A stretch of DNA of 64,000 nt from a virus. This document shows positions 1 to 64,000 of the stretch, in pieces. The stretch spans positions 26,794-90,793 of the IMG/VR virus record IMGVR_UViG_3300046171_000110, one strand, 5' to 3'. The notes beneath the pieces were generated by a model. It saw nothing but the letters and a program-made list of their open reading frames with translations, was not told the DNA's origin and made no database searches. Made by a program: the position numbers and the translations under genes. Each line of letters starts with the position of its first letter. Positions within the stretch are counted from its first letter, which is position 1.

Positions 1-920
1 GGGAGGCTTCTTCTGAAAATGAGAGAAACGGATGGAATACATTACAACTTGCAGTAAAGCGTGTAATGGCTTCCTTCTACGGTATGACCGCCAGTGCTTA
101 CTGGGGCTGGTCAGACTTCGACATAGCCAGCGCTATCACAGCCTGTGGTCGAAGAGCAATCAAATTCCTTATGGAAGAATCAGAGAATCAGGGTTACAGT
201 TCCCTATACGGGCACACCGATTCTGCTTTCGTACAAGTACCGTTTGATGAGGCGCACGCCCTTGCCAAGCATTTGACTGAGACAGTTCAAAGAGAGCACG
301 AGTCTAGTCATTTGATTGTAGAGTTTGAGGCTTACATGCCTTACTGGATTGTAGGCGGTAAGAACCTGTACTACGGTATTTGTTCTTGGCCACCAGAAGA
401 TGAAGGTAAGAAGAAGTCAGCAAGGTGGGGTAAAATCAGCACACTGGCTCCTATCTCTAAGAATCTGGAGAACGATGTACTGACAGCCATCTGTAGTGGT
501 GCCAGCGAGGATGAAGTCATAGGTATGATTAGACCCATATCTAAACGCATCAAAAGAGGGGATGTAAAGTTGTCAGAAGTGGCTAGTACGACAAGGTTAC
601 AGAAATCTCTTAGTGCATACTCAGCGACTACTGGTGGGGCCGTAAAGGGTACTAGATACTTCAACGAACATCTGGCTACTACAGACAAATACGGTGAAGG
701 TGACAGTGTTAACTGGGTCTATGTCATCAAAGCACCTGACAACTTACCACCCACTGATGTGGTAGTGTATCAGAAAGAAACAGACCTAGATGGATTCGAT
801 TTGGATTATGACAAAATGGTCGATAAGTTAGTTAAGCAAAAGATGAAGGGTATCTTTGGCGCTTTGGATTGGAACTTAGAGTTCGCATCTGGTGCCGCAC
901 AGCCCAAAAAATACTGGTGA
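1..920 (+). CDS. polB: Family B DNA polymerase, 3' part (5' end outside window)
   Basis: This frame is open from the left edge, so only the C-terminal ~306 residues of the replicative polymerase are present (palm end and thumb). Visible landmarks are a motif-B-like stretch KRVMASFYG, where the family normally has K-x3-N-S-x-Y-G, and a motif-C-like stretch YGHTDSAFV, where the family has YxDTDS. So the motif B Asn is Ala and the first motif C Asp is His; the second Asp remains. A thumb-like helical region follows, ending in KKYW. It heads the rightward replication block, with a GGTGAT leader 4 nt later for the next gene. Exonuclease and motif A regions cannot be seen. The family call is strong; whether the polymerase is fully active is uncertain. 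Confidence 0.85.
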   Translation, partial: EASSENERNGWNTLQLAVKRVMASFYGMTASAYWGWSDFDIASAITACGRRAIKFLMEESENQGYSSLYGHTDSAFVQVPFDEAHALAKHLTETVQREHESSHLIVEFEAYMPYWIVGGKNLYYGICSWPPEDEGKKKSARWGKISTLAPISKNLENDVLTAICSGASEDEVIGMIRPISKRIKRGDVKLSEVASTTRLQKSLSAYSATTGGAVKGTRYFNEHLATTDKYGEGDSVNWVYVIKAPDNLPPTDVVVYQKETDLDGFDLDYDKMVDKLVKQKMKGIFGALDWNLEFASGAAQPKKYW

Positions 921-924
921 TTAA

Positions 925-1110
925 ATGAGTAGAATAGAAGACGAAGTATGTAAGAAGATACAGCAAAGAGCAGAAGTAGGTAAAAGTAAGTATGGAGTTA
1001 CTATGGAAACTGCGCCTCTATCTAGGCTAGAATGGCTTATTCATGCTCAAGAAGAGGCAATGGATTTGGCTGTTTATCTACAGAAATTAATTGAGGAGGA
1101 ATCAGAATGA
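925..1110 (+). CDS. Small MazG-like / phage EExxD mini-protein
   Basis: A 61-residue protein whose second half reads WLIHAQEEAMDLAVYLQKL, a pattern seen in many short phage proteins that resemble one helix pair of MazG-type nucleotide pyrophosphohydrolases (an EE-x2-D core). It is too short to be a complete MazG enzyme, so catalysis is not claimed. It starts 4 nt after the polymerase stop behind a clear GGTGATTAA leader, and its stop overlaps the next start by 4 nt (ATGA), which indicates translational coupling with the nuclease gene. A role in nucleotide metabolism is a guess from the motif and from its place in the replication operon. Confidence 0.7.
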   Translation: MSRIEDEVCKKIQQRAEVGKSKYGVTMETAPLSRLEWLIHAQEEAMDLAVYLQKLIEEESE

Positions 1111-2108
1111 GCAGAAACTGGGCGGCATACGCTAAATCCACATACCAGTGGGAACCGGGACATGAGAAGATGCTCCGTATCACCAAGACTAGTCTTACTA
1201 GTGATTTTGACTTTTGTCCTAAGCAATATCAATACAAGCGAATACATCGGTTACCAGAGCCATCGACAGATGCGATGATTAAAGGTACAAATGTTCACGA
1301 TGCCGTAGAAGAGTTCTATGACAACGCTATGCCGGTTGTAGAAGAATTGTTCAAACTCATGCAGAGAGATAAGCGAGAGGAAGCGTTGGCTTTGGCTCTT
1401 AGCATACTATCTGAAAAAGAATACACTCTTGGTGAACAACCTATTATTGAAACAAGAATAAAGTGGGATTTGGAAAGGTTGCTTTCTGTCGGACCAGATA
1501 AGTATCTACCAATCATGAACGAATTAGAAGTTCATGCGTTTGTAGATGAAGAGTTTGAGTTCAACGGAGAAATGGTACCTATACCTATACACTATGCGGG
1601 AAGTATTGACCGTGGTTTCAGCGAAGAAGAGGGCGGTATAGCCATCATGGAATTAAAGACAGGCAAATGGGTGCAATCCAAAAACAAAGACGACGAATGG
1701 AACGACTCCAAGTTCAAGATGCAGTCGATGAGGACAGAGATGGCTTACTATCAATACTTACTAGCCAAAGCAGAGCATCAGTATCAGAATGTAACGCACT
1801 GGGGCTGGGTCTATCCAGCAGGCTCAGGCGCTCAATTAGATACTTACAACAAATACGGATATGAACAGAGAGCAGTTGACCGAATCGTATACGAAGCGCT
1901 GAATACTAGAACAGTCAATACTTACAGAAAAAAGATTGAGAAACTCAAGGCGGCCTTACTTACGGCTTACTTGACAGATGATTTTCCAGCAAAGCCTAGT
2001 ACGGCTAAGTGTGCATGGTGCTCTTTCAAGAGCATTTGCCCAAGTTGGGATGGGAGCAATAACCCACAAGAATATTTAGATGAATATGGAAGTGACAATG
2101 ATGAATGA
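1107..2108 (+). CDS. Cas4/RecB-like PD-(D/E)XK nuclease with Fe-S cysteines
   Basis: A 333-residue Cas4-family exonuclease-like protein, expected to process DNA ends during viral replication or recombination. It has the layout of the family: an N-terminal Cys (C37 in FCPKQYQYK), a GTNVHDAVEEF motif with H64, the nuclease core D168 and E182-x-K184 (MELKTGKW), and a C-terminal cluster C302-x2-C305-x5-C311. The four cysteines match the ligands of a 4Fe-4S cluster. Stand-alone Cas4-like nucleases of this kind are common in archaeal viruses and need not be linked to CRISPR; no cas1, cas2 or repeat array is in the window. It overlaps the upstream mini-gene by 4 nt and lies directly before a small unknown gene and the primase. 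Confidence 0.88.
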   Translation: MSRNWAAYAKSTYQWEPGHEKMLRITKTSLTSDFDFCPKQYQYKRIHRLPEPSTDAMIKGTNVHDAVEEFYDNAMPVVEELFKLMQRDKREEALALALSILSEKEYTLGEQPIIETRIKWDLERLLSVGPDKYLPIMNELEVHAFVDEEFEFNGEMVPIPIHYAGSIDRGFSEEEGGIAIMELKTGKWVQSKNKDDEWNDSKFKMQSMRTEMAYYQYLLAKAEHQYQNVTHWGWVYPAGSGAQLDTYNKYGYEQRAVDRIVYEALNTRTVNTYRKKIEKLKAALLTAYLTDDFPAKPSTAKCAWCSFKSICPSWDGSNNPQEYLDEYGSDNDE

Positions 2109-2355
2109 AGACATGATAGGAAGAACAATTGAGGTGCTTTTGTCACCTCTAGTCGACAGACCAGTAGATGCTACCTTTACTAAATTAGGTAAGGATAGAA
2201 AATACTCGGTGGCTATACAGACAAGTCTGTATGAGTTTGATGAAAGTGGTGGACCAAAAGGTCCTATGTACTTGAATTTGAACAAAGACTTGCTAAGAGA
2301 TGTAGACGACCTTGTTCAGACTTTGAGAGAAATAACTGAGAAAGCAAAAGCGTGA
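2098..2355 (+). CDS. Conserved-looking small protein of unknown function
   Basis: About 85 residues with no domain I recognise. It is acidic, with a C-terminal helix (DVDDLVQTLREITEKAK). Several in-frame ATGs exist (2080, 2086, 2098, 2101). I prefer 2098 or 2101 because GGAAGTGA lies just upstream, while 2080 has no leader and would overlap the nuclease gene by 29 nt. Its place between the Cas4-like nuclease and the primase, with only 5 nt to the next start, suggests a replication accessory role, but that is context only. Confidence 0.7.
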   Translation: MMNEDMIGRTIEVLLSPLVDRPVDATFTKLGKDRKYSVAIQTSLYEFDESGGPKGPMYLNLNKDLLRDVDDLVQTLREITEKAKA

Positions 2356-2360
2356 TTTAA

Positions 2361-3464
2361 ATGAAGATTGTATTTGATTTTCCTAGGGAGGTGATGGAAC
2401 TCAGCACCGAGAAGGGTAAGGGTTTTAGAAAACTCGTTAGGTCAAATCAAGACTTAGAGAGATACTGGGCTGGTAAGAACGGTGTATCAAATGCCTTCAT
2501 GACAGTGTATGGCTATCGAGGTTTACAACAACCGCACAACAAGCGTGTTGACTTGATGACACCGATAGTCAGGCATTTCGTTATGGACTTCGACCCTAAG
2601 AATTTCAGAGAAAGGGATAGGCCAGAAGTCGAGATAGAACAGGTTTTGGAACAGACACTAAAGTTACATTACTACTTGTTAGACAAAGACATATCTCACG
2701 CCGTATGGTACAGCGGCGGTGGGTTTCATGTATGGGTCATGCTTGACAAAGAGTACATGCCCAGTGGACCTAACAGCCTATCTGCCATCAAAGAAGCAGG
2801 TATGCAGACAGTTAACGACTGGGTGATTGAACTAGGCTTGTTCTGTTCTGACCCAGCAGTTCCGTTTGATACAAGCGGTATGATAAGGATACCCAACTCA
2901 TACAATGCAAAAAGAGGACTTTGGTCTATACCTTTGTCCACTAATGATATGGAAAGGGGTATAGATTACATCATGGATAAAGCCGAAGACGCTAAGGCTG
3001 GTATGATATCCTATGGTAGTCAAGGGTTAGAATTGACTGTTAGAAAGATAAAGGAGAGAAGTCAAATATTCAATCCTAACTCAACACCCATTGATTTACC
3101 AACAGCGTCCATGGATGGAGTAATCATACTACCCTGTCTAAACTCAGCGGCCTGTAGGATAGGTAGTAACCCTAGTCATGATGCAAGAGTACAACTTGCC
3201 AAATTCCTATCAAAACGCTTGAGATATTTCATGCCTGCTTGGAAGTTGACTGAGGAAAACAGAGCCAAGCATACCGAAATCATTGTAGACTACATTCGCT
3301 CACTTCAATGGGCTGACTTCAATGAAAGCACTACCCGATACCAAGTAAGTACAATCATAGGTACAGATTACCCGCAGACTTGTTCCATGCTTTGGAAGAA
3401 AGGTATGTGCCTAGGTAAGTGCAGGTACTGGGATGGAACAGGTGCAATAACGGAGGAAGAATGA
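2361..3464 (+). CDS. priS: Archaeo-eukaryotic primase, PriS catalytic domain fused to PriL-type Fe-S domain
   Basis: A 367-residue primase expected to make replication primers. The catalytic PriS-like core shows the metal-binding pair D76-x-D78 in FVMDFDP, the S118-GGGFH123 nucleotide-binding motif, and the later IRIPNSYNAKRG stretch of the AEP fold. From about residue 255 onward it resembles the C-terminal Fe-S domain of the large subunit: C259 (LPCLN), C341, C350 and C354, with the helical region and the YQVSTIIG turn that precede the last three cysteines in PriL. Both activities in one short chain recall the fused primases of Nanoarchaeum and some archaeal plasmids and viruses. It starts 5 nt after the preceding gene and overlaps the next by 4 nt. 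Confidence 0.88.
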   Translation: MKIVFDFPREVMELSTEKGKGFRKLVRSNQDLERYWAGKNGVSNAFMTVYGYRGLQQPHNKRVDLMTPIVRHFVMDFDPKNFRERDRPEVEIEQVLEQTLKLHYYLLDKDISHAVWYSGGGFHVWVMLDKEYMPSGPNSLSAIKEAGMQTVNDWVIELGLFCSDPAVPFDTSGMIRIPNSYNAKRGLWSIPLSTNDMERGIDYIMDKAEDAKAGMISYGSQGLELTVRKIKERSQIFNPNSTPIDLPTASMDGVIILPCLNSAACRIGSNPSHDARVQLAKFLSKRLRYFMPAWKLTEENRAKHTEIIVDYIRSLQWADFNESTTRYQVSTIIGTDYPQTCSMLWKKGMCLGKCRYWDGTGAITEEE

Positions 3465-3703
3465 TGACACTATACTACTGCGAAATTTGCGAGGAGCGTG
3501 TCAGAGCCACCAAAAGCATGAGAGATAGATATGAGGGTATTGATGACCCAGTAATTATCTGTCAAATATGTAGATACAAGAAACTAGTCCCAAGAAATTT
3601 ACTATGTACACGCACTATCAAAAGTGGCCGTCTATGTAACGGTGTAAGATTTGATAGAAATATAGACAAGTGTGCACTATGCAGGAGGAAAGGATATGAG
3701 TAA
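3461..3703 (+). CDS. Small multi-CxxC zinc-ribbon protein
   Basis: An 80-residue protein starting at ATG 3461, chosen because GGAGGAAGA lies directly before it and the ATGA overlap with the primase stop is typical of this operon. It carries paired cysteines: CEIC near the N-terminus, CQIC, then single cysteines and a final CALC, with a basic C-terminus. This pattern is typical of two stacked zinc ribbons. Such proteins often bind nucleic acid or a partner polymerase, but nothing here identifies the partner. It sits between the primase and the ERCC4 nuclease. Confidence 0.8.
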   Translation: MMTLYYCEICEERVRATKSMRDRYEGIDDPVIICQICRYKKLVPRNLLCTRTIKSGRLCNGVRFDRNIDKCALCRRKGYE

Positions 3704-4406
3704 AGCACCTTTGATAATCGATAGTAATGAAAGAGGCCCTTTGCATGACGCAGTCATTAGGGCTGCTGAGAGGCAGGGCTTTCCTATCAAGAAAGAACAC
3801 CTCCAAGGGATGGGCGACTACAAAGCAGGCAATGCTCACATAGAGTGTAAGAGTCTCTCTGACCTATTCCAATCTAGTCACAGCGGTCACTTGATGAGAC
3901 AGATTGAAAACCTAGATGCAAATTGCGAAAGAGTATTCCTTGTCGTACACGGTGACATAGCCAAGTATGTAGCGCTCTCAAAGAAACAAGGTAGAAATGT
4001 ATCATATTCCAAGGTCATGAATGAACTACTAGGTACATTCGCACGAATAATGGCTGACTTCGATTGTCACATATATCGTGCTAAAGACCATTCAGAAGCG
4101 GCTATGTTCATAGCCAAACTTCACAGCAAGATGCACAAGCCTGCGAGTAGGCATGGTGCAAGAGCAGTGACAAGAGTGAGCACTAATGATGTAAGGGCTG
4201 ACATGCTGATAACCATACCCGGTTTCGGCCCAGATTTGGTAGACAAGTTGCTCGCTAAGTGCGGTTCTATAGAAGAAATGCTCTTCCCAGAATCGCTCAA
4301 ACAAGTGAAAGGTATGGGAACCACTTTGAGGCAGAGGTTGCTTGAAGTCTTGACCTCGGAGGAACCAGTCAAAGTCCAAAAGACATACAACAAGAGAGGG
4401 AAATAG
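3696..4406 (+). CDS. XPF/Hef-like ERCC4 nuclease with helix-hairpin-helix domain
   Basis: A 236-residue structure-specific endonuclease of the XPF/MUS81/Hef group, likely cutting branched replication or recombination intermediates. The N-terminal ERCC4 domain shows DSNERG (D9, E12) and the active-site set GDYKAGNAHIECKS (D41, E50, K52), close to the family GDx(n)ERKx3D motif but with Cys in place of Arg. Residues about 171-217 are a tandem helix-hairpin-helix DNA-binding region (IPGFGPDLVDKLL and VKGMGTTLRQRL). There is no helicase domain, as in short archaeal XPF forms. ATG 3696 is chosen for its strong GGAGGAAAGG leader; it overlaps the previous gene by 8 nt. Confidence 0.9.
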   Translation: MSKAPLIIDSNERGPLHDAVIRAAERQGFPIKKEHLQGMGDYKAGNAHIECKSLSDLFQSSHSGHLMRQIENLDANCERVFLVVHGDIAKYVALSKKQGRNVSYSKVMNELLGTFARIMADFDCHIYRAKDHSEAAMFIAKLHSKMHKPASRHGARAVTRVSTNDVRADMLITIPGFGPDLVDKLLAKCGSIEEMLFPESLKQVKGMGTTLRQRLLEVLTSEEPVKVQKTYNKRGK

Positions 4407-4408
4407 AA

Positions 4409-5848
4409 ATGATGGAACACAGAGCAGAGAACTATGAATGCGTACACAAATATCCTATATTGAAAGGTTACCTAGACCATTTCAATCAGGTGAGTAAGAA
4501 TAATGAAATACCGGGATTACTATCCTTTTTCTTTATTCTTGGACAAGCCTCAGTAGGGTATGTAAGAATACCAGTTGGAGGGAGTAACCTCGACCCCAGA
4601 GTCAGTGTATTCTGGATTCAAGACACTAGGACTGGTAAATCAGCGTCTTATCAGATTATAGAAAAGGTGTTGAAAGCGGCTGGCCTCAAGTCAGTTGACT
4701 ACAATTCTGGTAACGATGCAGCATTAGTAGGTACATTAGTGCCGGACCCCGATTCAGAAGACCCAAGAAACCCTGATATGATGGTAAGAGAAGGTATACT
4801 CGGTGGTCGTAAGGGACTTAACTTCGACGAGGGTTCTGTCTTACTAAAGGGTGGACAGCACAATGAGAACACTACTTTGTTCTTACAATCTGCGTTAAAC
4901 TCAGCAGGTACTGGTCGTAATATACTAACTAAGCACATGGCAAGAGATACATTCAGTGTCAAATCCGAGGTGTCTTTGTGGATTACTACATATCCTCCAA
5001 AGGGTATCAAAGAGCATGTACTTGACAAGGGTATCTTTCAGCGTGTGCTGACATACTGGAGGCACTGGACTCTTGACATGAAGAGAGATGTTAATCACGA
5101 ACTAGCACAGTCAGTTCACAATAAGCCTGAATTTGAGGTATCATTTGACCAAGTATCAGATTTCTTTTCTGAATTGAAAACTAAACTTAGAGACAGGGTA
5201 CTGAATCTTAGCGGGTTGTCTCATTTAGAATGGACAGATATGAATGAAGACGATAAAGAAACAACAGTCATGAGTGTAATGGACAGAATGTTCAAGATAG
5301 ACGCATCCTATGTACCTGCTTTGATTTCGGCCATAGACGAATACTACACACTAGTAGAACCGATGGGTCCTGAAAAGCAGGGCATCTGTGCATCTTTCAT
5401 CATGGGTCTACAAAACTACACCAATGTACTAGCGCATCACATGGCTATGATAGAAGGGAGTTGGACAGTGACTGGAGACCATGTAGATATGGCTAAGGAA
5501 ATATTGTTTGACTTATATCAGAACCTTATCCAATGGCTAGAGTCAGAAGTCAAAGTCGGCTCTGGCGGCAGTGAAAAGAAGAAGATGGAAGGTCACTGGA
5601 AAGACGCTTACAACCGTTGTGAAAGATTTGACTTTGATGACCATCGAGGTGTCAACTGGGTCAAGAAAGCCGAGATGTACAAGGTGTTCGGTAACCTTGC
5701 TAATCTTAGCAGTAAGGGTTCTGTTAACGGTAAGTACAACGATTACGGGGCCAAAATGTTCAAAGAAACTAGAGAAGGTGTGTCCAAATATGTCAAACTT
5801 AGAGATGACTACATAAGTAAATCTAAGCAAGACGGGGGCAAAAAGTAA
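4409..5848 (+). CDS. AAA+-type P-loop ATPase, candidate replicative helicase (MCM- or DUF3987-like)
   Basis: A 479-residue ATPase. The Walker A equivalent is D72-TRTGKS78, lacking the usual first glycine. Walker B is LNFDEGS (D140, E141), a sensor-1 position is in LWITTYPP (T193), and a candidate arginine finger is R212 in FQRVLTY. The arrangement resembles the MCM/AAA+ group and the virus DUF3987 group; I cannot choose between them by eye. The C-terminal ~70 residues look like a winged helix. Its position between the primase/XPF genes and an exonuclease fits a replicative helicase. It begins 2 nt after the XPF stop (two ATGs in tandem) and its stop overlaps the next start as TAATG. Confidence 0.72.
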   Translation: MMEHRAENYECVHKYPILKGYLDHFNQVSKNNEIPGLLSFFFILGQASVGYVRIPVGGSNLDPRVSVFWIQDTRTGKSASYQIIEKVLKAAGLKSVDYNSGNDAALVGTLVPDPDSEDPRNPDMMVREGILGGRKGLNFDEGSVLLKGGQHNENTTLFLQSALNSAGTGRNILTKHMARDTFSVKSEVSLWITTYPPKGIKEHVLDKGIFQRVLTYWRHWTLDMKRDVNHELAQSVHNKPEFEVSFDQVSDFFSELKTKLRDRVLNLSGLSHLEWTDMNEDDKETTVMSVMDRMFKIDASYVPALISAIDEYYTLVEPMGPEKQGICASFIMGLQNYTNVLAHHMAMIEGSWTVTGDHVDMAKEILFDLYQNLIQWLESEVKVGSGGSEKKKMEGHWKDAYNRCERFDFDDHRGVNWVKKAEMYKVFGNLANLSSKGSVNGKYNDYGAKMFKETREGVSKYVKLRDDYISKSKQDGGKK

Positions 5849-6003
5849 TGTCCTCTATTTGGGATTTTGAATGCGTATTCTGTGAATCTAAGATAGGAAA
5901 AGACATAGGGGGGTACTACATAGGAATGCACTGGAAGAACCCTGTGTTGGTGTGCGACTGGTGCAAAATGTGTATGGAGGATGTTGTATGTCAAACATGT
6001 TAG
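5848..6003 (+). CDS. 51-residue Cys-rich (zinc-binding) mini-protein
   Basis: A very short gene whose start overlaps the helicase stop by 1 nt (TAATG) and whose stop lies 16 nt inside the next gene. The peptide contains seven cysteines in CxxC-type spacing: C9-x2-C12, C36-x2-C39-x2-C42 and C48-x2-C51 at the very end. The coupled junctions and regular Cys spacing argue for a real zinc-binding peptide, not a chance frame. It resembles the other Cys-rich miniproteins at 3461, 6596 and 8767 in style, but I see no clear sequence relationship. Function unknown. Confidence 0.7.
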   Translation: MSSIWDFECVFCESKIGKDIGGYYIGMHWKNPVLVCDWCKMCMEDVVCQTC

Positions 6004-6596
6004 CCTTAGATATTGAAACAGCAAATTTCTCTCATGAGATAGGCGGCTGGGGCCACAGTCATCTGTTTGAGCCAACCGTCGTTGCTACATGGGACGGTGA
6101 AAAGGGTACAGTTTATTCTAATGAATCAGTATCTAAATATCTACCCGAAGGTACAATTGTCAAGAAAATGCATCCTAAGATTATTGGTGATGATTTGGCA
6201 GAACATGTAGCCAAAGGCGGCATGGTACTAGGTCACAATCTGAAAGGATTTGATTTGCCAATTATCCGAGACGCTCTTGATTGCTGGACTGCCGGGGATA
6301 TCATGGCGAAGTCCCAAGAGCAAGTCTTTGACACATCCGTTCTGCTGAAAAACATAGTGGGTCACGCAGTACCCCTATCAGATGCTTGCTATCACACTTT
6401 GAACAAAGGTAAACTTATGAACAGTCACGATGCCCCGATAGAGTGGCGCAAGGGTAATTACAGCAAAGTCGCTGAGTATTGCCTGAAAGACGCTGAACTT
6501 GTATACGAACTTTGGAAGCATGGAGTAGAAGAAGGTATTGTGAAAGCAAGGTGCAGAAAAACAGGAGATGTCAAAGAGTACGAGGTGGACTGGTAA
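5988..6596 (+). CDS. DEDDy 3'-5' exonuclease (RNase H-like fold)
   Basis: A 202-residue exonuclease from ATG 5988, chosen for its GGAGG leader; an upstream in-frame ATG at 5952 lacks one. All four DEDDy motifs are visible: ExoI LALDIETANF (D8, E10), ExoII GHNLKGFD (N84, D89) and ExoIII YCLKDAE (Y164, D168). The Tyr variant is that of proofreading exonucleases of family A and B polymerases. A separate gene next to the helicase suggests proofreading in trans, or trimming of primers or flaps. Whether the polymerase has its own exonuclease domain cannot be seen, because its N-terminus is outside the window. It overlaps the next gene as TAATG. Confidence 0.88.
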   Translation: MSNMLALDIETANFSHEIGGWGHSHLFEPTVVATWDGEKGTVYSNESVSKYLPEGTIVKKMHPKIIGDDLAEHVAKGGMVLGHNLKGFDLPIIRDALDCWTAGDIMAKSQEQVFDTSVLLKNIVGHAVPLSDACYHTLNKGKLMNSHDAPIEWRKGNYSKVAEYCLKDAELVYELWKHGVEEGIVKARCRKTGDVKEYEVDW

Positions 6597-6745
6597 TGTC
6601 AATGATAGTCTGCGAAGTATGCGAAAGAGATAATTGGTCAGGGATTAGATGCTCTAAGCATAGAGTATGTACTTCCTGTATAGATTCCATATTGGATGAA
6701 TATTTTGAGAGGGAAAACAATGAGCGAACAAGAACAGAGCATTAG
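6596..6745 (+). CDS. 49-residue Cys/His-rich mini-protein
   Basis: Starts at ATG 6596, overlapping the exonuclease stop by 1 nt (TAATG), and ends 26 nt inside the thermosome gene. The peptide has CEVC, then a C-x2-H-x2-C-x2-C cluster (RCSKHRVCTSC), a RING- or treble-clef-like spacing, followed by an acidic and basic helical tail. Read as a small zinc finger of unknown function, kept because both junctions show translational coupling and the Cys pattern is regular. Confidence 0.7.
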   Translation: MSMIVCEVCERDNWSGIRCSKHRVCTSCIDSILDEYFERENNERTRTEH

Positions 6746-7928
6746 TGCAGTAGTGCACAATATAAGAGCAGCAAAGAGAACTGTCGGTACAGTGAAAACT
6801 ACACTGGGTCCGATGGGGATGGACAAAATGATGGTAGACGCTGGTGGTAATGTGATAGTTACCAATGACGGTGCTACCATATTGCAGGAGTTAGACGCAA
6901 GTCACCCTGCCGCTAAGATGGTGGTTGAGGCCGCCAACACGCAAGAAAGTATGTGCTATGATGGCACTACGAGTACAGTAGTCTTAGCAGGCGAACTACT
7001 GGGTAACAGTGAACTCCTGTTCAACAAAGGCCTACACGCCAATGTAATCTGTAGGGGTTACAGACAGGCATCTAGGTGGACTACAGAACATCTTGAGACA
7101 CTTAAGGTAGATGCCAAAGACCATCTACAGAATGTGGCTAAGACTTCAATCACAGGGAAAGCGCTTGAATCTAGCATCGAGCATGTAAGTGCTTTGTGTG
7201 TAGAAGCGGTTGAGAAAGCCGGGGGAGAGTTTGAACGAATCCGTGTTCTTTGTCAACCCGGTGGTAGCCTAGACGATTCATCATGCTTTAGTGGCGTAGT
7301 TCTCCATAAGGAGTTCATGCTACCTGCTATGCCTATGAAACCAAACGGCAAGGCTATACTCGTCAACACTAGTCTGAGTGACAGTAAAAGCGATGACAAT
7401 GTTCAACTGAGTTTAGGCTCGGCTGCTGAATATCAACAGTACAAGCGACAGACTGGTCGTGACAACTGGGTCGAGAAGGCGCAACAAATCATCAGTATGC
7501 TACCGGATGGCGGTATCGTGTTCGTCAGAGATAGCGTGAACGAAGTAGTTGCAGCGACACTAGCAAAACAAGGCATTTCTTTGGTTCATAGAGTTCCTGA
7601 AAGTGACATGACCGCTTTGTCCAAACTACTCAATACTACGATAGCCCACACTACAGAAGACCTACAAGAGGCTGTAGAGTGCGATGCAGAGTGCAAGACT
7701 ATCGGTGACATGAAGTATGTTGTAGTCAAGGGTGAAGGAGAAGTTACAACACTTATCCTAAGAGGTGCTACTAAGCAAACTCTCGATGAAACTGAGCGCG
7801 GCTTTGAAGACGCACTGGGTGTGGTCTGCTTGGCTTACACCACTCTAGGCGTAGTGCCCGGTGGAGGTTCTGCTTATCTAAATGCGGCCCTTACATCTAA
7901 GACAAAGGGCTGCGGAAGCAGGTGGTAG
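6720..7928 (+). CDS. Group II chaperonin (thermosome) subunit, N-terminal 402 residues before a frameshift
   Basis: Clear thermosome sequence starting at ATG 6720 behind GAGGGAAAACA. ATP-binding motifs are present: GPMGMDKM (30-37), NDGATIL (49-55) and DGTTSTVV (81-88, with the catalytic Asp in DGTTS). The usual Gly before that Asp is Tyr. The equatorial, intermediate and apical segments follow in order, shorter than cellular subunits (about 500 against ~545 residues when joined). The frame reaches GGGSAYLNAALTSKT and then stops at TAG 7926, while the rest of the equatorial domain continues in the +1 frame (next entry). Expected to form a folding ring for viral proteins. Thermosomes are a known cargo of magrovirus-type genomes. 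Confidence 0.93.
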   Translation: MSEQEQSISAVVHNIRAAKRTVGTVKTTLGPMGMDKMMVDAGGNVIVTNDGATILQELDASHPAAKMVVEAANTQESMCYDGTTSTVVLAGELLGNSELLFNKGLHANVICRGYRQASRWTTEHLETLKVDAKDHLQNVAKTSITGKALESSIEHVSALCVEAVEKAGGEFERIRVLCQPGGSLDDSSCFSGVVLHKEFMLPAMPMKPNGKAILVNTSLSDSKSDDNVQLSLGSAAEYQQYKRQTGRDNWVEKAQQIISMLPDGGIVFVRDSVNEVVAATLAKQGISLVHRVPESDMTALSKLLNTTIAHTTEDLQEAVECDAECKTIGDMKYVVVKGEGEVTTLILRGATKQTLDETERGFEDALGVVCLAYTTLGVVPGGGSAYLNAALTSKTKGCGSRW

Positions 7929-8217
7929 AGAGCAGATGGCTATCGATGCATTTGCTGAGGCTCTTGAGTCTATACCTGCCACTATTGCTGAGAATGCAGG
8001 ACATGACCCATTAGATACTGTATTGACTCTAAGAAACGAACACCAACAAGGTAACAGCGACGCTGGTCCAGATATAGAGAATGGTGGGGCTTGTTCCATG
8101 GTAGAAGCCAATGTATGGGAGCCACTTGACCTAGTCAAGCAAGCAGTACAGTCTGCTAGTGAAGTCACCATCAGCATACTAAGGATAGACGATATCGTAG
8201 TAAAGCGTGGCGAGTAG
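7906..8217 (+). CDS. Thermosome C-terminal equatorial segment, in the +1 frame
   Basis: This frame carries the missing end of the chaperonin: AAEAGGREQMAIDAFAEALE, then the ENAGHDPLDTVL and EPLDLVKQAVQSA stretches and the ILRIDDIVVKRGE end, all standard thermosome C-terminal landmarks. It has no sensible start: the ATG at 7882 translates to out-of-register sequence. Skipping one base at about 7905 (in ACAAAGGGC) joins it to the upstream part with the expected spacing between the GGG and GGREQ motifs. The join gives one subunit of about 499 residues. Either there is a 1-nt insertion (error or real mutation) or an unusual +1 recoding event. Confidence 0.85.
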   Translation, partial: RAAEAGGREQMAIDAFAEALESIPATIAENAGHDPLDTVLTLRNEHQQGNSDAGPDIENGGACSMVEANVWEPLDLVKQAVQSASEVTISILRIDDIVVKRGE

Positions 8218-8218
8218 A

Positions 8219-8770
8219 ATGGATGATGACATCCCTACAATTGAAGTACATCTACGACATCTTAGTCCTGATGAAATGGATGATTATAGTTCTCTTAGCC
8301 ATTTCATAAAACTTTATGACCAATTCAAAGAAGAATTACACGCTGAAAACATAATAGAGAGTTTTACAATACCCGGAGAATTCTATTTCATTGTAGAGTC
8401 TGTTGACGCACATTATGACGATGGTGAAATCGAAGGTGAAGATAATTACTTAGGGTTCATAGTGGTAACTCCTCGTCGATTTGGAGAACAATGTATAGAG
8501 TTTATTTGGATAAAGCAAGACTTCAGAAGAAAGGGTTATGCCACAGAAGCAATCAAACTTTTACAGATTGAAAAGTTAGATGTTCCTTGGTATGACTATG
8601 CTCCCACAGAAGAATCAAAAGAGTTTTGGAAAACTACTGGACTTAAGCCTATGCTCATAAAAAATGAGAAAGGTCATTTAGAATTTTGCGAAGAAGCGAA
8701 ATTAAAAAACGATTACACTAATGAAATGAGAAGACAGGCTTTTTTGAAAATGATGGAGGGGGATAAATGA
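8219..8770 (+). CDS. GNAT-family N-acetyltransferase
   Basis: A 183-residue acetyltransferase. The acetyl-CoA-binding motif A is visible as FRRKGYATEAIKLL (R-x2-G-x-A at about 103-108), preceded by the beta-strand pair LGFIVVTP and IEFIWIKQDF. The acceptor substrate cannot be read from sequence. ATG 8219 is chosen 1 nt after the thermosome stop; a GTG at 8207 would overlap it. The gene is notably acidic, and its stop overlaps the next start as ATGA. Its place next to a chaperonin suggests modification of host or viral proteins, but this is only context. Confidence 0.82.
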   Translation: MDDDIPTIEVHLRHLSPDEMDDYSSLSHFIKLYDQFKEELHAENIIESFTIPGEFYFIVESVDAHYDDGEIEGEDNYLGFIVVTPRRFGEQCIEFIWIKQDFRRKGYATEAIKLLQIEKLDVPWYDYAPTEESKEFWKTTGLKPMLIKNEKGHLEFCEEAKLKNDYTNEMRRQAFLKMMEGDK

Positions 8771-8862
8771 GACTATGCTCAAAAAGAGGCTGTTTCAATC
8801 TAGCCCATCGAGGATTTAGATACTGCTTAGCGTGCCTCCGTGGAAAAGAAGAGGAAGAGTGA
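8767..8862 (+). CDS. 31-residue Cys-rich mini-protein
   Basis: The last rightward gene. Its ATG overlaps the acetyltransferase stop (ATGA) and follows GGAGGGGGATAA. The peptide has C4-x4-C9, H14 and C20-x2-C23, followed by a charged GKEEEE tail, a spacing common in tiny phage zinc-binding peptides. It ends 8 nt before the stop of the converging leftward gene. Function unknown; accepted for its strong leader, coupling and Cys pattern. Confidence 0.6.
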   Translation: MRLCSKRGCFNLAHRGFRYCLACLRGKEEEE

Positions 8863-8870
8863 CCACTCAA

Positions 8871-9215
8871 CTATCTTCTATTCTTTATTCTACGGACTAA
8901 TGCTGGGATATCAGCGACTGGCTCCTTAACTCTATTCATGTATGTAGCAAAGCCCTTGGATTCAGGTAATTTGCCTTGCCCGCCATAGGATTGAGATTGT
9001 ACCATATGCCCATATGGTCTATACTCTTCTTCATAGAGTTGAGGAAAGTCTTCTGGTGTGATATCACCAAAAGGTCTCACTTCTGGATTAAGAAGCCTAC
9101 TTTGTGCATCATCTGATACGGGTAAAGTATTGAATCTATAAATAGGAGCAGGTAAATTCTCTTGCGCTTGCATTGATTTTAAAATGGCCCAAGCGTCATT
9201 AAATGCCCTGCCCAT
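8871..9215 (-). CDS. Small protein with N-terminal AWxxLK motif
   Basis: A 114-residue protein, the last gene of the leftward late block, with an AGGAGTG leader. It opens with FNDAWAILKSMQAQE, a short helical motif that recurs as AWSSLMK and AWSTLMK in the structural protein at 58991-60808. The rest is Pro/Gln-rich and ends in basic residues (RRIKNRR). No known domain is recognised. Short proteins with an AWxxLK helix are frequent in tailed phages, but their function is not known to me. The motif may mark proteins that dock on a shared virion partner. Confidence 0.7.
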   Translation of the reverse strand: MGRAFNDAWAILKSMQAQENLPAPIYRFNTLPVSDDAQSRLLNPEVRPFGDITPEDFPQLYEEEYRPYGHMVQSQSYGGQGKLPESKGFATYMNRVKEPVADIPALVRRIKNRR

Positions 9216-9245
9216 AACACTCCTAAGCGTTTAGATGAGATAAAC

Positions 9246-9503
9246 TTATCTTCCTAACTTCTCAGCCATTTGTCTGAGATAACGGGACAAGCGACCATTG
9301 GCCTTCTTGGACAAGGGTTCAGCCTTGCGCTTACGAACACCCTTGAATCCAAGTTGGCCGTGGAACCTTATGTAGCCACAGAAGGAACACTCGTGTAATA
9401 CCACAGGCTCACCTGTCAGGTATTTCCCTGAGATTGTCAAAGGTAGTGAGAGTCTGTTACAGTTCTCGCACTTATGCCTAAGCATCTCTACTAGTCTACC
9501 CAC
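9246..9503 (-). CDS. Small zinc-ribbon protein with basic C-terminus
   Basis: Contains CENC and CSFC about 30 residues apart, forming a classic zinc ribbon, followed by a strongly basic tail (VRKRKAEPLSKKANGRLSR) suited to nucleic-acid binding. The start is unclear: GTG 9503 lies 4 nt after the upstream stop, while ATG 9485 is an alternative; a longer version from 9560 would overlap the tail gene by over 50 nt. It sits at the end of the tail operon. Whether it is a virion part or a late regulator is unknown. Confidence 0.65.
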   Translation of the reverse strand: MGRLVEMLRHKCENCNRLSLPLTISGKYLTGEPVVLHECSFCGYIRFHGQLGFKGVRKRKAEPLSKKANGRLSRYLRQMAEKLGR

Positions 9504-9507
9504 AACA

Positions 9508-10689
9508 TCAACCCTTGAACAACAGATGCCAGTCAGTGCCATCATAGACGAACCTCGCATATTGGCCGTTGGTTATATCAACGACGGCTGCCGCTGCGTT
9601 GTTGGTCTTAGCAGTGAACTTAGTGTCAAAAGAACCAGCGGTAGATATGTTCCTGACTTCTATGATATGCCCAGATGGGAAATCACCACTAGGAGTAAGT
9701 GTAGCGTCTGCACTACCACCGTTTGGATTTACTAAGAAAACATTTTCTTGGTCAAAGGTAAACGATACATTGGCTGTTAAAATAGATATTCTGTTTGGAC
9801 CAAGCACTACAGTTTCTGTAGAAGGAGTAGAGTGGACATTTCTAGGTATACCAGCGTAGATTACACCATGCTTTCCACTCGACCTATCTTCCCTATGACT
9901 ATGCCAAATACCAGCAAAAGGACTGCCTCCAAAGTCTCCGTTTTCAGGTGACGCAAAGAAGCCGTCTAAATCAGCAGCAGAGTTTACAGCGTTTGCTGTA
10001 GTCACATCTCCTATTGCTCCATCGGTCATAGGGGTCAGATACAGTGGACTGTTCCTCAAGAATGCCCTTCTGTCAAAGATGGTAGCATTTGCGCTCAGTG
10101 AAGCGTTGATGTTAGCCGCACCACCAGTTACGGTGTATCTCAATACCGCTAGTACAGTTGAGTTGTGGTTCAAATCAGTGTTCGTTGTGATACTTGGGTC
10201 TGATAAGAAGCGGTTGGGAATCAAAGGTGTACCCGCAGAAGCGGTGACTGGAGTTCCCATCTCATACATGAGGTGGGCTTCTGGTGAACTTCTACCAACC
10301 AAATAAATGACAACGAATACTTCACCACTTGAACTAGGTACGCTAGGTAGGTCGCCAGAAAAGTTAGTACTGGTGCCTATGGTGAATGCCTCTGTGCTTG
10401 CTGGACCGTTAGCGAACTTGTACATGATTCCATCAAGTACACAATAACCACCGTTGATAGTAACTACGCCACCACTTGATACTGTAACGAAACCGGGTGT
10501 ACCTGTTACGATACTGTTTCTCAAAGAGTCACCAGCAGCCCCGTCACCTAATCTGACGATACCGTTGCCATGCAACCCCTCGTAAAGATTGGTAAGACTA
10601 GGACTGGTAAGTCCGTCACCGTCTCTTAGTCCCTGTGAATTTGCACCGTAGCCTGTCGCACTTGTATGGCCTGCTTTTGGATTGGTCAT
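9508..10689 (-). CDS. Tail fibre / tail-appendage-like protein
   Basis: A 393-residue Gly/Ser/Thr/Asn-rich beta protein. The N-terminal part (SSGGVVTINGGYCVLDGIMY) resembles tail-fibre segments that begin a beta-strand-rich shaft. The C-terminus ends with YARFVYDGTDWHLL, a DGTxW ending common at the tips of phage tail proteins. It has a GAGGTGGGACA leader and overlaps the upstream gene by 4 nt. Likely a receptor-facing tail component; the receptor is unknown. The call rests on composition, ending motif and position, not on a named family. Confidence 0.6.
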   Translation of the reverse strand: MTNPKAGHTSATGYGANSQGLRDGDGLTSPSLTNLYEGLHGNGIVRLGDGAAGDSLRNSIVTGTPGFVTVSSGGVVTINGGYCVLDGIMYKFANGPASTEAFTIGTSTNFSGDLPSVPSSSGEVFVVIYLVGRSSPEAHLMYEMGTPVTASAGTPLIPNRFLSDPSITTNTDLNHNSTVLAVLRYTVTGGAANINASLSANATIFDRRAFLRNSPLYLTPMTDGAIGDVTTANAVNSAADLDGFFASPENGDFGGSPFAGIWHSHREDRSSGKHGVIYAGIPRNVHSTPSTETVVLGPNRISILTANVSFTFDQENVFLVNPNGGSADATLTPSGDFPSGHIIEVRNISTAGSFDTKFTAKTNNAAAAVVDITNGQYARFVYDGTDWHLLFKG

Positions 10690-11048
10690 TGTCCCACCTC
10701 GATTATTGCTGAGAATTTAATTTCATTGTTAGCAGTCTTTTCTATAGAATTGTAAGTGTATCTACAGAAGTCAGTTGTGTCTGTAGAGTCAGTTGGATTC
10801 TTATATCTAATAACCACTTCTCTCAAAGGTAGCGTGAAACTCACATCTAATGACAGTTTTGCTTCAACCGACAGCGTGTTATCGTCTATAACCTTGACAT
10901 CGGGTGTAACGACCACTGCTGGCCTACCTATACCCCCATCCTGCTGGGTGGCGACTGTTCCGTCGAACCCAAACACTACTTCGTTTATTCTCGCTCTCAA
11001 TGTATCTATCAAAAATCTGGCTCCTTCATTTAGTACGGGCACTATCAT
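10686..11048 (-). CDS. Small tail-associated protein, unknown
   Basis: A 120-residue protein starting after AGGAGAGG. The N-terminus (ARFLIDTLRARINEVVFG) is helical and the rest alternates in a beta-like pattern (SLDVSFTLPLREVVIRYK). It overlaps both neighbours by 4 nt (ATGA), so it is translated with the tail proteins on either side. It could be a baseplate or tail-completion protein. I do not recognise a family. Confidence 0.6.
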   Translation of the reverse strand: MIVPVLNEGARFLIDTLRARINEVVFGFDGTVATQQDGGIGRPAVVVTPDVKVIDDNTLSVEAKLSLDVSFTLPLREVVIRYKNPTDSTDTTDFCRYTYNSIEKTANNEIKFSAIIEVGQ

Positions 11049-12697
11049 CCTCTCCTTGTCTTAGAATATTTAGTCTGAACAACGCCTATCTTGAGATAGT
11101 CGTTTCTGGATTCTGGTAAAGTGTCTGGCAGCAGGTACAGTTCTTCATTGTTTAACACTGGATGAACGCTTCTTGATTTGATAACAACTGTGGTCGCACC
11201 TATACTAGCAGCATGTATGTGACCAAGTTTGTTACCACTACTAGTATAGACTGCTTGGTTATCCGTAGTGAAAACACTGGTGGCATTTACTCCATCTACT
11301 GTAAAGGATGTCGTACCAATTGCATAACCACCTCCGTTGTTTATCAAAACACCTGTACTTTCTAGTCTACGACCTCCATGTATAGTGTCTCTGTTAGGCT
11401 GACCAAGATTAAATCCTACTCCTCTGTTAGAATCTACCCTTTCAGCGATTTGCCAACTGACCTTTATCTTCAAACCAAAAGATGTGCTGAATTCTTCGAC
11501 GCTAAACTGTCTATTCCTGTCAAAGTTGTCATCTAGCGTACTACTGATGTCTACTTCTTGGAATTTCTGCAAAACATCCTCAAGTGTACCGTCAACCGAG
11601 TTGACATGAAGGTCTGACTTGCGATTTATTAAATCATAAGTGCCGCTTAGCACTATTTTCTTCTCACTGTCGTGTCTAGCCTGATAACTTACCAAATCAC
11701 CGGGCTGAACGGCAGTTCCTGCCAAAACATCACTATATTTCTTAGAACCAGTGGCCTTTTTAGCCATTCTCAACATATTCTGACCTATTTTTCTGGCACT
11801 AGCCTTAGTTAGAGCAGTCGGAGCCGATATTCCACCCGGTACTTCGTTTACGGTGTCTACTTGAGTGCCAAAATCGTCTACTTGGACTACATTGTGGTCA
11901 TTATTAGCCCTCGACTTACCTCTAACTACCACTCTGTTAGGTACAGCGTCATTATTGTTCTCAGATGCACCCCCAGACACTCTATTTTCATTTAAGAAGT
12001 GCTCTCTTTCTACCTGAGTCTGAGGTACATAGAGCAAATTGCCAAATCTGTCGCCTCTAGGCGAGTAATAATCGTGCTTAGACAGATATCTGAGAGCAGT
12101 AATCGAATCAACACCGTAAAAGTCCATAGCCAAGAAAGTTCCACTGGGTGTAGCGGCCTTTATTCCGTTGATTGAACTCTTAGAGGAGTTACCTACCTTG
12201 ATTGCTAGGTCAGAAGTCCGTAGCCCTACTCCCACTTTCTGAGCAAAACGGATAGTTTTGTCAGTAAAGCCTAGGTCATGTAACTTTCTACCCTTCAAGT
12301 TCTCTATTCCGTACCTGTTACCCTTGTTTGATGTCTTGATTTCGGACATAACCAGTGCTTGGGTATGGTTCTCACTACCAACAGCCAGCGCAGGTAGCGT
12401 ACTAGTAGTGGTCACTTTGTCACCATCATAAAACAAAGAGCCTTCATAGGTCATACTGTCTGTCGGATTGTGAAGCAAACGGATAGTATCTTCTTCCTCG
12501 ATGAGTTTGTATCTGCGCTCAGGTGTAGGTATGAAGTCCGTTTTGGTAGGTTTGTTAGCCGCAAAGCCAGCCTTTACTTTGGTGTATTGGGCGTGGCGTA
12601 CAGCGTTATCAACAAAGCGTGGCTTACGAATCTTCTTCATCACAGTGTCCTGAGCAGCGTCTGCTCGACCTGTTGATTGATTCTTACCCAGTGCCAT
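11045..12697 (-). CDS. Tail/baseplate-like structural protein with recurrent beta-module
   Basis: A 550-residue protein from ATG 12697, chosen for its GGGGAGTGAAC leader; a GTG lies 6 nt upstream. Near the C-terminus (about residues 450-525) it carries the small beta-module found in several neighbours: a GGGYAIGTTSFTVDG opening, then a dD-x-xVY segment, LGHI, and a closing NNEELYLLP. The central region has YHD-type charged beta segments with no family recognised. The basic N-terminus (KKIRKPRF) may be disordered. Its position directly downstream of the giant tail gene, with overlapping start and stop, indicates a tail component. Confidence 0.65.
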   Translation of the reverse strand: MALGKNQSTGRADAAQDTVMKKIRKPRFVDNAVRHAQYTKVKAGFAANKPTKTDFIPTPERRYKLIEEEDTIRLLHNPTDSMTYEGSLFYDGDKVTTTSTLPALAVGSENHTQALVMSEIKTSNKGNRYGIENLKGRKLHDLGFTDKTIRFAQKVGVGLRTSDLAIKVGNSSKSSINGIKAATPSGTFLAMDFYGVDSITALRYLSKHDYYSPRGDRFGNLLYVPQTQVEREHFLNENRVSGGASENNNDAVPNRVVVRGKSRANNDHNVVQVDDFGTQVDTVNEVPGGISAPTALTKASARKIGQNMLRMAKKATGSKKYSDVLAGTAVQPGDLVSYQARHDSEKKIVLSGTYDLINRKSDLHVNSVDGTLEDVLQKFQEVDISSTLDDNFDRNRQFSVEEFSTSFGLKIKVSWQIAERVDSNRGVGFNLGQPNRDTIHGGRRLESTGVLINNGGGYAIGTTSFTVDGVNATSVFTTDNQAVYTSSGNKLGHIHAASIGATTVVIKSRSVHPVLNNEELYLLPDTLPESRNDYLKIGVVQTKYSKTRRG

Positions 12698-12699
12698 GT

Positions 12700-15600
12700 T
12701 CACTCCCCACTATGGTCCCCTGTATTATAAGATGCATCCCCTTTGCTGCCCTTTGGATGTAGCGTCTGGCTGTGTCTTGGCTGAACACTGTAATCACCCT
12801 CATCATCATCTATAGAACGACGACTTGCGTCGGCTCGGAAGTGCTCAAGGGTGTTTTCTGACATGACCATTCTGGCGACTGGGCTAGTGATATCTGACTT
12901 GTCGTAACCTGTGACATCGACACCGGGTATGTTCGGCCCTTGACTGACAGGCACAGTTGTACTGGTCGCTGGGTCTACTGTATAGACAGGTGCGTAAGGT
13001 GGGCTACTTGGTGTACCTGTTCTAGCACCCGGTGCATCACTAGTAAACATACCATACTTACCGCCAGCAGTAGCCCTGTAGAAGTTTGAGTTTTCTTGAG
13101 GGCTTCTATATTTCAGCGCTACATAAGACCTGAACATCTGACTGTGTTTGAAGTCAAGTCCAAACGCTGGTCTGTACAAGAATTGTATGTTGCTGTCAGA
13201 GTTATTTATGTTTTGAGATATAGGGTCGTGGTCATCATCTTGGTAAGGGTTGGAAGGGTTCCAAGTACTTTGAGATATACTGATATTATAACGAATACTT
13301 AGATAACCCTCTACTAAATTCATCTCGGCTTCTGTTAATTTTCTATTGTAGTGTATAACTTCCGCAATTTTACCTATTAATGGTGCGGAAACTGTACCTA
13401 ATGTACCTATACTTTGAGGGTCAGCAGTAGATTTGTAAAAATTAGGTGTTAAAGTTTGTACTGGTGTTCCATCAACTCTTAGCGTTTGTGCGGTTACAGT
13501 TCCACTTGCACCATTACCACCTTCTACAAACATAGTAAGTAAATCCGGTTGATTGAGAGTTATACTACCTACTGCTGATTTAGCCGCACTCCAAGATGTT
13601 TTCGCACCAGCCCAAAATTCCCATTGATTATTACCACCCGTCATGTCTGCGTACAAATTAAAACCCGACCTTGTAACAGGAGAGGAACTTCTACTTTCAT
13701 ATCCTAATTGATTAGCGTCATTATCATTAGTTACTGACATAACCATGAATATAGTAAATTCATTGGTGTTTAAATTAACATCAAAAGGAAGAGTTAGTTG
13801 GTCGCCACCATCAAAACTTAAACATGGTCTATTATTGAATGTTGCATCGGTGGCTACAAATGTTGGTTTCTTTGAAGCAGTAGTTTGTGTGAAATCTCTA
13901 CCGTCACCACTTTGGTCTTTCCATTCGGAAATAGCATCCCCGTTGTCTACATCAATAGAGTCGGCTCTCAGCCAAAGAGCCAAACCGTTTTGTGGTATCT
14001 GTTGACCCCACCCTTTGACATCTAGGTTACCAGCGTGTTTGTTCCAGTCCATCACATAAGTACCGCCAAGTGGCCACATAGCGTGTGCATCAGAGTGTTT
14101 GACGACACCAGTGACAGGAGCAGCGCTCCAATCAAGGGCAGTCATATCTAAGTCCTTGAGAGTTCTGCTTCCAAAGTTATATGCTCCTCTGATGTTAGTC
14201 CTTTGTCCAACTTCCCTATCTGTATGTAGACTATGGGCTTCTGTTGACATGACGATGTATTCTCTACTTACGCCGTCGTTTAGTTCAGCAATAGTATCTA
14301 CATCTAGCCCCAATCTGACATCATCTCTTGATACAGGCTCGGCACCTCTAGTATCTGCGTTGACAGTTTCGATGGCCTCACCAACATGTGCACTAGGCTT
14401 GAGTAACCCGTCATCGGAATCTAAGTCTACTCTATCGCTGATGCCTCTTTCGATTTCACCAGCCTGCAATGTCTCGTTGCTTGGTCTGACCAAACCTTGT
14501 CCGTAGACAGGTTCGGCTGTGTTACTTGATAGTACAAGTCCAGTAGCGTCATGATTTTCGCTGACAGCCATAAGTAGACTTTCGTTGAAGACTGTAGGCC
14601 ATCTACAGCCTCTACCGTCTCCTCGGTCACCGACTCTCAGCATACTTGCTGGATTAAACCAGTCAACGGTTCCCATGTTGGTGCCGTCGTTATTGACTGT
14701 ATTCGCATTACCACTTTGTCTGTCATTACCGTCGCCACCAAACAAACCATTTGCAGCGGGTCTGTGAGTGACATTCGTATCTTTGTAAGCATCTTCTGGG
14801 TCCCAAGAAGGCCGTAGCCCGAATCCTCTTACAGGGAAACGCCTGACATCTTCACCGCGAGTGTTGCCCCACCAGTCGACCATGTAATGTCTGTGGGCTT
14901 GCGACAACTCTTCGATACCTTGTCCTTCTTCATCATTAGGGAAGAAACGAGTTACAGTAGATGCATTTCTTGCAGTTCTAACTGGGCAACCAAACGGCCC
15001 TGTCATTCTTCTACCATCACTGTATCTGACCTGACGACCAAGTTGGTCTTGTCCAAGTAGACTAGAAACTTGCGTTATTCTCTCAAGTATACCTACATAC
15101 AGTGCATTGAAATCGACATCTGTTTGACCGCTGATACTACCTACATAATCCCAGCCATTTGTCTTAGAATCTTGTTGGATTAGCGGCCCGTTGTAGTATC
15201 CAAGCATAGCGTTTGAATTGGCTACTTCTAACCAACCACGAATGTAAGGAGACCACCTTGGTCTGTTATACAGTTGCCTAACCGCCATTCTATAACCAAA
15301 ACATCTGTTTCTATCGTTGGGCAAAGATAGCGTAGCAACTCCAGTTGAGTCTTGATATGTCTCACAGTCCATGCCAAAGGTATCACTACCCCAACCCATT
15401 AGTGAATGCCCATATGATTCGAGTCTACTAACAGCACCTGCACCGTGGCTTCCACCCGGCCAAAATCCAAAGAAATTGTATTTGTTGGAGCCGACTGTAC
15501 CTCCTTGATGCGTCAGGGCTGAATCAGCGTCGATTTCTGAAGCGGTGAACGCTTCACCCGTCCCTTCCCTTAGAGTGCTCGTTGAAATACTGATTTCCAT

Positions 15601-18600
15601 GATTGGGAAACGATTAGTGGTACTGGCTCCGTCTACTCCGTTGACAGTTGATGGACTTGGGTTGTTAGACATCTTACTGTCATCAATAACACCGTAAAGA
15701 GTAGAAACATACAATTTTGTCCCATCGTCACTCCAATCAATACCCGAAATCCAAGGAGTAGCATCACTGCCGGATTGAGAAACCGAAGCGCTTTTGTTAA
15801 GGAAATAAGTACGCAAATCAAGCGTCACATCCAAACTGAAAGTAGAGGTGTCATAAGGTGTAGACAGAGTGTACTCTCGAACATAACCGCCCGCCCCACT
15901 CAACCACATCTTTGTACCGTCCGAATTGAACAGTACATCGCTGATTGTATTTGCACTAATTGAAGCAGAACTACCTTCTGAATCACCACTCGCTACAACA
16001 TAAGCAGTGGTTGTAGTGAATTGTCGTAAGGCAGAACCATAAGCCATGTAGTACTTACTACCGTCGTTGTTCCATGCTACGGCCCTTACTCTGCTACCAC
16101 CCGATGACTTTTGCGAACCGTTGAGTGAAATAGTTGTCAGGTCAAACGGCGTGCGAAGTGTGGCACTTCGCACACCTGCGCCGTGGAAGTTAGCAATTAT
16201 CATCTTGGTACCAGTCGGGTCAATGTCAAAGCCGTCACAACTGTTAATATCGGAATCACCTATACCTGAACTCTGTTGGTCGTATGTACCATTGGTATTT
16301 GCAATGTCAATTTTAGAGAAAAGAATGTTGTCCGTATCGTAGTCGTTGTTGTTACCACGGTTAGAAGTAATGATGTCATCTCCCACTACACGAATTCCTG
16401 TCATCCATGTGGTCGTGTTTGCAATCTGTTGGAAGTTAATACCTACACGGTTGGCAGTAATCCCTACCGAATTGGATACGGCTTGTAGTGAATATGAGTC
16501 AGTCTCGATGACGGGTGGCTTAATCCACTTCATACCTAGCGCAAACGGACCCTTACTAGCGACATAATTGAAATCATGATAATGTATAGTCTCGAAATGC
16601 TCTGGTACATGGTTGTACGGTTTTTGGTCTACAGGTGTATCAGCGGTACCTGCTTTGGTATAAATAGCCCTAGAAGAGTCGTCGCTGTACCAAGTAAATG
16701 GTCTACCTAGATTAGGGTGCCACATACAAAGGAAAGCGTCAGCAGGATGTAAGGAATTAGTATCTCTACTACCGTTAGCCAGTTGAGGTAAGTTTCTCGT
16801 CAGTAGGCTTGTTTCCGAATCTAAGTAAAGTGCGTCAGAAATATCATTATCGTAAGGTCTACTTAACTTCAATATAATTTCTTCACTAGTGTTTATATTT
16901 GCCCAGAAACCAGTAGTTATTTCTGTAACTCCGTCGAATGCTGCTGTTGCACCTAGGCTTCCTGTAGCAAGTGTACCTCTAACATCTGTGTAAGAAGCAG
17001 TATATCTTTTACCGTCTCTTGTATATTCTAATACTTCTCCGTAATAAGGATAAACAGGGAACAAGTCAGCGTTGTCTACCAATATTTCGCCGGAGCGTAC
17101 TTCTGCATAAAGCACTACGCAGTGAGGGTTCAAACTTCTGACTCTCTTATGCGGTTCGTATATGTCAAGGAAAGATGTAGGGTATCCGGCCAAAGTAATC
17201 TGAGCGCCAACGGCACCGTAACCTGCTCTACACAACTCGTAATAATTATCAGGTTTATACCACTCAAGGTGTTTGAATTTGCTCGCACCACTAGCAGTCG
17301 CACCGTCTTTGTGCAGTATACTCCACCATGGTATGGTCAAGGTTCTACCCGGAGTAGAACTTACAAACATACCCGGCCTGTAAGGTAGGCTTCTTCTAGT
17401 AAAGGAAGGGCTGGTAGATTCTTGTACACCAAGTGGATTGTAAAGTGCCAAAGGCGGAAGAGAAGCAAACTGACTGCCGGGGTCGGGGTCAATATCCAAT
17501 ATGACTTCGTTAAGTATTACTTCACATCCTCTTACATCGGCCATCATAGCCTCGGCTAAGATAAGTGCATAAGCACCTCTGGTGTCGACATTCTTTTCTA
17601 TGGCAATAACTGTGTTAACTTGCTGACCTGTCAGTTCAGTTACCTTTGCACCAGCCTCGCTAGGTGCCTTTATAGCGTCACTATGATTTTGATGGAAACC
17701 TTGTAACTGTTGCTTAAACACATTCGGCTGAATGATAATCTGGTAAGAACCTACTTCCAGCGGGTCTGGGAAGTGATTGTTCATAGTGTATGTAGCCGCT
17801 GCTTCGAGAACAAGCGTATGCCCTCCTGCTGCGTTTATGTCACCTGCGTCAGTACCTACACTGGCTGCTATACCGTATCCTTCATACTTTAGTTTGGTCT
17901 CGGTAAGTAGCGTAAACGCACCACCGTGTATGTCACTTGGTCCATACGCTGCACTCGCTGCTGAAAACCACAACAACGGGTCTCTAGTAAATCCTTTAGT
18001 GGTTACATCTTCTGAATCCAAACCTAGTCTACTCGCTTCTATAGTCCCAATCAAGTCACTGTCAAAGGGAGAATAACTAGAACTTTTACAAGCAGTGTGT
18101 AAGTCGTATATTCTTTGATAAGCAGGGTGAGCATAATGTCCGGGCATCAATGCCATGCTCGGAGTGACATAGTGGTGACCCATTCTTGGTATAGGCATAG
18201 GTGTCATTTTTGGTGCGCTGATTGCAGAGTGCGGAGTCTTAGCAGCACTTCCTAATAACTCTGAGTTATTAGTAGGTAGAGCGCTATACATCCCATGCCA
18301 ATTTATTTTTTGCATATCTGGACTTGCACCACTATACTCACTGTGGTCTCTTAGTCTGCGAGCAGCAAACATTCTTGTTGTTCCAGCAGGGACATAATAA
18401 GAAGGAGTAACTTTCAATCCAGTCTTACCAGTTACAAATGACTTAAATTCAGGTGATACTACAACACCTGTGAATTTATTTGTACCCTTACCTGTATAAG
18501 ATGCAATTACACCTTTGTCAGTAGTAGGGTCGTAAACTCTTAGGAAGTATCTACTGCCGCTTTGTTCACTTGTGTCTACCCAAGTAGTATCTTCGGGAGT

Positions 18601-21600
18601 AGAGTCAACATCAATCTCATTGTTAGTTTCGTCGTAAGCAGTAAATGACAACTCATCTAAATCGTACCGATGTGTCATAGTTGCCCCCATTCTGGTTACA
18701 TGGAAATACAAAGACCTGTCGTGAGGTTCAAATGAAGACTTGAGAGGGTTGTTGTCGGTGTGGTCATGCCAACCTTCTTTGTTAGAAGCAGGGAACTTTA
18801 ACCTACTGTTGGCTTGAGCCAACGAGATATCGTCGCTATCTTGACTGAGGTGTTCCCAACCATTGTTTTCCCATGTCGGCCAAACTCTTGGTCCAGCATA
18901 TTCATGGTCGAACATTTGTCTTATCTGGGTTATATTTTGAGCAGGATGATGCAGACCGCCAGAACCAATCGTTTCGTTTTGATAAGCCTGTATTCTGTCA
19001 AATCCTGACCTAATTACGATGTTACCCGGTACTTCGTCTGGATTTGGTAATCTAATTTTGAGATTTGGATTTACACCAGCACCGGCTAGAGCAGGTGCTA
19101 AGCCTTCTATTTCTCTGTCACTAATGTGCCTAAAGTCCATAATGACAGTACCGAAAGGAGAGCCGCCTTCTATCCTGTGCTCTTGACCTGTGTCGTCAAT
19201 TACTTTTACGCTGTCAAACTGTAAATGCTCGTTTGGTATAAGTAAGGCATTTCTTACTTCAAGAGGATGCTGCTCTGCCAACTGAGGATGCCCTAGTTCC
19301 TGTGCTTGGATGATTGGGAACATAGCGGCATTTGTAGTCTCAAAACTAAATCTTACATTACCAAGTATTTTTTCTCCTACTAGTTTGTAATCGGTAGCAC
19401 TGCTATCTTTTCTTTTAACCCAAGGAATCATACCAAGACCTCTAGCATTAACAGCAGGCATGGTTAGACTACCGCCATCCATACGCTTCCAAACGACATG
19501 TTCAGGTAGGAAATTTCTTGCTGCGCTTCTCTTGTTGTAATAACCAAACAAACCAGTATGACCTTGGTTAGCGGCTGAATCTAAGTAGTGGTCTTGTCCA
19601 GTTATACCAACGCACTCGGTAGCATAAGTACCTGCATACTCTGACAATGTATTACTCGGTAACAAACTTTCATCCCAAAACAAATCACCTGTAGGATATC
19701 TACAAGCGTTGGCTCTTACCATGTCGCCGCTTTGGAAAGCCCTGTGCCACTTATTGTCAGCCGGTAAAGCGTTTCCAGCAGGGTAATCTCCAGCGACCAC
19801 TGGGACAAACTGACTGCTGTGTATCTGTACTTCTACATGAGGACCAGCAGTAGCGGGTCCGACATATCGGTCTTTGTTGTGAACTTTTCCGGTATCCCAA
19901 GCAATTGTTCCAACGCCGTTACTGCTATCTGTTTGGTTGGCAATCAGTAAATCACCTGTACAAGTTGTTCCGTTACGGTCAGCCTTGGCAATCAAAGGTA
20001 ATTCACTTTCGTGACTAATCACAATCAAGTGCCTACTGGCTAAACCAGTAACACAATAATCAGATGTAAATGTATTAGCAGCAGTTTCTCCAGTAACAGT
20101 TACAGGTGCAGAGCCAGTCAAACAAGTCTCTGCTGCGCCGTATGGGTTGAAGCCTAAGAAAGGATGCCAAGCACCCAATCCAGCAGCGTAAGTATTACTA
20201 CCCAAATCTAATGAGTTAAAGTAAGAATATCTCTCACCATGCCACCCTACTGCACCCACTGGTCTAGTCCGGTCTACAGCGTCAACAAATCCACTAAAGT
20301 GAACCTGACACATGTGGTCTCTTGAAGTGTTAGCCGAATCGTTATTATGCCTATGAGTTCCTGCCTTTGTCCAAACATAAGCCTCGTAAGTCACTCTGCT
20401 GTCATAAGTAAATGCGCTACTGTCATCAGGGTTAATTAAATTAGTAGAGCCTCCATCAGGACTCTTTGCTAATGTCAAAGTCAAGTTGGGTGAAGAATAT
20501 GATGTACTTATGTAAGGAGCATAATGGGCATCAGTGCCGTCGCTAACTCTTACCCACCCGTAATTTGGTAACTTGTCATAACTACCGTCTATAACTAAAC
20601 TAGCAGGAGTGCCTCCGCTTTCAGCAGTGTAAGAAACAATAGAAGCCTTAACCCAACCATATCTATCTTGCTTGTGAGCGTTTTGCATAGAAGGCATAAA
20701 TGTACCACCCATTGCCTTAAGGGGGTCTTTACCGGGGAATGTGTTGATTGATGCGCTGATAATTGTAGCCAACTCTTCTGCGTTTTGAACACGAGTTGCG
20801 TCGACAATCACTATGTTTTCATTGACTACCTGATTAGTAGGGGTTTCTCCATAGAAGGCTAAGTAAGCCTGTGCTAACAAACCACAGGGTCTGAATGCAG
20901 ATACATTGTGAGCAGCACCGCTACCAGTATCTAGTCTTACCCCTAGAGGGTGATTAGGGTTTTTACTTACACAGTTGTCTAAGAAGTGACCGCCCGGATG
21001 ATATCCACCATCCATATGCCATACGACAGCAGATTTTCTTGTAGTTAAATGACTAGAACTACCTACCGCATTACTACTTATGTCACTAAATACATGGTTA
21101 AATGGATGATAATGCTTAGGTAAGTTAGCAGTGGTGGCTACGCTACCATCGTAATAGAAAGCCTTAGTATTGACTTGGTTGTAATTTTTAGTAGTACTGG
21201 CATCTTCTGATGGGAAACCTTTGGTAGGTTGCCAATTCATGACATAGTTAAATCCAGTTTCATTGTTTTTCTGGAAGAAGGTAGTCATAGGTAAGTGAGC
21301 CTCGGCGCTACCTCTGTTGAAACCACTGTGCTCAGTCGAGTCACCGTTAGCCAACTGATTAGGCAAGAAGGTATCTTTAGTAGCATCGCTATTGAAATGA
21401 ATAGGGACTGCGCTGTAGCCGTTACCTAGTGTAACTATACGAGAGCCTTGTGGTTCATGCGCTGCTGTGTTGTGTGGGAAAGCCTGACCGGGGCCAAATA
21501 CCATGTAGGTAGTATGGTCTGTGACATCTCCTGACGGACTATATCTAGCGTGAGGATGAGCAAATCTCAAGACAATAGGGCTAGGAATGTTTGCGTTGAC

Positions 21601-24600
21601 AGTATTTATTCCGTCAGTGTAATCTATTCCTGTGACTTTGTTATTAGCAGTCTTTGTCATATCGAATGTCAACAGAGCATCTTGGTTAAAGAAAGGTGGA
21701 TTATTCTGTCCTCGATGTTGGTCGAGATAAGGTGTACCGGGGAACATTGCCAACATAGCATTGGTATCTAACAATGCGTAAGAGCCAGCCACTTCTCCTA
21801 TATTCTGCATACCTGCGCTACCTGTCGGTCCAGAAGAATACGGATGCGTGTAGAACTCACTGTAATCATTTTGAGTTCCGTCGTTAATATCTACAACAGC
21901 ACCGCTGAATCCGCCGCCGAAGTAAAGCGGTACCCAGTGGTCAGGGCTGTCTCTACCGCCACGGAAATAAAGGAAAGGACTGGCTTTCTTACTACCTGCT
22001 CTTCTAACACCATCTATTTCCTTACCATACCCGTTGCTACTGTAAGACTTGAATATAACATCATGGTTGTTAGGAGAAAAGTTTGCAGACTTAGCGATGA
22101 TGTTTACATGAGTAACGCTAGATGTACCCGGCTTGCTTCTAACCTCAGCCCAATCAGTAGTACTATACCAAATCAAAAATGGTTGACCCCAACTGTTAGC
22201 GGCGTTAGATGCTAACTTACCAAACAAAGCCCAAGACTCATTACTAGCAGCATGGACCTCAGTAGAAGTAACATTGTGTATTTCGAGACAAGGAGCATCT
22301 ACTCTCGGAATGATATGGTCACCTGCTACATCGGTGAAGTTTTCTCCTCTGAGATTTCTTTGCCAAGTAGTAATATCGACCATGTTGTTTTGACTGTCAA
22401 CTAATATAGGAGTAGCAGTGTTAGCATTAGAGCCTCGGTATTTAGTAGTGATATGTAGCACAGTGCTAGGGATGTAACCGATGTCTAGTCTTGTACCTGC
22501 ATCTATTTCGCCTGTGCTCAGACCACCAGTGTGCTTACTCGATACAACTGAATCAGTAGAAGCACCTTCCAACAATCCCCAGTCTTTGCTTCTTGTCACC
22601 TCGAACAATTTACTCAAGGCCACCTTTCTGTCTGCTCTGGTATGAATTCTAATAGCGGTAGGACTTACTCCCCATTCGCCTAAAGTTTGCCCGTCTGGTG
22701 CGAACATGTTAGTACAATCGAAACTCGTAACATCCAATCCTTTTAATCCTGAATCAGGCATATTGATGGCATATTCGACTGCTGCGGCAATCACTTCGTC
22801 GGTCAGCAAAGAAGTAAAGTTGAGTCTAGGACTCATAAACCAATCACCGTTAGTATGACTGCTAGAGCCACCAATGACTCCAAAGAACTTGTGAGTACCA
22901 CTGTAATCGTTGTGCGTTCTACTAGTATAGTAGAAATTCAGACCTTGGTGGTCATTCGTAGTATCTGTACCGTGTTTAGAAAGTTGGAACATGCCGCTTT
23001 CTGGGAATCCAAGATAACCCAGTATGTCAGGGTGAGTTTGCATTACTGCTGGTGCACTTGTGTCGTAAGGGGCATCTAGTACCACGGTCATCGTACCGCT
23101 TGAGTAAGATGTAGCAACCTCTACTCCGACAATTGGGGCAGGGTAATTGTTCCAAAGATTACCTTTTAATTTCTTGGGCGCTCCACCTGTCTTTTCTCCA
23201 CACACCTCACCAGTACCGACCATATGCCTACCGATAGTAAAACCACCCTGACCTACATCTCTATCATCAAAATGGATGATGACTTCTTCATCAAGTGTAG
23301 CAGGCAAGTATGTATTGTCGTTAGCAAAACTTTGGCCAAACTGTCTGTAAACCATTCTAATTGTATGATTGTCTCCTCGGTGGTCGACGAACCTAAAGCC
23401 GTAAAGTGGATTGTTACCTATGTTTTCTTTCTTCATATCTACTTTTGGAATATAGCCGTCGTTACTACCATCAGTAGTGACTGTCATAGCATCTGATACA
23501 TTTGATGGGTTACCGTATTTAGATAGGAAATGATTTTGAGTACCATCATTATCAAAGCCCCACTTACTTACATCAGGTGCCCAACCGGGTACTCCTGCTT
23601 GGGTCAAGCCACCAAAGTTAATTCTAGCCTTGGCTCTTGTACCTATCCTGAGTCCGTCTACTAAAGTAGAAGCAGGACTCTTGGTTTCAAACGATTCATT
23701 GAGTAAAGTATTACTATTCCTTCCGCTGACAACTTCTGTATTAGCAGACACTAATGCGCCTGCACTATCAGTTCTATCTGGTCCGAAATTCAAGTTGTTC
23801 AAGAATGGGTCACTAGGATTTTCTGGAGGTAAATGCTCTTTCAATGTCGTGATAGGCGCAAACGGTCTACCGAATCTGTTGATAGGCATAGGCGCAGGAT
23901 GCATATTCTCTCCAGTCATCTCATCGGGCTGGCACCAATAGTTTCTGAAACGGCCACCGTGACCTATCAAAAACTGTGGTCTGTAAGGACTCTGTGCTTT
24001 ACTACTGTCTAACCAAGTACAGAAATTACGACCAGCGGCACCCGGAATAGTAGAGTGTATTACTATAGAAAAGCCCGGATTATCTTCTGAGTCAAGAACG
24101 ACTCTTCCAAGATGGGCACGAACATATCCCATGTGAGTACCACGGTCATGGCTTGAAAACGCTTTACTTGGGTCCCAGAAAGGCGCAGGGTCGTGTGTTG
24201 AAGCAGTAGCAGCGAAATCAGCATGAAGGTGAGTGGCCGCTGGGTCAATGTTCGTACTATAAGCATTTGACTTAGGTCCGGGGCTAGATAAGTCAAACTT
24301 AGAACTGTCACCTAAGAATTGGTCATTTGGTCTACGAGCGTGCGTCTTACCGTTTTTGGCACCGGCTTGGTTGATTAGTCTAACCACTTCTCTAGCAGCA
24401 GACTCTATGTTAGTCACACCGTCTTTAAGGCGTACTTCTCCTAAATCTAGGGTTAATCTTCTGACGAAATCCATATCAGTCCATTGGTCTAAATACTGCA
24501 ATCTCGCCTCAGTATGTGAAGTTAAATCTAATACTGAGTTCCTAATACCTTTCATGGCTAAGAAAGCAGGTATGACTCTAGTACCGTCTGGGGTATCAAA

Positions 24601-25935
24601 GAAAGTAGAAGATTCTCTACTTGTGTCATCAATCACTTGATGTTGGATTAATGCTTCGTTTGCTGAGGCTACTGCTGGATTAGTTCTACTGCTATAACTG
24701 TCTTTGTCTATATTTGTTAGCCCACCAACATTATGCTCCGATATTGCACCAGAGTAACTTTCATTCCAATCAGATGCGTGAGCGTAACTTGCCTCGATAA
24801 AATCAGATTTTGTAGTAGTATTCATTCTCTTGTTTTGGCTAGGGAAACCAGCCGCAACATCTAATTGGGTACCTGAATCTGTGACAGTATTCTTTACAAC
24901 TCCTGTTTTGTTAGCATCCTCTTCGCTAATTCTAGCAGCGGCGGGGCTTGATTGAACCTGCATGTGTAAATCTTGGAATGCAATAAATTCACGGTCATGG
25001 CCCACATCGTAAAGTAATATTCTAACAAAATTGTCCGTACACTGGTAAGGGTCTAAGTAAGCAACAACTGGTGCAGTTATTGAAGTTCCTACAACCTCAA
25101 GGTAGTTCAATTCGATTGTTTTGTTAATGTGCTGTACTAAGTTCTGAGCCGTTTCTATACAACTATTTCCGATGAGGAAGTTTTCTAATGGAATACTATC
25201 CCTTGGGTTAGCATCTACTTCCCCTACTCCGCCGTTAAAGCCTTTCCAAACCTCTGCTTCGTTAAGCGTTCCTCTACTCTTACAGAACAGACCTTCAACT
25301 GCGTGAGGATTGGTGTAGTGCATGTTCATCCATATTGTATCACTTTGTCTAATTCCACCCGGACAGTAAGGATGTGCCCAAGCCCTGTTTAGGAATGTCT
25401 CTTTGACTTTTGGCCAAGTGCTTGCAGAAGTAGCGTACAAGTCTTCAACATATATTTCGTCACCTGCCGAAGGAGTAAAACCAGTATCAGGGCTGGTAAT
25501 AGTTAATGTGTTTCCTGACCTATTATTGTAAAACCCTCTCTTCACATTTCCACTAGAATCTACCCAAGCAACTCTAAAATTATAATCGCTGTCAGGACTT
25601 TTGATAGGGAAAAGGCTGGCATCGTCTAGTTTGATAGAAGTAGCAGGACTTCCAACAACCAAAACCGCCTTTGCTCTAGGTCGCTTACTGATAATCTTTG
25701 GTAAATGGGGATTGGTAGAGGGGCCAGCCCTTAACTCGATAGCACTGACATATTGCTTCATCCCGTAGTCAGCGTTACCACCTTGTGTTGTAACATTAGA
25801 ACGGTCATAGTAAAACGACCTTCTTCTTTCGTAACCAGCACTAATCAAACTTGGATTGTCAGCAATACTGTTGTAATTCATATCCTGATAACCCGGAGCA
25901 GGAGTAATGTGTGCTCCAACTCTGATGTCTCGCAA
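12700..25935 (-). CDS. Giant tail protein (4,411 residues) with propeller and LamG-like domains
   Basis: One uninterrupted frame of 13.2 kb. Most of the chain is Asn/Ser/Gly/Thr/His-rich, beta-like and has no family I can name. Two modules are clear. Residues about 3170-3420 hold WD40-like propeller repeats of the phage type (FNSDGTKMWLSG...VREYTLSTPYD, DWSDDGTKLYVS). Residues about 3979-4217 hold a LamG/concanavalin-like domain (ALWLRADSIDVDNGDAISEW to EVIHYNRKLTEAEMNLVEGY). Both kinds bind glycans or proteins elsewhere, fitting a host-recognition or baseplate role. The apparent TTG start at 25935 has no Shine-Dalgarno, and coding continues upstream in other frames, so the true protein probably begins further right, at about 30107. 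Confidence 0.85.
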   Translation of the reverse strand: MRDIRVGAHITPAPGYQDMNYNSIADNPSLISAGYERRRSFYYDRSNVTTQGGNADYGMKQYVSAIELRAGPSTNPHLPKIISKRPRAKAVLVVGSPATSIKLDDASLFPIKSPDSDYNFRVAWVDSSGNVKRGFYNNRSGNTLTITSPDTGFTPSAGDEIYVEDLYATSASTWPKVKETFLNRAWAHPYCPGGIRQSDTIWMNMHYTNPHAVEGLFCKSRGTLNEAEVWKGFNGGVGEVDANPRDSIPLENFLIGNSCIETAQNLVQHINKTIELNYLEVVGTSITAPVVAYLDPYQCTDNFVRILLYDVGHDREFIAFQDLHMQVQSSPAAARISEEDANKTGVVKNTVTDSGTQLDVAAGFPSQNKRMNTTTKSDFIEASYAHASDWNESYSGAISEHNVGGLTNIDKDSYSSRTNPAVASANEALIQHQVIDDTSRESSTFFDTPDGTRVIPAFLAMKGIRNSVLDLTSHTEARLQYLDQWTDMDFVRRLTLDLGEVRLKDGVTNIESAAREVVRLINQAGAKNGKTHARRPNDQFLGDSSKFDLSSPGPKSNAYSTNIDPAATHLHADFAATASTHDPAPFWDPSKAFSSHDRGTHMGYVRAHLGRVVLDSEDNPGFSIVIHSTIPGAAGRNFCTWLDSSKAQSPYRPQFLIGHGGRFRNYWCQPDEMTGENMHPAPMPINRFGRPFAPITTLKEHLPPENPSDPFLNNLNFGPDRTDSAGALVSANTEVVSGRNSNTLLNESFETKSPASTLVDGLRIGTRAKARINFGGLTQAGVPGWAPDVSKWGFDNDGTQNHFLSKYGNPSNVSDAMTVTTDGSNDGYIPKVDMKKENIGNNPLYGFRFVDHRGDNHTIRMVYRQFGQSFANDNTYLPATLDEEVIIHFDDRDVGQGGFTIGRHMVGTGEVCGEKTGGAPKKLKGNLWNNYPAPIVGVEVATSYSSGTMTVVLDAPYDTSAPAVMQTHPDILGYLGFPESGMFQLSKHGTDTTNDHQGLNFYYTSRTHNDYSGTHKFFGVIGGSSSHTNGDWFMSPRLNFTSLLTDEVIAAAVEYAINMPDSGLKGLDVTSFDCTNMFAPDGQTLGEWGVSPTAIRIHTRADRKVALSKLFEVTRSKDWGLLEGASTDSVVSSKHTGGLSTGEIDAGTRLDIGYIPSTVLHITTKYRGSNANTATPILVDSQNNMVDITTWQRNLRGENFTDVAGDHIIPRVDAPCLEIHNVTSTEVHAASNESWALFGKLASNAANSWGQPFLIWYSTTDWAEVRSKPGTSSVTHVNIIAKSANFSPNNHDVIFKSYSSNGYGKEIDGVRRAGSKKASPFLYFRGGRDSPDHWVPLYFGGGFSGAVVDINDGTQNDYSEFYTHPYSSGPTGSAGMQNIGEVAGSYALLDTNAMLAMFPGTPYLDQHRGQNNPPFFNQDALLTFDMTKTANNKVTGIDYTDGINTVNANIPSPIVLRFAHPHARYSPSGDVTDHTTYMVFGPGQAFPHNTAAHEPQGSRIVTLGNGYSAVPIHFNSDATKDTFLPNQLANGDSTEHSGFNRGSAEAHLPMTTFFQKNNETGFNYVMNWQPTKGFPSEDASTTKNYNQVNTKAFYYDGSVATTANLPKHYHPFNHVFSDISSNAVGSSSHLTTRKSAVVWHMDGGYHPGGHFLDNCVSKNPNHPLGVRLDTGSGAAHNVSAFRPCGLLAQAYLAFYGETPTNQVVNENIVIVDATRVQNAEELATIISASINTFPGKDPLKAMGGTFMPSMQNAHKQDRYGWVKASIVSYTAESGGTPASLVIDGSYDKLPNYGWVRVSDGTDAHYAPYISTSYSSPNLTLTLAKSPDGGSTNLINPDDSSAFTYDSRVTYEAYVWTKAGTHRHNNDSANTSRDHMCQVHFSGFVDAVDRTRPVGAVGWHGERYSYFNSLDLGSNTYAAGLGAWHPFLGFNPYGAAETCLTGSAPVTVTGETAANTFTSDYCVTGLASRHLIVISHESELPLIAKADRNGTTCTGDLLIANQTDSSNGVGTIAWDTGKVHNKDRYVGPATAGPHVEVQIHSSQFVPVVAGDYPAGNALPADNKWHRAFQSGDMVRANACRYPTGDLFWDESLLPSNTLSEYAGTYATECVGITGQDHYLDSAANQGHTGLFGYYNKRSAARNFLPEHVVWKRMDGGSLTMPAVNARGLGMIPWVKRKDSSATDYKLVGEKILGNVRFSFETTNAAMFPIIQAQELGHPQLAEQHPLEVRNALLIPNEHLQFDSVKVIDDTGQEHRIEGGSPFGTVIMDFRHISDREIEGLAPALAGAGVNPNLKIRLPNPDEVPGNIVIRSGFDRIQAYQNETIGSGGLHHPAQNITQIRQMFDHEYAGPRVWPTWENNGWEHLSQDSDDISLAQANSRLKFPASNKEGWHDHTDNNPLKSSFEPHDRSLYFHVTRMGATMTHRYDLDELSFTAYDETNNEIDVDSTPEDTTWVDTSEQSGSRYFLRVYDPTTDKGVIASYTGKGTNKFTGVVVSPEFKSFVTGKTGLKVTPSYYVPAGTTRMFAARRLRDHSEYSGASPDMQKINWHGMYSALPTNNSELLGSAAKTPHSAISAPKMTPMPIPRMGHHYVTPSMALMPGHYAHPAYQRIYDLHTACKSSSYSPFDSDLIGTIEASRLGLDSEDVTTKGFTRDPLLWFSAASAAYGPSDIHGGAFTLLTETKLKYEGYGIAASVGTDAGDINAAGGHTLVLEAAATYTMNNHFPDPLEVGSYQIIIQPNVFKQQLQGFHQNHSDAIKAPSEAGAKVTELTGQQVNTVIAIEKNVDTRGAYALILAEAMMADVRGCEVILNEVILDIDPDPGSQFASLPPLALYNPLGVQESTSPSFTRRSLPYRPGMFVSSTPGRTLTIPWWSILHKDGATASGASKFKHLEWYKPDNYYELCRAGYGAVGAQITLAGYPTSFLDIYEPHKRVRSLNPHCVVLYAEVRSGEILVDNADLFPVYPYYGEVLEYTRDGKRYTASYTDVRGTLATGSLGATAAFDGVTEITTGFWANINTSEEIILKLSRPYDNDISDALYLDSETSLLTRNLPQLANGSRDTNSLHPADAFLCMWHPNLGRPFTWYSDDSSRAIYTKAGTADTPVDQKPYNHVPEHFETIHYHDFNYVASKGPFALGMKWIKPPVIETDSYSLQAVSNSVGITANRVGINFQQIANTTTWMTGIRVVGDDIITSNRGNNNDYDTDNILFSKIDIANTNGTYDQQSSGIGDSDINSCDGFDIDPTGTKMIIANFHGAGVRSATLRTPFDLTTISLNGSQKSSGGSRVRAVAWNNDGSKYYMAYGSALRQFTTTTAYVVASGDSEGSSASISANTISDVLFNSDGTKMWLSGAGGYVREYTLSTPYDTSTFSLDVTLDLRTYFLNKSASVSQSGSDATPWISGIDWSDDGTKLYVSTLYGVIDDSKMSNNPSPSTVNGVDGASTTNRFPIMEISISTSTLREGTGEAFTASEIDADSALTHQGGTVGSNKYNFFGFWPGGSHGAGAVSRLESYGHSLMGWGSDTFGMDCETYQDSTGVATLSLPNDRNRCFGYRMAVRQLYNRPRWSPYIRGWLEVANSNAMLGYYNGPLIQQDSKTNGWDYVGSISGQTDVDFNALYVGILERITQVSSLLGQDQLGRQVRYSDGRRMTGPFGCPVRTARNASTVTRFFPNDEEGQGIEELSQAHRHYMVDWWGNTRGEDVRRFPVRGFGLRPSWDPEDAYKDTNVTHRPAANGLFGGDGNDRQSGNANTVNNDGTNMGTVDWFNPASMLRVGDRGDGRGCRWPTVFNESLLMAVSENHDATGLVLSSNTAEPVYGQGLVRPSNETLQAGEIERGISDRVDLDSDDGLLKPSAHVGEAIETVNADTRGAEPVSRDDVRLGLDVDTIAELNDGVSREYIVMSTEAHSLHTDREVGQRTNIRGAYNFGSRTLKDLDMTALDWSAAPVTGVVKHSDAHAMWPLGGTYVMDWNKHAGNLDVKGWGQQIPQNGLALWLRADSIDVDNGDAISEWKDQSGDGRDFTQTTASKKPTFVATDATFNNRPCLSFDGGDQLTLPFDVNLNTNEFTIFMVMSVTNDNDANQLGYESRSSSPVTRSGFNLYADMTGGNNQWEFWAGAKTSWSAAKSAVGSITLNQPDLLTMFVEGGNGASGTVTAQTLRVDGTPVQTLTPNFYKSTADPQSIGTLGTVSAPLIGKIAEVIHYNRKLTEAEMNLVEGYLSIRYNISISQSTWNPSNPYQDDDHDPISQNINNSDSNIQFLYRPAFGLDFKHSQMFRSYVALKYRSPQENSNFYRATAGGKYGMFTSDAPGARTGTPSSPPYAPVYTVDPATSTTVPVSQGPNIPGVDVTGYDKSDITSPVARMVMSENTLEHFRADASRRSIDDDEGDYSVQPRHSQTLHPKGSKGDASYNTGDHSGE
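16151..16173. repeat. Perfect 10-bp inverted repeat with 3-nt loop inside the giant tail gene
   Basis: GTGCGAAGTG (16151-16160) is followed by TGG and then CACTTCGCAC (16164-16173), an exact hairpin with a 10-bp stem. It lies within the propeller-coding region and encodes VRSATLRTP on the minus strand. A stem this long is unusual in coding sequence. It could be a pause or folding element in the mRNA, or chance. Confidence 0.6.
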
Positions 25936-25942
25936 GAAGTTT

Positions 25943-26269
25943 TCACTGAGATGCGTGGTCGTCTCCCGAATCGACTACGGTAAGATAGTGGTCGGAGGTG
26001 TTTCTAGCGCTGTAAGTAAACCATTCTCCGTTAGGCAAAAATGCTCTTCGGTATCTAGCCTGCCCACCTAGATTAGCAACTTCTGTAGGAGGCGCTGTTG
26101 GTATAGGAAAGATATTAGCGTCTTCTACATAGACACGATAATTACTTGAATCGTAAGGTCTGGTTACCTTGGTACCACTACGGTGCGTACCTCTTTGGAT
26201 AGTGTAAGAAAACGGACCAAAAATCTCAGGGTCTTGAGGAGAGATAGCATCTGCTCTTCTACGACTGGA
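25943..26269 (-). pseudogene. Frameshifted coding segment between the LamG tail gene and the giant tail gene (segment 4)
   Basis: This frame is open from 26269 to a TGA at 25943 and reads like tail protein: ADAISPQDPEIFGPFSYTIQ, later DAN-IFPIPTAP and LPNGEWFTYSARN. It has no usable start codon near its beginning, so it cannot be an independent gene. It joins the upstream frame by a 1-nt backward step near 26251-26256 (VEE then ADAISPQ) and the downstream giant frame by a 1-nt forward step at 25943-25974 (DDHAS then LSENFLRDIRVGAH). This explains the otherwise empty ~230 bp before the giant gene. Confidence 0.7.
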
Positions 26270-26499
26270 TTAGGGTTCCAAGAATGCGCTGTATGAGTAG
26301 CGTCTATGTGCAACTTCATACTGTTATCAGGGCCGGGGAAAATACCCTTGTCTGGATTGTCAAAGAAGAACTCCTCGAATAGAGGTATTTCAACAAGCGC
26401 ACGAGTGCTTGCGTACTGACTACCTAACTGGTAATCGTGCTGAACTGTGTCTAGGCTCTGGAACAATCTGTCGTTGATTGTTGTCCCGTCATTACACAT
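26164..26499 (-). CDS. Tail-protein segment 3 (likely part of a frameshifted larger gene)
   Basis: From ATG 26499, which overlaps the previous stop by 8 nt, it encodes MCNDGTTINDRLFQSLDTVQ followed by an aromatic and acidic stretch (EIPLFEEFFFDNPDKG, NSMKLHIDATHTAHSWNPN). Coherent sequence lasts until about 26254; the remaining codons to the TAG at 26164 (LKTLRFLVRFLTL...) look like out-of-frame translation while the sensible sequence moves to another frame. So this is either a short gene with a broken 3' end or, more likely, an internal piece of one large tail protein. Confidence 0.6.
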   Translation of the reverse strand: MCNDGTTINDRLFQSLDTVQHDYQLGSQYASTRALVEIPLFEEFFFDNPDKGIFPGPDNSMKLHIDATHTAHSWNPNPVVEEQMLSLLKTLRFLVRFLTLSKEVRTVVVPR

Positions 26500-27253
26500 T
26501 GGACTCTTCGCTAAACTTATCATCGACATGCAGTACGCTAGTCTCATCTATTCCAGTAGCAGTAACCCAAGCGTTGAATGAATCCGCTTCTGAGCCATCC
26601 GCTAGTACAAATGTACCTGAACCTACAAGTCCAGTACTGTTACTGAATGAAAATAAAGTACCTGCCTTACTGGTATATTCAGCACTGGCAAACTGCTTTT
26701 GTTCTCCTTGGTTACCTGATAATTCAAGATAAACTCTTCCTGTAGCAGGGAAACAATAAGTTCCCCAAGATTGTAAATCGTCAGCATTGTTGTTCAAAGG
26801 TAGCACTGATATCTGTCTCTTTGTACCTATACTGATAGTAGCATTGACTTTGGCTTGACAGTCTCTACGAGTGTTCCAAGCCAATCTGCTGAGTGGGGCT
26901 GGGTCCCAAGTCTCCTTTGTGTTGACTGCTCCTTGACCTCCACCGCCAAGAGTCATTGTCACTACCGGGGCACCCGCATGATTTCTTTGACAATGTGAGA
27001 ATCTGGGACTGGCTGAGCCTTTGACACTAACAGTTGAGGATGCTATATCGCTTATCAAACCGTGTGCCCTAAGTACAGTGTTACCATCGCTGTCATCTCC
27101 AAAAGAAAGCACTCTTGCTCTCGACATAAGGTGTTCAATACTGATGACATTACCCAAACCCGCATCAGTCACTACCTTTGATAACTGAGCAAAACGGTTC
27201 CTATCACAAGGCTGTATGACTAAACTAGTAACATTATTTCCTTGACTTATGCT
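26492..27253 (-). CDS. Tail-protein segment 2 (likely part of a frameshifted larger gene)
   Basis: An open frame that continues the preceding protein: after a 1-nt forward step at 27237-27253 it reads QGNNVTSLVIQPCDRNRFAQ and then LSKVVTDAGLGNVISIEHLM. No ATG, GTG or TTG lies before this coherent stretch; the first candidate, GTG 27172, would discard about 20 sensible residues. The middle is beta-rich (RVYLELSGNQGEQKQFASAE, GTFVLADGSEADSF). It ends at TAA 26492 where segment 3 takes over. No domain recognised. Confidence 0.65.
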   Translation of the reverse strand, partial: SISQGNNVTSLVIQPCDRNRFAQLSKVVTDAGLGNVISIEHLMSRARVLSFGDDSDGNTVLRAHGLISDIASSTVSVKGSASPRFSHCQRNHAGAPVVTMTLGGGGQGAVNTKETWDPAPLSRLAWNTRRDCQAKVNATISIGTKRQISVLPLNNNADDLQSWGTYCFPATGRVYLELSGNQGEQKQFASAEYTSKAGTLFSFSNSTGLVGSGTFVLADGSEADSFNAWVTATGIDETSVLHVDDKFSEESNV

Positions 27254-30107
27254 CTATAATGTCGAAATACTCATGTACGATTGTACTTTGATTAGTGCTA
27301 CCTCTACCTGCTGATTGAGGCTCTATGAATAACTCATCATCATTAACAACCGCAGCATTGGTTCCTGCACCTATGGTAATGCTGTTGGTAGTGACGGCTG
27401 TAACTGTACCTAAATTTGTTCCGTCTGCTTTGTAAATGATGTTGTCTACCGCAACTAATTGATTAGCAGTTCCTCCATCAACTGACATAGCGCCAGTAGT
27501 AGAACTAACATAGCCACCTGAATTATTTATTTTCAAACCTATACGGTTTCTTCTACCATTGGAAGGGTCTCTGAACTTAACGCCAGCAACTTCTGAAAAA
27601 TCATTTGAGCCGACTAGATTAGCCTTCACGAGTACTTTGTGGAAAGTAGAAGAGCGAGATGCTAGTTCAGGCCTAGCCACTCTTATCGCTTGAGGAGTAG
27701 TTTGAGGGCTGTCAGTACTGGTGTTAGGTAGATAATTAGTCGGACAAAGGCTGAAGTCTAGTTGGTCTTCACCTACATTACCTTCTGAGTCTTCGCCCTC
27801 TAAGTCACCGTCATTGAAACCAAACATGTCAGGAGTATCGAAAGTAACCAATCCTCCCGGCGCAACTATACCTAATGGTCTGACTGCAATTGAATCCCTT
27901 ATCAAATCAATAATACGGGTAGAGCCAACAACTGTGCTTACATCAGGTAAGGTTTTACTTACTAACAACTTAGGAGAGCCATCTGTCATTTTGACTATAG
28001 CATTATTAATAGCGGCAGTATTGAAACTGCTGTTGGTTGGCGTTGCTGAAAATACAATTGTTTTCGCAGTGTGGTCTATCTTAGCAGTTTGGTTGGTAAC
28101 TGATGAGAAAGGACTGTGACCGTCAATTGATATTCTGTGAGCAGGTATGATAGCGCCGTCTACTCCGAAAGACTTGACACTCTGCAAAGTAAGGGTGGCA
28201 GTAGAAATATTGGTAGTTAGCCTAGATGTAGCGCCGACATTAAAATGCTCACCTGTTCTATCAATAGCGTTGTAATGAATCTGTACAAACGGAGCATAGT
28301 CATAATCTTCTAACTCAGGTAAGATTAGTGTCGCTATTCTACTTTCTATAGAAGGAATGACTGACTTGATGTTTGTACTAGAATCTGTAGAAGAAACTGA
28401 TTTGAGTAAGAAAGGTTCGGTATCAAATTCTGGACCACCTATCGCCAACAAACCTCTTTGACTTTCGTCTATATCCGCCATGCCATTTTCTACAAATGTA
28501 GATACTCTTGAGGAAGATACTACATCTTTCAAAGCCATTGGTCCATGTTCGTCAAAACTAGACACTATTGAATTTACAGGAATTATATCTTTGATGTTCC
28601 CAAACTGAGGGATGAATGTAGCACTTACAACATCACTGCCCGCATCTAACTTCTTCTCTACTAAATGCGATTCAGTAGGCGGCAATGCTCCCATAAACGG
28701 ATGACTGCTAACATGATTGAGAATATGTCTACCCGTATGACCTATCAAGAAGTCTTGGCCCATATTTGTAGTACTGGCAGAAAACTGGTTGTATTCATGA
28801 GAGTCTATGGCCATGCTCATAGAGAAAACAATACCGTGGTTTTCAAAGTCACTTTCATCAATTATAACTTGCCCTTGTCTTTGTGAAAACTGAGTGCCAC
28901 TACCTTGTGGTTGGAATACATTACCATTTCCACCGTCTACTATACAGTCACCCGTAATTACTACGAACTCACCTGCATCGTGAGCCATTAACAGTCCTCT
29001 TCGACCATTGCTAGAAGCAGCGAAATCAAGATGAATAGATTCGACTACTATGTTACCAGTACTACTGTCTATAGAAATTAATCTAACTCTTTCGGGGGCT
29101 TTATTGGTAGGCTTACCCGTCTTTATATCATAGCCTAAAGGATTTATCAATAGGTTGTAAGGCACCTTTGGAATAGATATGTCACTAGTAGAAGTCGCTG
29201 CATATTTTTTAATGGAGTAATTACCGTGATTTGGAACTTGGGTACTAATAGTAAAGTTGACAAAAGTTAACTCGCTTTGTCCAGTTAACTCTTCTATTAA
29301 GGTCGCTGCTGCTGTAGAACCTATAGAAATTGTAGATTGACTAGTACTCGCTGTCAAAGCAGGTGTAGTGACTCTCGTGGCAATAGGGTTGATAGGCTCT
29401 TCAAACCGCCACAAACCAAGAGTACTATCGCTTTTTATTGGAGCAAAATCACTTCGACCTGACGCTTTTGCACCTGCTGACAGATGTATAGTCTCAAGCG
29501 TTCCTCTGAAATCACCACCTCTACCGCCTAGGAACATCTGGCTTTGTTGAGGTACTAATTGATGCTCTTCTTCTAATGTCTGTTGAACTAACAAGTCGCC
29601 ATTAACATGCATACTCAATACCTTTCTATCGAATGTAACAGTGACATTGAGTAGTTCTCTTGTGCCGTCAGTAAAGGCACTGACATCGTTACTGTCTTCA
29701 TCCGAGCCTAGATTAGAGCCTGTGATTACTGAATTGACTGACGGGAATAGAATACCATCCCAGTAAGCCAAATCACCATTCGCTTTGTTGACAGGCTTGG
29801 CACTAGTCAAAGTGTATACTGAGTCTCTACCAGTGTTCTTGTTCTGTAATCTGATTTCAAAAGTAGCAGGTGCAGGGCTACTTGGTGCACCTACGCTCAG
29901 CCTCATTACATTGTCTTGCTCAAATATTGTACCGCCACAGTCGGGTACGAACCATGTTTCCAAAGTAAATGAATTCATTGTAGTCGGCAACCGCTTGCGC
30001 TCAACAGTCTGCTTGCCGTGTAAGTTAGTGTTGTTAGTCGGTACGAGAACGCTGTCGCTGATACCGTTGAATCTCATACCATATCCTGCATTTATTAGTA
30101 AACTCAT
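27234..30107 (-). CDS. LamG-containing tail protein (957 residues), possible N-terminus of the giant protein
   Basis: Starts at ATG 30107, preferred over GTG 30116 because AGGTG is correctly spaced from it. A LamG/concanavalin-like domain begins almost at the N-terminus (MRFNGISDSVLVPTNNTN, later FTLETWFVPDCGGTIF and VTFDRKVLSMHVNGDLLVQQ) and spans about residues 1-225. The centre is Ser/Thr-rich beta sequence. Near the C-terminus lies the recurrent beta-module (NNSGGYVSSTTGAMSVDGG through DDELFIEP). The frame stops at TAA 27234 just as coding appears to move to the next frame. Position and composition indicate a tail or baseplate adhesin. Confidence 0.78.
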   Translation of the reverse strand: MSLLINAGYGMRFNGISDSVLVPTNNTNLHGKQTVERKRLPTTMNSFTLETWFVPDCGGTIFEQDNVMRLSVGAPSSPAPATFEIRLQNKNTGRDSVYTLTSAKPVNKANGDLAYWDGILFPSVNSVITGSNLGSDEDSNDVSAFTDGTRELLNVTVTFDRKVLSMHVNGDLLVQQTLEEEHQLVPQQSQMFLGGRGGDFRGTLETIHLSAGAKASGRSDFAPIKSDSTLGLWRFEEPINPIATRVTTPALTASTSQSTISIGSTAAATLIEELTGQSELTFVNFTISTQVPNHGNYSIKKYAATSTSDISIPKVPYNLLINPLGYDIKTGKPTNKAPERVRLISIDSSTGNIVVESIHLDFAASSNGRRGLLMAHDAGEFVVITGDCIVDGGNGNVFQPQGSGTQFSQRQGQVIIDESDFENHGIVFSMSMAIDSHEYNQFSASTTNMGQDFLIGHTGRHILNHVSSHPFMGALPPTESHLVEKKLDAGSDVVSATFIPQFGNIKDIIPVNSIVSSFDEHGPMALKDVVSSSRVSTFVENGMADIDESQRGLLAIGGPEFDTEPFLLKSVSSTDSSTNIKSVIPSIESRIATLILPELEDYDYAPFVQIHYNAIDRTGEHFNVGATSRLTTNISTATLTLQSVKSFGVDGAIIPAHRISIDGHSPFSSVTNQTAKIDHTAKTIVFSATPTNSSFNTAAINNAIVKMTDGSPKLLVSKTLPDVSTVVGSTRIIDLIRDSIAVRPLGIVAPGGLVTFDTPDMFGFNDGDLEGEDSEGNVGEDQLDFSLCPTNYLPNTSTDSPQTTPQAIRVARPELASRSSTFHKVLVKANLVGSNDFSEVAGVKFRDPSNGRRNRIGLKINNSGGYVSSTTGAMSVDGGTANQLVAVDNIIYKADGTNLGTVTAVTTNSITIGAGTNAAVVNDDELFIEPQSAGRGSTNQSTIVHEYFDIIEHKSRK

Positions 30108-30108
30108 A

Positions 30109-32109
30109 TCATACACCTATCACATAGTCGGAAGCCATTAATTCGAGATTGAATGCGTAGTAGTTGTTCCCAGCATCATAACGCACATGAAGTTTCTCCG
30201 GTATAATCCTCATACCACCATCGTTACCTCTTGCAGGTTGGTCTGTGAGAGTGACCCACATTTGCTGACCTGCTCCTACTAAGAAGCCAAACACTGCTTC
30301 TATTTCATTTGGTATAATGGGCTCAATAAATTTGTCATACCAATTATCAGGACTTTCATCGCCCGCACCACCATCGCTCATACCCAGTAGTAAATTCTGC
30401 ATAGGTTTGTTAGCAGACCTGTTATTACCCTCTGAGCCCTTGAGATTGGTTTCTATCTCACCAAAGGTCAAGAAGAAATTTCTAGCAACGCCCGTTACAC
30501 CGGAACTCTGCACTAAACTGTCGTAAGGTATCTGTATACCACGAAGCAAATCTGCGTTCCTATTTGAGTTAGAAACCAAACCAACCAAATCTTGTACTTT
30601 GTCACCTGCTGACTTTCTTGACTCAGTAGGCATAGAGTTGGGGGAATGATATTCTACTCCAGTAAATAAATCAGTCAGACCGGGGCTTAGCAGATGAGGA
30701 TGTTGAATAGATAGATTAGGAATATAGTTTTGTTCAAAGAGTAAAAGAACACCCTCTTGTCTTACCGTAAACGCTGATGCCAAGGTTTTATCGCCACTAG
30801 GATTAAACCCTGTTGTTACAGCATCTACCACATTTCCTGATATTTCAAAAGCCTCTTTGATTAAAGTCGCCATTGCTAACGCGGGGTTATTAGCCTCACC
30901 TATATTTTGGATAGGTACGCTAATAACAGCATCGAAATCAGCCACATTGTTAGATGTACCTAGTCTGACTAGACCAGCGTCTCTTAATTTTACAGGATTA
31001 GTCCCACTTGAAACAGTAACTCCAAAATTAGAAAGTCCTGACCATTCGCTATCCACATCAAATTGTAACCTTACACCTGCTCTAGGTATACTGGTAGTAT
31101 TGGTGTTGGTATTGACCAAATCTAAATTAGACCCTATGGCCATAGAACTGTCCCACAACAATCCTGTTATTGGAGGGTTCTCAAGCCAATAACTAGGAAT
31201 CAACTTTATTGTTTGAAATTTAAACATAGACTCTAGGCTTGGTTGATTGTTTACAAATATGCGGCGACCAGACAAAACCTCTGCATCGTTGGCAGCAGTT
31301 AATCCCATGGTAAAAACAGCAGGGTCTCCGTCAACAATAGTAGGGTCATCAATTATGTAGTCTACAAATCCGATACTTTCACCAATGTGATTGAATGCTC
31401 TCAAAGAATAATATATCCTGTCGTTTGTTGCAAGAGCCGTTGCTATATTAGTATCGAATGTTATGTTATTACCAGAAACTGACTGAACGGTTCCTATGAG
31501 AGAGCCGTCTTCCTTAACTAATCTATCACCTGTATTAATGATAACATCAGCGGGTATATTAGTTATAAAGGGTATAGAAAATATAAAACTCACAGTAATA
31601 GTGCTGGCAGAAGTGGCATAGTTAGTACTTGATTTGAACTGCGTAAACGGTCTGACATTTATTTCCTCAGTGTCACTACTCGCTTCTTCGTAATGTGACC
31701 CTACTGGTGCTCTAATAGTAATAGTACTACTTTGACCTTTAAATACATCATTTACTGGTAACCAAGTATCTTCTGATATAACGGAGCCGCCAATGAATGG
31801 GCGTGAAGGAAAGTGAAAAGAGTTTTTTCGAGTAGGTAATATTGCTCCAAAATTGATTGCGCTTCTCATTGGCCGATTGTCAAAATTAACACTACCGCCA
31901 TTAGTGTTGAGACCTTCATCATCTACAAATATACCGTTGATATCTATCTTAATGGATGGCACATTCGTGTCTACAGCAAATCTTTGTAAGAAATTATTAG
32001 GTGTAGGGAAAGCGCTGACATTTCTATTGATTGACATGTCTATGCTTTGTGCGACCAAATCAATCTGGTCGTGTGCATTTGCTAGTGTAAGTCTGATTGG
32101 TATAGCCAT
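30109..32109 (-). CDS. Tail/baseplate protein, paralogue of the upstream gene (no LamG insert)
   Basis: A 666-residue protein with a GAGGTGATAAA leader. It resembles its upstream neighbour at both ends and in the middle: an IPIRLTLAN start with a VSAFPTPN turn and an INGIFVDDEG segment, a KSAGDKVQDLVGLVSNSN motif followed by RGIQIPYDSL and NFFLTF, and a YAFNLELMASDYVIG ending. It also contains the recurrent beta-module (GDRLVKEDGSLIGTVQSV to NDRIYYSL). It has no LamG domain. The two genes probably arose by tandem duplication and likely form repeated or stacked parts of the tail. Confidence 0.72.
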   Translation of the reverse strand: MAIPIRLTLANAHDQIDLVAQSIDMSINRNVSAFPTPNNFLQRFAVDTNVPSIKIDINGIFVDDEGLNTNGGSVNFDNRPMRSAINFGAILPTRKNSFHFPSRPFIGGSVISEDTWLPVNDVFKGQSSTITIRAPVGSHYEEASSDTEEINVRPFTQFKSSTNYATSASTITVSFIFSIPFITNIPADVIINTGDRLVKEDGSLIGTVQSVSGNNITFDTNIATALATNDRIYYSLRAFNHIGESIGFVDYIIDDPTIVDGDPAVFTMGLTAANDAEVLSGRRIFVNNQPSLESMFKFQTIKLIPSYWLENPPITGLLWDSSMAIGSNLDLVNTNTNTTSIPRAGVRLQFDVDSEWSGLSNFGVTVSSGTNPVKLRDAGLVRLGTSNNVADFDAVISVPIQNIGEANNPALAMATLIKEAFEISGNVVDAVTTGFNPSGDKTLASAFTVRQEGVLLLFEQNYIPNLSIQHPHLLSPGLTDLFTGVEYHSPNSMPTESRKSAGDKVQDLVGLVSNSNRNADLLRGIQIPYDSLVQSSGVTGVARNFFLTFGEIETNLKGSEGNNRSANKPMQNLLLGMSDGGAGDESPDNWYDKFIEPIIPNEIEAVFGFLVGAGQQMWVTLTDQPARGNDGGMRIIPEKLHVRYDAGNNYYAFNLELMASDYVIGV

Positions 32110-32118
32110 TTTATCACC

Positions 32119-34653
32119 TCATAGAATTATATCAGCCGCTATGAACATCAGACTAAATTCATAAGCCTTCATCTCAGCATCCCTGTTGACATTGAAATCA
32201 CTAATCAAGCCACTGATACCGTTCTTTTCATGTCCTTCGGAAATGTGAGAAAAGTCACGGCTTGCATGAATAGTGTTGACGCTTGACATTTTATCCGATG
32301 TCTTTGCGTTATTGGTAGTCAAAAAGAAATTTCTTTGAGCGACTTCTGAGTCAAGAGTATCCTTCCCTTTAGTTGCTAGTGAATTGTAAGGTATCTGTAT
32401 ACCCCTAATATAGTCACCTTTGTCATCATCATTATTATAGACAGTTTGTTGAACGAACCCTGTGGTTACATCCAATACACTGTCAATAAAGGCAGACTTG
32501 CTATTTTGTATGTTCAAAAAGTTGTTACTGTTAGCCAATATACCAAACAAATCTTGTACTTTATCACCAGCACTCTTGACCTTTTTACCAGCCTTTCCAC
32601 CAGAAAAGTCTTGGATAACAGGTATTTGACCCGCACCTAGGTTTGTAACAATCTTGTTTTTCTGACCAAGGGAAGTTGCATATTTTTGTGTAATTGCGAG
32701 CCTAGCGTTATGCCCGTTATACGATTCCGATAGCGCTACAGAATATACATTATCCATTGTGGGAGCAGTATTAGATTTGTCTATATCCCTACCTAGACGC
32801 ATATAATCAGCCGTCAGTGCTTTAGATAGTAAGAATGCTATGTATTCGTCTGTCCTTGTAATGTCAGAGCCATGAGTAGTATTTCTTGCACTACCGTCTT
32901 GGAAGTTAGGGTGAGTAGGTCCTACTGCGTCTTCTGACAAATTACCACGCACATAAGTATCTGCGTTGTTGATTGGTAAAACAATAACTGGGGCAACATC
33001 AGTGCCCACAAAATTAGCGTTACCGTAATCAACTGGCTCAATAAAGATGTAATCGTTATCAGCATGAGTGCCACCTGTTTTGTTGAAATGAACAGTAATT
33101 GTACTAGATGTCACAGACACTACTTCTCCGTAATAATCTTCTCCACCACTAGTTTGTCTAGTCGGATAACCTGTTTCACTTGCACTAAAAGTGATTCTGT
33201 GACCGCGGGGAGATGATGTTTCAAACCAAGTGCGAGGGTCTCCGTCAACTGTAATGGTGGATACTAATGTGTTAGGAGGACTGCCCTGATTTATTCTCAT
33301 GCTGTTTATAGCCTGTTGAGTAGTAGCCCTTCTTCTTTGGTTAAGGAAGCCGTATGATTCTACTTTTGAACCAAGTAACTTATTGTCAAAGACTACTCTA
33401 ATATGTTCGACTTGATTTGAGTAGCGACCTGTTCCTGAATATTTGCCCATAATTAAATTCAAACCATATTTCCTAGCAAGGTAACCTTCTACATTTTGTC
33501 TATCATCGTCAGATAAAACAGAATTGTAAATTAACACCTCATAGATGTCACCCTTGAAATAATTACTACCGTCGTAACCTATCCTCAAAACACCACTTGA
33601 TGCCCCTGTATAATCTACGCCAGAAGTTTCTGTACCTACATTCGCTCCGTTGAAAAATATTTTTACCCTATCTGATATATTGTTAGAATCAGTATCTTCC
33701 ATGGTGTACGCAAACAAGGCAGCGTCGTGCCTTCTAAGGTTGATTTTAAATGGATTGGAGTTTTGATTGTCGGCACCGCCTGTATCTATCCATCTAGCAG
33801 TAAAGTTGGAATTAGTCGCCAAACTCTGCACATCTAAAGATAAGCCGTAACCGTTTGTAGCAGAGTCAAGAATTGGTTTATCTCCCGTATCCGTAGCCCT
33901 TGCTACTACAAATATTGTAAATTCATTAGAGTTTAAGTTAGTAGCGAATGGTATTTCTAAGTAGTCGTTAGTACCGTCAAAGAAAACACCTGTTTTACCA
34001 TTAACCCCGTTTTCTCTTAATAATGGTTTATTAGCCGCAGTGGGTTGAGTAGCATTTCTAGCAAATCCGCTAGCATCTGTCCAAGTCCCATCAGAGTAAT
34101 TTTCACCTTTCAACCAAAGTTGTAGATTTGTTTTGCTTGGATTGTCAAGTGCTTGATTTTGTTCTACCCAATAAGCCACAGGAAAATCGATGTATCTGGT
34201 TTGCCAATCGTCTAACACGGTGTTACCAAGTGCAGGTATAACTAAAGGAGTACTAGGTCTACTTATGCCACCTCCTAATCCCAACCCTTTGCCTGATTCT
34301 TTGGCTCCTCTACCAGTTTGCTCGTCGCTGCTTTTCTTCTGATTGTAGATGCTCTTTTCCTTTTCAGACATACCCCCGCCTTTTCCGGCGTTTGGATTTT
34401 CTGTTATGAGTGATTGTGGTTGGTAAAAATCGATTACTGCTTGAGACTGTACTGTTTCTTCTTGACCTGTTTCGTCAGTAAATACACCTTGTACTTCGAT
34501 AGCAACAGTCGCTTGATTCAAATCTATACCCATCTTCTTTGCATCAAAGAAAGGAATACCAAAGTTACTCACTTGTCTTTCTACTACTATGTCTACACTA
34601 GTTGCGTTAAGAGAGATTGTTTCACCGTTCTCTTGAACAAGGCGAATAGGCAT
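32119..34653 (-). CDS. Tail/baseplate protein with inserted LamG-like domain, paralogue of downstream gene
   Basis: An 844-residue protein. ATG 34653 is chosen for its GGGAGAGAGA leader and because the MPIRLVQENG start matches the paralogue; GTG 34695 would overlap the previous gene. After the shared N-terminal domain (VSNFGIPFFDAKKMGIDLNQ, GVFTDETG) a LamG-like domain occupies about residues 169-399 (LQLWLKGENYSDGTW to EVLIYNSVLSDDDRQNVEGY). Then come the recurrent beta-module and the KSAGDKVQDLFGILANSN / RGIQIPYNSL / RNFFLT set shared with the next gene, ending AYEFSLMFIAADIIL. The LamG domain closely resembles the one in the giant protein. Confidence 0.75.
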   Translation of the reverse strand: MPIRLVQENGETISLNATSVDIVVERQVSNFGIPFFDAKKMGIDLNQATVAIEVQGVFTDETGQEETVQSQAVIDFYQPQSLITENPNAGKGGGMSEKEKSIYNQKKSSDEQTGRGAKESGKGLGLGGGISRPSTPLVIPALGNTVLDDWQTRYIDFPVAYWVEQNQALDNPSKTNLQLWLKGENYSDGTWTDASGFARNATQPTAANKPLLRENGVNGKTGVFFDGTNDYLEIPFATNLNSNEFTIFVVARATDTGDKPILDSATNGYGLSLDVQSLATNSNFTARWIDTGGADNQNSNPFKINLRRHDAALFAYTMEDTDSNNISDRVKIFFNGANVGTETSGVDYTGASSGVLRIGYDGSNYFKGDIYEVLIYNSVLSDDDRQNVEGYLARKYGLNLIMGKYSGTGRYSNQVEHIRVVFDNKLLGSKVESYGFLNQRRRATTQQAINSMRINQGSPPNTLVSTITVDGDPRTWFETSSPRGHRITFSASETGYPTRQTSGGEDYYGEVVSVTSSTITVHFNKTGGTHADNDYIFIEPVDYGNANFVGTDVAPVIVLPINNADTYVRGNLSEDAVGPTHPNFQDGSARNTTHGSDITRTDEYIAFLLSKALTADYMRLGRDIDKSNTAPTMDNVYSVALSESYNGHNARLAITQKYATSLGQKNKIVTNLGAGQIPVIQDFSGGKAGKKVKSAGDKVQDLFGILANSNNFLNIQNSKSAFIDSVLDVTTGFVQQTVYNNDDDKGDYIRGIQIPYNSLATKGKDTLDSEVAQRNFFLTTNNAKTSDKMSSVNTIHASRDFSHISEGHEKNGISGLISDFNVNRDAEMKAYEFSLMFIAADIIL

Positions 34654-34672
34654 TCTCTCTCCCGGCTTCAAA

Positions 34673-35083
34673 TCAACCACTCCTGTTGAAACCACTTTGT
34701 GTTAATGAGCCGCCAATCTTAGATTTGAGTTCTTTAGTAACCATGGCGCTTATTTCTTTGGCTAAAGTACGCTTGTCTGTTTTGTCGGTAACTCCACTGA
34801 CATCTATCTTTAGATTGACTGTTACATTAGTCTCTTGATTTACTCCACCGCCTGTTACAGGTGATGCTGTTTCGCCTATACTTTGCTGCATTGGCTCGGT
34901 CTTACTCATGTCTCTAAGAGACTTAGTTAAATCAATTGTATTCGTTTTGGTCATAGCCATTGATTTAGTGAACTTGTCCATTTGTTGCTGCAAAGCCTGC
35001 ATGTTCTCTTTAGCAGTTTTGCTGTATTCACTAAAGTTTTTCATGGATTCTACTGTCCTTGGGTCTATGTTATCGTCTACCAT
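34673..35083 (-). CDS. Short coiled-coil protein, tape-measure-like C-terminus
   Basis: A 136-residue protein with a GGGGTGAAAA leader. Residues about 10-65 form a heptad-like coiled coil (YSKTAKENMQALQQQMDKFT). The second half (VTVNLKIDVSGVTDKTDKRT then AKEISAMVTKELKSKIGG) has the beta-strand plus helix ending often seen at the C-termini of tape measure proteins. It follows the chaperone-like genes, which is where a tape measure gene is expected, but it is far shorter than a normal one. It could be a minimal tape measure, or a tail hub component. Confidence 0.55.
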   Translation of the reverse strand: MVDDNIDPRTVESMKNFSEYSKTAKENMQALQQQMDKFTKSMAMTKTNTIDLTKSLRDMSKTEPMQQSIGETASPVTGGGVNQETNVTVNLKIDVSGVTDKTDKRTLAKEISAMVTKELKSKIGGSLTQSGFNRSG

Positions 35084-35090
35084 TATTTTT

Positions 35091-35294
35091 TCACCCCATC
35101 ATCACTTCAAGTATACTAAACTTAGAATCTTGCTTGAATAACATTGTATATCCACATTCATTACAACTGATTGCGTTGTATTTTTTATTTGAATAATTGA
35201 ATAAACGACTCCACTTACCTTGCATGATTACAATGTCATTCTCCATATTCTGACTGTTACAAACTAAACATATCAAGTTATTCATTTCATTCAC
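35091..35294 (-). CDS. Small zinc-ribbon protein in tail module
   Basis: 67 residues with CLVC near the N-terminus and CNEC (ISCNECGYTMLF) about 35 residues later, the spacing of a zinc ribbon. It overlaps the upstream gene by 4 nt, so it is expressed with tail genes. It could bind DNA or act as a minor tail protein. Function unknown. Confidence 0.65.
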   Translation of the reverse strand: MNEMNNLICLVCNSQNMENDIVIMQGKWSRLFNYSNKKYNAISCNECGYTMLFKQDSKFSILEVMMG

Positions 35295-35494
35295 TCCGTC
35301 ATAGCCACTAAGTCGTAGCCCAAATAAACTGCGCCTTCGGCAGCCTGCTCTTCACCTTGCATAGCCTGAGCCCAGTAAAGAAGTTGCTTGGCATCATCTA
35401 TGTTCAAGTGTCTCACATCCTGTAGTGTCATATTGTAGTGTGTCATCAGTAAATATTCCATTGCTTGTTTCTGATAGCGAAGCCGGTCACTCAC
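35291..35494 (-). CDS. Small helical protein, candidate tail-assembly chaperone partner
   Basis: 67 residues starting at GTG 35494 behind GGGAGA, overlapping the upstream stop by 4 nt (GTGA). The sequence is mainly helical (YQKQAMEYLLMTHYNMTLQD, DDAKQLLYWAQAMQG). In tailed phages, two small proteins between the tail tube and tape measure are usually assembly chaperones; order and size fit here. No slippery-site fusion is evident: the genes simply overlap. The assignment is by position and is tentative. Confidence 0.55.
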   Translation of the reverse strand: MSDRLRYQKQAMEYLLMTHYNMTLQDVRHLNIDDAKQLLYWAQAMQGEEQAAEGAVYLGYDLVAMTE

Positions 35495-35826
35495 AGGTCT
35501 CCCGTTGATGAAGAACTTGATTTGTCCGACTTCGCTGGCCGAAAAACTAACCAGTCCATGACCTGACTTGGGTCTGGTAAAAGGCTAGTAAGTTTATTGC
35601 CATCTTCTGGAGACAGGCCCTCTATGTCAATTTCTATAGATTGCCCATCTGGATTTGTGTAACTGAGCCAGTGGCTAAAAGCATGTCGCCAGTAGTCCGA
35701 AAAGTCTAGGCTACCGTGAGTCATCAGCGGGGCTACTTTCTGTATATGGTAAAAGGTCAGTCGCCGCTTACTAACTTCTATTGGTTTGCCGTCTATCGTT
35801 ATCTTACTCTTGTTCTCCTGTGACAT
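35491..35826 (-). CDS. Candidate tail-assembly chaperone
   Basis: 111 residues. A short N-terminal beta part (KITIDGKPIEVSKRRLTFYH) is followed by a helical region with DYWRHAFSHWL and a C-terminal Ser-rich tail. A beta start followed by helices is typical of tail-assembly chaperones (gpG-like), and the gene lies between the tail tube and tape-measure positions. It overlaps the upstream gene by 23 nt and the downstream one by 4 nt. Family assignment by eye is not secure. Confidence 0.55.
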   Translation of the reverse strand: MSQENKSKITIDGKPIEVSKRRLTFYHIQKVAPLMTHGSLDFSDYWRHAFSHWLSYTNPDGQSIEIDIEGLSPEDGNKLTSLLPDPSQVMDWLVFRPAKSDKSSSSSTGDL

Positions 35827-36037
35827 ACTTACTCACTTCCTCATCGGATAGTGCCTCTTCCGAGGGGCTATCCTCCAGTTTCAGGTGAGCGAATGGGTTA
35901 TCACTGGCTCGCCCTGCTTCTGGGTCGAAGAGGTATTCTCCACCCTCTTCCTCTTCTTCTTGTAGATTCTCATTTATTTGCTTGTGAAAAACTGCTTCCA
36001 ATACTGCATTCATAGACCGTCTAATTCTCATCGGCAT
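35804..36037 (-). CDS. Small acidic protein after the tail tube gene
   Basis: 77 residues with a strong GAGGAGATAAT leader. A basic N-terminal helix (MPMRIRRSMNAVLEAVFHKQ) is followed by a very acidic, probably disordered region with five consecutive Glu. Position just after the tail tube gene suggests a tail-assembly factor working with the next gene, which it overlaps by 23 nt. No family recognised. Confidence 0.6.
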   Translation of the reverse strand: MPMRIRRSMNAVLEAVFHKQINENLQEEEEEGGEYLFDPEAGRASDNPFAHLKLEDSPSEEALSDEEVSKYVTGEQE

Positions 36038-36046
36038 ATTATCTCC

Positions 36047-38080
36047 TCAGCAGTGGTAAATTGTATCTTCACTAATCACTTTGACATTCTGTGGCTTGAT
36101 TTTCATTGTTGTGAACAGCAGCCCCTTGTCGTCAGGTACAGGTATTGCTAACTCAGTTATGAAGTAATCGTCTGCAATGATTCTCAAACTTGGAGTTGTA
36201 CCCGACCCTGTAGTGACAGGTTTGGTGAAATGCAGCATGATAGTACCCCCGGTTGCGCCAGCAGTGCCACCGCGCTGAATGTGAGTTCTTAATTCGTGAT
36301 AGAGAGAAGCATTTTCCAAAGCAATAGTGACTTCCATGTCAAAGTTTTCTTTACCTTCTCTAATAATAGATGCGTTGCGAGTACCGCCATAGGGCACCTG
36401 CTTGATACTGAGATTATCTGAGTTTACAGTCTCAGGTATAGGGTTGCTTTGGATAGTGTGGAAAACTTCTACACCTGTCTTACCCTTCAACTCAAACGCA
36501 CTAACGAATCCTAAGTTTTGGTCAAAAGCGCTGATTGTCCCGTTGTAAAACATAAATGGTTTCTCAGAACCCTTTGCTATACCTGATGCCTTTTTCTCAG
36601 CCAGCCCTGTGGCAACATTCTGGAACATTCGGTTAGCCGTGTATCTATCACCTTTGTTAGCGCTCTCTAGTCTACCTGTATCTGTATAGCAAGAAAGAGC
36701 GTCGAATACAGCACGATACTTTAGTTCAGCATCTACTGTACTAGTCAATTCATACTCAACTATTTTACAGCCTTTGAAAACTCTAGTCAATTGTTTTGTG
36801 TCACCAGCCGAGCCGGGCGCTATTGTAGTCTCACCAGCACTGTTGAAAGAACCTAAGTCTCTAGTTCTCACACTGTGTTCTATAGAAAAACTAGGCACAG
36901 TTTCTCCAGAAAACAAAAGCCTTCTGACAGGGTGGAGTATTTTTCTATTAGTATCTACATGAGGGCTACCAAAATTACCATCAGTACTACCGTCAGCGTA
37001 TTTTCTTAACTCAATGTCGTCAGTCGTTGTATGTTCAAACTGCCAAGGGTCGTCAACATAAAGTCTGTAATTTCCACCAGTCAAGGCTTCTATTGCAGAA
37101 ATCCTCCTACATTCGCTGCTTTCCGCCCATTCAAAGTGATGAGCATCAGAAGAAAGACCTGCGCCGTTTGGCCAGTAAATATTACTACCGGCTCCTAAAT
37201 CAGGCGCTTTGTAGGTAGTAGTCGGAACACGAGTGCCGTCTTTGATAAGTAAGTAATTACCTACTGCTGCGGTAGCACCTTTTATTGTAAGTGTACTGAC
37301 ATCTACATGCCCTTGGCCGGGATGAATGTTTGTGACAGGATTTACTGCTGAACCTGCACTAGCAGTTCCGCAATTGTTTTGGTCAACTACTTCTCTACCA
37401 AGGCTGTAGTAAAGCCACTTTGGACTATGTAGTGGCATTTCTATAGAGCCGCCCATGTGATGGACTTTTCCTGTCTGTTGAACCGCTACTTGCCTACCTA
37501 AACCAACTACATGATAACTGTGCAAATCAACCTTAGTGTCGGGTAATGTCATGAAAGAAGCGAGCCCTAGAAAGCCGTCTATCAGACTAGCCTCCTTTGT
37601 TTGGGAAGCATTCGCATGTAAGACTGTTTCATTATTACCAGCAACAGTTGGTAAACCAGTCGAATGGATGAGAATGCTGTCACCTGTGCCACTGGTCACT
37701 GACGCTTGTGTAAGCGCAGGTACAATCTTAATCTTAGTCACTGAATCAAATGTATGGTCTATGATTGTGTACAAACGACTCTTCATGTCAGTGTAATAGT
37801 AAGAAGAAAAATTGTTTTGACCAGACGCAGTGGAATGAAACGACATCTTCTGACCAATCAGCATACCTACAGGAACTTTTAGCGCAGCCTTAGCACTCTC
37901 AAATATACTAGCGTTACCAGACGCTGTCCCTGCAAATAATATCTCTGTATGTGTGGGATTATTAATGTCAGTAGTGGCTGTCCAAGTACAGGGCTCGTTG
38001 TGCTCAATCATCAGGCTTGTTTCATGCCCCATGACAACTTCTGAGACATCTCCCTTATAGTGAGCACCAAAACCACTCAT
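36047..38080 (-). CDS. Probable major tail tube protein (enlarged, 677 residues)
   Basis: Its position after the terminator and before the chaperone-like genes is that of the tail tube. The N-terminus (GDVSEVVMGHETSLMIEH) and C-terminus (VEVFHTIQSN, then YGGTRNASIIREGKENFDME and DYFITELAIPV to KVISEDTIYHC) look like the two halves of a tube beta-barrel. The middle several hundred residues are an additional beta-rich region with EYELTSTVDAELKYRAVFDA. Normal tube proteins have 150-400 residues, so this one is enlarged, perhaps with a domain exposed on the tail surface. It starts at an ATGA overlap. No named family match is claimed. Confidence 0.6.
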   Translation of the reverse strand: MSGFGAHYKGDVSEVVMGHETSLMIEHNEPCTWTATTDINNPTHTEILFAGTASGNASIFESAKAALKVPVGMLIGQKMSFHSTASGQNNFSSYYYTDMKSRLYTIIDHTFDSVTKIKIVPALTQASVTSGTGDSILIHSTGLPTVAGNNETVLHANASQTKEASLIDGFLGLASFMTLPDTKVDLHSYHVVGLGRQVAVQQTGKVHHMGGSIEMPLHSPKWLYYSLGREVVDQNNCGTASAGSAVNPVTNIHPGQGHVDVSTLTIKGATAAVGNYLLIKDGTRVPTTTYKAPDLGAGSNIYWPNGAGLSSDAHHFEWAESSECRRISAIEALTGGNYRLYVDDPWQFEHTTTDDIELRKYADGSTDGNFGSPHVDTNRKILHPVRRLLFSGETVPSFSIEHSVRTRDLGSFNSAGETTIAPGSAGDTKQLTRVFKGCKIVEYELTSTVDAELKYRAVFDALSCYTDTGRLESANKGDRYTANRMFQNVATGLAEKKASGIAKGSEKPFMFYNGTISAFDQNLGFVSAFELKGKTGVEVFHTIQSNPIPETVNSDNLSIKQVPYGGTRNASIIREGKENFDMEVTIALENASLYHELRTHIQRGGTAGATGGTIMLHFTKPVTTGSGTTPSLRIIADDYFITELAIPVPDDKGLLFTTMKIKPQNVKVISEDTIYHC

Positions 38081-38550
38081 GGTATCATCTCCGCTAGTAT
38101 TACAACTTCTACTTGGAATGTATGCCTAAACAGTTTCTTGGTTCGGTCTGACAGGTCAGTACGAGTCTTGAGAACCATACGGTCAAAGTTTTCTCCGTCA
38201 CCCTTTCTACTGTTGTGGATAACTCTTCTCATTTCGTTCTCCATCTTTCTTAGCCTAGAACGACCTCTTGATGTTCTCATGTCGACTGTAATATTGTAAC
38301 GGGTGGTGACGAAATTGTACATCAAATCAGGCACTTCTTCGTTCTGGGCTGTCTCATAGCATAGAATGTAATCATGTCTTTGTAAATCAATACGCTTACC
38401 TCTCTCAGGCGTTTCGTTGGCAATGTCTACAATTACAGGCTTTACATTGTCAGTATTGGCTCTGTTCCAACCCTTGTCGGTGCCAGAGTCATAATTCGCT
38501 GCCAGTATGTCGATGACTGTCTCAAGAGGCTCTTTCCATGTAGCAACCAT
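38077..38550 (-). CDS. Probable tail terminator / tail completion protein
   Basis: 157 residues, with a helical start (PLETVIDILAANYDSG), then a beta section (HDYILCYETAQ, YNITVDMRTSRGRSRLRKME) with the TVDxRT-type strand-turn common in tail terminator proteins, and a C-terminal beta strand (FQVEVVILAE). Length and position between the head-tail adaptor and tail tube match the terminator that caps the tail and joins it to the head. It overlaps the previous gene by 1 nt and the next by 4 nt. Confidence 0.6.
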   Translation of the reverse strand: MVATWKEPLETVIDILAANYDSGTDKGWNRANTDNVKPVIVDIANETPERGKRIDLQRHDYILCYETAQNEEVPDLMYNFVTTRYNITVDMRTSRGRSRLRKMENEMRRVIHNSRKGDGENFDRMVLKTRTDLSDRTKKLFRHTFQVEVVILAEMIP

Positions 38551-40130
38551 TAAGAAAACACCACCACTTCTTTGTAGCGGGTTAACAGTTCTTCTGCTTC
38601 TTTTCTAAACAATTGAATCTTAGAACCCAAGTCAACATTCTGCGAGCCCTCTGGTATCAAGACGCTGCGGTCATCTGATAGTAGTAAATCAGCCGCTACC
38701 ATCTTAGTAGCAGCCTCTTCTATAGCCTTCTCAAGATATCTTTCGCCATATATGTAAGATACCTTAACAGAGTTGTGTTCAAAGAAAGGATATGAATTAT
38801 TGAAGTAAATTATACCCATTTCTGAATCAATCCACCAATCACGCAGTCTCGCTTGGTCACCACTAGAGGAGCCGCCTTGTAAATCGAGTTGAAGCAAGTG
38901 CTGAGTAATAGTTCCACTAGGCGCTAGTGAACCTACTACAATTCCACAATCTTCGAATGCAGTAGCAGTAACTCTTCCATAACGAACTATATTGGTTCCG
39001 TCTGTAAATACACCTGCTTTAGCAAACCCAGCCGTACTGTCTACAGTTACTACACTACCTAACACGCTAGCAACTGTAGCGGTGTTCGTAGTAACTTGTG
39101 TAAAATTTATATCAGTAGAATTGCTGACTATGCTACAAACTTCACCTGCTTTAGTCTGTTTCATACTAGTGACTTTCAATTCTCCACTACCATAGTCAGA
39201 GTTAGCACTCGCAAAAAATTCATTATGGACATTTGCTGCAACATTGTTTGAGCCTTCTGGATAAAAAATAGGTATGAATGTTGAAATTGACTTTCCTACT
39301 CTGTCTTCGTTGTTAATCAAATCAGCAAGGCTTTGTGCAGCGCTGATTTTGTCAGTAGCAACTGACCACTTTAATCCGCTTGTTCCTGCCGAACTTAAAG
39401 ACTCAGCCTCTAATTTTGCTGCACTGCCGTTACCGGGTGATAATACGATTGATTTACCTGCAAGTGTTCTAACATCATCTGGTAATTGTATACGAACCTC
39501 AGCGCCACATATCTCTCTATAGTCTTCACCTTGCCACATTTCTATCCTAAGCATTTGTTGAACATTTCTAAACAATAAAGGCGTAGTACCAACATAGTCA
39601 GTAAAGTATCTGCGTCTGTATGGTTTGTATGTATCAAAGTTTAGGTATTCCGCCGAGACTAGATAAGGTCTCCAAGCATTATGAGTGATGTTGTCAATGC
39701 GGTCTTGTACTTCTTTGATTCTAGTCTCTACGGTAGAGCGCTTCATGCCACGAGTTTTACCATTAGTAAATGATGCTAAGTTCTGTACATACCCATTGTC
39801 TGTAGTTTCGTAAAGGCCGGGATTTATCGAACCGATAAATGATAACTTCACACCACTTGCTGTAGAGGTTATGCTTGTTATTGGTCTTTCTACCCCTAAC
39901 GGGTCAGCATCGCTGTAAATTAATATTGTATCTCCAGCCGAAAATCCAATGTTTCTGTAATCTCCGCCTGTAACAAACACTGCATTTGCCTCTGCATTTG
40001 CAGACATTAGTACTGCTTCACTAGGGCCTATGCCAAGTAAGTCTGCAACTTTTTGAGCAGTAGTGTAGACTATTGCATCAGGGTCGAAAGGTCGAGTCTC
40101 AGGCTCTCCGGGTGAAAATACTACAGGCAT
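38550..40130 (-). CDS. Probable head-tail adaptor with inserted beta domains
   Basis: 526 residues. The N-terminal helix (AQKVADLLGIG) and the C-terminal helical bundle (EKAIEEAATKMVAADLLLSD, LFRKEAEELLTRYKEV) look like the two halves of a gp6/gp15-type adaptor. Between them are beta-rich insertions, including one close to the recurrent tail module (GDTILIYSDADPLGVERPIT). The region VETRIKEVQDRIDNITHNAW is helical and could contact the portal. Normal adaptors have about 100-150 residues, so this is a large variant. Position before the terminator supports the call. Confidence 0.55.
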   Translation of the reverse strand: MPVVFSPGEPETRPFDPDAIVYTTAQKVADLLGIGPSEAVLMSANAEANAVFVTGGDYRNIGFSAGDTILIYSDADPLGVERPITSITSTASGVKLSFIGSINPGLYETTDNGYVQNLASFTNGKTRGMKRSTVETRIKEVQDRIDNITHNAWRPYLVSAEYLNFDTYKPYRRRYFTDYVGTTPLLFRNVQQMLRIEMWQGEDYREICGAEVRIQLPDDVRTLAGKSIVLSPGNGSAAKLEAESLSSAGTSGLKWSVATDKISAAQSLADLINNEDRVGKSISTFIPIFYPEGSNNVAANVHNEFFASANSDYGSGELKVTSMKQTKAGEVCSIVSNSTDINFTQVTTNTATVASVLGSVVTVDSTAGFAKAGVFTDGTNIVRYGRVTATAFEDCGIVVGSLAPSGTITQHLLQLDLQGGSSSGDQARLRDWWIDSEMGIIYFNNSYPFFEHNSVKVSYIYGERYLEKAIEEAATKMVAADLLLSDDRSVLIPEGSQNVDLGSKIQLFRKEAEELLTRYKEVVVFS

Positions 40131-40174
40131 ATGTCATCCCCTTAACTAAGCCATGACACGATACATGATTAAAT

Positions 40175-40459
40175 CTACTGCTCTTTCACTCCCAGATTGA
40201 ATTCCATCTGCTTGCCGCATGTTCTACACTTATCGACCCAACAGAAGTAAAGCATACCGCAACTTTTGCATCGTGTGCCGCTACCGATGTTCAGTACATC
40301 ACCAGCGTTCTTGTTACGGTTGCGCTGCTTCATAGTAAACCCAGCAAGTGGGTTGTCTTCGTTAGTTCTAACAGAAGCACCGTAAGACTCGTCTAGCCTG
40401 ATGCCACGCTTCTGCAAGCGCTTTATGTCATCAAGACCAAGGTTACCAAAAGATTCCAT
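40175..40459 (-). CDS. Small zinc-ribbon protein in head module
   Basis: 94 residues with an AAGGTGG leader. The N-terminus is charged and helical (LGLDDIKRLQKRGIRLDESY). The C-terminal part holds CKSC and CRTC about 15 residues apart with an aromatic turn (LYFCWVDKC), a zinc ribbon. Lying among head and connector genes, it may be a structural or packaging protein; no family recognised. Confidence 0.65.
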   Translation of the reverse strand: MESFGNLGLDDIKRLQKRGIRLDESYGASVRTNEDNPLAGFTMKQRNRNKNAGDVLNIGSGTRCKSCGMLYFCWVDKCRTCGKQMEFNLGVKEQ

Positions 40460-40468
40460 TCAACCACC

Positions 40469-40642
40469 TTAAGATGTGGTTACGAATATGTAGATGTTAC
40501 CAAGTATAACTTGAGGGTCAGCAGAAACGCATGTGTTACCACCTATAGCAGTGCTTATTGCAGTTTGTATAGTGGTTTTTCCACTACTAGTGTTAAAGTC
40601 TGCCTGTGCAAACGGGCCAAGTATCGTTACTGTTGTTGCCAA
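40469..40642 (-). CDS. 57-residue small beta protein from a TTG start
   Basis: A short frame filling the gap between two head genes. It starts at TTG 40642 behind AAGGTGAT (the gene at 40956-41387 also begins with TTG behind GAGGTGAGG) and reads MATTVTILGPFAQADFN, later QTAISTAIGG and QVILGNIYIFVTTS. The hydrophobic, Thr/Ser/Ala-rich beta composition resembles its neighbours at 40672 and 41399, which look like small capsid decoration proteins. The start type and size make it less certain than its neighbours. Confidence 0.5.
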   Translation of the reverse strand: MATTVTILGPFAQADFNTSSGKTTIQTAISTAIGGNTCVSADPQVILGNIYIFVTTS

Positions 40643-40671
40643 TCAAATCACCTTCTGCTGGGTGAAACGCC

Positions 40672-40956
40672 TTAATTACGGGGACCTATAGCAAACCATG
40701 TGCCTGCTTCACGAGCCGGAGTTTTTAATGTTAATGTTGTTCCACTAATTAACGCAAACGGCCCTGCGGTACCTGCACTTTGGGCCGAAGTAGATAAATC
40801 AGTATTAGCACCACATACGACTATTTTTGCCAATAAGTCAGAAAGGTCTATGTTTCCTCCTGTATCACTGATGCCTTCGTTTTTAAATGTCCCAGTAACC
40901 ATCAATAAGTTACCTAATGTATGAGGTCTTGTGTCTACTGTGCTTAAAAATGCCAT
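40672..40956 (-). CDS. Small capsid-associated protein, unknown
   Basis: 94 residues, beta-like and Gly/Thr/Ala-rich (NLLMVTGTFKNEGISDTGG, LLAKIVVCGANTD, ISGTTLTLKTPAREAGTWFA). It starts at an overlap with the preceding stop (TAATG). Its style is like that of 41399-41812: both contain an alternating stretch ending near a VVCG or VICGSNGG turn. Probably a decoration or head-completion protein; I recognise no family. Confidence 0.6.
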   Translation of the reverse strand: MAFLSTVDTRPHTLGNLLMVTGTFKNEGISDTGGNIDLSDLLAKIVVCGANTDLSTSAQSAGTAGPFALISGTTLTLKTPAREAGTWFAIGPRN

Positions 40957-41387
40957 TATTCTTCAACTCCGTCTGTTTCTACGATAGTGTCTTCGACTAT
41001 AACCTTTTCTACCACTTCTTCTGCTACAGGCTCAGGAGCGACCTCCTCAACCACTGGCTCTGGTGCCGGTGGATTGAGTGTGGTCTTTACCTTGTCCAAG
41101 AGTTTTGCTTTAGTAGCATACCCTTTGATAGATACTCCTTTCTCTTTTAGCCATCCTGTGATATCCTTCTTAGTCCAACCTTCGTCAGGTAGTCCGTCGT
41201 TTCCTTCGTCTACCGTGACACCTTCGTCGCCTTCTATGAGTAGATTCTTAGGACCCTTTTGTCTTGTCCAGTGTCTGTATTTGTCCAGCCACTCTTGGGA
41301 AACTTCTCTAACTTCGCCACGATGCATTTCTGTGTCGTCTCGTAATTTGAGATAAGGGTTAGAACCTATGTAGGTTATCTTGGGCAA
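40956..41387 (-). CDS. Head-associated protein with SAP/HeH-like motif and acidic tail
   Basis: 143 residues from TTG 41387 with a GAGGTGAGG leader. The N-terminus (ITYIGSNPYLKLRDDTEMHR) resembles small phage head-tail proteins. The middle (WTKKDITGWLKEKGVSIKGY then KAKLLDKV) is a helix-extended-loop-helix of the SAP/LEM/HeH kind, often a DNA- or protein-binding motif. The last 35 residues are Pro/Glu/Val repeats (PEPVVEEVAPEPVAEEVVEK), probably extended. It lies two genes downstream of the major capsid gene. Confidence 0.65.
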   Translation of the reverse strand: MPKITYIGSNPYLKLRDDTEMHRGEVREVSQEWLDKYRHWTRQKGPKNLLIEGDEGVTVDEGNDGLPDEGWTKKDITGWLKEKGVSIKGYATKAKLLDKVKTTLNPPAPEPVVEEVAPEPVAEEVVEKVIVEDTIVETDGVEE

Positions 41388-41398
41388 GTTTCCTCACC

Positions 41399-41812
41399 TC
41401 AAGAACAGATTACCCACAAATTCATAGGAACTACTGGTGTACCACCTGCGGTAAATGTTAACGAATCGTTGGTGTTTGTCTCTGTGCTAATTACTGCACC
41501 GACACCCGCTAATCCTCCGTTAGAACCACATATTACTGCGTGTATCTTACTTGCTCCGCCGCCAATAGTTGCGACATCACCTGTTGCCATTACTGTAGTT
41601 ACTTGGAAACATGCTAGTTTAAGTCCCGGTGCCGCTTTTCCATCTGCGTTAGATGCGTTAAAGCCTGTTAGTGAACCCGGATAAGAACCACCTGAGTTTC
41701 CATCTAGCCAGTTTGTATCACTGCCTATTGTTCCTGCATATAATTCCAACTCAAATAAGTTTTCGTATACACCTGCGTCTCCTGATTTTTTGGTTAATGT
41801 TATTGCTGCCAT
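41399..41812 (-). CDS. Probable capsid decoration-type protein
   Basis: 137 residues directly after the major capsid gene, with a GGAGATGATTAAAT leader. It is beta-rich and small (AAITLTKKSGDAGVYENLFE, KLACFQVTTVMATGDVATIG, SKIHAVICGSNGG, LTFTAGGTPVVPMNLWVIC). Position, size and composition match decoration or head-stabilising proteins. No named family is claimed. Confidence 0.55.
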   Translation of the reverse strand: MAAITLTKKSGDAGVYENLFELELYAGTIGSDTNWLDGNSGGSYPGSLTGFNASNADGKAAPGLKLACFQVTTVMATGDVATIGGGASKIHAVICGSNGGLAGVGAVISTETNTNDSLTFTAGGTPVVPMNLWVICS

Positions 41813-41851
41813 ATTTAATCATCTCCTAATATTTTATTCTCCATGTTATCC

Positions 41852-43021
41852 TCATTGAAGGTCACGAATTGAACCTTGTCCTCCAAAGAAAGTTGTCCAT
41901 ACTTCACCCATTGTTCGGTAAAGTCCCTCTTGACCGAGGCGGTTAATGGCGAATGGGTCTCCAGTTTCAATTCCAGACTCAAAGTATTGAGTTGGTTTTG
42001 CAGTACTGTAGTACAAGTAATCAGTGTCTAGCATGTAAACTCTGCTAATTCCGTCTCCTTCGACATCCTTAGATGGAATGATTGGTACACCATTGTAAGT
42101 TGCTACAATGAAACCTGCTTCCATACCCGGTACACCTTTTACACCGTTGTAAGTTGGTACAACACGCTTCTCTTCCATGAATCTTTGTTGACTTTGTAGT
42201 AGTTGTTGAAGTCTCATCAAAGTATCATATCCAGTTAGCATAACCTTTGGATTTCCACCTCTCTGCCAAATCTTTCTGAATAGTTCATCAAAGTGGTCGA
42301 GAGATAGAGTTCTGTTGGTAGGAGTACCAGAAACACCGTTAACCGACATCTCAGCGTTAGCCCATGATGCGTTAGCCTCACGGTCTATTGAATAGATATC
42401 TAAGTCAGTTGCTGCGCTGAGGTGACCTGTTCCGTCTGCGATTGCACTTGTGCTGGTAGTTAGAGAGCCAGCGTGACCAGCGGTGACACGGTCAAGTGAC
42501 TCGATATCATTACCTGCTGGGTTGTCGGCATCTCTAAGTAGCATTTTGTTAATCATCTCTGCGTGGTGCTTACCCATTTCTTCTTTCAAAACTGAGCGAA
42601 TGTCACCTAGACCGTCATCCTTGTCGTTAAGGAAGATTGCTACTTCAGACATGTCGAATGAGTGAGCAACGGTTTTTGGCTTTGCTGCAACATTTTGGAA
42701 AGTTGGCTTTTGAGTTTCAGGTAGAGTACCGTTCTCTGCAATTCCACCGCCAACGGTAGCAGAAGGCTTAGCGGTTACTACACGCCATCCACTTCTGTCC
42801 CATGGCTTCTTAGGTAGGATAGAGAAAGCGTTGAACTCTTGGTTCAACTGACTCCATACTTTTCTACCGTAGATTGCTTGGTATGTTCCTGCTGTTGTGC
42901 TCAATAGAGGAGCATCTGCTTTCAATAGTTCTGAACCAGAGTAGGAATATCCCATGCTTTGTCCAGCACCGTAGTAGTAGCGCTCCATATCATTTACTGT
43001 TCTCATATAATTTCTTGCCAT
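41852..43021 (-). CDS. Major capsid protein, HK97 fold
   Basis: 389 residues with the strongest leader of the block (AAGGAGGAATATGA), as expected for the most abundant virion protein. It follows the protease/scaffold gene. HK97-type features by eye: an N-terminal arm, an ADAPLLSTTAGTYQAIYGRK segment, a P-domain-like long helix (RSVLKEEMGKHHAEMINKML), and a C-terminal region with the A-domain-like GYDTLMRLQQLLQSQQRF and a GDPFAINRLGQEGLYRT end. Position together with fold landmarks makes the call strong. The protease probably trims its N-terminal region. Confidence 0.87.
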   Translation of the reverse strand: MARNYMRTVNDMERYYYGAGQSMGYSYSGSELLKADAPLLSTTAGTYQAIYGRKVWSQLNQEFNAFSILPKKPWDRSGWRVVTAKPSATVGGGIAENGTLPETQKPTFQNVAAKPKTVAHSFDMSEVAIFLNDKDDGLGDIRSVLKEEMGKHHAEMINKMLLRDADNPAGNDIESLDRVTAGHAGSLTTSTSAIADGTGHLSAATDLDIYSIDREANASWANAEMSVNGVSGTPTNRTLSLDHFDELFRKIWQRGGNPKVMLTGYDTLMRLQQLLQSQQRFMEEKRVVPTYNGVKGVPGMEAGFIVATYNGVPIIPSKDVEGDGISRVYMLDTDYLYYSTAKPTQYFESGIETGDPFAINRLGQEGLYRTMGEVWTTFFGGQGSIRDLQ

Positions 43022-43033
43022 TCATATTCCTCC

Positions 43034-44443
43034 TTAGTTGTTAAATACACTCCCTGCGAGTCGGTGGACTTCGTCCCAACTCATGCTTCCAAGTACCTCA
43101 GTAGATGGGATTTCTACATTAGCCATATCACTGCTCTTACGAATCGTTGATTCTGGAGCAGCGCTTGAAATGTTGTCAATTCTGTTACTCAAGTCAGATA
43201 GGGCCTTTTCGATGTTAGCAAGTGGTGTTCTTGCGTCAAAGGAAGCGGCTTCTCTTGCTTGTGCTTCTGAAGTGAGTTCTTTGTTTAGTCTGTCAGCAAA
43301 TACGCCGCTTAGGCTGTGCTTGAATTGTTCTTCAAGAGCCGCTGCTTTGTAAACTTCGTAGGCCGCTTCTACATCAGTAGGAGAAACTACACTTGGGTGT
43401 AAATAGCCTTTTGCTACTTTTCCGCCGCCACCGGAATTAATTTTACCGATTGCGCCAGTTGATGGGTTTCCGCCTTCTTGTGCTCTTCCCTTAACTTGTC
43501 CAGCAAAGTAGTCAGCACCGTCACCAATTGCTTCTGGTGTGCTACCTAGGTTGGCTTTAGAGACATTATCAAAATGATGTCTTGCGCCACCGATGTCAAC
43601 ACCTTGTGATTTCAAAGTATTTTCCATCCAGTTCAGGTATTCACTAGAAATGACATCGGAATATTCTCCTTTTGCCATGTCTTCTTTGTGCTCAGCACCG
43701 TACATCTTTTCTTCTTCGTCTTTATCGGCCATTTCTTTCGCCTCGTCTTTTTCGTCTTTATCGTCTTTCTTGTCTTCCAAGTGTTCTTTAAGACCTGCTG
43801 GCATCTCGCCCTTCTCCATTGCGTCAAGGCGGCCATTCAATCTGTCTAGTACACTTGACAATTCAGTCATTGCATCTGTTTCTGTCATATCAGTATCCTC
43901 CTTCAATATACGGAATGTCGCCTCCGGGTTTATACCTTTCTCACAAATAGTAACCTCATGTAGTTCCAGTTTGGAAATTTCAGTGTAATCGCCATGACTG
44001 GCATCACTCTTTCGCATTCTCTTGAATGCTTGTCCTCCAATACTGAAACCTCTAAGGGCTCCTTTGCGAATTTCTTTGGCAACTTCTCTTGCCTTTTCTA
44101 TGTCGTCTCGTAGTTTAATGACTACGAACATACCAGCATCATCGACACCGGATTTCCAAACTCTACCATCAGAGTCAGTATATTGTGGAATAACGCTTCC
44201 AACCTGTATGTTAGAGTGAGCAAGTTGTACATTTCGGTAACCGTCTGCTTTCATAAAGTCACCAAAAGCATTTTTCAAAGCGCCTCTAGTAATCAAATCT
44301 CCTTGCTTGTCTACCATCTCAACAGATGCGTATCCAGCGATTACCAAGTCATTATCAGCCTTGATTAAATTGATGCTACCATTGTGAGTAACCGGGGAGG
44401 TTCTCAGCATCGAACTGGCTGTCATCGTTTCTATAGACGACAC
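43034..44443 (-). CDS. Prohead protease (HK97/S78-like) fused to scaffold
   Basis: 469 residues. The N-terminal ~160 residues are an HK97-type maturation protease: AGYASVEMVDKQGD, catalytic H76 in QLAHSN, S134 in RGFSIGGQAF, and the following KLELHEVTIC strand. From about 190 onward the chain is strongly charged (KDDKDEKDEAKEMADKDEEE) and helical, typical of an internal scaffold fused to the protease. The extreme C-terminus ends SMSWDEVHRLAG, a motif repeated in the 50444 gene. The start is uncertain: GTG 44443 and ATG 44425 both lack a good leader. It processes the capsid upstream of packaging. Confidence 0.88.
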   Translation of the reverse strand: MSSIETMTASSMLRTSPVTHNGSINLIKADNDLVIAGYASVEMVDKQGDLITRGALKNAFGDFMKADGYRNVQLAHSNIQVGSVIPQYTDSDGRVWKSGVDDAGMFVVIKLRDDIEKAREVAKEIRKGALRGFSIGGQAFKRMRKSDASHGDYTEISKLELHEVTICEKGINPEATFRILKEDTDMTETDAMTELSSVLDRLNGRLDAMEKGEMPAGLKEHLEDKKDDKDEKDEAKEMADKDEEEKMYGAEHKEDMAKGEYSDVISSEYLNWMENTLKSQGVDIGGARHHFDNVSKANLGSTPEAIGDGADYFAGQVKGRAQEGGNPSTGAIGKINSGGGGKVAKGYLHPSVVSPTDVEAAYEVYKAAALEEQFKHSLSGVFADRLNKELTSEAQAREAASFDARTPLANIEKALSDLSNRIDNISSAAPESTIRKSSDMANVEIPSTEVLGSMSWDEVHRLAGSVFNN

Positions 44444-44456
44444 TCATACTATTTAA

Positions 44457-47400
44457 CTAAGTACGGAAAACAGCAGAGTCCTCTGTTATTTCCAAAACAC
44501 CCTCGTCTGTAGGCACAGTCATGTGCTTAGGCTTGTCTTTTGCCTCAGTTTCTTCATCTATAGAAGAATCTTCTTCCATATCCCTAACATCGTAATCAGG
44601 CATTGTCTTTTTGTCATGTAAATTAGTAGGCCCCATAGGTGATTCTATAGGTGTAGCGTAGTCTATACCTAGTCCCTTAGTACCACTACTTGATTGGCCT
44701 ACAGCGCCCACTCCACTTTTAAGTAACTTTTCTACTAACTGTAAGCCCTTAACGAGTACCTTTTCTTTTTCTTGCTTAGTCCACCATTCAGAATCTTTAA
44801 TTTTCTTAGGAGGTATGAGGGGCTTTCCTTGACCTTCTGTTTCGTGAACCTCAGCCTTATCTTCTTGCTCTTCGGCAGGTGCGGCTATCTGCACATCAGC
44901 CTTGAGCAACGCACCAGCGACTGGTGCCCAGTAAGGTCTTTGACTTTCGGACATGCGAACCAAATAACCATTAGATGCCAACGGACTGTGCGCTGTCCAA
45001 GACTGTCCTGACTGTGTACACTTGTATACAACATCGCCCTGTGGCATGACTACTCTTATACCACTACCTGCTCTATAGACTTCGCACAGCCATTGGGAAT
45101 CTTCTGCCTTAGCAAGTAATCCCAGAGTTTCTTGACTAACAAGTCCTTCTCCCTCAGCCTCTTCTTCAATCTTAGAGCCAGTTACGGTAAACAACTTCTG
45201 TCCTTCGGCTGTTTCTGATTCACCTACATTACTGACATTGACTCTAACATGGTCACCCTCGTTGTACTTTTCATCACTGTCAAATGCAGCACCAACATCC
45301 ATGTAGACTTCTCCGTCAGCCTCTACAGCCCTGTCACCTAATTCTTCATCTTTAGTAATAGGACCAGTACCCAATCGATAGGTGTAAGGGCCGTTGCCTC
45401 TTCTCTCTAAGACTCTAAGCACGACATCGTTGCCCGGACTGAGCAGCACCCACTTAGGGTGTCGAAGTTCACCAGCCATGTAAGTAGACTTAGCATCACG
45501 AAGTAACAACTTCTCATTTTCTTTCTGCAAATCCTCTACTGTAACTTTGAGACCAGCATCGTCTGTAAGCCTTGTATCGCTAGCGCTCGGAACATGTACA
45601 TTCTCAACGCCTTCCAAACCACCTCTAAGTATCTTGATTCGGTCATCTATTGGCACATCGTGTACTTCTTTATCGTCATACTTGAGAACATCAAAGATGT
45701 AGTAGCCCTCTTCAGTCTTGAATACATCTAAATGATAATCGTTATCAGTTACTTTCTTGAAGTTACTCTTGTCTTCGTCTGACAAAGTAAAGTTAGTCGA
45801 AGTAACATCATCATCTTCTTTCTTGACAAAGCCTCTTTCACCTTCTGGCATAACAGATACTATCCAGTCGCCTGTAAAACCACGCAGATGTTCGAGGTCA
45901 CCCAAATCAAAAATACGATGCATCGGTTGTAGGATAGGAACGCCTTTACCTATCTCTTTGCGGATAATGTCAGGATTAGTAAGTGTTGCTAGGTTGACAT
46001 CTTCTGACATAGCAATCGTGTTAGTTTCATTTCTACCATGCTTAAATTGAGCCGGAAAATGCTCTTCTATGTTGTATTTTTCCCAATCAGTTCCATATAA
46101 AACATCAGTCAAACCTGCTCCCCTCCATATAGCCATTGTCGGTTGAACTAACCTATCTCGTATAGGTTCAGGTAGTGGGATTATATCTATCTTCCCGTCT
46201 TTACTTATCTTGTAATCAAAGGTAATAGGGGCATTGTGACCAAACTCCATCCGATAAAGCGGTGCATTGTAAGTCGAAGCCACTATGTTGTGAGCATTTG
46301 GTCCAACTGGTTCTATCGGTTTAGTGACTCGACCACTCAGTCTAGCGGTAACTGCGGCAGGAGCAGCGCCCGGCTCGACAAATGGGTCACTATAAATCAA
46401 AGAATCGAGGGTTTGTTGTGCTCTGTAAGACTTACTAGTGCTTGCGAAATGCTTACCCTTTCTATAAGATTCGCCGTATTTTTCAGCGTGTTTGTCCTGT
46501 AACATTCTTTTGGTATCTTTGTCTAATACTAGACTAGCATTAATCATCTTCGCTTTGAAATTTTTAATATCATTTTGAACTTTATTACGCTTAGGGCCAG
46601 TGAACGCTTTACTTTCTAATTCCTGCAAAGCCGCCAATTTTTCTTTGAAGTAGTCATGCACCCTTTCATCAGGATTGACAGCGTGATGTATGTCGAAACC
46701 CATTTGATAATTTCTTTCGTCGACACCAGCCTTTTCTGCACCACCCATACCTCTTCTATGTGGCACTAATGCGTTTCTTAAATTGTTAACCATGGTGATT
46801 AAGTTACTAGCATCTTCGTTGTCAAAACCCCTAGTCTTTTTCATTTGTTCAAGCGTCGCACCAAAGTCAGCATCTGGTGTATCAAAATGATGCTTAGCAA
46901 AATTACCAATTGTCTGTATAGGCATGCTGAAATTTAACAATTCTTCTCTTAACCCTTGTTGCTGTAAATCATTTATGTAGGGAGATATGATGTCTTGATA
47001 AAAATGCCTCATAGTTTCCTGAGTGTGGTAATCTTCTGGGTCCATTCCTAACTTTTCAGCCAACCCCCCTAAGTATCTATCAAGGTTATTGTCACCACCT
47101 GCTCTAATAAAGTCCTGTAGACTAAAAACAACATCACTATTATGGGCAAAGTCTTTCGCTTTTTCTGCAATCGGATTGAAATTTTCATTCATCTCTTTTT
47201 CATCATACTCGTCTCTGGATGTGAGTGAACTCAAGCCGTGTGCTTCTGAGGGGGCTTGATGAAGATAATCATTTAGCATTCGAGCAAACTGTCTTAGGTT
47301 ACCCTCGATTATGTCAGGGGGTAGACTTCTATCAAATAATTCTGGAAACTCAGCGGCTTTTTGTTTTGCTAACTTTTCGTAGGCTTGGTCGTCAGCCTCT

Positions 47401-50039
47401 AACTTTTCCAGTAACATCTTGGTGCCTTCTGGCATCTTGTCACCAAACATCTTAGGCTCAAGTGTAGGAATCATCGACAACTGTTCTTCCAAATCCATAA
47501 GTTTGTTTTCGATTATTTGACTGGCTTCACCCTCTTCTTGAGAGGCGGCGTTTTCTAATTCCTCTATTTGACGCTTAAGATTATCAGCCCTATCTTTGTT
47601 AGCACGACTTCTGTTAACATAGCCCTCACCGTATGTTAACGGTAAGTAAACATCTTCGTTCATCGGTCTATGACCATCGTGAACTTGGCCTATCTCTACG
47701 GGTGTGCCCGGAGGACCAGCAAGATGTTTGTGATGCGCTATCAAGACTGCATCCTTACCAGCATCCTTCTCACGAGCAGCAGGGTCGTGACCGCCCCTGA
47801 AAGTAAACGGATTATGAGTTTTGAAATGACCCGTTATTTTACCTTCTAATTTATCTCTAATATCACCTTGTTCTTTATTAGTCGCCTCTGGCGAGTCAAC
47901 TGCTGCTTCATATTCATTTAGATGTAAGTTAGTGACCGCTGGATTGAGTGACTGAGCGTGTCGAGAAAAGAAATTGTTAGTTCCTACATCTTTATTAAGA
48001 TGGTTAGCAGAACCAGCAGAATGGATGTTAATTGGCTCTTCGGGGTGGGCAAAATCTACTTGTGGTTTATCACTATACTTAGAATCAACAACCTCTATTG
48101 GTCTGGGTAAGAACGGCGCAAATGCGCTTTTAGTATTGAATGTAAGGTGTTCGCCTCCATCACTATCTTCATGTATTCTTCTGTGTTCAAGTTTACCTGT
48201 ATTAGGATTCTTCATAAAAAACAGGCTTTGTTCATACCCTTTGTTATCCATAGTCACTTGGTCAGCAGGATAGCCTTCATCATAAGGTCCGACTTTTTCT
48301 TCTCCAGCCCGCATCTGAGCGAAAGCCTGTTCAAATACATCTAACTCTTCTTCTTCACCCTTGATGCCGGTCCTGAAATGATTTTTACCGTGAAGTAATG
48401 TAGCCTGATGAAGTAACTCAAACAACAATTGTGGATTCTTATTCAGCCCGCCGACTTTGAAAGGCTTACCCCAGTAAGTCGCTAAGGAATCGTTACTTGT
48501 TCCACCCTTAGTATACTCAGGGTCAAAGTCTTCTTCATCTATGTGGGGAGCGTAATGTATACTAGCCTCTCTCCTACCTATCTTACCAGCAAATATATTA
48601 CGAGTTCGATTTATTCTTTCTCGCATTATCTTGTCAACTTCTTCTTGACTGAAAGGGCCTTCTTCTGGGTTCCATCTATCCCTATAAACAGGGTGCTGGC
48701 CGGGAGCGTGTAATCTACCGTTTTTGTCTGCGCCTATCAAAGCAAGCAGGGTATCAAATTCCATACCCATCTCATGACCTAAGATTTGTGCCTCATCAGT
48801 AACTTTAGTTTTCTGACCTGCTCTTTGAATAGGAGTGAATTGTATACTGCGATTAACAACCTTATTTGGTTCATTAGGGTCAGTTGAAAGTTCGTAATTT
48901 ATGTAAGGTCTTTGACTGTAGTCGATTTCAGGTATGTTTTCCATTTCTTGTAAATAGTCCAGCGCTCTTTTGTAACCATTCTCCACAGCGCCAAACGCTG
49001 ACATGTTTTCAACTGCCCCCGGCTCTCTGGCAGCAGATGGCTCTCTTTCTCTGATTGCTTTAGTATTGAAGCCCGGTATGTGAGCCTTACCTACCCAGTG
49101 GTCAAAGATAGGCGCAAATCTATTCTGTATATTCTGCACTATTCTCGGCACCCAATCGTTACCACTCCTAAGTTTGAGAGGGTTGTTTTTATTTGTCAAA
49201 CCAAAACGAGCAATGTGGTCGTATACTTTTTGTCGCTCTTCTGGAGTTGTCCATTCCAAACCAAGCAAGTAATCAGTAAACTTTAGATTGTCTTTCCAGC
49301 CTTCTTTGGCTTCCTCCATATGCTTAATAGCAAGTCTGTGATTTATTTCATCATCATCGAATATACCTTGCTCGTGCATCTGTTGAGTCATCAAACTTAC
49401 AACTGGGTCATTGTTACTTTTCCAATCATTGAAGTGCCTTTCATAGATATCGTGATTGGTCATATCATCGGCCAAATCCCCATAGTTAGCGGTGTTTCTC
49501 AGAAACGCCGATGGACTGTATTCAGCATCTCCACTTTGTGAGTGTTTTCTGTGAAAGTGGTTAGTGATGTCAGCATGGTCACGACTAACACTTTGACCGG
49601 GGGTGTCGCCTACATAATAATTAGCCACATGGTCAGCCATGTTGTCGCCGTGTAAAGGAAACAGACTTGAACCAAAATAGTCAATGTCATGATGAGAATC
49701 GCTGTTAGGGTCACCCGGATTCATTTGGATGTTAGCCCCAGTAAAAGGTTGGCCCGGCTCAGGTGTGACGACTCTCGAAGGTTGTAAAGAGGGGTTCTGT
49801 GCTATTTCACTACCAGACATAAACTGTTCTTGGAACCAATCATGATTGTCTTTGAGGATGATATCTGCCATCTTGAGCAGTGTATCGTCTTGATTGTTTA
49901 AATCATAACCGTGTCTTTGTAAGTTAAGACTAGCAAAGTAGTATTCGGCAGCAGCGTCTGCTTTGCCTATGCCGTCGTAAATAGATTCTATGAAAGTAAA
50001 CTTAGCCCTGTCAAAGGTATCGTAATGACCTTCTCTCAT
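44457..50039 (-). CDS. Very large head-associated protein with ligase-like domain (~1,860 residues)
   Basis: Located between the portal cluster and the protease. ATG 50039 is preferred (GGTGGT leader) over GTG 50048. Most of the chain is charged, His/Asn/Asp-rich and of unknown fold. Residues about 1389-1610 resemble an ATP-dependent DNA ligase core: FTGDWIVSVMPEGERGFVKK aligns with motif I of ligases, but with Met where the catalytic Lys should be. A motif IIIa-like YYIFDVLKYDD and an OB-like AAFDSDEKYNEGDHVRVNV follow. The last 250 residues are charged. Possibly an internal head protein or a minor capsid protein that binds DNA; the ligase resemblance is my inference. Confidence 0.7.
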   Translation of the reverse strand: MREGHYDTFDRAKFTFIESIYDGIGKADAAAEYYFASLNLQRHGYDLNNQDDTLLKMADIILKDNHDWFQEQFMSGSEIAQNPSLQPSRVVTPEPGQPFTGANIQMNPGDPNSDSHHDIDYFGSSLFPLHGDNMADHVANYYVGDTPGQSVSRDHADITNHFHRKHSQSGDAEYSPSAFLRNTANYGDLADDMTNHDIYERHFNDWKSNNDPVVSLMTQQMHEQGIFDDDEINHRLAIKHMEEAKEGWKDNLKFTDYLLGLEWTTPEERQKVYDHIARFGLTNKNNPLKLRSGNDWVPRIVQNIQNRFAPIFDHWVGKAHIPGFNTKAIREREPSAAREPGAVENMSAFGAVENGYKRALDYLQEMENIPEIDYSQRPYINYELSTDPNEPNKVVNRSIQFTPIQRAGQKTKVTDEAQILGHEMGMEFDTLLALIGADKNGRLHAPGQHPVYRDRWNPEEGPFSQEEVDKIMRERINRTRNIFAGKIGRREASIHYAPHIDEEDFDPEYTKGGTSNDSLATYWGKPFKVGGLNKNPQLLFELLHQATLLHGKNHFRTGIKGEEEELDVFEQAFAQMRAGEEKVGPYDEGYPADQVTMDNKGYEQSLFFMKNPNTGKLEHRRIHEDSDGGEHLTFNTKSAFAPFLPRPIEVVDSKYSDKPQVDFAHPEEPINIHSAGSANHLNKDVGTNNFFSRHAQSLNPAVTNLHLNEYEAAVDSPEATNKEQGDIRDKLEGKITGHFKTHNPFTFRGGHDPAAREKDAGKDAVLIAHHKHLAGPPGTPVEIGQVHDGHRPMNEDVYLPLTYGEGYVNRSRANKDRADNLKRQIEELENAASQEEGEASQIIENKLMDLEEQLSMIPTLEPKMFGDKMPEGTKMLLEKLEADDQAYEKLAKQKAAEFPELFDRSLPPDIIEGNLRQFARMLNDYLHQAPSEAHGLSSLTSRDEYDEKEMNENFNPIAEKAKDFAHNSDVVFSLQDFIRAGGDNNLDRYLGGLAEKLGMDPEDYHTQETMRHFYQDIISPYINDLQQQGLREELLNFSMPIQTIGNFAKHHFDTPDADFGATLEQMKKTRGFDNEDASNLITMVNNLRNALVPHRRGMGGAEKAGVDERNYQMGFDIHHAVNPDERVHDYFKEKLAALQELESKAFTGPKRNKVQNDIKNFKAKMINASLVLDKDTKRMLQDKHAEKYGESYRKGKHFASTSKSYRAQQTLDSLIYSDPFVEPGAAPAAVTARLSGRVTKPIEPVGPNAHNIVASTYNAPLYRMEFGHNAPITFDYKISKDGKIDIIPLPEPIRDRLVQPTMAIWRGAGLTDVLYGTDWEKYNIEEHFPAQFKHGRNETNTIAMSEDVNLATLTNPDIIRKEIGKGVPILQPMHRIFDLGDLEHLRGFTGDWIVSVMPEGERGFVKKEDDDVTSTNFTLSDEDKSNFKKVTDNDYHLDVFKTEEGYYIFDVLKYDDKEVHDVPIDDRIKILRGGLEGVENVHVPSASDTRLTDDAGLKVTVEDLQKENEKLLLRDAKSTYMAGELRHPKWVLLSPGNDVVLRVLERRGNGPYTYRLGTGPITKDEELGDRAVEADGEVYMDVGAAFDSDEKYNEGDHVRVNVSNVGESETAEGQKLFTVTGSKIEEEAEGEGLVSQETLGLLAKAEDSQWLCEVYRAGSGIRVVMPQGDVVYKCTQSGQSWTAHSPLASNGYLVRMSESQRPYWAPVAGALLKADVQIAAPAEEQEDKAEVHETEGQGKPLIPPKKIKDSEWWTKQEKEKVLVKGLQLVEKLLKSGVGAVGQSSSGTKGLGIDYATPIESPMGPTNLHDKKTMPDYDVRDMEEDSSIDEETEAKDKPKHMTVPTDEGVLEITEDSAVFRT

Positions 50040-50055
50040 CCATACCACCAGCCGT

Positions 50056-50442
50056 TCAATTCAGACGGCTGGATAGTCGGTCAATAGACTTCTTCAATTC
50101 TGTTAAGGTTGGACCGTCGCCACCTTTGAAGTTTTCAAGAGCGCCTGTTGTACTGAAAGCAGTTGGATAGTAAGGTGATGTGCGTGTCAAGACATCGCTG
50201 TTTTCCATAGTTGCACCTTTGTTAGCAACATCTTCTACCCCGTCAAGTAGTACATTGTTTGTGTTGTAAAAAGCATTAGGTACACCAGACGGCTGTGCCT
50301 CGAATCGAGCATAACCTTCTTTTGAGCCTTCTTTTTGTCCAGAATAATTCGGCTCTGCTTTAGCAATACGCTCTTCTAACTTCTTTGCCTCTTTTAGCAA
50401 TCTGTCAACTTCTGGCTCTCTAGGTTCAAATCTAGGTCTCAT
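50056..50442 (-). CDS. Small head-module protein with terminal coiled coils
   Basis: 128 residues; helical at both ends (EPEVDRLLKEAKKLEERIAK and LTELKKSIDRLSSRL), with a Ser/Asn/Gly-rich linker between. It lies between the portal and the giant head gene, in a run of three small helical proteins. A minor capsid or scaffold-like role is plausible from position; no family recognised. Confidence 0.6.
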   Translation of the reverse strand: MRPRFEPREPEVDRLLKEAKKLEERIAKAEPNYSGQKEGSKEGYARFEAQPSGVPNAFYNTNNVLLDGVEDVANKGATMENSDVLTRTSPYYPTAFSTTGALENFKGGDGPTLTELKKSIDRLSSRLN

Positions 50443-50443
50443 C

Positions 50444-50815
50444 TTAATCCATTCCTAATTCATTTCCAATTGCACCTTCTGACTTTGCTTGGTCAGCCAG
50501 TGCGTGTATATCTGCCCAATCCATGCTGTGGAAGTCAGCGTTGGTTTTGGGTATGCTCAAAGGCTCTCCGTTGTCTCCTTTTAGAAGTACATCGTCAGCA
50601 TCTCCTCTAAAGGTGTCAGGCATGACATCCTCTGGCATACGATTTCTAGCAGATACAAATCCAGCCTTTCTCAAAAGACTTGCAGGATTAGTAAGTGCTT
50701 TCTTCAATTCTGCGTTTTCTGCTTTTAACATCTGCAAACCTGCATCCATGCTTTCCATCTTAGTGATGAGAGCACCCATGAGTTTCTCAGCAACATTCTC
50801 CCCCTCGTCGCTCAT
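50444..50815 (-). CDS. Small coiled-coil head protein sharing a motif with the protease/scaffold
   Basis: 123 residues, GGTGAGTAA leader. An N-terminal coiled coil (KMESMDAGLQMLKAENAELK) is followed by a Pro/Asp-rich region and then SMDWADIHALADQ near the C-terminus. This copies the SMSWDEVHRLAG end of the protease/scaffold protein, each preceded by an IPxT element. The shared motif may be a docking signal used in capsid assembly. Function otherwise unknown. Confidence 0.65.
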   Translation of the reverse strand: MSDEGENVAEKLMGALITKMESMDAGLQMLKAENAELKKALTNPASLLRKAGFVSARNRMPEDVMPDTFRGDADDVLLKGDNGEPLSIPKTNADFHSMDWADIHALADQAKSEGAIGNELGMD

Positions 50816-50824
50816 TTACTCACC

Positions 50825-51169
50825 TCAAAGTGTACGGTTTGATAGTCTACGGTTGATATTTCCAAAGCGAGAAGTTCTGATTGTTCCCGGCAAAACACTT
50901 GCTTCTGCCTTGTGAACAGTCTCGACTTCTGACATTTTCATAATAGGTACTCCACCAGCGTAGATGTCATTGACTCCTTGAATAGAATCGTCTTGCTTCA
51001 TTACAGCAGACTCAACATCACTGCTTAGGTAATCTGCATATTTCACAATTTCATTGATGTGATTTCTTGCGGAAAAGCCATCATTCTCGTCTAATGCTTT
51101 GTAAAATGCGTCTACATGAGTGCGCATTTTTCTAGCCATTGGGTCCAATTTTCTCAGGTCCATGCTCAT
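50825..51169 (-). CDS. Small helical protein after the portal gene
   Basis: About 115 residues. Start candidates are ATG 51169 and 51163, with AAGGTAGTGGAG upstream; GTG 51175 is less likely. The N-terminal half is helical (MARKMRTHVDAFYKALDEND, INEIVKYADYLSSDVESAVM), then a flexible basic end (RTSRFGNINRRLSNRTL). It directly follows the portal gene and precedes the coiled-coil gene. A connector-associated role is a guess from context. Confidence 0.6.
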   Translation of the reverse strand: MSMDLRKLDPMARKMRTHVDAFYKALDENDGFSARNHINEIVKYADYLSSDVESAVMKQDDSIQGVNDIYAGGVPIMKMSEVETVHKAEASVLPGTIRTSRFGNINRRLSNRTL

Positions 51170-51198
51170 CTCCACTACCTTCCTTGACTTTAAACTTC

Positions 51199-52968
51199 CT
51201 AAGCCCCTCTAGGATTACGGGCATTGACTATGCTTTGGCTCGCCTGCTGAACTCCGCTAGGCTGAGGACCTCTTTGTTGAACGCTTGACATAGGTGCACC
51301 CGCACCCATACTAGTTCTGTTTTGAGGGCTTGCAGGACCTCTGTTTCTCAAACCTGCACCTTCTCCACCGGGTTGCCCCATACCCATCTGTGCCTGTCTG
51401 CCAAGCATAGCCGCCCCCTGTGGGCTAATGTTTCGACTTGGCAAAGCACCCGGTGTACCCATGCCACCGCCCATCTGCATACCTCCCATTGGCATTCCGC
51501 CCGGAGGCATTCCGCCCGGAGGTGGTGGTTGTTGAGCAGGGTCATTCGGGTCTGGTTGCTTGTAAATGAATCGAATGTCACGGTTAGCATCTTCCTTAAG
51601 TTCAGGCTTGTAACCCATCATCATCATTCTTTGTGCAATGTTAACTTCCATTTCGTCACGGCGTAGTCGAGTAACTTCATCCTCTTCTTCATTCGGATAT
51701 AGTGTAAGTTGCCAATCACTAACATCCATTTGTTCTACTAGCATTGGGAATAGATGGTCAGTGTATACCTTGTGACCAAATTCAACCGCCCTGTTAGTTA
51801 CCAATATCTGCATACCTTCGTTATTCAGTCCACCAGATTTACCAGTGTCCATCATGAATACATTAGATACACCGTAGAAAGCAGCAATCCTTTGTCGCAT
51901 CTCATCTCTGGCTGCAATATACTGCATCTCTTCAAGGCTATCCATTAATTTAACCCAATTTATACCGCCACGACCACTACCAGACTCAATACCAATCTTA
52001 GGTATATAGTGCGGGTCACGCTCTAACTTTTCGTCGGTTGCTTTGAAAAACGACTTCATAGATTCGAGGTTGTCAGTAGTAACGCTCAATATACCTCTTG
52101 GTATTCTACGCTTTGAATAAGCAGTGTACATGTAGTTATCCATCGCTGTCAAAGTCATAGCCTGTCGCCAAAGAGTAGATACAGGGCTTCGACCATACAA
52201 TTTACTAGGATTGTATTTACTTACATGTATGACTTCTCCCTTAAGATAGTACTGTGTTTTACCAGAACCTGCTGTATTGACATGATGCACATCTTCTAAT
52301 TCATGCCCGCATACGCTACAACTTTTTTCTTCGCCAGAGTACGACTTCACTTCGTCACGATGGATAGGGCATACTTTGAAGCGACCACCTCTTACTCCAC
52401 GCTTATCAGCAATAATTCGCATAAAGATAGGGTCGCCTCTGACAATCTCTTTGATTCTATAGAAAGCCAACTCATTTGTTTCCGGGTCCATGTAATACTC
52501 TTTGATAAGTATCAAAAACCCATCATCAGTGATATTCAAATCGTACTCTATCTCTCTAAGTACATCCATGAAAGACTGTTCCATAGAGTTCCTTTGGTCT
52601 AGTAACCATCTTGGATAAACAAGTTGCTCTGGGTCTGGTCCGACTAACTCAGTATCACCGCAATCTTTGCACTCTTTAACATCGTGTTGAAACTCAGCGT
52701 TACAAGATGTGCACTTTTTATGGAATTTCTTTTCCCAATAGTAGCCTCTGCGGAATATCTCTTGCTGCAAAGTGGACAAGACTGTTCTTAGTATCAGATT
52801 CTCATTAGCCACTGCATAAAGCGCTGGTATAGTAATACCCTGTGCTAATACAGGCTCTTGAATTCCTGTAGTCCAAAGCGGCATCTGCGGCGCTGGAGTA
52901 CTCCTTCTTCTAAACGGGTTAGCCAATGATTCTAAAAATCTACCAATTCTACCTTTTTCTTCTGCCAT
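51199..52968 (-). CDS. Portal protein with two embedded zinc ribbons
   Basis: 589 residues from ATG 52968, which overlaps the upstream stop as TGATG behind GGAGGG. The core reads like an archaeal-virus portal: ITIPALYAVANENLILRTVL, then EVIHVSKYNPSKLYGRSPVS (the portal strand-helix), MRQRIAAFYGVSNVFMMD and FGHKVYTDHLFPMLVEQMD. Two Cys clusters are inserted: C86-x2-C89-x10-C100-x2-C103 and C200-x2-H203-x13-C217-x2-C220. The C-terminus is a low-complexity PPGGMPPGGMPMGGMQMGGG tail. As the portal it forms the ring through which the terminase packages DNA; the zinc ribbons may contact other head proteins. It precedes the capsid genes, as expected. Confidence 0.85.
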   Translation of the reverse strand: MAEEKGRIGRFLESLANPFRRRSTPAPQMPLWTTGIQEPVLAQGITIPALYAVANENLILRTVLSTLQQEIFRRGYYWEKKFHKKCTSCNAEFQHDVKECKDCGDTELVGPDPEQLVYPRWLLDQRNSMEQSFMDVLREIEYDLNITDDGFLILIKEYYMDPETNELAFYRIKEIVRGDPIFMRIIADKRGVRGGRFKVCPIHRDEVKSYSGEEKSCSVCGHELEDVHHVNTAGSGKTQYYLKGEVIHVSKYNPSKLYGRSPVSTLWRQAMTLTAMDNYMYTAYSKRRIPRGILSVTTDNLESMKSFFKATDEKLERDPHYIPKIGIESGSGRGGINWVKLMDSLEEMQYIAARDEMRQRIAAFYGVSNVFMMDTGKSGGLNNEGMQILVTNRAVEFGHKVYTDHLFPMLVEQMDVSDWQLTLYPNEEEDEVTRLRRDEMEVNIAQRMMMMGYKPELKEDANRDIRFIYKQPDPNDPAQQPPPPGGMPPGGMPMGGMQMGGGMGTPGALPSRNISPQGAAMLGRQAQMGMGQPGGEGAGLRNRGPASPQNRTSMGAGAPMSSVQQRGPQPSGVQQASQSIVNARNPRGA

Positions 52969-54275
52969 CACAATCCCTCCGCCCAACTTATGACCGTATC
53001 TCTGTCTACTCCCCACTCTCGGAGAGACTCCTCACCTTTTGATGTTCCGTCTCTGTTGGAGAACTGAACAAATCGCTTTAATTCAGTTTTTCTTACAGGG
53101 TCTTTTTCACCTATGAAAGCCATGACAGCCTTTGCCTGCCTTTCTTTCATCTGCAAATGTGGAGTAATTTTGTTCAGTAATTTAGTCAAATCATCTTTGG
53201 AGTAGAAACTAACACGGTGCTGGCTCCGTTGACCGTCGTTGTACACTTTTTGGTCAACCTGTAACACACCAGCGCCTATGTTCTTGTACAATTGTTCACA
53301 ATGTAATTTACCTCTGTCACCAGTGGCAATAAAACCAGCCCTTGGCTCACCTCTTTCTGTAATGGTAATGTAGCCGTCAGCATCGAGAAAACCTGCTGCA
53401 TAAGCCCAAGGGTCCTTGATTATGAGACCTTCTTTAGACAAACACATGTATTCGCCTTTTCGATGAGCCTTGACGATGTTTATCTCTTCACCATACATGT
53501 TGAGTAGTTTGGATAGTCTGTTAGAATTAAGTCGAGGTACGCCTTTTTCGATAAGGTTCTCAGTGATTGCTCTGGCTGACATAGAGCCGTGATTTGTGAT
53601 TTCTTCCTTTGCTAATCTCATCCATTTCTGTTGTTCTTTGGAAAGGTTGTCGATTTGATGTAATGCATTCTTCCACATCTTACGAGCATCTTGTTTCATT
53701 TCCATAGCGTTGACCCAAGCAAACTTTTCTTCCTCGCCCCAAACATCTTCAAACTCATCTAACTTAGCCAAAGCATCTTCTGCCGCCGCCCAAGAGTTAC
53801 AGGCTCTTACTAAACTACTCTTACGAGTTTCGCCAAACAACCTTAGTGACTTCAAATCTTTTTCACTCACACCCAACTTTCTGATATCTTCTTCGTATTC
53901 AGAGCCCCAGCCAAGTTGTTTGATGGTCGCATCTACCTCCATGCTCTTGATTTTACGAACATTATCTATGATATCATCTATCTCTTCACGGTGTTCTTTG
54001 AATACTCTTCGGGCTTTTCTGAGTTCTTTGACAATCTCAGATGCGCTTTTACCAAGTCTGTCCTCAAACCAACCTTCACCAGTAATACAAAATGGTGCAT
54101 ATACAGTTTCAGGTACATTTTCTGTAGTAAACACTACGGTCTGTGATGCAATTGACTTAGCAATGCTGTCATCGACATGAGGATGAGTAGTAAGACTTGA
54201 TGCGATGATGTTCAAAGTTTCGTGACCCATGTCAACAGATTTAGTAAAGTTTCCAATTCCCAGACTCGGCCACAT
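52968..54275 (-). CDS. Protein with winged-helix and LAGLIDADG domains between terminase and portal
   Basis: 435 residues from ATG 54275 (GGAGAT leader; GTG 54287 is also in frame). The N-terminal ~200 residues are charged and helical with no family recognised. About 205-265 looks like a winged helix (MSARAITENLIEKGVPRLNS). Residues about 288-395 contain AYAAGFLDADGYITI, a single LAGLIDADG motif with its acidic residue intact, followed by the beta-alpha pattern of that fold. It is not an intein: neither neighbour is interrupted. It could be a free-standing homing endonuclease or a LAGLIDADG fold reused for DNA recognition during packaging. Overlap with the portal gene (TGATG) shows tight coupling. 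Confidence 0.75.
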   Translation of the reverse strand: MWPSLGIGNFTKSVDMGHETLNIIASSLTTHPHVDDSIAKSIASQTVVFTTENVPETVYAPFCITGEGWFEDRLGKSASEIVKELRKARRVFKEHREEIDDIIDNVRKIKSMEVDATIKQLGWGSEYEEDIRKLGVSEKDLKSLRLFGETRKSSLVRACNSWAAAEDALAKLDEFEDVWGEEEKFAWVNAMEMKQDARKMWKNALHQIDNLSKEQQKWMRLAKEEITNHGSMSARAITENLIEKGVPRLNSNRLSKLLNMYGEEINIVKAHRKGEYMCLSKEGLIIKDPWAYAAGFLDADGYITITERGEPRAGFIATGDRGKLHCEQLYKNIGAGVLQVDQKVYNDGQRSQHRVSFYSKDDLTKLLNKITPHLQMKERQAKAVMAFIGEKDPVRKTELKRFVQFSNRDGTSKGEESLREWGVDRDTVISWAEGL

Positions 54276-54311
54276 AATTATCTCCACTTTTTGGTATAAT
54301 ATAATTCTTTA

Positions 54312-55793
54312 TCAGATTGTGAACCAACTAGCCCTCGCTCCTCTGTTGGGCGACACATCACCGAACCACTCATCGAAGCCTTCAAGATAATCATCGAGTG
54401 CAATGATAGAGCCTCTGAACTCTTTGGTAGCCCAGTTAGCCAAAGCCAGACTCATAGCCAAGTCATCGTGACTACCTACAGATTCTAGTCTACCATTCTT
54501 CTGCATACCAAATCTACTGAGTTGTGTTTCGAGAATGCGAGTGAACTCCTTGCTCTTTTCATCACCCCAAGGTGTTTTGATTTGACCTTGTTCAAAAGCC
54601 ATCAGTAAAGACATGAACATACTTTCTTTCTTTTGTCTGGTAGTCATAAATGTCTTGATTGGTATATCACCTCGCATATCCTGCAATTCAGCCGCAAACA
54701 TACGCTGAAAGTTATTACCTTCAAGTTCAATTAGGTCAGGTTGAAATCTATTGTTGAGTAATATGACTTGTCTCTTTTGTGCAGCACCACTCAATCCTTT
54801 CTGATTAAGTACATGCACTAATTGCTTTTCTTCACTACCCGGCAACACCCTAAGTACACTCATAGCAGTGTAGTCAGCATTAGAGTCAGATGCAATCGCT
54901 GGGTCCCAGCCTACAAAGTGCTGACCAAATACTCCAGCAGATTGTCCATTCTCATCGAACTCTTCTTCTGCTTTATCAAGCAATACCAAGTTTTTGTCTC
55001 TGGCTTTCTCTAGCAAAGTCATCGGGAACATACTTGACATATCGTGGATAGGTTCACACAAATACTCACGAGCGAACTTAATCGCTGGCATAGAATCTTC
55101 TCGTACTTTCAAAGCATCAAGTGGCCATCGAGTAGGCCAAAGCGGTTCGCCATTAGGTAAGATAGCCGGATAGGTTTCGACTCTGAATGCTTTTTTATCT
55201 TCTAACTCAGCGTACAAATCGTTGTAACTAAACGGTGTACCGACCATCATCAATCTACCTGTGTGGTGCAGAACCGGAAGTAAAACGGTATAGAACCAGT
55301 CGGCTGCTCTTTGTAACTCAGAACTGGTAGTACCCCAAAGAATATCGTCACATACTACTACATCAGGGTGGAAACCACGAGTAGCACCACCAACCGACTT
55401 AGCCATCATACGACTACCGTTGGTGAACTCGAAGTAAGATTTAGCCCAAGGCTTACCTGTAGGTTTCAATCCTTTTAAAATGTCAGCGCTTTCTATGTTA
55501 TTTCGGATAAACCGCATGTGTTCAAGTGTCTGCTCAAGACTGTGACTGAATATCATAATATGAGTATTAGGTTTGAAAGCGGCCAACCAAAGCGCATAAG
55601 ACATAAAGAATACAGATTTACCGTGGTCACGGCTCGCTTTGACGCAGTATCTTCGGCTTTCATTGAGACCTTTCAACCAGTCTTCGTGATGGTCAGAGAA
55701 CTCGAATTCAAGGATTTCAGTAAAGAAGTACTCGAATGACTTGCGGGACATTTCCACATCCATGTCCCTGACCAGTTCATCGATACCTTCCAC
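54312..55793 (-). CDS. terL: Terminase large subunit
   Basis: 493 residues from GTG 55793 with a GGAGTGAT leader. The ATPase half shows Walker A ASRDHGKS (53-60) and a Walker B-like VVVCDD (D149, D150), followed by a coupling motif VGTP. The RNase H-like nuclease half has GWDPA (D297), the LIELEGN acidic strand near 355-360 and GSHDDLAMSLAL (D443, D444). All motifs of a packaging motor are present, with normal length. It pumps DNA through the portal and cuts it. Flanked by an unknown basic protein upstream and the LAGLIDADG protein and portal downstream, it anchors the head module. Confidence 0.95.
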   Translation of the reverse strand: MEGIDELVRDMDVEMSRKSFEYFFTEILEFEFSDHHEDWLKGLNESRRYCVKASRDHGKSVFFMSYALWLAAFKPNTHIMIFSHSLEQTLEHMRFIRNNIESADILKGLKPTGKPWAKSYFEFTNGSRMMAKSVGGATRGFHPDVVVCDDILWGTTSSELQRAADWFYTVLLPVLHHTGRLMMVGTPFSYNDLYAELEDKKAFRVETYPAILPNGEPLWPTRWPLDALKVREDSMPAIKFAREYLCEPIHDMSSMFPMTLLEKARDKNLVLLDKAEEEFDENGQSAGVFGQHFVGWDPAIASDSNADYTAMSVLRVLPGSEEKQLVHVLNQKGLSGAAQKRQVILLNNRFQPDLIELEGNNFQRMFAAELQDMRGDIPIKTFMTTRQKKESMFMSLLMAFEQGQIKTPWGDEKSKEFTRILETQLSRFGMQKNGRLESVGSHDDLAMSLALANWATKEFRGSIIALDDYLEGFDEWFGDVSPNRGARASWFTI

Positions 55794-55799
55794 ATTCCA

Positions 55800-56798
55800 T
55801 CACTCCACTTTTACCCTTCCGCCAATAGACCTTTCAATACCTCTTCGTTGTTCCGGTGTCACATTTTTAGGGTCTAATTTAGAAGCGTCACCTTGAGGAG
55901 TCGGAGTTTCCTCTTCAACATCTATTTCGTCGTTTATCGCTTCTGCTCCATAATTAGCAGTGTTTTCCAAAGCCCCATCTCTTTGGGTTTCTGCACCTAC
56001 TCCGTCTGCGGCTACAAGGACTGAATTGAAATTGCTAGCCGCCTGTATTGGATTGGCCGCTGCTGCATTAGTCGCTTCTTGAACAGAATCACTTTGCGGC
56101 ACATTTACTCTATTGAATGTCTCAGCCCCTGCCTCAAAATTAGGTACCATTTCCTCTACTTTTCTACCCATTTCTTCGTAACGACGGGCTTCTTCGCCCA
56201 TGTTTCTACCTGCGTCTCTATACATACCCTGTCTAACAGCGACTCCCATTCTTTTGTTTTCTTTATCCTGTTCCGCACGAGTGGCGGCAACGGCTTCATT
56301 TCTTTGAGTGGCTCTTTTCAACCTTTCATCTTCTTCTTGACTGACTGCAAAATTCCTTCGTCTAACAGCAGCAACTGGATTAAACTTAGAACCCATACCT
56401 TCTCCTCTTGAGCGAGTCGCTTCCATCATTTTGGCATCTCTTTCTGCGACTGCTTGTTTTTCGGCTTCTCTAAGGTCAGCCCTCGCCTGTCCTCTTCTAC
56501 CAACGAATTTACGACCAAGAGCACTACCTAACTGAGAACCTGTGGCTCCTCCAGAAACCATAGCATTAGCCATTCCTCCAAGACTTCTGTGCGAACCAGT
56601 AAGTGCACCGGCTACTCCTACAACGCCACCAAGAAAACCTCCTGCTCGCTCTCTCAAAGTCTTACCACGAGGACCGCCACCGCCGCCACCGCCGCCTAAC
56701 ATCATTACAGGTCCACCTCCACTAACAGGATATACTGCTCTGACAGCCTTCTTAACTAAGACTTGGTTGTTTGATTTCTTGACTAACACCTTACCCAA
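55800..56798 (-). CDS. Gly/Ala-rich basic protein upstream of terminase, unknown
   Basis: 332 residues from TTG 56798, overlapping the previous gene's stop. A polyglycine run (eight consecutive Gly) and a Gly-rich hydrophobic stretch (GGFLGGVVGVAGALTG) are followed by Arg/Lys/Ala/Glu helices (ADLREAEKQAVAERDAKMME) and an acidic C-terminus. It may be a flexible internal virion or scaffold-like protein. Nothing identifies a family. The TTG start and 7 nt to the terminase start indicate coupled expression with it. Confidence 0.65.
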   Translation of the reverse strand: MGKVLVKKSNNQVLVKKAVRAVYPVSGGGPVMMLGGGGGGGGPRGKTLRERAGGFLGGVVGVAGALTGSHRSLGGMANAMVSGGATGSQLGSALGRKFVGRRGQARADLREAEKQAVAERDAKMMEATRSRGEGMGSKFNPVAAVRRRNFAVSQEEDERLKRATQRNEAVAATRAEQDKENKRMGVAVRQGMYRDAGRNMGEEARRYEEMGRKVEEMVPNFEAGAETFNRVNVPQSDSVQEATNAAAANPIQAASNFNSVLVAADGVGAETQRDGALENTANYGAEAINDEIDVEEETPTPQGDASKLDPKNVTPEQRRGIERSIGGRVKVE

Positions 56799-58991
56799 TC
56801 AAACACCCCCAAAAGCAATCTTAACAGCCTTTACTACATCAGGTTTTACATTCCACTGGTCAGCAACTTTGTGCCAGTCGCCTGTACTTTGATACAGGCC
56901 ATGAACATCTACACTGGTAATACCTAGACTCTTAGCAACTCTTTGGACATCCCAGAATGAATTGATTGATACCTTGTCAGAAGGAAGTAGTTTTCTTACA
57001 GAATCGTCTTGCATAGCATCGAGAGCCTGTACTTGTTCCATCTTTCTCAAAATATCATCGAGCCCTGTGAGAACATCATTAGAAGTAAGCACTGGTGCAT
57101 AAGGGTCTACCAATGGTGGTGCCCCTTCGACATTTCCAACTAGGCTGAGCATAGTTTGTCTAGTTCCTAACTGTTGCATTCGTGCTGGGTCGAATTCACC
57201 ATATCGACCTTGACCTCTTGCAGCGACATCTGCTTCTACCTGTATAGGTCTTCTAATAGCAGGGGAAACAGGAGGTCTTGCTACAGCCACTCTTGAAGGT
57301 GCCTCCGGTTGCCTAGCAACAGAAGCCAAAGGAGGCGCTGTTGGCTGAGGCTGAACAGGAGGTGTCAAAGCAGGCCCTTCTTCTCTTGATTGATTAGTAG
57401 GGGCCATTTCTGTAGGCATCAGTACTCTGCGCTCAAAGTGTTCTGGAATACCAGCCTCGTGAGGCATATCTTCACCAAAGTGAGCAGGTAAACCTGTAGT
57501 AGCAGTTCGTGTAAGGTCTGTCTGTATATCTTGTAATTCAAACGGGTCATGTCCTGTGTAATCTAACATCTGTTGTAACACAGATTCAAGTTTTTCTCTG
57601 AGTCCTTCTTTTGGTTTCGATTTATCAGAAGTGGTAACTTTTGCATTTCTGAATTGTTTAACTGCCTCTAGCATAGCCTGCTCTTTATCCATACCTTGAT
57701 TCATAAGTTGATGAGCAATATGCGACAAATGTCCAACAATTACTTTACCAGCATGATTAGACCTTTTGTGAAACTTATTTTCAATTTCAAATTGACCGAT
57801 TCCTTGCTGGTTTATGTGGTGGTTTAACTCATCATCATTGTAGTCTGTATGAGACCCTGCTATGTTAGCAGTATTATGAATTATATTTTTGAAATAACCA
57901 CCAGCCTGCTTTGAATCTAACTTAGTAACTTCTTGAAACAAGCCAGACATGATAGCACTATTACGCATATCATACAAATCCTCATCAGAATAAGGACTTA
58001 CATCTACGCCTTTGCTTTCAAGCGCTTGTTTAAACTCAGCAATCTTAGCAGCCTTGGCTTCTGGGCCTGATTTTTTACCCCTACCCCCTCTTGGTCCACT
58101 AGTTTCGTAAGCGGCATCTGGAAGAATATTATAAAGTGAGTGTAAGAAAACTTCTGGATGGCTTTGTTGACTAGCCAACGCTTCTCTTGTAGCCTCATCT
58201 CTAAGTCCAATTGGTATATTACCTGTTCTCAAAGCGTGTGTCAATTCATTTTTATCCCAAGCACCTACATTTTTAGAGAGTATACGAGGCTTTAGTCTGT
58301 TATACTTTACATAATTTAAACTATTAATATTTTCAGGAGTATCTAGCCCTATTCCGTTTAGCACTTCTCCTAGTTCCCTGTTCATGTGAAACATACCCCC
58401 GTCTAACCATTTACCCTTCATTGAAAGCGGATGGTCGATGTTAGCCCTATTGAAAGAATAAGTCATCAAAGGAGTCGGGCCGCCCTCGAACAAAGGGTCA
58501 GCCCCTCTAACACTTCTCATGTGAGCAGGGTCAGTATGGTCATACAAGTCACCAGCGAATACTTTTCTCCACAATGGGCTGTCTACATCAGGTAATTTGT
58601 GCTGACTGTCATCTGGATGAGCGTTGTTGTATCTGACAATGGCCGCTTGAACTATACGCTTTGCACCATCCATGTCTACTCCTTTGTCACCATATCTCGA
58701 TACCAAGTCATTCAACACATAATCAATCGGATGCTGACCACCATCTAACTTCTCACCAGTTTCAGGGTGATGGTCCCAAGGAGTATGGTCAGGTGACAAG
58801 TCTTTGGTTAGGCTTTCTTCTGGTGGGTAGCCGGGATGCGGTAGACCACCGGGTGGCGCACCGGGCCCAGTGTAATGCAAGTAAGCAGCCTTGTTGATAA
58901 TCGGATTAAGCACTGATGAAAAATCAGCCCAAGTAAAAACCTGTATTTGTTTTATCAGATAAGATTTAGCGGGCTGGTGAACTCTAAACAT
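56799..58991 (-). CDS. Large virion-associated protein, unknown
   Basis: 730 residues. The first ~330 residues are His/Asp/Pro-rich (HHPETGEKLDGGQHPIDYVL), then helical and charged parts, a Pro-rich linker (PPVQPQPTAPPLAS, RPPVSPAIRRP) and a C-terminal ~60 residues that look like a small helical DNA-binding unit (VQRVAKSLGITSVDVHGLYQ, WNVKPDVVKAVKIAFGG). His/Asn-rich composition is similar to the giant head protein at 44457-50039. Probably a structural protein; start and stop overlap the neighbours by 1 nt or less. Confidence 0.65.
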   Translation of the reverse strand: MFRVHQPAKSYLIKQIQVFTWADFSSVLNPIINKAAYLHYTGPGAPPGGLPHPGYPPEESLTKDLSPDHTPWDHHPETGEKLDGGQHPIDYVLNDLVSRYGDKGVDMDGAKRIVQAAIVRYNNAHPDDSQHKLPDVDSPLWRKVFAGDLYDHTDPAHMRSVRGADPLFEGGPTPLMTYSFNRANIDHPLSMKGKWLDGGMFHMNRELGEVLNGIGLDTPENINSLNYVKYNRLKPRILSKNVGAWDKNELTHALRTGNIPIGLRDEATREALASQQSHPEVFLHSLYNILPDAAYETSGPRGGRGKKSGPEAKAAKIAEFKQALESKGVDVSPYSDEDLYDMRNSAIMSGLFQEVTKLDSKQAGGYFKNIIHNTANIAGSHTDYNDDELNHHINQQGIGQFEIENKFHKRSNHAGKVIVGHLSHIAHQLMNQGMDKEQAMLEAVKQFRNAKVTTSDKSKPKEGLREKLESVLQQMLDYTGHDPFELQDIQTDLTRTATTGLPAHFGEDMPHEAGIPEHFERRVLMPTEMAPTNQSREEGPALTPPVQPQPTAPPLASVARQPEAPSRVAVARPPVSPAIRRPIQVEADVAARGQGRYGEFDPARMQQLGTRQTMLSLVGNVEGAPPLVDPYAPVLTSNDVLTGLDDILRKMEQVQALDAMQDDSVRKLLPSDKVSINSFWDVQRVAKSLGITSVDVHGLYQSTGDWHKVADQWNVKPDVVKAVKIAFGGV

Positions 58992-60808
58992 CAGCCCACT
59001 CTCCCACTACCTCTGGCTGCAAACATAGTGGAAGGCGCTCCCCAGTTCTTAGGGTCGTTCTCCATATCTTCGGTAGCCCCTTCTGGTCGAGTTGTGCTAT
59101 CTTGTCCTTCTCTATGTCCTACTTCTCTGTTCTTACCGTGACCGCCTTGACTGGCAGCCTTGAGTCTACGCTCTTGTCTTTCAGCAGCATCTTTGAGTTG
59201 ACGAAGCAACCTTCTAATCTGAGCGAACTGCATGTAATCTTTTTTCTTCTTAATTTCTTCAAGTTCTGATTTGATGAGTTGTAGTTCTGATTTAGCCAAA
59301 GCCTGCCCTTTAAGTCGAGGCGCTCTAGGTTCTCTGATTGGTAGTCCTGCACTTGCAGCCATACTTGGTGACTTTGGATTGTAAGCGCTCTCTGCACCCA
59401 TAGCGTGTCCAGCAGGCATGACAGGAACATTACCCATCAACTTACGGCGCTGCATTGTACCCATCTGTTGGTCGTAACCTCTTGGGAAAAGCCTGAGTGG
59501 TTGCTTGGTTTCAATACCTAAGTGACTTCTGTGTACTGCCAAAGGTGATTTATCAAGCCCACGCTTTTTTGCAGGTTTCAAAAATCGAGAATGTAATTTA
59601 CTTCGACGACTAGTGGCAGTGCTTATATCCGCACCACCGGGTTGAATTTCATACTGAGGTTGCTTCCAAGATTGGTCTTTAGAACCACCCATATCATCCA
59701 ACCTGCTCTTCATCAAAGTAGACCAAGCATCTTCTATTGGCGAGGCTTTTCCAAACGAACTATATTGGGGTAAACTTGGAAGTCCCATCATTTGAAGCAT
59801 AGCAATTCTGTTTCTTTCAGCATTAGCAACATCTAATTGTTCGGGCGATAATGTGTCTTCTCCAAAACCAAACATCGCTCCCGGTTCAGCCGCCCTTTGC
59901 GCTAAATGTTCTCGGACACTTTGATTCAGGCCGCCCGGCTCTCTAGTGGGGTCAAGAACTTCGTTGGTCAATTCTTCCATTGTAACGCCCGGTGTTTCTA
60001 TACCTGCCATAATTTGAGCCATCAACGCTTTTTTATTAGGATGGTCATCAGGCATATTTTCTTTGATGTTTCCAAATAGTCCAAGAAGCGGTGCAAGTGA
60101 AGGGTCTTCTGCATGAGCAAGTGCTTCGTGAGCGTCAATAGTCGCTATCCTTCGTGCGAGTTCATCAACATCTTCTGTTTTAAAATAAGCATCTTTGGGT
60201 GCCGCACGACCCGGATTGCGGGATGCTAGATTAATAGTAGGGTCGGCCTGTGGTTCAAATGCTCCAAAAGTTAATCCTATCGCTTTGTCGTAATCAGGTT
60301 GTTCGGGGTAGCCCAAAGTTAGTCTTGATTGCTGTCCTGTAAAATCTGGTGAGCGAGTTCGTTGGAGGTCAAATGGATTGTATTCTTCTTGCTTCATTAA
60401 ACTAGACCAAGCATGTGCCATCGGCTCACCTGTAGCAAGCATACCACCCGGTGCTGGCATAGTACCAGTCGCTGCACCAAGGCTAAGATTACCCATGTCG
60501 GGCATCCCTGTCATAGCACCAAACTGTTGACCTTCATTGAATTGGTCGTCCATCATCGGTTCTTCTTCTTCCTCTTCCGGCATCATCGGAGGCATTTCTG
60601 GTTCAGGCTTTGGGATTGATATCTTGAGATGAGGTAAGTCATCGGTCTTTTCTTCTGCTTCTTTTTGAGATTGTTTCTGGTCTCGAAGTTTATCCATTTC
60701 CTTCGGGTCACCAACACCATACTTGTAATCATCATCATCTTTGGTGTAACCAAGATTAGATTCGCTTCGAGGACTGTACATCCTAGTGTCTGAACCTGTC
60801 ATTGGCAT
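58991..60808 (-). CDS. Virion-associated protein with repeated AWxxLMK motifs
   Basis: 605 residues from ATG 60808 (GAGGTGAGAAGT leader; GTG 60817 is also possible). It has a Pro/Met/Glu-rich acidic N-terminus (PEPEMPPMMPEEEEEEPMMD) and contains AHAWSSLMKQEE and EDAWSTLMKSRLDD, two copies of the helical motif seen at the N-terminus of the 8871 gene. The C-terminal 100 residues include a Lys/Gln/Arg-rich helix (IKSELEEIKKKKDYMQFAQI, LRQLKDAAERQERRLK). Reads as a disordered, multi-motif scaffold- or adaptor-like protein. No enzyme fold seen. Confidence 0.65.
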   Translation of the reverse strand: MPMTGSDTRMYSPRSESNLGYTKDDDDYKYGVGDPKEMDKLRDQKQSQKEAEEKTDDLPHLKISIPKPEPEMPPMMPEEEEEEPMMDDQFNEGQQFGAMTGMPDMGNLSLGAATGTMPAPGGMLATGEPMAHAWSSLMKQEEYNPFDLQRTRSPDFTGQQSRLTLGYPEQPDYDKAIGLTFGAFEPQADPTINLASRNPGRAAPKDAYFKTEDVDELARRIATIDAHEALAHAEDPSLAPLLGLFGNIKENMPDDHPNKKALMAQIMAGIETPGVTMEELTNEVLDPTREPGGLNQSVREHLAQRAAEPGAMFGFGEDTLSPEQLDVANAERNRIAMLQMMGLPSLPQYSSFGKASPIEDAWSTLMKSRLDDMGGSKDQSWKQPQYEIQPGGADISTATSRRSKLHSRFLKPAKKRGLDKSPLAVHRSHLGIETKQPLRLFPRGYDQQMGTMQRRKLMGNVPVMPAGHAMGAESAYNPKSPSMAASAGLPIREPRAPRLKGQALAKSELQLIKSELEEIKKKKDYMQFAQIRRLLRQLKDAAERQERRLKAASQGGHGKNREVGHREGQDSTTRPEGATEDMENDPKNWGAPSTMFAARGSGRVG

Positions 60809-60818
60809 ACTTCTCACC

Positions 60819-61514
60819 TCACAATAAATCCATTATGTCTTGTTCTAAATCATCAGAGTTAAGAAGATTCTTTTTGATTCTCTTCCAAGTATCAGGACTC
60901 TCCTTACTTAACTCCACCTTGAGCACATTGATAGTGTTGTTGGCGATGTTCTGTGTAGGCTCTGCCCATTTTTCTTGGTAAGTCGTCAAATCTTTCAAAG
61001 TCTCTCTTACTTCTTTGTGTAACTTTACCATATCAGATATAACTCCATCATCGTGAACACTGCTCTCTGCCATAAACTGTGCCAGTTTACCGTTTAGCCC
61101 TTGTACATTGTTACGAAGTATGTCAACTTCTTGACCAACATTGATGGCTACTACAGCAGTAGCACCTCTTTTTACTAAAGGTTGGAAATGATGCTTCATA
61201 TGTCTGTAGACCAATTGTTCACTGCAATCTAATTCAGTAGCAATATCTTCTGTAGTCCTGTCACCCTCAAAGTAAGCGACTTCTAACTCGCCTCTATCAT
61301 CACTAGTGCAAACTACACAAGAATGATTTGCCCCTTCATGATAACTACCAGCGTGATTCTTCATATGTCGCTCAGCAGTATTGGCTCTCCAGCCCATATC
61401 TTTGTCTAAGATTCGTGGCTCTGCAATCCCGTCAACTATGTTTTGTTCAAGCATATCACGGTCTTCGTGCTGACAGAAAGGACAGGACCGTTTAGTCTGA
61501 CGCTCACCCGCCAT
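60819..61514 (-). CDS. Double zinc-HTH DNA-binding protein, candidate small terminase
   Basis: 231 residues from ATG 61514 (a TTG 61565 start adds 17 residues). It contains a tandem duplication: C11-x2-C14 to RHMKNH (11-54) and C66-x2-C69 to RHMKHH (66-109). Each unit has a Cys pair, an acidic helix, a helix-turn-helix-like segment (RANTAERHMKNH, CSEQLVYRHMKHH) and a final His. The C-terminal half is a coiled coil (VGQEVDILRNNVQGLNGKLA). DNA-binding heads plus a coiled coil, upstream of the large terminase in gene order, fit a small terminase or a late-gene regulator. Not proven. Confidence 0.68.
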   Translation of the reverse strand: MAGERQTKRSCPFCQHEDRDMLEQNIVDGIAEPRILDKDMGWRANTAERHMKNHAGSYHEGANHSCVVCTSDDRGELEVAYFEGDRTTEDIATELDCSEQLVYRHMKHHFQPLVKRGATAVVAINVGQEVDILRNNVQGLNGKLAQFMAESSVHDDGVISDMVKLHKEVRETLKDLTTYQEKWAEPTQNIANNTINVLKVELSKESPDTWKRIKKNLLNSDDLEQDIMDLL

Positions 61515-61574
61515 ATATGGCCCATAGCATTTACACGGATAACCCTTTTGAACAAGAAGCCCCAAGCAAGGTGC
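61510..61574. promoter_or_regulatory. Divergent intergenic region with palindromic TATA-like element
   Basis: Between the leftward zinc-HTH gene and the lone rightward gene lies GCCATATATGGC (61510-61521), an exact 12-bp palindrome covering the leftward ATG. ATATAT could act as an archaeal TATA element for the rightward gene, giving a transcript start some 25 nt later, upstream of its ATG at 61575. A binding site for the zinc-HTH protein itself is another reading. Both are unproven. Confidence 0.3.
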
Positions 61575-61910
61575 ATGAAACTGCCTAGAATACGACCCAA
61601 AATTATGGGCGTACCCGTTTCTATAGAAACTGCTAGAAGTTTAGCAAAGGCTGGTAGAGACATAGCAATGAGAAGGTATGTTCCAGATGATGTAAAAAGA
61701 AGCAGAATGGAACACTGTATGATATGTCCAAGTTGGGAACACAGTAGTAACAGGTGCTTAGAGTGCGGTTGTCAAATGAGAGTAAAAACTAGCCTTACAT
61801 CAAGCGAATGTCCACTTGGTAAATGGGGTAGACTAGTGATACTAGATGCTGGAGATTCTGCTGTAGATGCCACCGAGCATAAAGAAAGCGCCGAACAAAC
61901 CAGCCACTAA
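61575..61910 (+). CDS. Six-cysteine zinc protein, the only rightward gene in the late block
   Basis: 111 residues from ATG 61575 (61605 is a possible later start). The core has C48-x2-CP, then C61-x2-C64-x-C66 (CLECGCQM), a Lys-Thr-Ser stretch and C79-PLGKW. This RCxxCGCxMxxK...CPxGKW pattern recurs in many tailed-phage small proteins, so it is accepted as a real gene although its strand is opposite to the surrounding late genes. The last 23 codons overlap tail to tail with the membrane-protein gene on the other strand. Function of the family is unknown to me. Confidence 0.75.
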   Translation: MKLPRIRPKIMGVPVSIETARSLAKAGRDIAMRRYVPDDVKRSRMEHCMICPSWEHSSNRCLECGCQMRVKTSLTSSECPLGKWGRLVILDAGDSAVDATEHKESAEQTSH

Positions 61911-62084
61911 GTAAGCCATAGTGTCACTACTTAGATTATCAGCACCAGTGACTAATATAAGTCCAAGAGTAACTATAATTGCTAGTAACTGAACCATAAC
62001 CATGTCGATTATGACGCTCTTGACTGGTGAAAAAATACTCATAGCCGAACTTGAAAAATTGTAAAGTGGATTATTGTCTATCAT
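61842..62084 (-). CDS. Small membrane protein with two transmembrane segments
   Basis: 80 residues with a GGGATGAGATA leader, starting as TAATG with the previous gene. It has two hydrophobic helices (VIIDMVMVQLLAIIVTLGLI and DTMAYLVAGLFGAFFMLGGI) joined by a short polar loop (VTGADNLSSD) and a short N-terminal tail. Two small TM helices suggest a membrane-anchored role, such as a holin-like or egress protein, but nothing specific supports that. Its 3' end overlaps the opposite-strand gene by 69 nt. Confidence 0.72.
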   Translation of the reverse strand: MIDNNPLYNFSSSAMSIFSPVKSVIIDMVMVQLLAIIVTLGLILVTGADNLSSDTMAYLVAGLFGAFFMLGGIYSRISSI

Positions 62085-62728
62085 TATCTCATCCCCATCA
62101 TTCTACCCATGAAACTACCCGCAGCAGTACCTGCTCTGTTCATGAATCCCTCGTCTTGTAAAGCAGCGTTCAAAGCACCTCCCATCATAGACTGCTGTGC
62201 CATTGCTGCAATCTGCTGTTGTTGCATCTCAGCATTCTGTATATTTTGTTGGCTTGTCATTTTGAGGGCATTGAATTGGTTAGACACATTCTCTCCACTC
62301 ATAGTCTGTAGATTCTGAGGTAGACTTGTCACATCCATCTGCATAGTGCCGCCATCTTCATCAATAGTAAACTTAGCAGACTTGAGTATTTCTAATACCG
62401 AAAAACTAACTAGGTCATTAAGTAACTGTAAAAGAGTTTGCATCTGTGCACCTACAATAAATCGGTCAGCGGGAGCAAGGCTCTTCATCAAAGCCAGTAG
62501 TATATCAGTTTCACTAGGTGGCATCATGGGTTGACCCATCATACCTTGTTGCATACCAGCGCCACCCATCATACCTGACATAAAGGGATTTTGGGCAGCC
62601 TGTTGCATCATTCCGCCTTGTGGAGCAAACGGGTTTTGAGTCTGACCCTGTACAGGCATTTGTCCCGGCTGACCTACGCCTAAGTTTAGTGTTCCGCTGC
62701 TTTGCTGATTATTTCCGAATAGTCCCAT
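62084..62728 (-). CDS. Met/Gln/Gly-rich protein, unknown
   Basis: 214 residues with AGGTGATATA before the ATG. The N-terminus has two NPF elements (QTQNPFAPQGG, QNPFMSGMMGG) and Met/Gly/Gln-rich low complexity; the middle (DRFIVGAQMQTLLQLLNDLV) is helical. The C-terminus returns to Met/Gln-rich helices. It is coupled (TAATG) to the membrane protein and lies 8 nt from the upstream zinc-binding gene. Probably a module with these genes; no family recognised. Confidence 0.65.
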   Translation of the reverse strand: MGLFGNNQQSSGTLNLGVGQPGQMPVQGQTQNPFAPQGGMMQQAAQNPFMSGMMGGAGMQQGMMGQPMMPPSETDILLALMKSLAPADRFIVGAQMQTLLQLLNDLVSFSVLEILKSAKFTIDEDGGTMQMDVTSLPQNLQTMSGENVSNQFNALKMTSQQNIQNAEMQQQQIAAMAQQSMMGGALNAALQDEGFMNRAGTAAGSFMGRMMGMR

Positions 62729-62736
62729 TATATCAC

Positions 62737-63762
62737 CTATTGTTGAGGGAGGCTCATCTGTTCTGATTGTTCCAAGGTGTTTTGATTGATAACACCATTG
62801 GTCGTGTTATTTACTGCCATGCCAAGTGTGCCTCCAGCACTTGGTGCAACATTTTGAGTAATTCCTAAATTAGCAATCGCATCACTGAGTTGGGGGTTGG
62901 TTGCTAATATCTCTTTTTGGAACAGTCTCAAATCGAAATATATAGCAGTAATGTCGTTGATTCCAGTTTCTGGATTTTTATAATGTATCAGGCTGATACC
63001 GGACTGTGTCTTAGAATCTTTTTCTAATTCCATAAAGAAAGGCTCATACTTTTTTAGGAACTCTGGAGTGTTGTCTTTCTTTTTGACTATAGAAATTGGT
63101 ACTGCTACTGTAGACACTCCCTTTTTCATCATTTCTTTAAGTCCAGTTCTAGTTTTGTTATGGTCCTTATCTGCCTCTAATTCCCACTTACACAGTAGAT
63201 GATACAAGTGAAGATGCTCAGGGCAGTATGTACCCTTCATTTTTCTACCATTGGTGACTTGCTCTCTAGCAACAAATGGTTCTGGGGTCTGCGTTACTGG
63301 GTTTCTCCAATATAAATCCCACAAACTTTGACCGCTTTCTTCATCGGTAATCTTAGCATACAAATTGTCGTATTTGATGAGTTCTTCGCAATTACATCCA
63401 TCAACTACGCACAAGTTACTTTGTCTATTGTATCGGTATTTACGACCCCATATCCATCTGACAGGGTTATACCAAGCCCGCTTTGTTGGTGTTAATAACT
63501 TCCTAGCCTGCTTGATGTCTTGCTTTCTTGCTTTTCTTGGGTCAGGGTTCCTGCTTGGATAAAAGTTAACTTTCGGTACTTCGATATTCTGCTTAACTGC
63601 GACTTCTTTCATACCTTGTTGAGCAGCCTGCATCTCAAGTAACTGCTCATGACTAGCATTACCTTGTTGCCCTAAAGCAGCCAAATGAGCCTGACTCATA
63701 TTCGCTAAGTTCGCATCGCCTTGTGGCACTCTTCCATATCCTCCAAATCCCCAATTGTTCAT
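62737..63762 (-). CDS. Cys/His-containing protein of unknown function
   Basis: 341 residues, AGGTGGTAAG leader. The N-terminal 60 residues are Gln/Ala-rich (LANMSQAHLAALGQQGNASH). The central part has LCVVDGCNCEEL, then YCPEHLHLYHLLCKW about 60 residues later, a plausible zinc site (C-x5-C-x-C with C-x2-H). A mixed alpha/beta region follows (VSTVAVPISIVKKKD, SLIHYKNPETGINDITAIYF). It lies next to the GTPase-like gene and the Met/Gln-rich gene. Function unknown. Confidence 0.65.
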   Translation of the reverse strand: MNNWGFGGYGRVPQGDANLANMSQAHLAALGQQGNASHEQLLEMQAAQQGMKEVAVKQNIEVPKVNFYPSRNPDPRKARKQDIKQARKLLTPTKRAWYNPVRWIWGRKYRYNRQSNLCVVDGCNCEELIKYDNLYAKITDEESGQSLWDLYWRNPVTQTPEPFVAREQVTNGRKMKGTYCPEHLHLYHLLCKWELEADKDHNKTRTGLKEMMKKGVSTVAVPISIVKKKDNTPEFLKKYEPFFMELEKDSKTQSGISLIHYKNPETGINDITAIYFDLRLFQKEILATNPQLSDAIANLGITQNVAPSAGGTLGMAVNNTTNGVINQNTLEQSEQMSLPQQ

Positions 63763-63770
63763 CTTACCAC

Positions 63771-64000
63771 CTAACTAAGTAAATCTAACATCGTATTTTC
63801 TACATTCCAACCTATTTTTGTTGCCATCATACCACGCTTTGTAGGTACTCCGGCCTTTTGAAGTCTAACTAAATCCTCTCTAAAGGGGTCGAATATCCTA
63901 TGTTCACCCAATCTTTGCTGCTGCCAAAGGACATTTGCTTGGTCATCCCACCATTGGTCAGCCTTATTTGCGACCAACATTATCAATTTAGGTGCGTATT
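63771..64000 (-). CDS. Ras-like small GTPase, C-terminal part (5' end outside window)
   Basis: Open to the right edge; only about the last 75 residues are visible. PKLIMLVANKADQWWDD contains the guanine-specificity motif NKxD after a hydrophobic strand (G4). About 50 residues later MMATKIGWNVENTMLDLL matches the G5 position (S/A-x-K) with the following NVExxxxxL helix typical of Ras-like GTPases. The P-loop and switch regions are outside the window, so GTPase assignment rests on G4 and G5. A TTG at 63986 is not the likely start because coding continues upstream. Co-location with membrane and unknown late genes hints at virion assembly or host membrane interaction. Confidence 0.65.
   Translation of the reverse strand, partial: YAPKLIMLVANKADQWWDDQANVLWQQQRLGEHRIFDPFREDLVRLQKAGVPTKRGMMATKIGWNVENTMLDLLS

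Follow-up and report, generated by a model that had tools for sequence, protein, structure and literature searches.

Whether a tailed virus encodes a small GTPase of its own is the question raised by the right edge of a 90793-base IMG/VR virus contig. The window analysed here is a stretch of 64,000 nucleotides, bases 26794-90793 of that record. Its right edge is the contig end, so nothing further to the right exists in this assembly. The partial frame at that edge had been taken for a Ras-like GTPase in the first-pass annotation because of its NKAD (G4) and ATK (G5) motifs. Both motifs are confirmed in the frame, which encodes VANKADQWWDD and MATKIGWNVENTMLDLLS (Table 1). The four letters NKAD prove little for a GTPase on their own, and the 75-residue fragment, searched alone, had no Pfam match.

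Table 1. Positions of the GTPase gene, its neighbours and other genes; coordinates are those of the window unless a contig is named.
Feature	Position	Strand	Remarks
GTPase, C-terminal third	63771..63998	-	75 codons, cut by contig end; G4 NKAD, G5 ATK, last helix
GTPase, full length	L002:9509-10228; L005:1119-1838		239 aa, read from these two contigs
Cys/His-rich protein	62737..63762	-	341 aa, CVVDGC...TYCPEHLHLYH, probably zinc-binding
Met/Gln-rich protein	62084..62728	-	214 aa, conserved core and low-complexity tails
TM80, membrane protein	61842..62084	-	80 aa, two predicted TM helices, conserved VDM(I/V)MVQ
Cys-rich small ORF	61575-61910	+	zinc-ribbon-like; counterpart at L062:3857-4195 (-)
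HTH protein	60819..61565	-	248 aa, Cys/His motif, C-terminal coiled-coil-like part
Low-complexity protein	58991-60817	-	
Low-complexity protein	56799-58991	-	
Large terminase subunit (TerL)	54312..55793	-	
Portal protein	51199..53016	-	
1863-aa ORF	44457-50048	-	
Major capsid protein (MCP)	41852..43021	-	33-34% identical to Druskaviridae MCP
4411-aa ORF	12700-25935	-	

The 75 residues were scanned against IMG/VR, which yielded 58 relatives with the same C-terminus, 64-100% identical. Two contigs, L002 and L005, are at least 99.9% identical to the window over its final 6704 bases and extend past its edge; such identity over this length indicates that both contigs and the window come from the same virus population. 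The gene read from them encodes the complete protein (MSALGGSALVGGVVFAKELWHYWKPRKVGVYGPTTVGKTT...VVYSSDIGGEERFWNLW...LVANKADQWW...MMATKIGWNVENTMLDLLS), with a P-loop GPTTVGKTT, a switch DIGGEERFW, NKAD and ATK all behind a hydrophobic N-terminal helix. A P-loop GxxxxGK[ST] and a switch DxxG, the motifs to be sought once the gene was extended, thus both exist in the full gene, and the GTPase reading survives.

Thirteen positions, G32, G37, K38, T39, T40, T60, D94, G97, N175, K176, A177, D178 and T224, are invariant in 123 distinct relatives. The P-loop (G1) spans residues 32-40, with its two glycines, its lysine and both threonines fixed, and the G4 motif, [NT]KxD, is NKAD in every sequence. 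T60, about 20 residues past the P-loop, is a candidate for the G2 threonine, in a part where the structure model is poor. In G3 the DxxG is invariant, and at the place of Ras Gln61 the 123 sequences divide into 66 with Gln, 45 with Glu and 12 with Asp, the window's own virus having Glu. The G3 of the Ras superfamily is given as DxxGQ (PMC4316618), a form from which the 57 of 123 sequences with Glu or Asp depart. G5 reads AT[KR] in nearly all relatives, not SA[KL]. The viral protein also has a 70-residue segment separating the P-loop from switch II, in which TTPGEM and RTxH are invariant motifs of its own, and a long insert preceding NKAD. Most of the GTPase sequences are still at least 54% identical to the farthest clade, and pairwise comparisons against the genes of the window put the conservation of the GTPase about level with that of TerL and clearly above that of the Met/Gln-rich and TM proteins. 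As read from these alignments, complete G1, G3, G4 and G5 motifs are kept under strong selection and a GTPase chemistry is strongly supported; the protein would be expected to hydrolyse GTP.

The relation to known GTPases is remote. The viral protein stays below the curated cut-offs of Pfam Roc, Arf, Ras and RagA and of NCBIfam small_GTP, and a profile search of the PDB with it gave nothing significant. The viral profile matches Asgard GTPases with E values of 2.6e-6 to 2e-4 in 4 of 148 genomes, a misplaced viral contig apart, and the two of those matches that were checked against Pfam are Arf. Profile comparison by hhalign gave 97.1% for Arf, 97.1% for Ras, 97.8% for an Arf-like FWxLW set and 83% for Rag, against 0.3% and 0.8% for the controls TerL and the Cys/His-rich protein, all as single comparisons of shallow alignments. 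An AlphaFold2 model shows alternating strands and helices but is weak (mean pLDDT 65); with it, the best PDB matches in Foldseek are small GTPases, at TM-scores near 0.4-0.5. In a viral structure library the best Foldseek matches are giant-virus GTPases, and the 23 matches at E<=0.001 include no protein of a tailed virus. We conclude that the viral protein is a distant homolog of the Ras/Arf-type GTPases that would work like them, and it is a new, distant branch. No named subfamily is assigned, because DxxGQ and SAK are not kept across the relatives and no curated cut-off is passed. The earlier label of a Ras-like GTPase holds, borne out by full-length relatives, invariant motifs and remote homology, with the refinement that the closest cellular matches are Arf-type rather than Ras-type.

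The best cellular matches of the viral profile are Asgard Arf-type GTPases (PF00025), namely L394 and the FWxLW-bearing L395-L398. They share with the viral protein the G motifs, the xGG past the switch Asp and FWxLW in the switch II region; the GGQxxFWxLW of several Asgard matches is close to the viral GGExxFWNLW. The viral protein differs in scoring under the Arf cut-off and in having the 70-residue segment, the insert before NKAD and the hydrophobic N-terminus. The Gly2 that is myristoylated in the Arf family and the amphipathic helix behind it have no counterpart, as position 2 is not a conserved Gly and the helix is hydrophobic with a low moment. The Asgard proteins L395-L398 carry a further, N-terminal domain that is conserved and contains Cys. 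Among the small GTPases of prokaryotes, MglA and Rup are single-domain switches like the viral one (PMC4316618). However, no MglB/roadblock partner is seen beside the viral gene, and G3 is TVPGQ or GTPGQ in MglA and DxGG[EQD] in the virus. Small GTPases of the Rab/Ras type are likewise encoded by giant eukaryotic viruses (for example Mimivirus, Klosneuvirus and Bodo saltans virus), and that of Mimivirus has been proposed to act in virion membrane biogenesis (PMC11915834). Those proteins are host-derived and belong to viruses of eukaryotes, whereas the present one is a single core gene of a tailed archaeal lineage, sits in a fixed cluster and shows remote similarity.

The virus is a good match to the magroviruses, judged by published feature descriptions rather than against the reference genomes ON649702 and OR863078. 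Published magroviruses carry PolB, a ligase and an ERCC4 nuclease (PMC10160649) as well as a chaperonin, and have opposed replication and morphogenesis clusters (PMC10768690); their ligase was read together with the prohead protease (PMC7318539). The window encodes an S78 protease, PolB, a PD-(D/E)XK nuclease, an ERCC4 nuclease and a chaperonin, with a clamp loader and an SNF2 helicase further left. The features of Magrovirales are all present: PolB, chaperonin, ERCC4 nuclease, a ligase-like domain by the prohead protease, opposed strands and a Druskaviridae-related MCP. The 1863-aa ORF adjoins the prohead protease; close to its C-terminal end, an ATP-dependent DNA ligase domain is weakly matched. 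The 4411-aa ORF ends in a ConA-like lectin domain (Laminin_G_3) and is possibly a host-binding fibre. Few viruses of marine archaea are as common as the magroviruses, whose hosts are presumably the Poseidoniales. To our knowledge none has been cultured, and for this reason their assembly and exit from the cell are unknown.

The GTPase gene belongs to an operon-like cluster of six, just upstream of the HTH gene and TerL. A profile search of 166 loci gave the order TM216, TM84, GTPase, Cys/His-rich, Met/Gln-rich and TM80, followed by the HTH gene. In all 120 of the 120 loci that remained after removal of duplicates and had flanks long enough, the seven genes are alike in order and strand. The median gap is 0-8 bp between neighbours among the six and about 270 bp from TM80 to the HTH gene; in the window the spacing from GTPase to TM80 is 8 bp, 8 bp and then a 1-bp overlap. 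With the Cys/His-rich gene as anchor, the GTPase was found in 69 of 73 new loci, the other four starting at or near a contig end inside the Cys/His-rich gene. With TerL as anchor, it was found in every locus with a full 10-kb upstream flank and in two with slightly shorter ones; TerL loci without the GTPase are on contigs cut before reaching it. The gene preceding the cluster varies between loci. The constant order, the loci found from both anchors and the variable preceding gene together indicate a cassette that is fixed and core in the group. The first-pass annotation had placed the GTPase at the head of a run with a zinc-binding, a Met/Gln-rich and a two-TM protein and had proposed to look for their co-conservation. 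The three neighbours are the Cys/His-rich, Met/Gln-rich and TM80 genes, and they are kept with the GTPase at each of the 120 intact loci, which supports the conserved run, with the refinement that TM216 and TM84 precede the GTPase off the contig.

None of the five partners scored above threshold against PHROGs, Pfam or NCBIfam. The Cys/His-rich protein gave a fair model (pLDDT 76) with no PDB match at E 0.001 and no known fold. A canonical TTTATA box was not found before the first gene of the cluster. The HTH gene ends the conserved block, and its product, with weak HTH and TerS matches, is probably the small terminase subunit (TerS), a function assigned by inference. The two long low-complexity proteins between it and TerL vary strongly in sequence and keep their position. 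The zinc-ribbon-like ORF lies between TM80 and the HTH gene, and its counterpart in L062 is at the same place. In some viruses the GTPase and Cys/His-rich genes are separated by an insert (L061 3708-3911, L044 ~9960-10640), which in L061 looks by eye like a small AbrB-type protein.

Outside this group the GTPase was sought in several collections. A tblastn search of 50,697 phage records found no relative, PHROGs holds no family for it, and HCTV-1 (about 98 of 103 kb) and vir519, which have the same capsid protein type, contain by profile neither the GTPase nor any module gene. The ICTV profiles and the ICTV summary mention no GTPase, and neither does that portion of the magrovirus and archaeal tailed-virus literature covered by a word search; key magrovirus papers lie beyond that portion and may contain an earlier annotation.

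The five partners have no known homologs, so it is only hydropathy that points to a membrane role. Of 121 distinct TM80 sequences, 108 have two predicted TM segments. TM216 has a single segment above threshold in 115 of 123 sequences, along with another hydrophobic stretch that is weaker, and a long charged C-terminal tail rich in Met, Gln and Arg; TM84 has one predicted segment in 75 of 117. The N-terminal helix of the GTPase shows mild hydrophobicity, with KD values of about 1.0-1.5 across 18 residues, mostly under the TM threshold, and its G6, A8, V10 and G11 are invariant. This invariance would fit helix packing better than simple lipid anchoring, as far as hydropathy can tell. That the module is late and acts at the host membrane, as the annotation had suggested, we likewise infer from gene order and the hydrophobic segments.

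We interpret the GTPase as a small, very divergent Ras/Arf-type G protein and magrovirus core gene that would work with the products of its five neighbours at a membrane. To the reading as a whole, that is, the G protein, its partners and a membrane switch for late assembly or egress, we give about an even chance. The GTPase would be held at the host membrane by packing of its N-terminal helix against the small membrane proteins in a physical complex. GTP/GDP cycling could then switch the assembly or opening of this viral membrane complex, which may be built together with the virion proteins and serve late assembly or egress. Seeing that a core GTPase is clustered with three membrane proteins, and that such a switch was not found in the catalogued phages and relatives searched, magroviruses probably use GTP to control a step at the host membrane. 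More tentatively, and with distinctly less confidence, they might depend on a six-protein membrane machine under their own G protein for assembly, egress or a membrane compartment. If true, this would be a first for head-tailed viruses, whose known core genes include no small-GTPase switch. With a core G protein that is always encoded next to the same membrane proteins, magrovirus assembly and exit gain a concrete, testable entry point. The history of Arf-like GTPases, for the most part told for Asgard archaea and eukaryotes, also gains a viral branch.

A different use of the same parts would be the delivery of membrane proteins, in which the GTPase would act like SRP receptor beta, the Met/Gln-rich protein would serve as a chaperone, and the two would insert the membrane proteins of the virus. 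SRP receptor beta has a hydrophobic N-terminal segment straight before its G domain, an architecture like that of the viral GTPase, and the latter is encoded alongside three small membrane proteins and a Met/Gln-rich partner that may resemble chaperones for hydrophobic segments. Yet no profile match exists between the GTPase and SRPRB, the Met/Gln-rich protein matches no chaperone family above threshold, and the hosts possess their own insertion machinery, which makes this use unlikely. Equally improbable to us is a role in entry, with the six proteins packaged in the virion and forming a membrane channel or switch that delivers the genome to the next cell. Ejection proteins are usually found among the tail genes, which are far away here, and small separate TM proteins would be unusual virion parts, although the cluster is on the strand of the morphogenesis genes, next to TerS, TerL and portal, and matches TerL in universality.

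The switch reading itself would fail if a former GTPase were retained as a nucleotide-bound or empty scaffold. The variable Gln61 equivalent and an ATK or ATR in place of SAK could be so understood, but all residues contacting nucleotide, Mg and guanine are invariant, which a scaffold would not need, and we rate this lower still. On the last reading the gene would come from a host and have ended up in the contig, or be an auxiliary gene met now and then that plays no part in the viral cycle. This reading draws on three relatives in contigs binned with cellular genomes and has next to no likelihood, being already contradicted by the same viral cluster on those contigs and by the presence of the GTPase in all examined viruses of the group whose flanks are long enough. 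Host contamination was rejected on the same ground, the viral cluster being present at every locus. The three contigs, L060, L061 and L062, are the only ones found by a pattern scan of 84,980 genomes and were binned into Maricaulis, Asgard and Cytophagaceae MAGs. That of L062 matches an IMG/VR virus record (L112) in length (18,054 bases) and gene sequence, so the placement of all three is probably a binning error.
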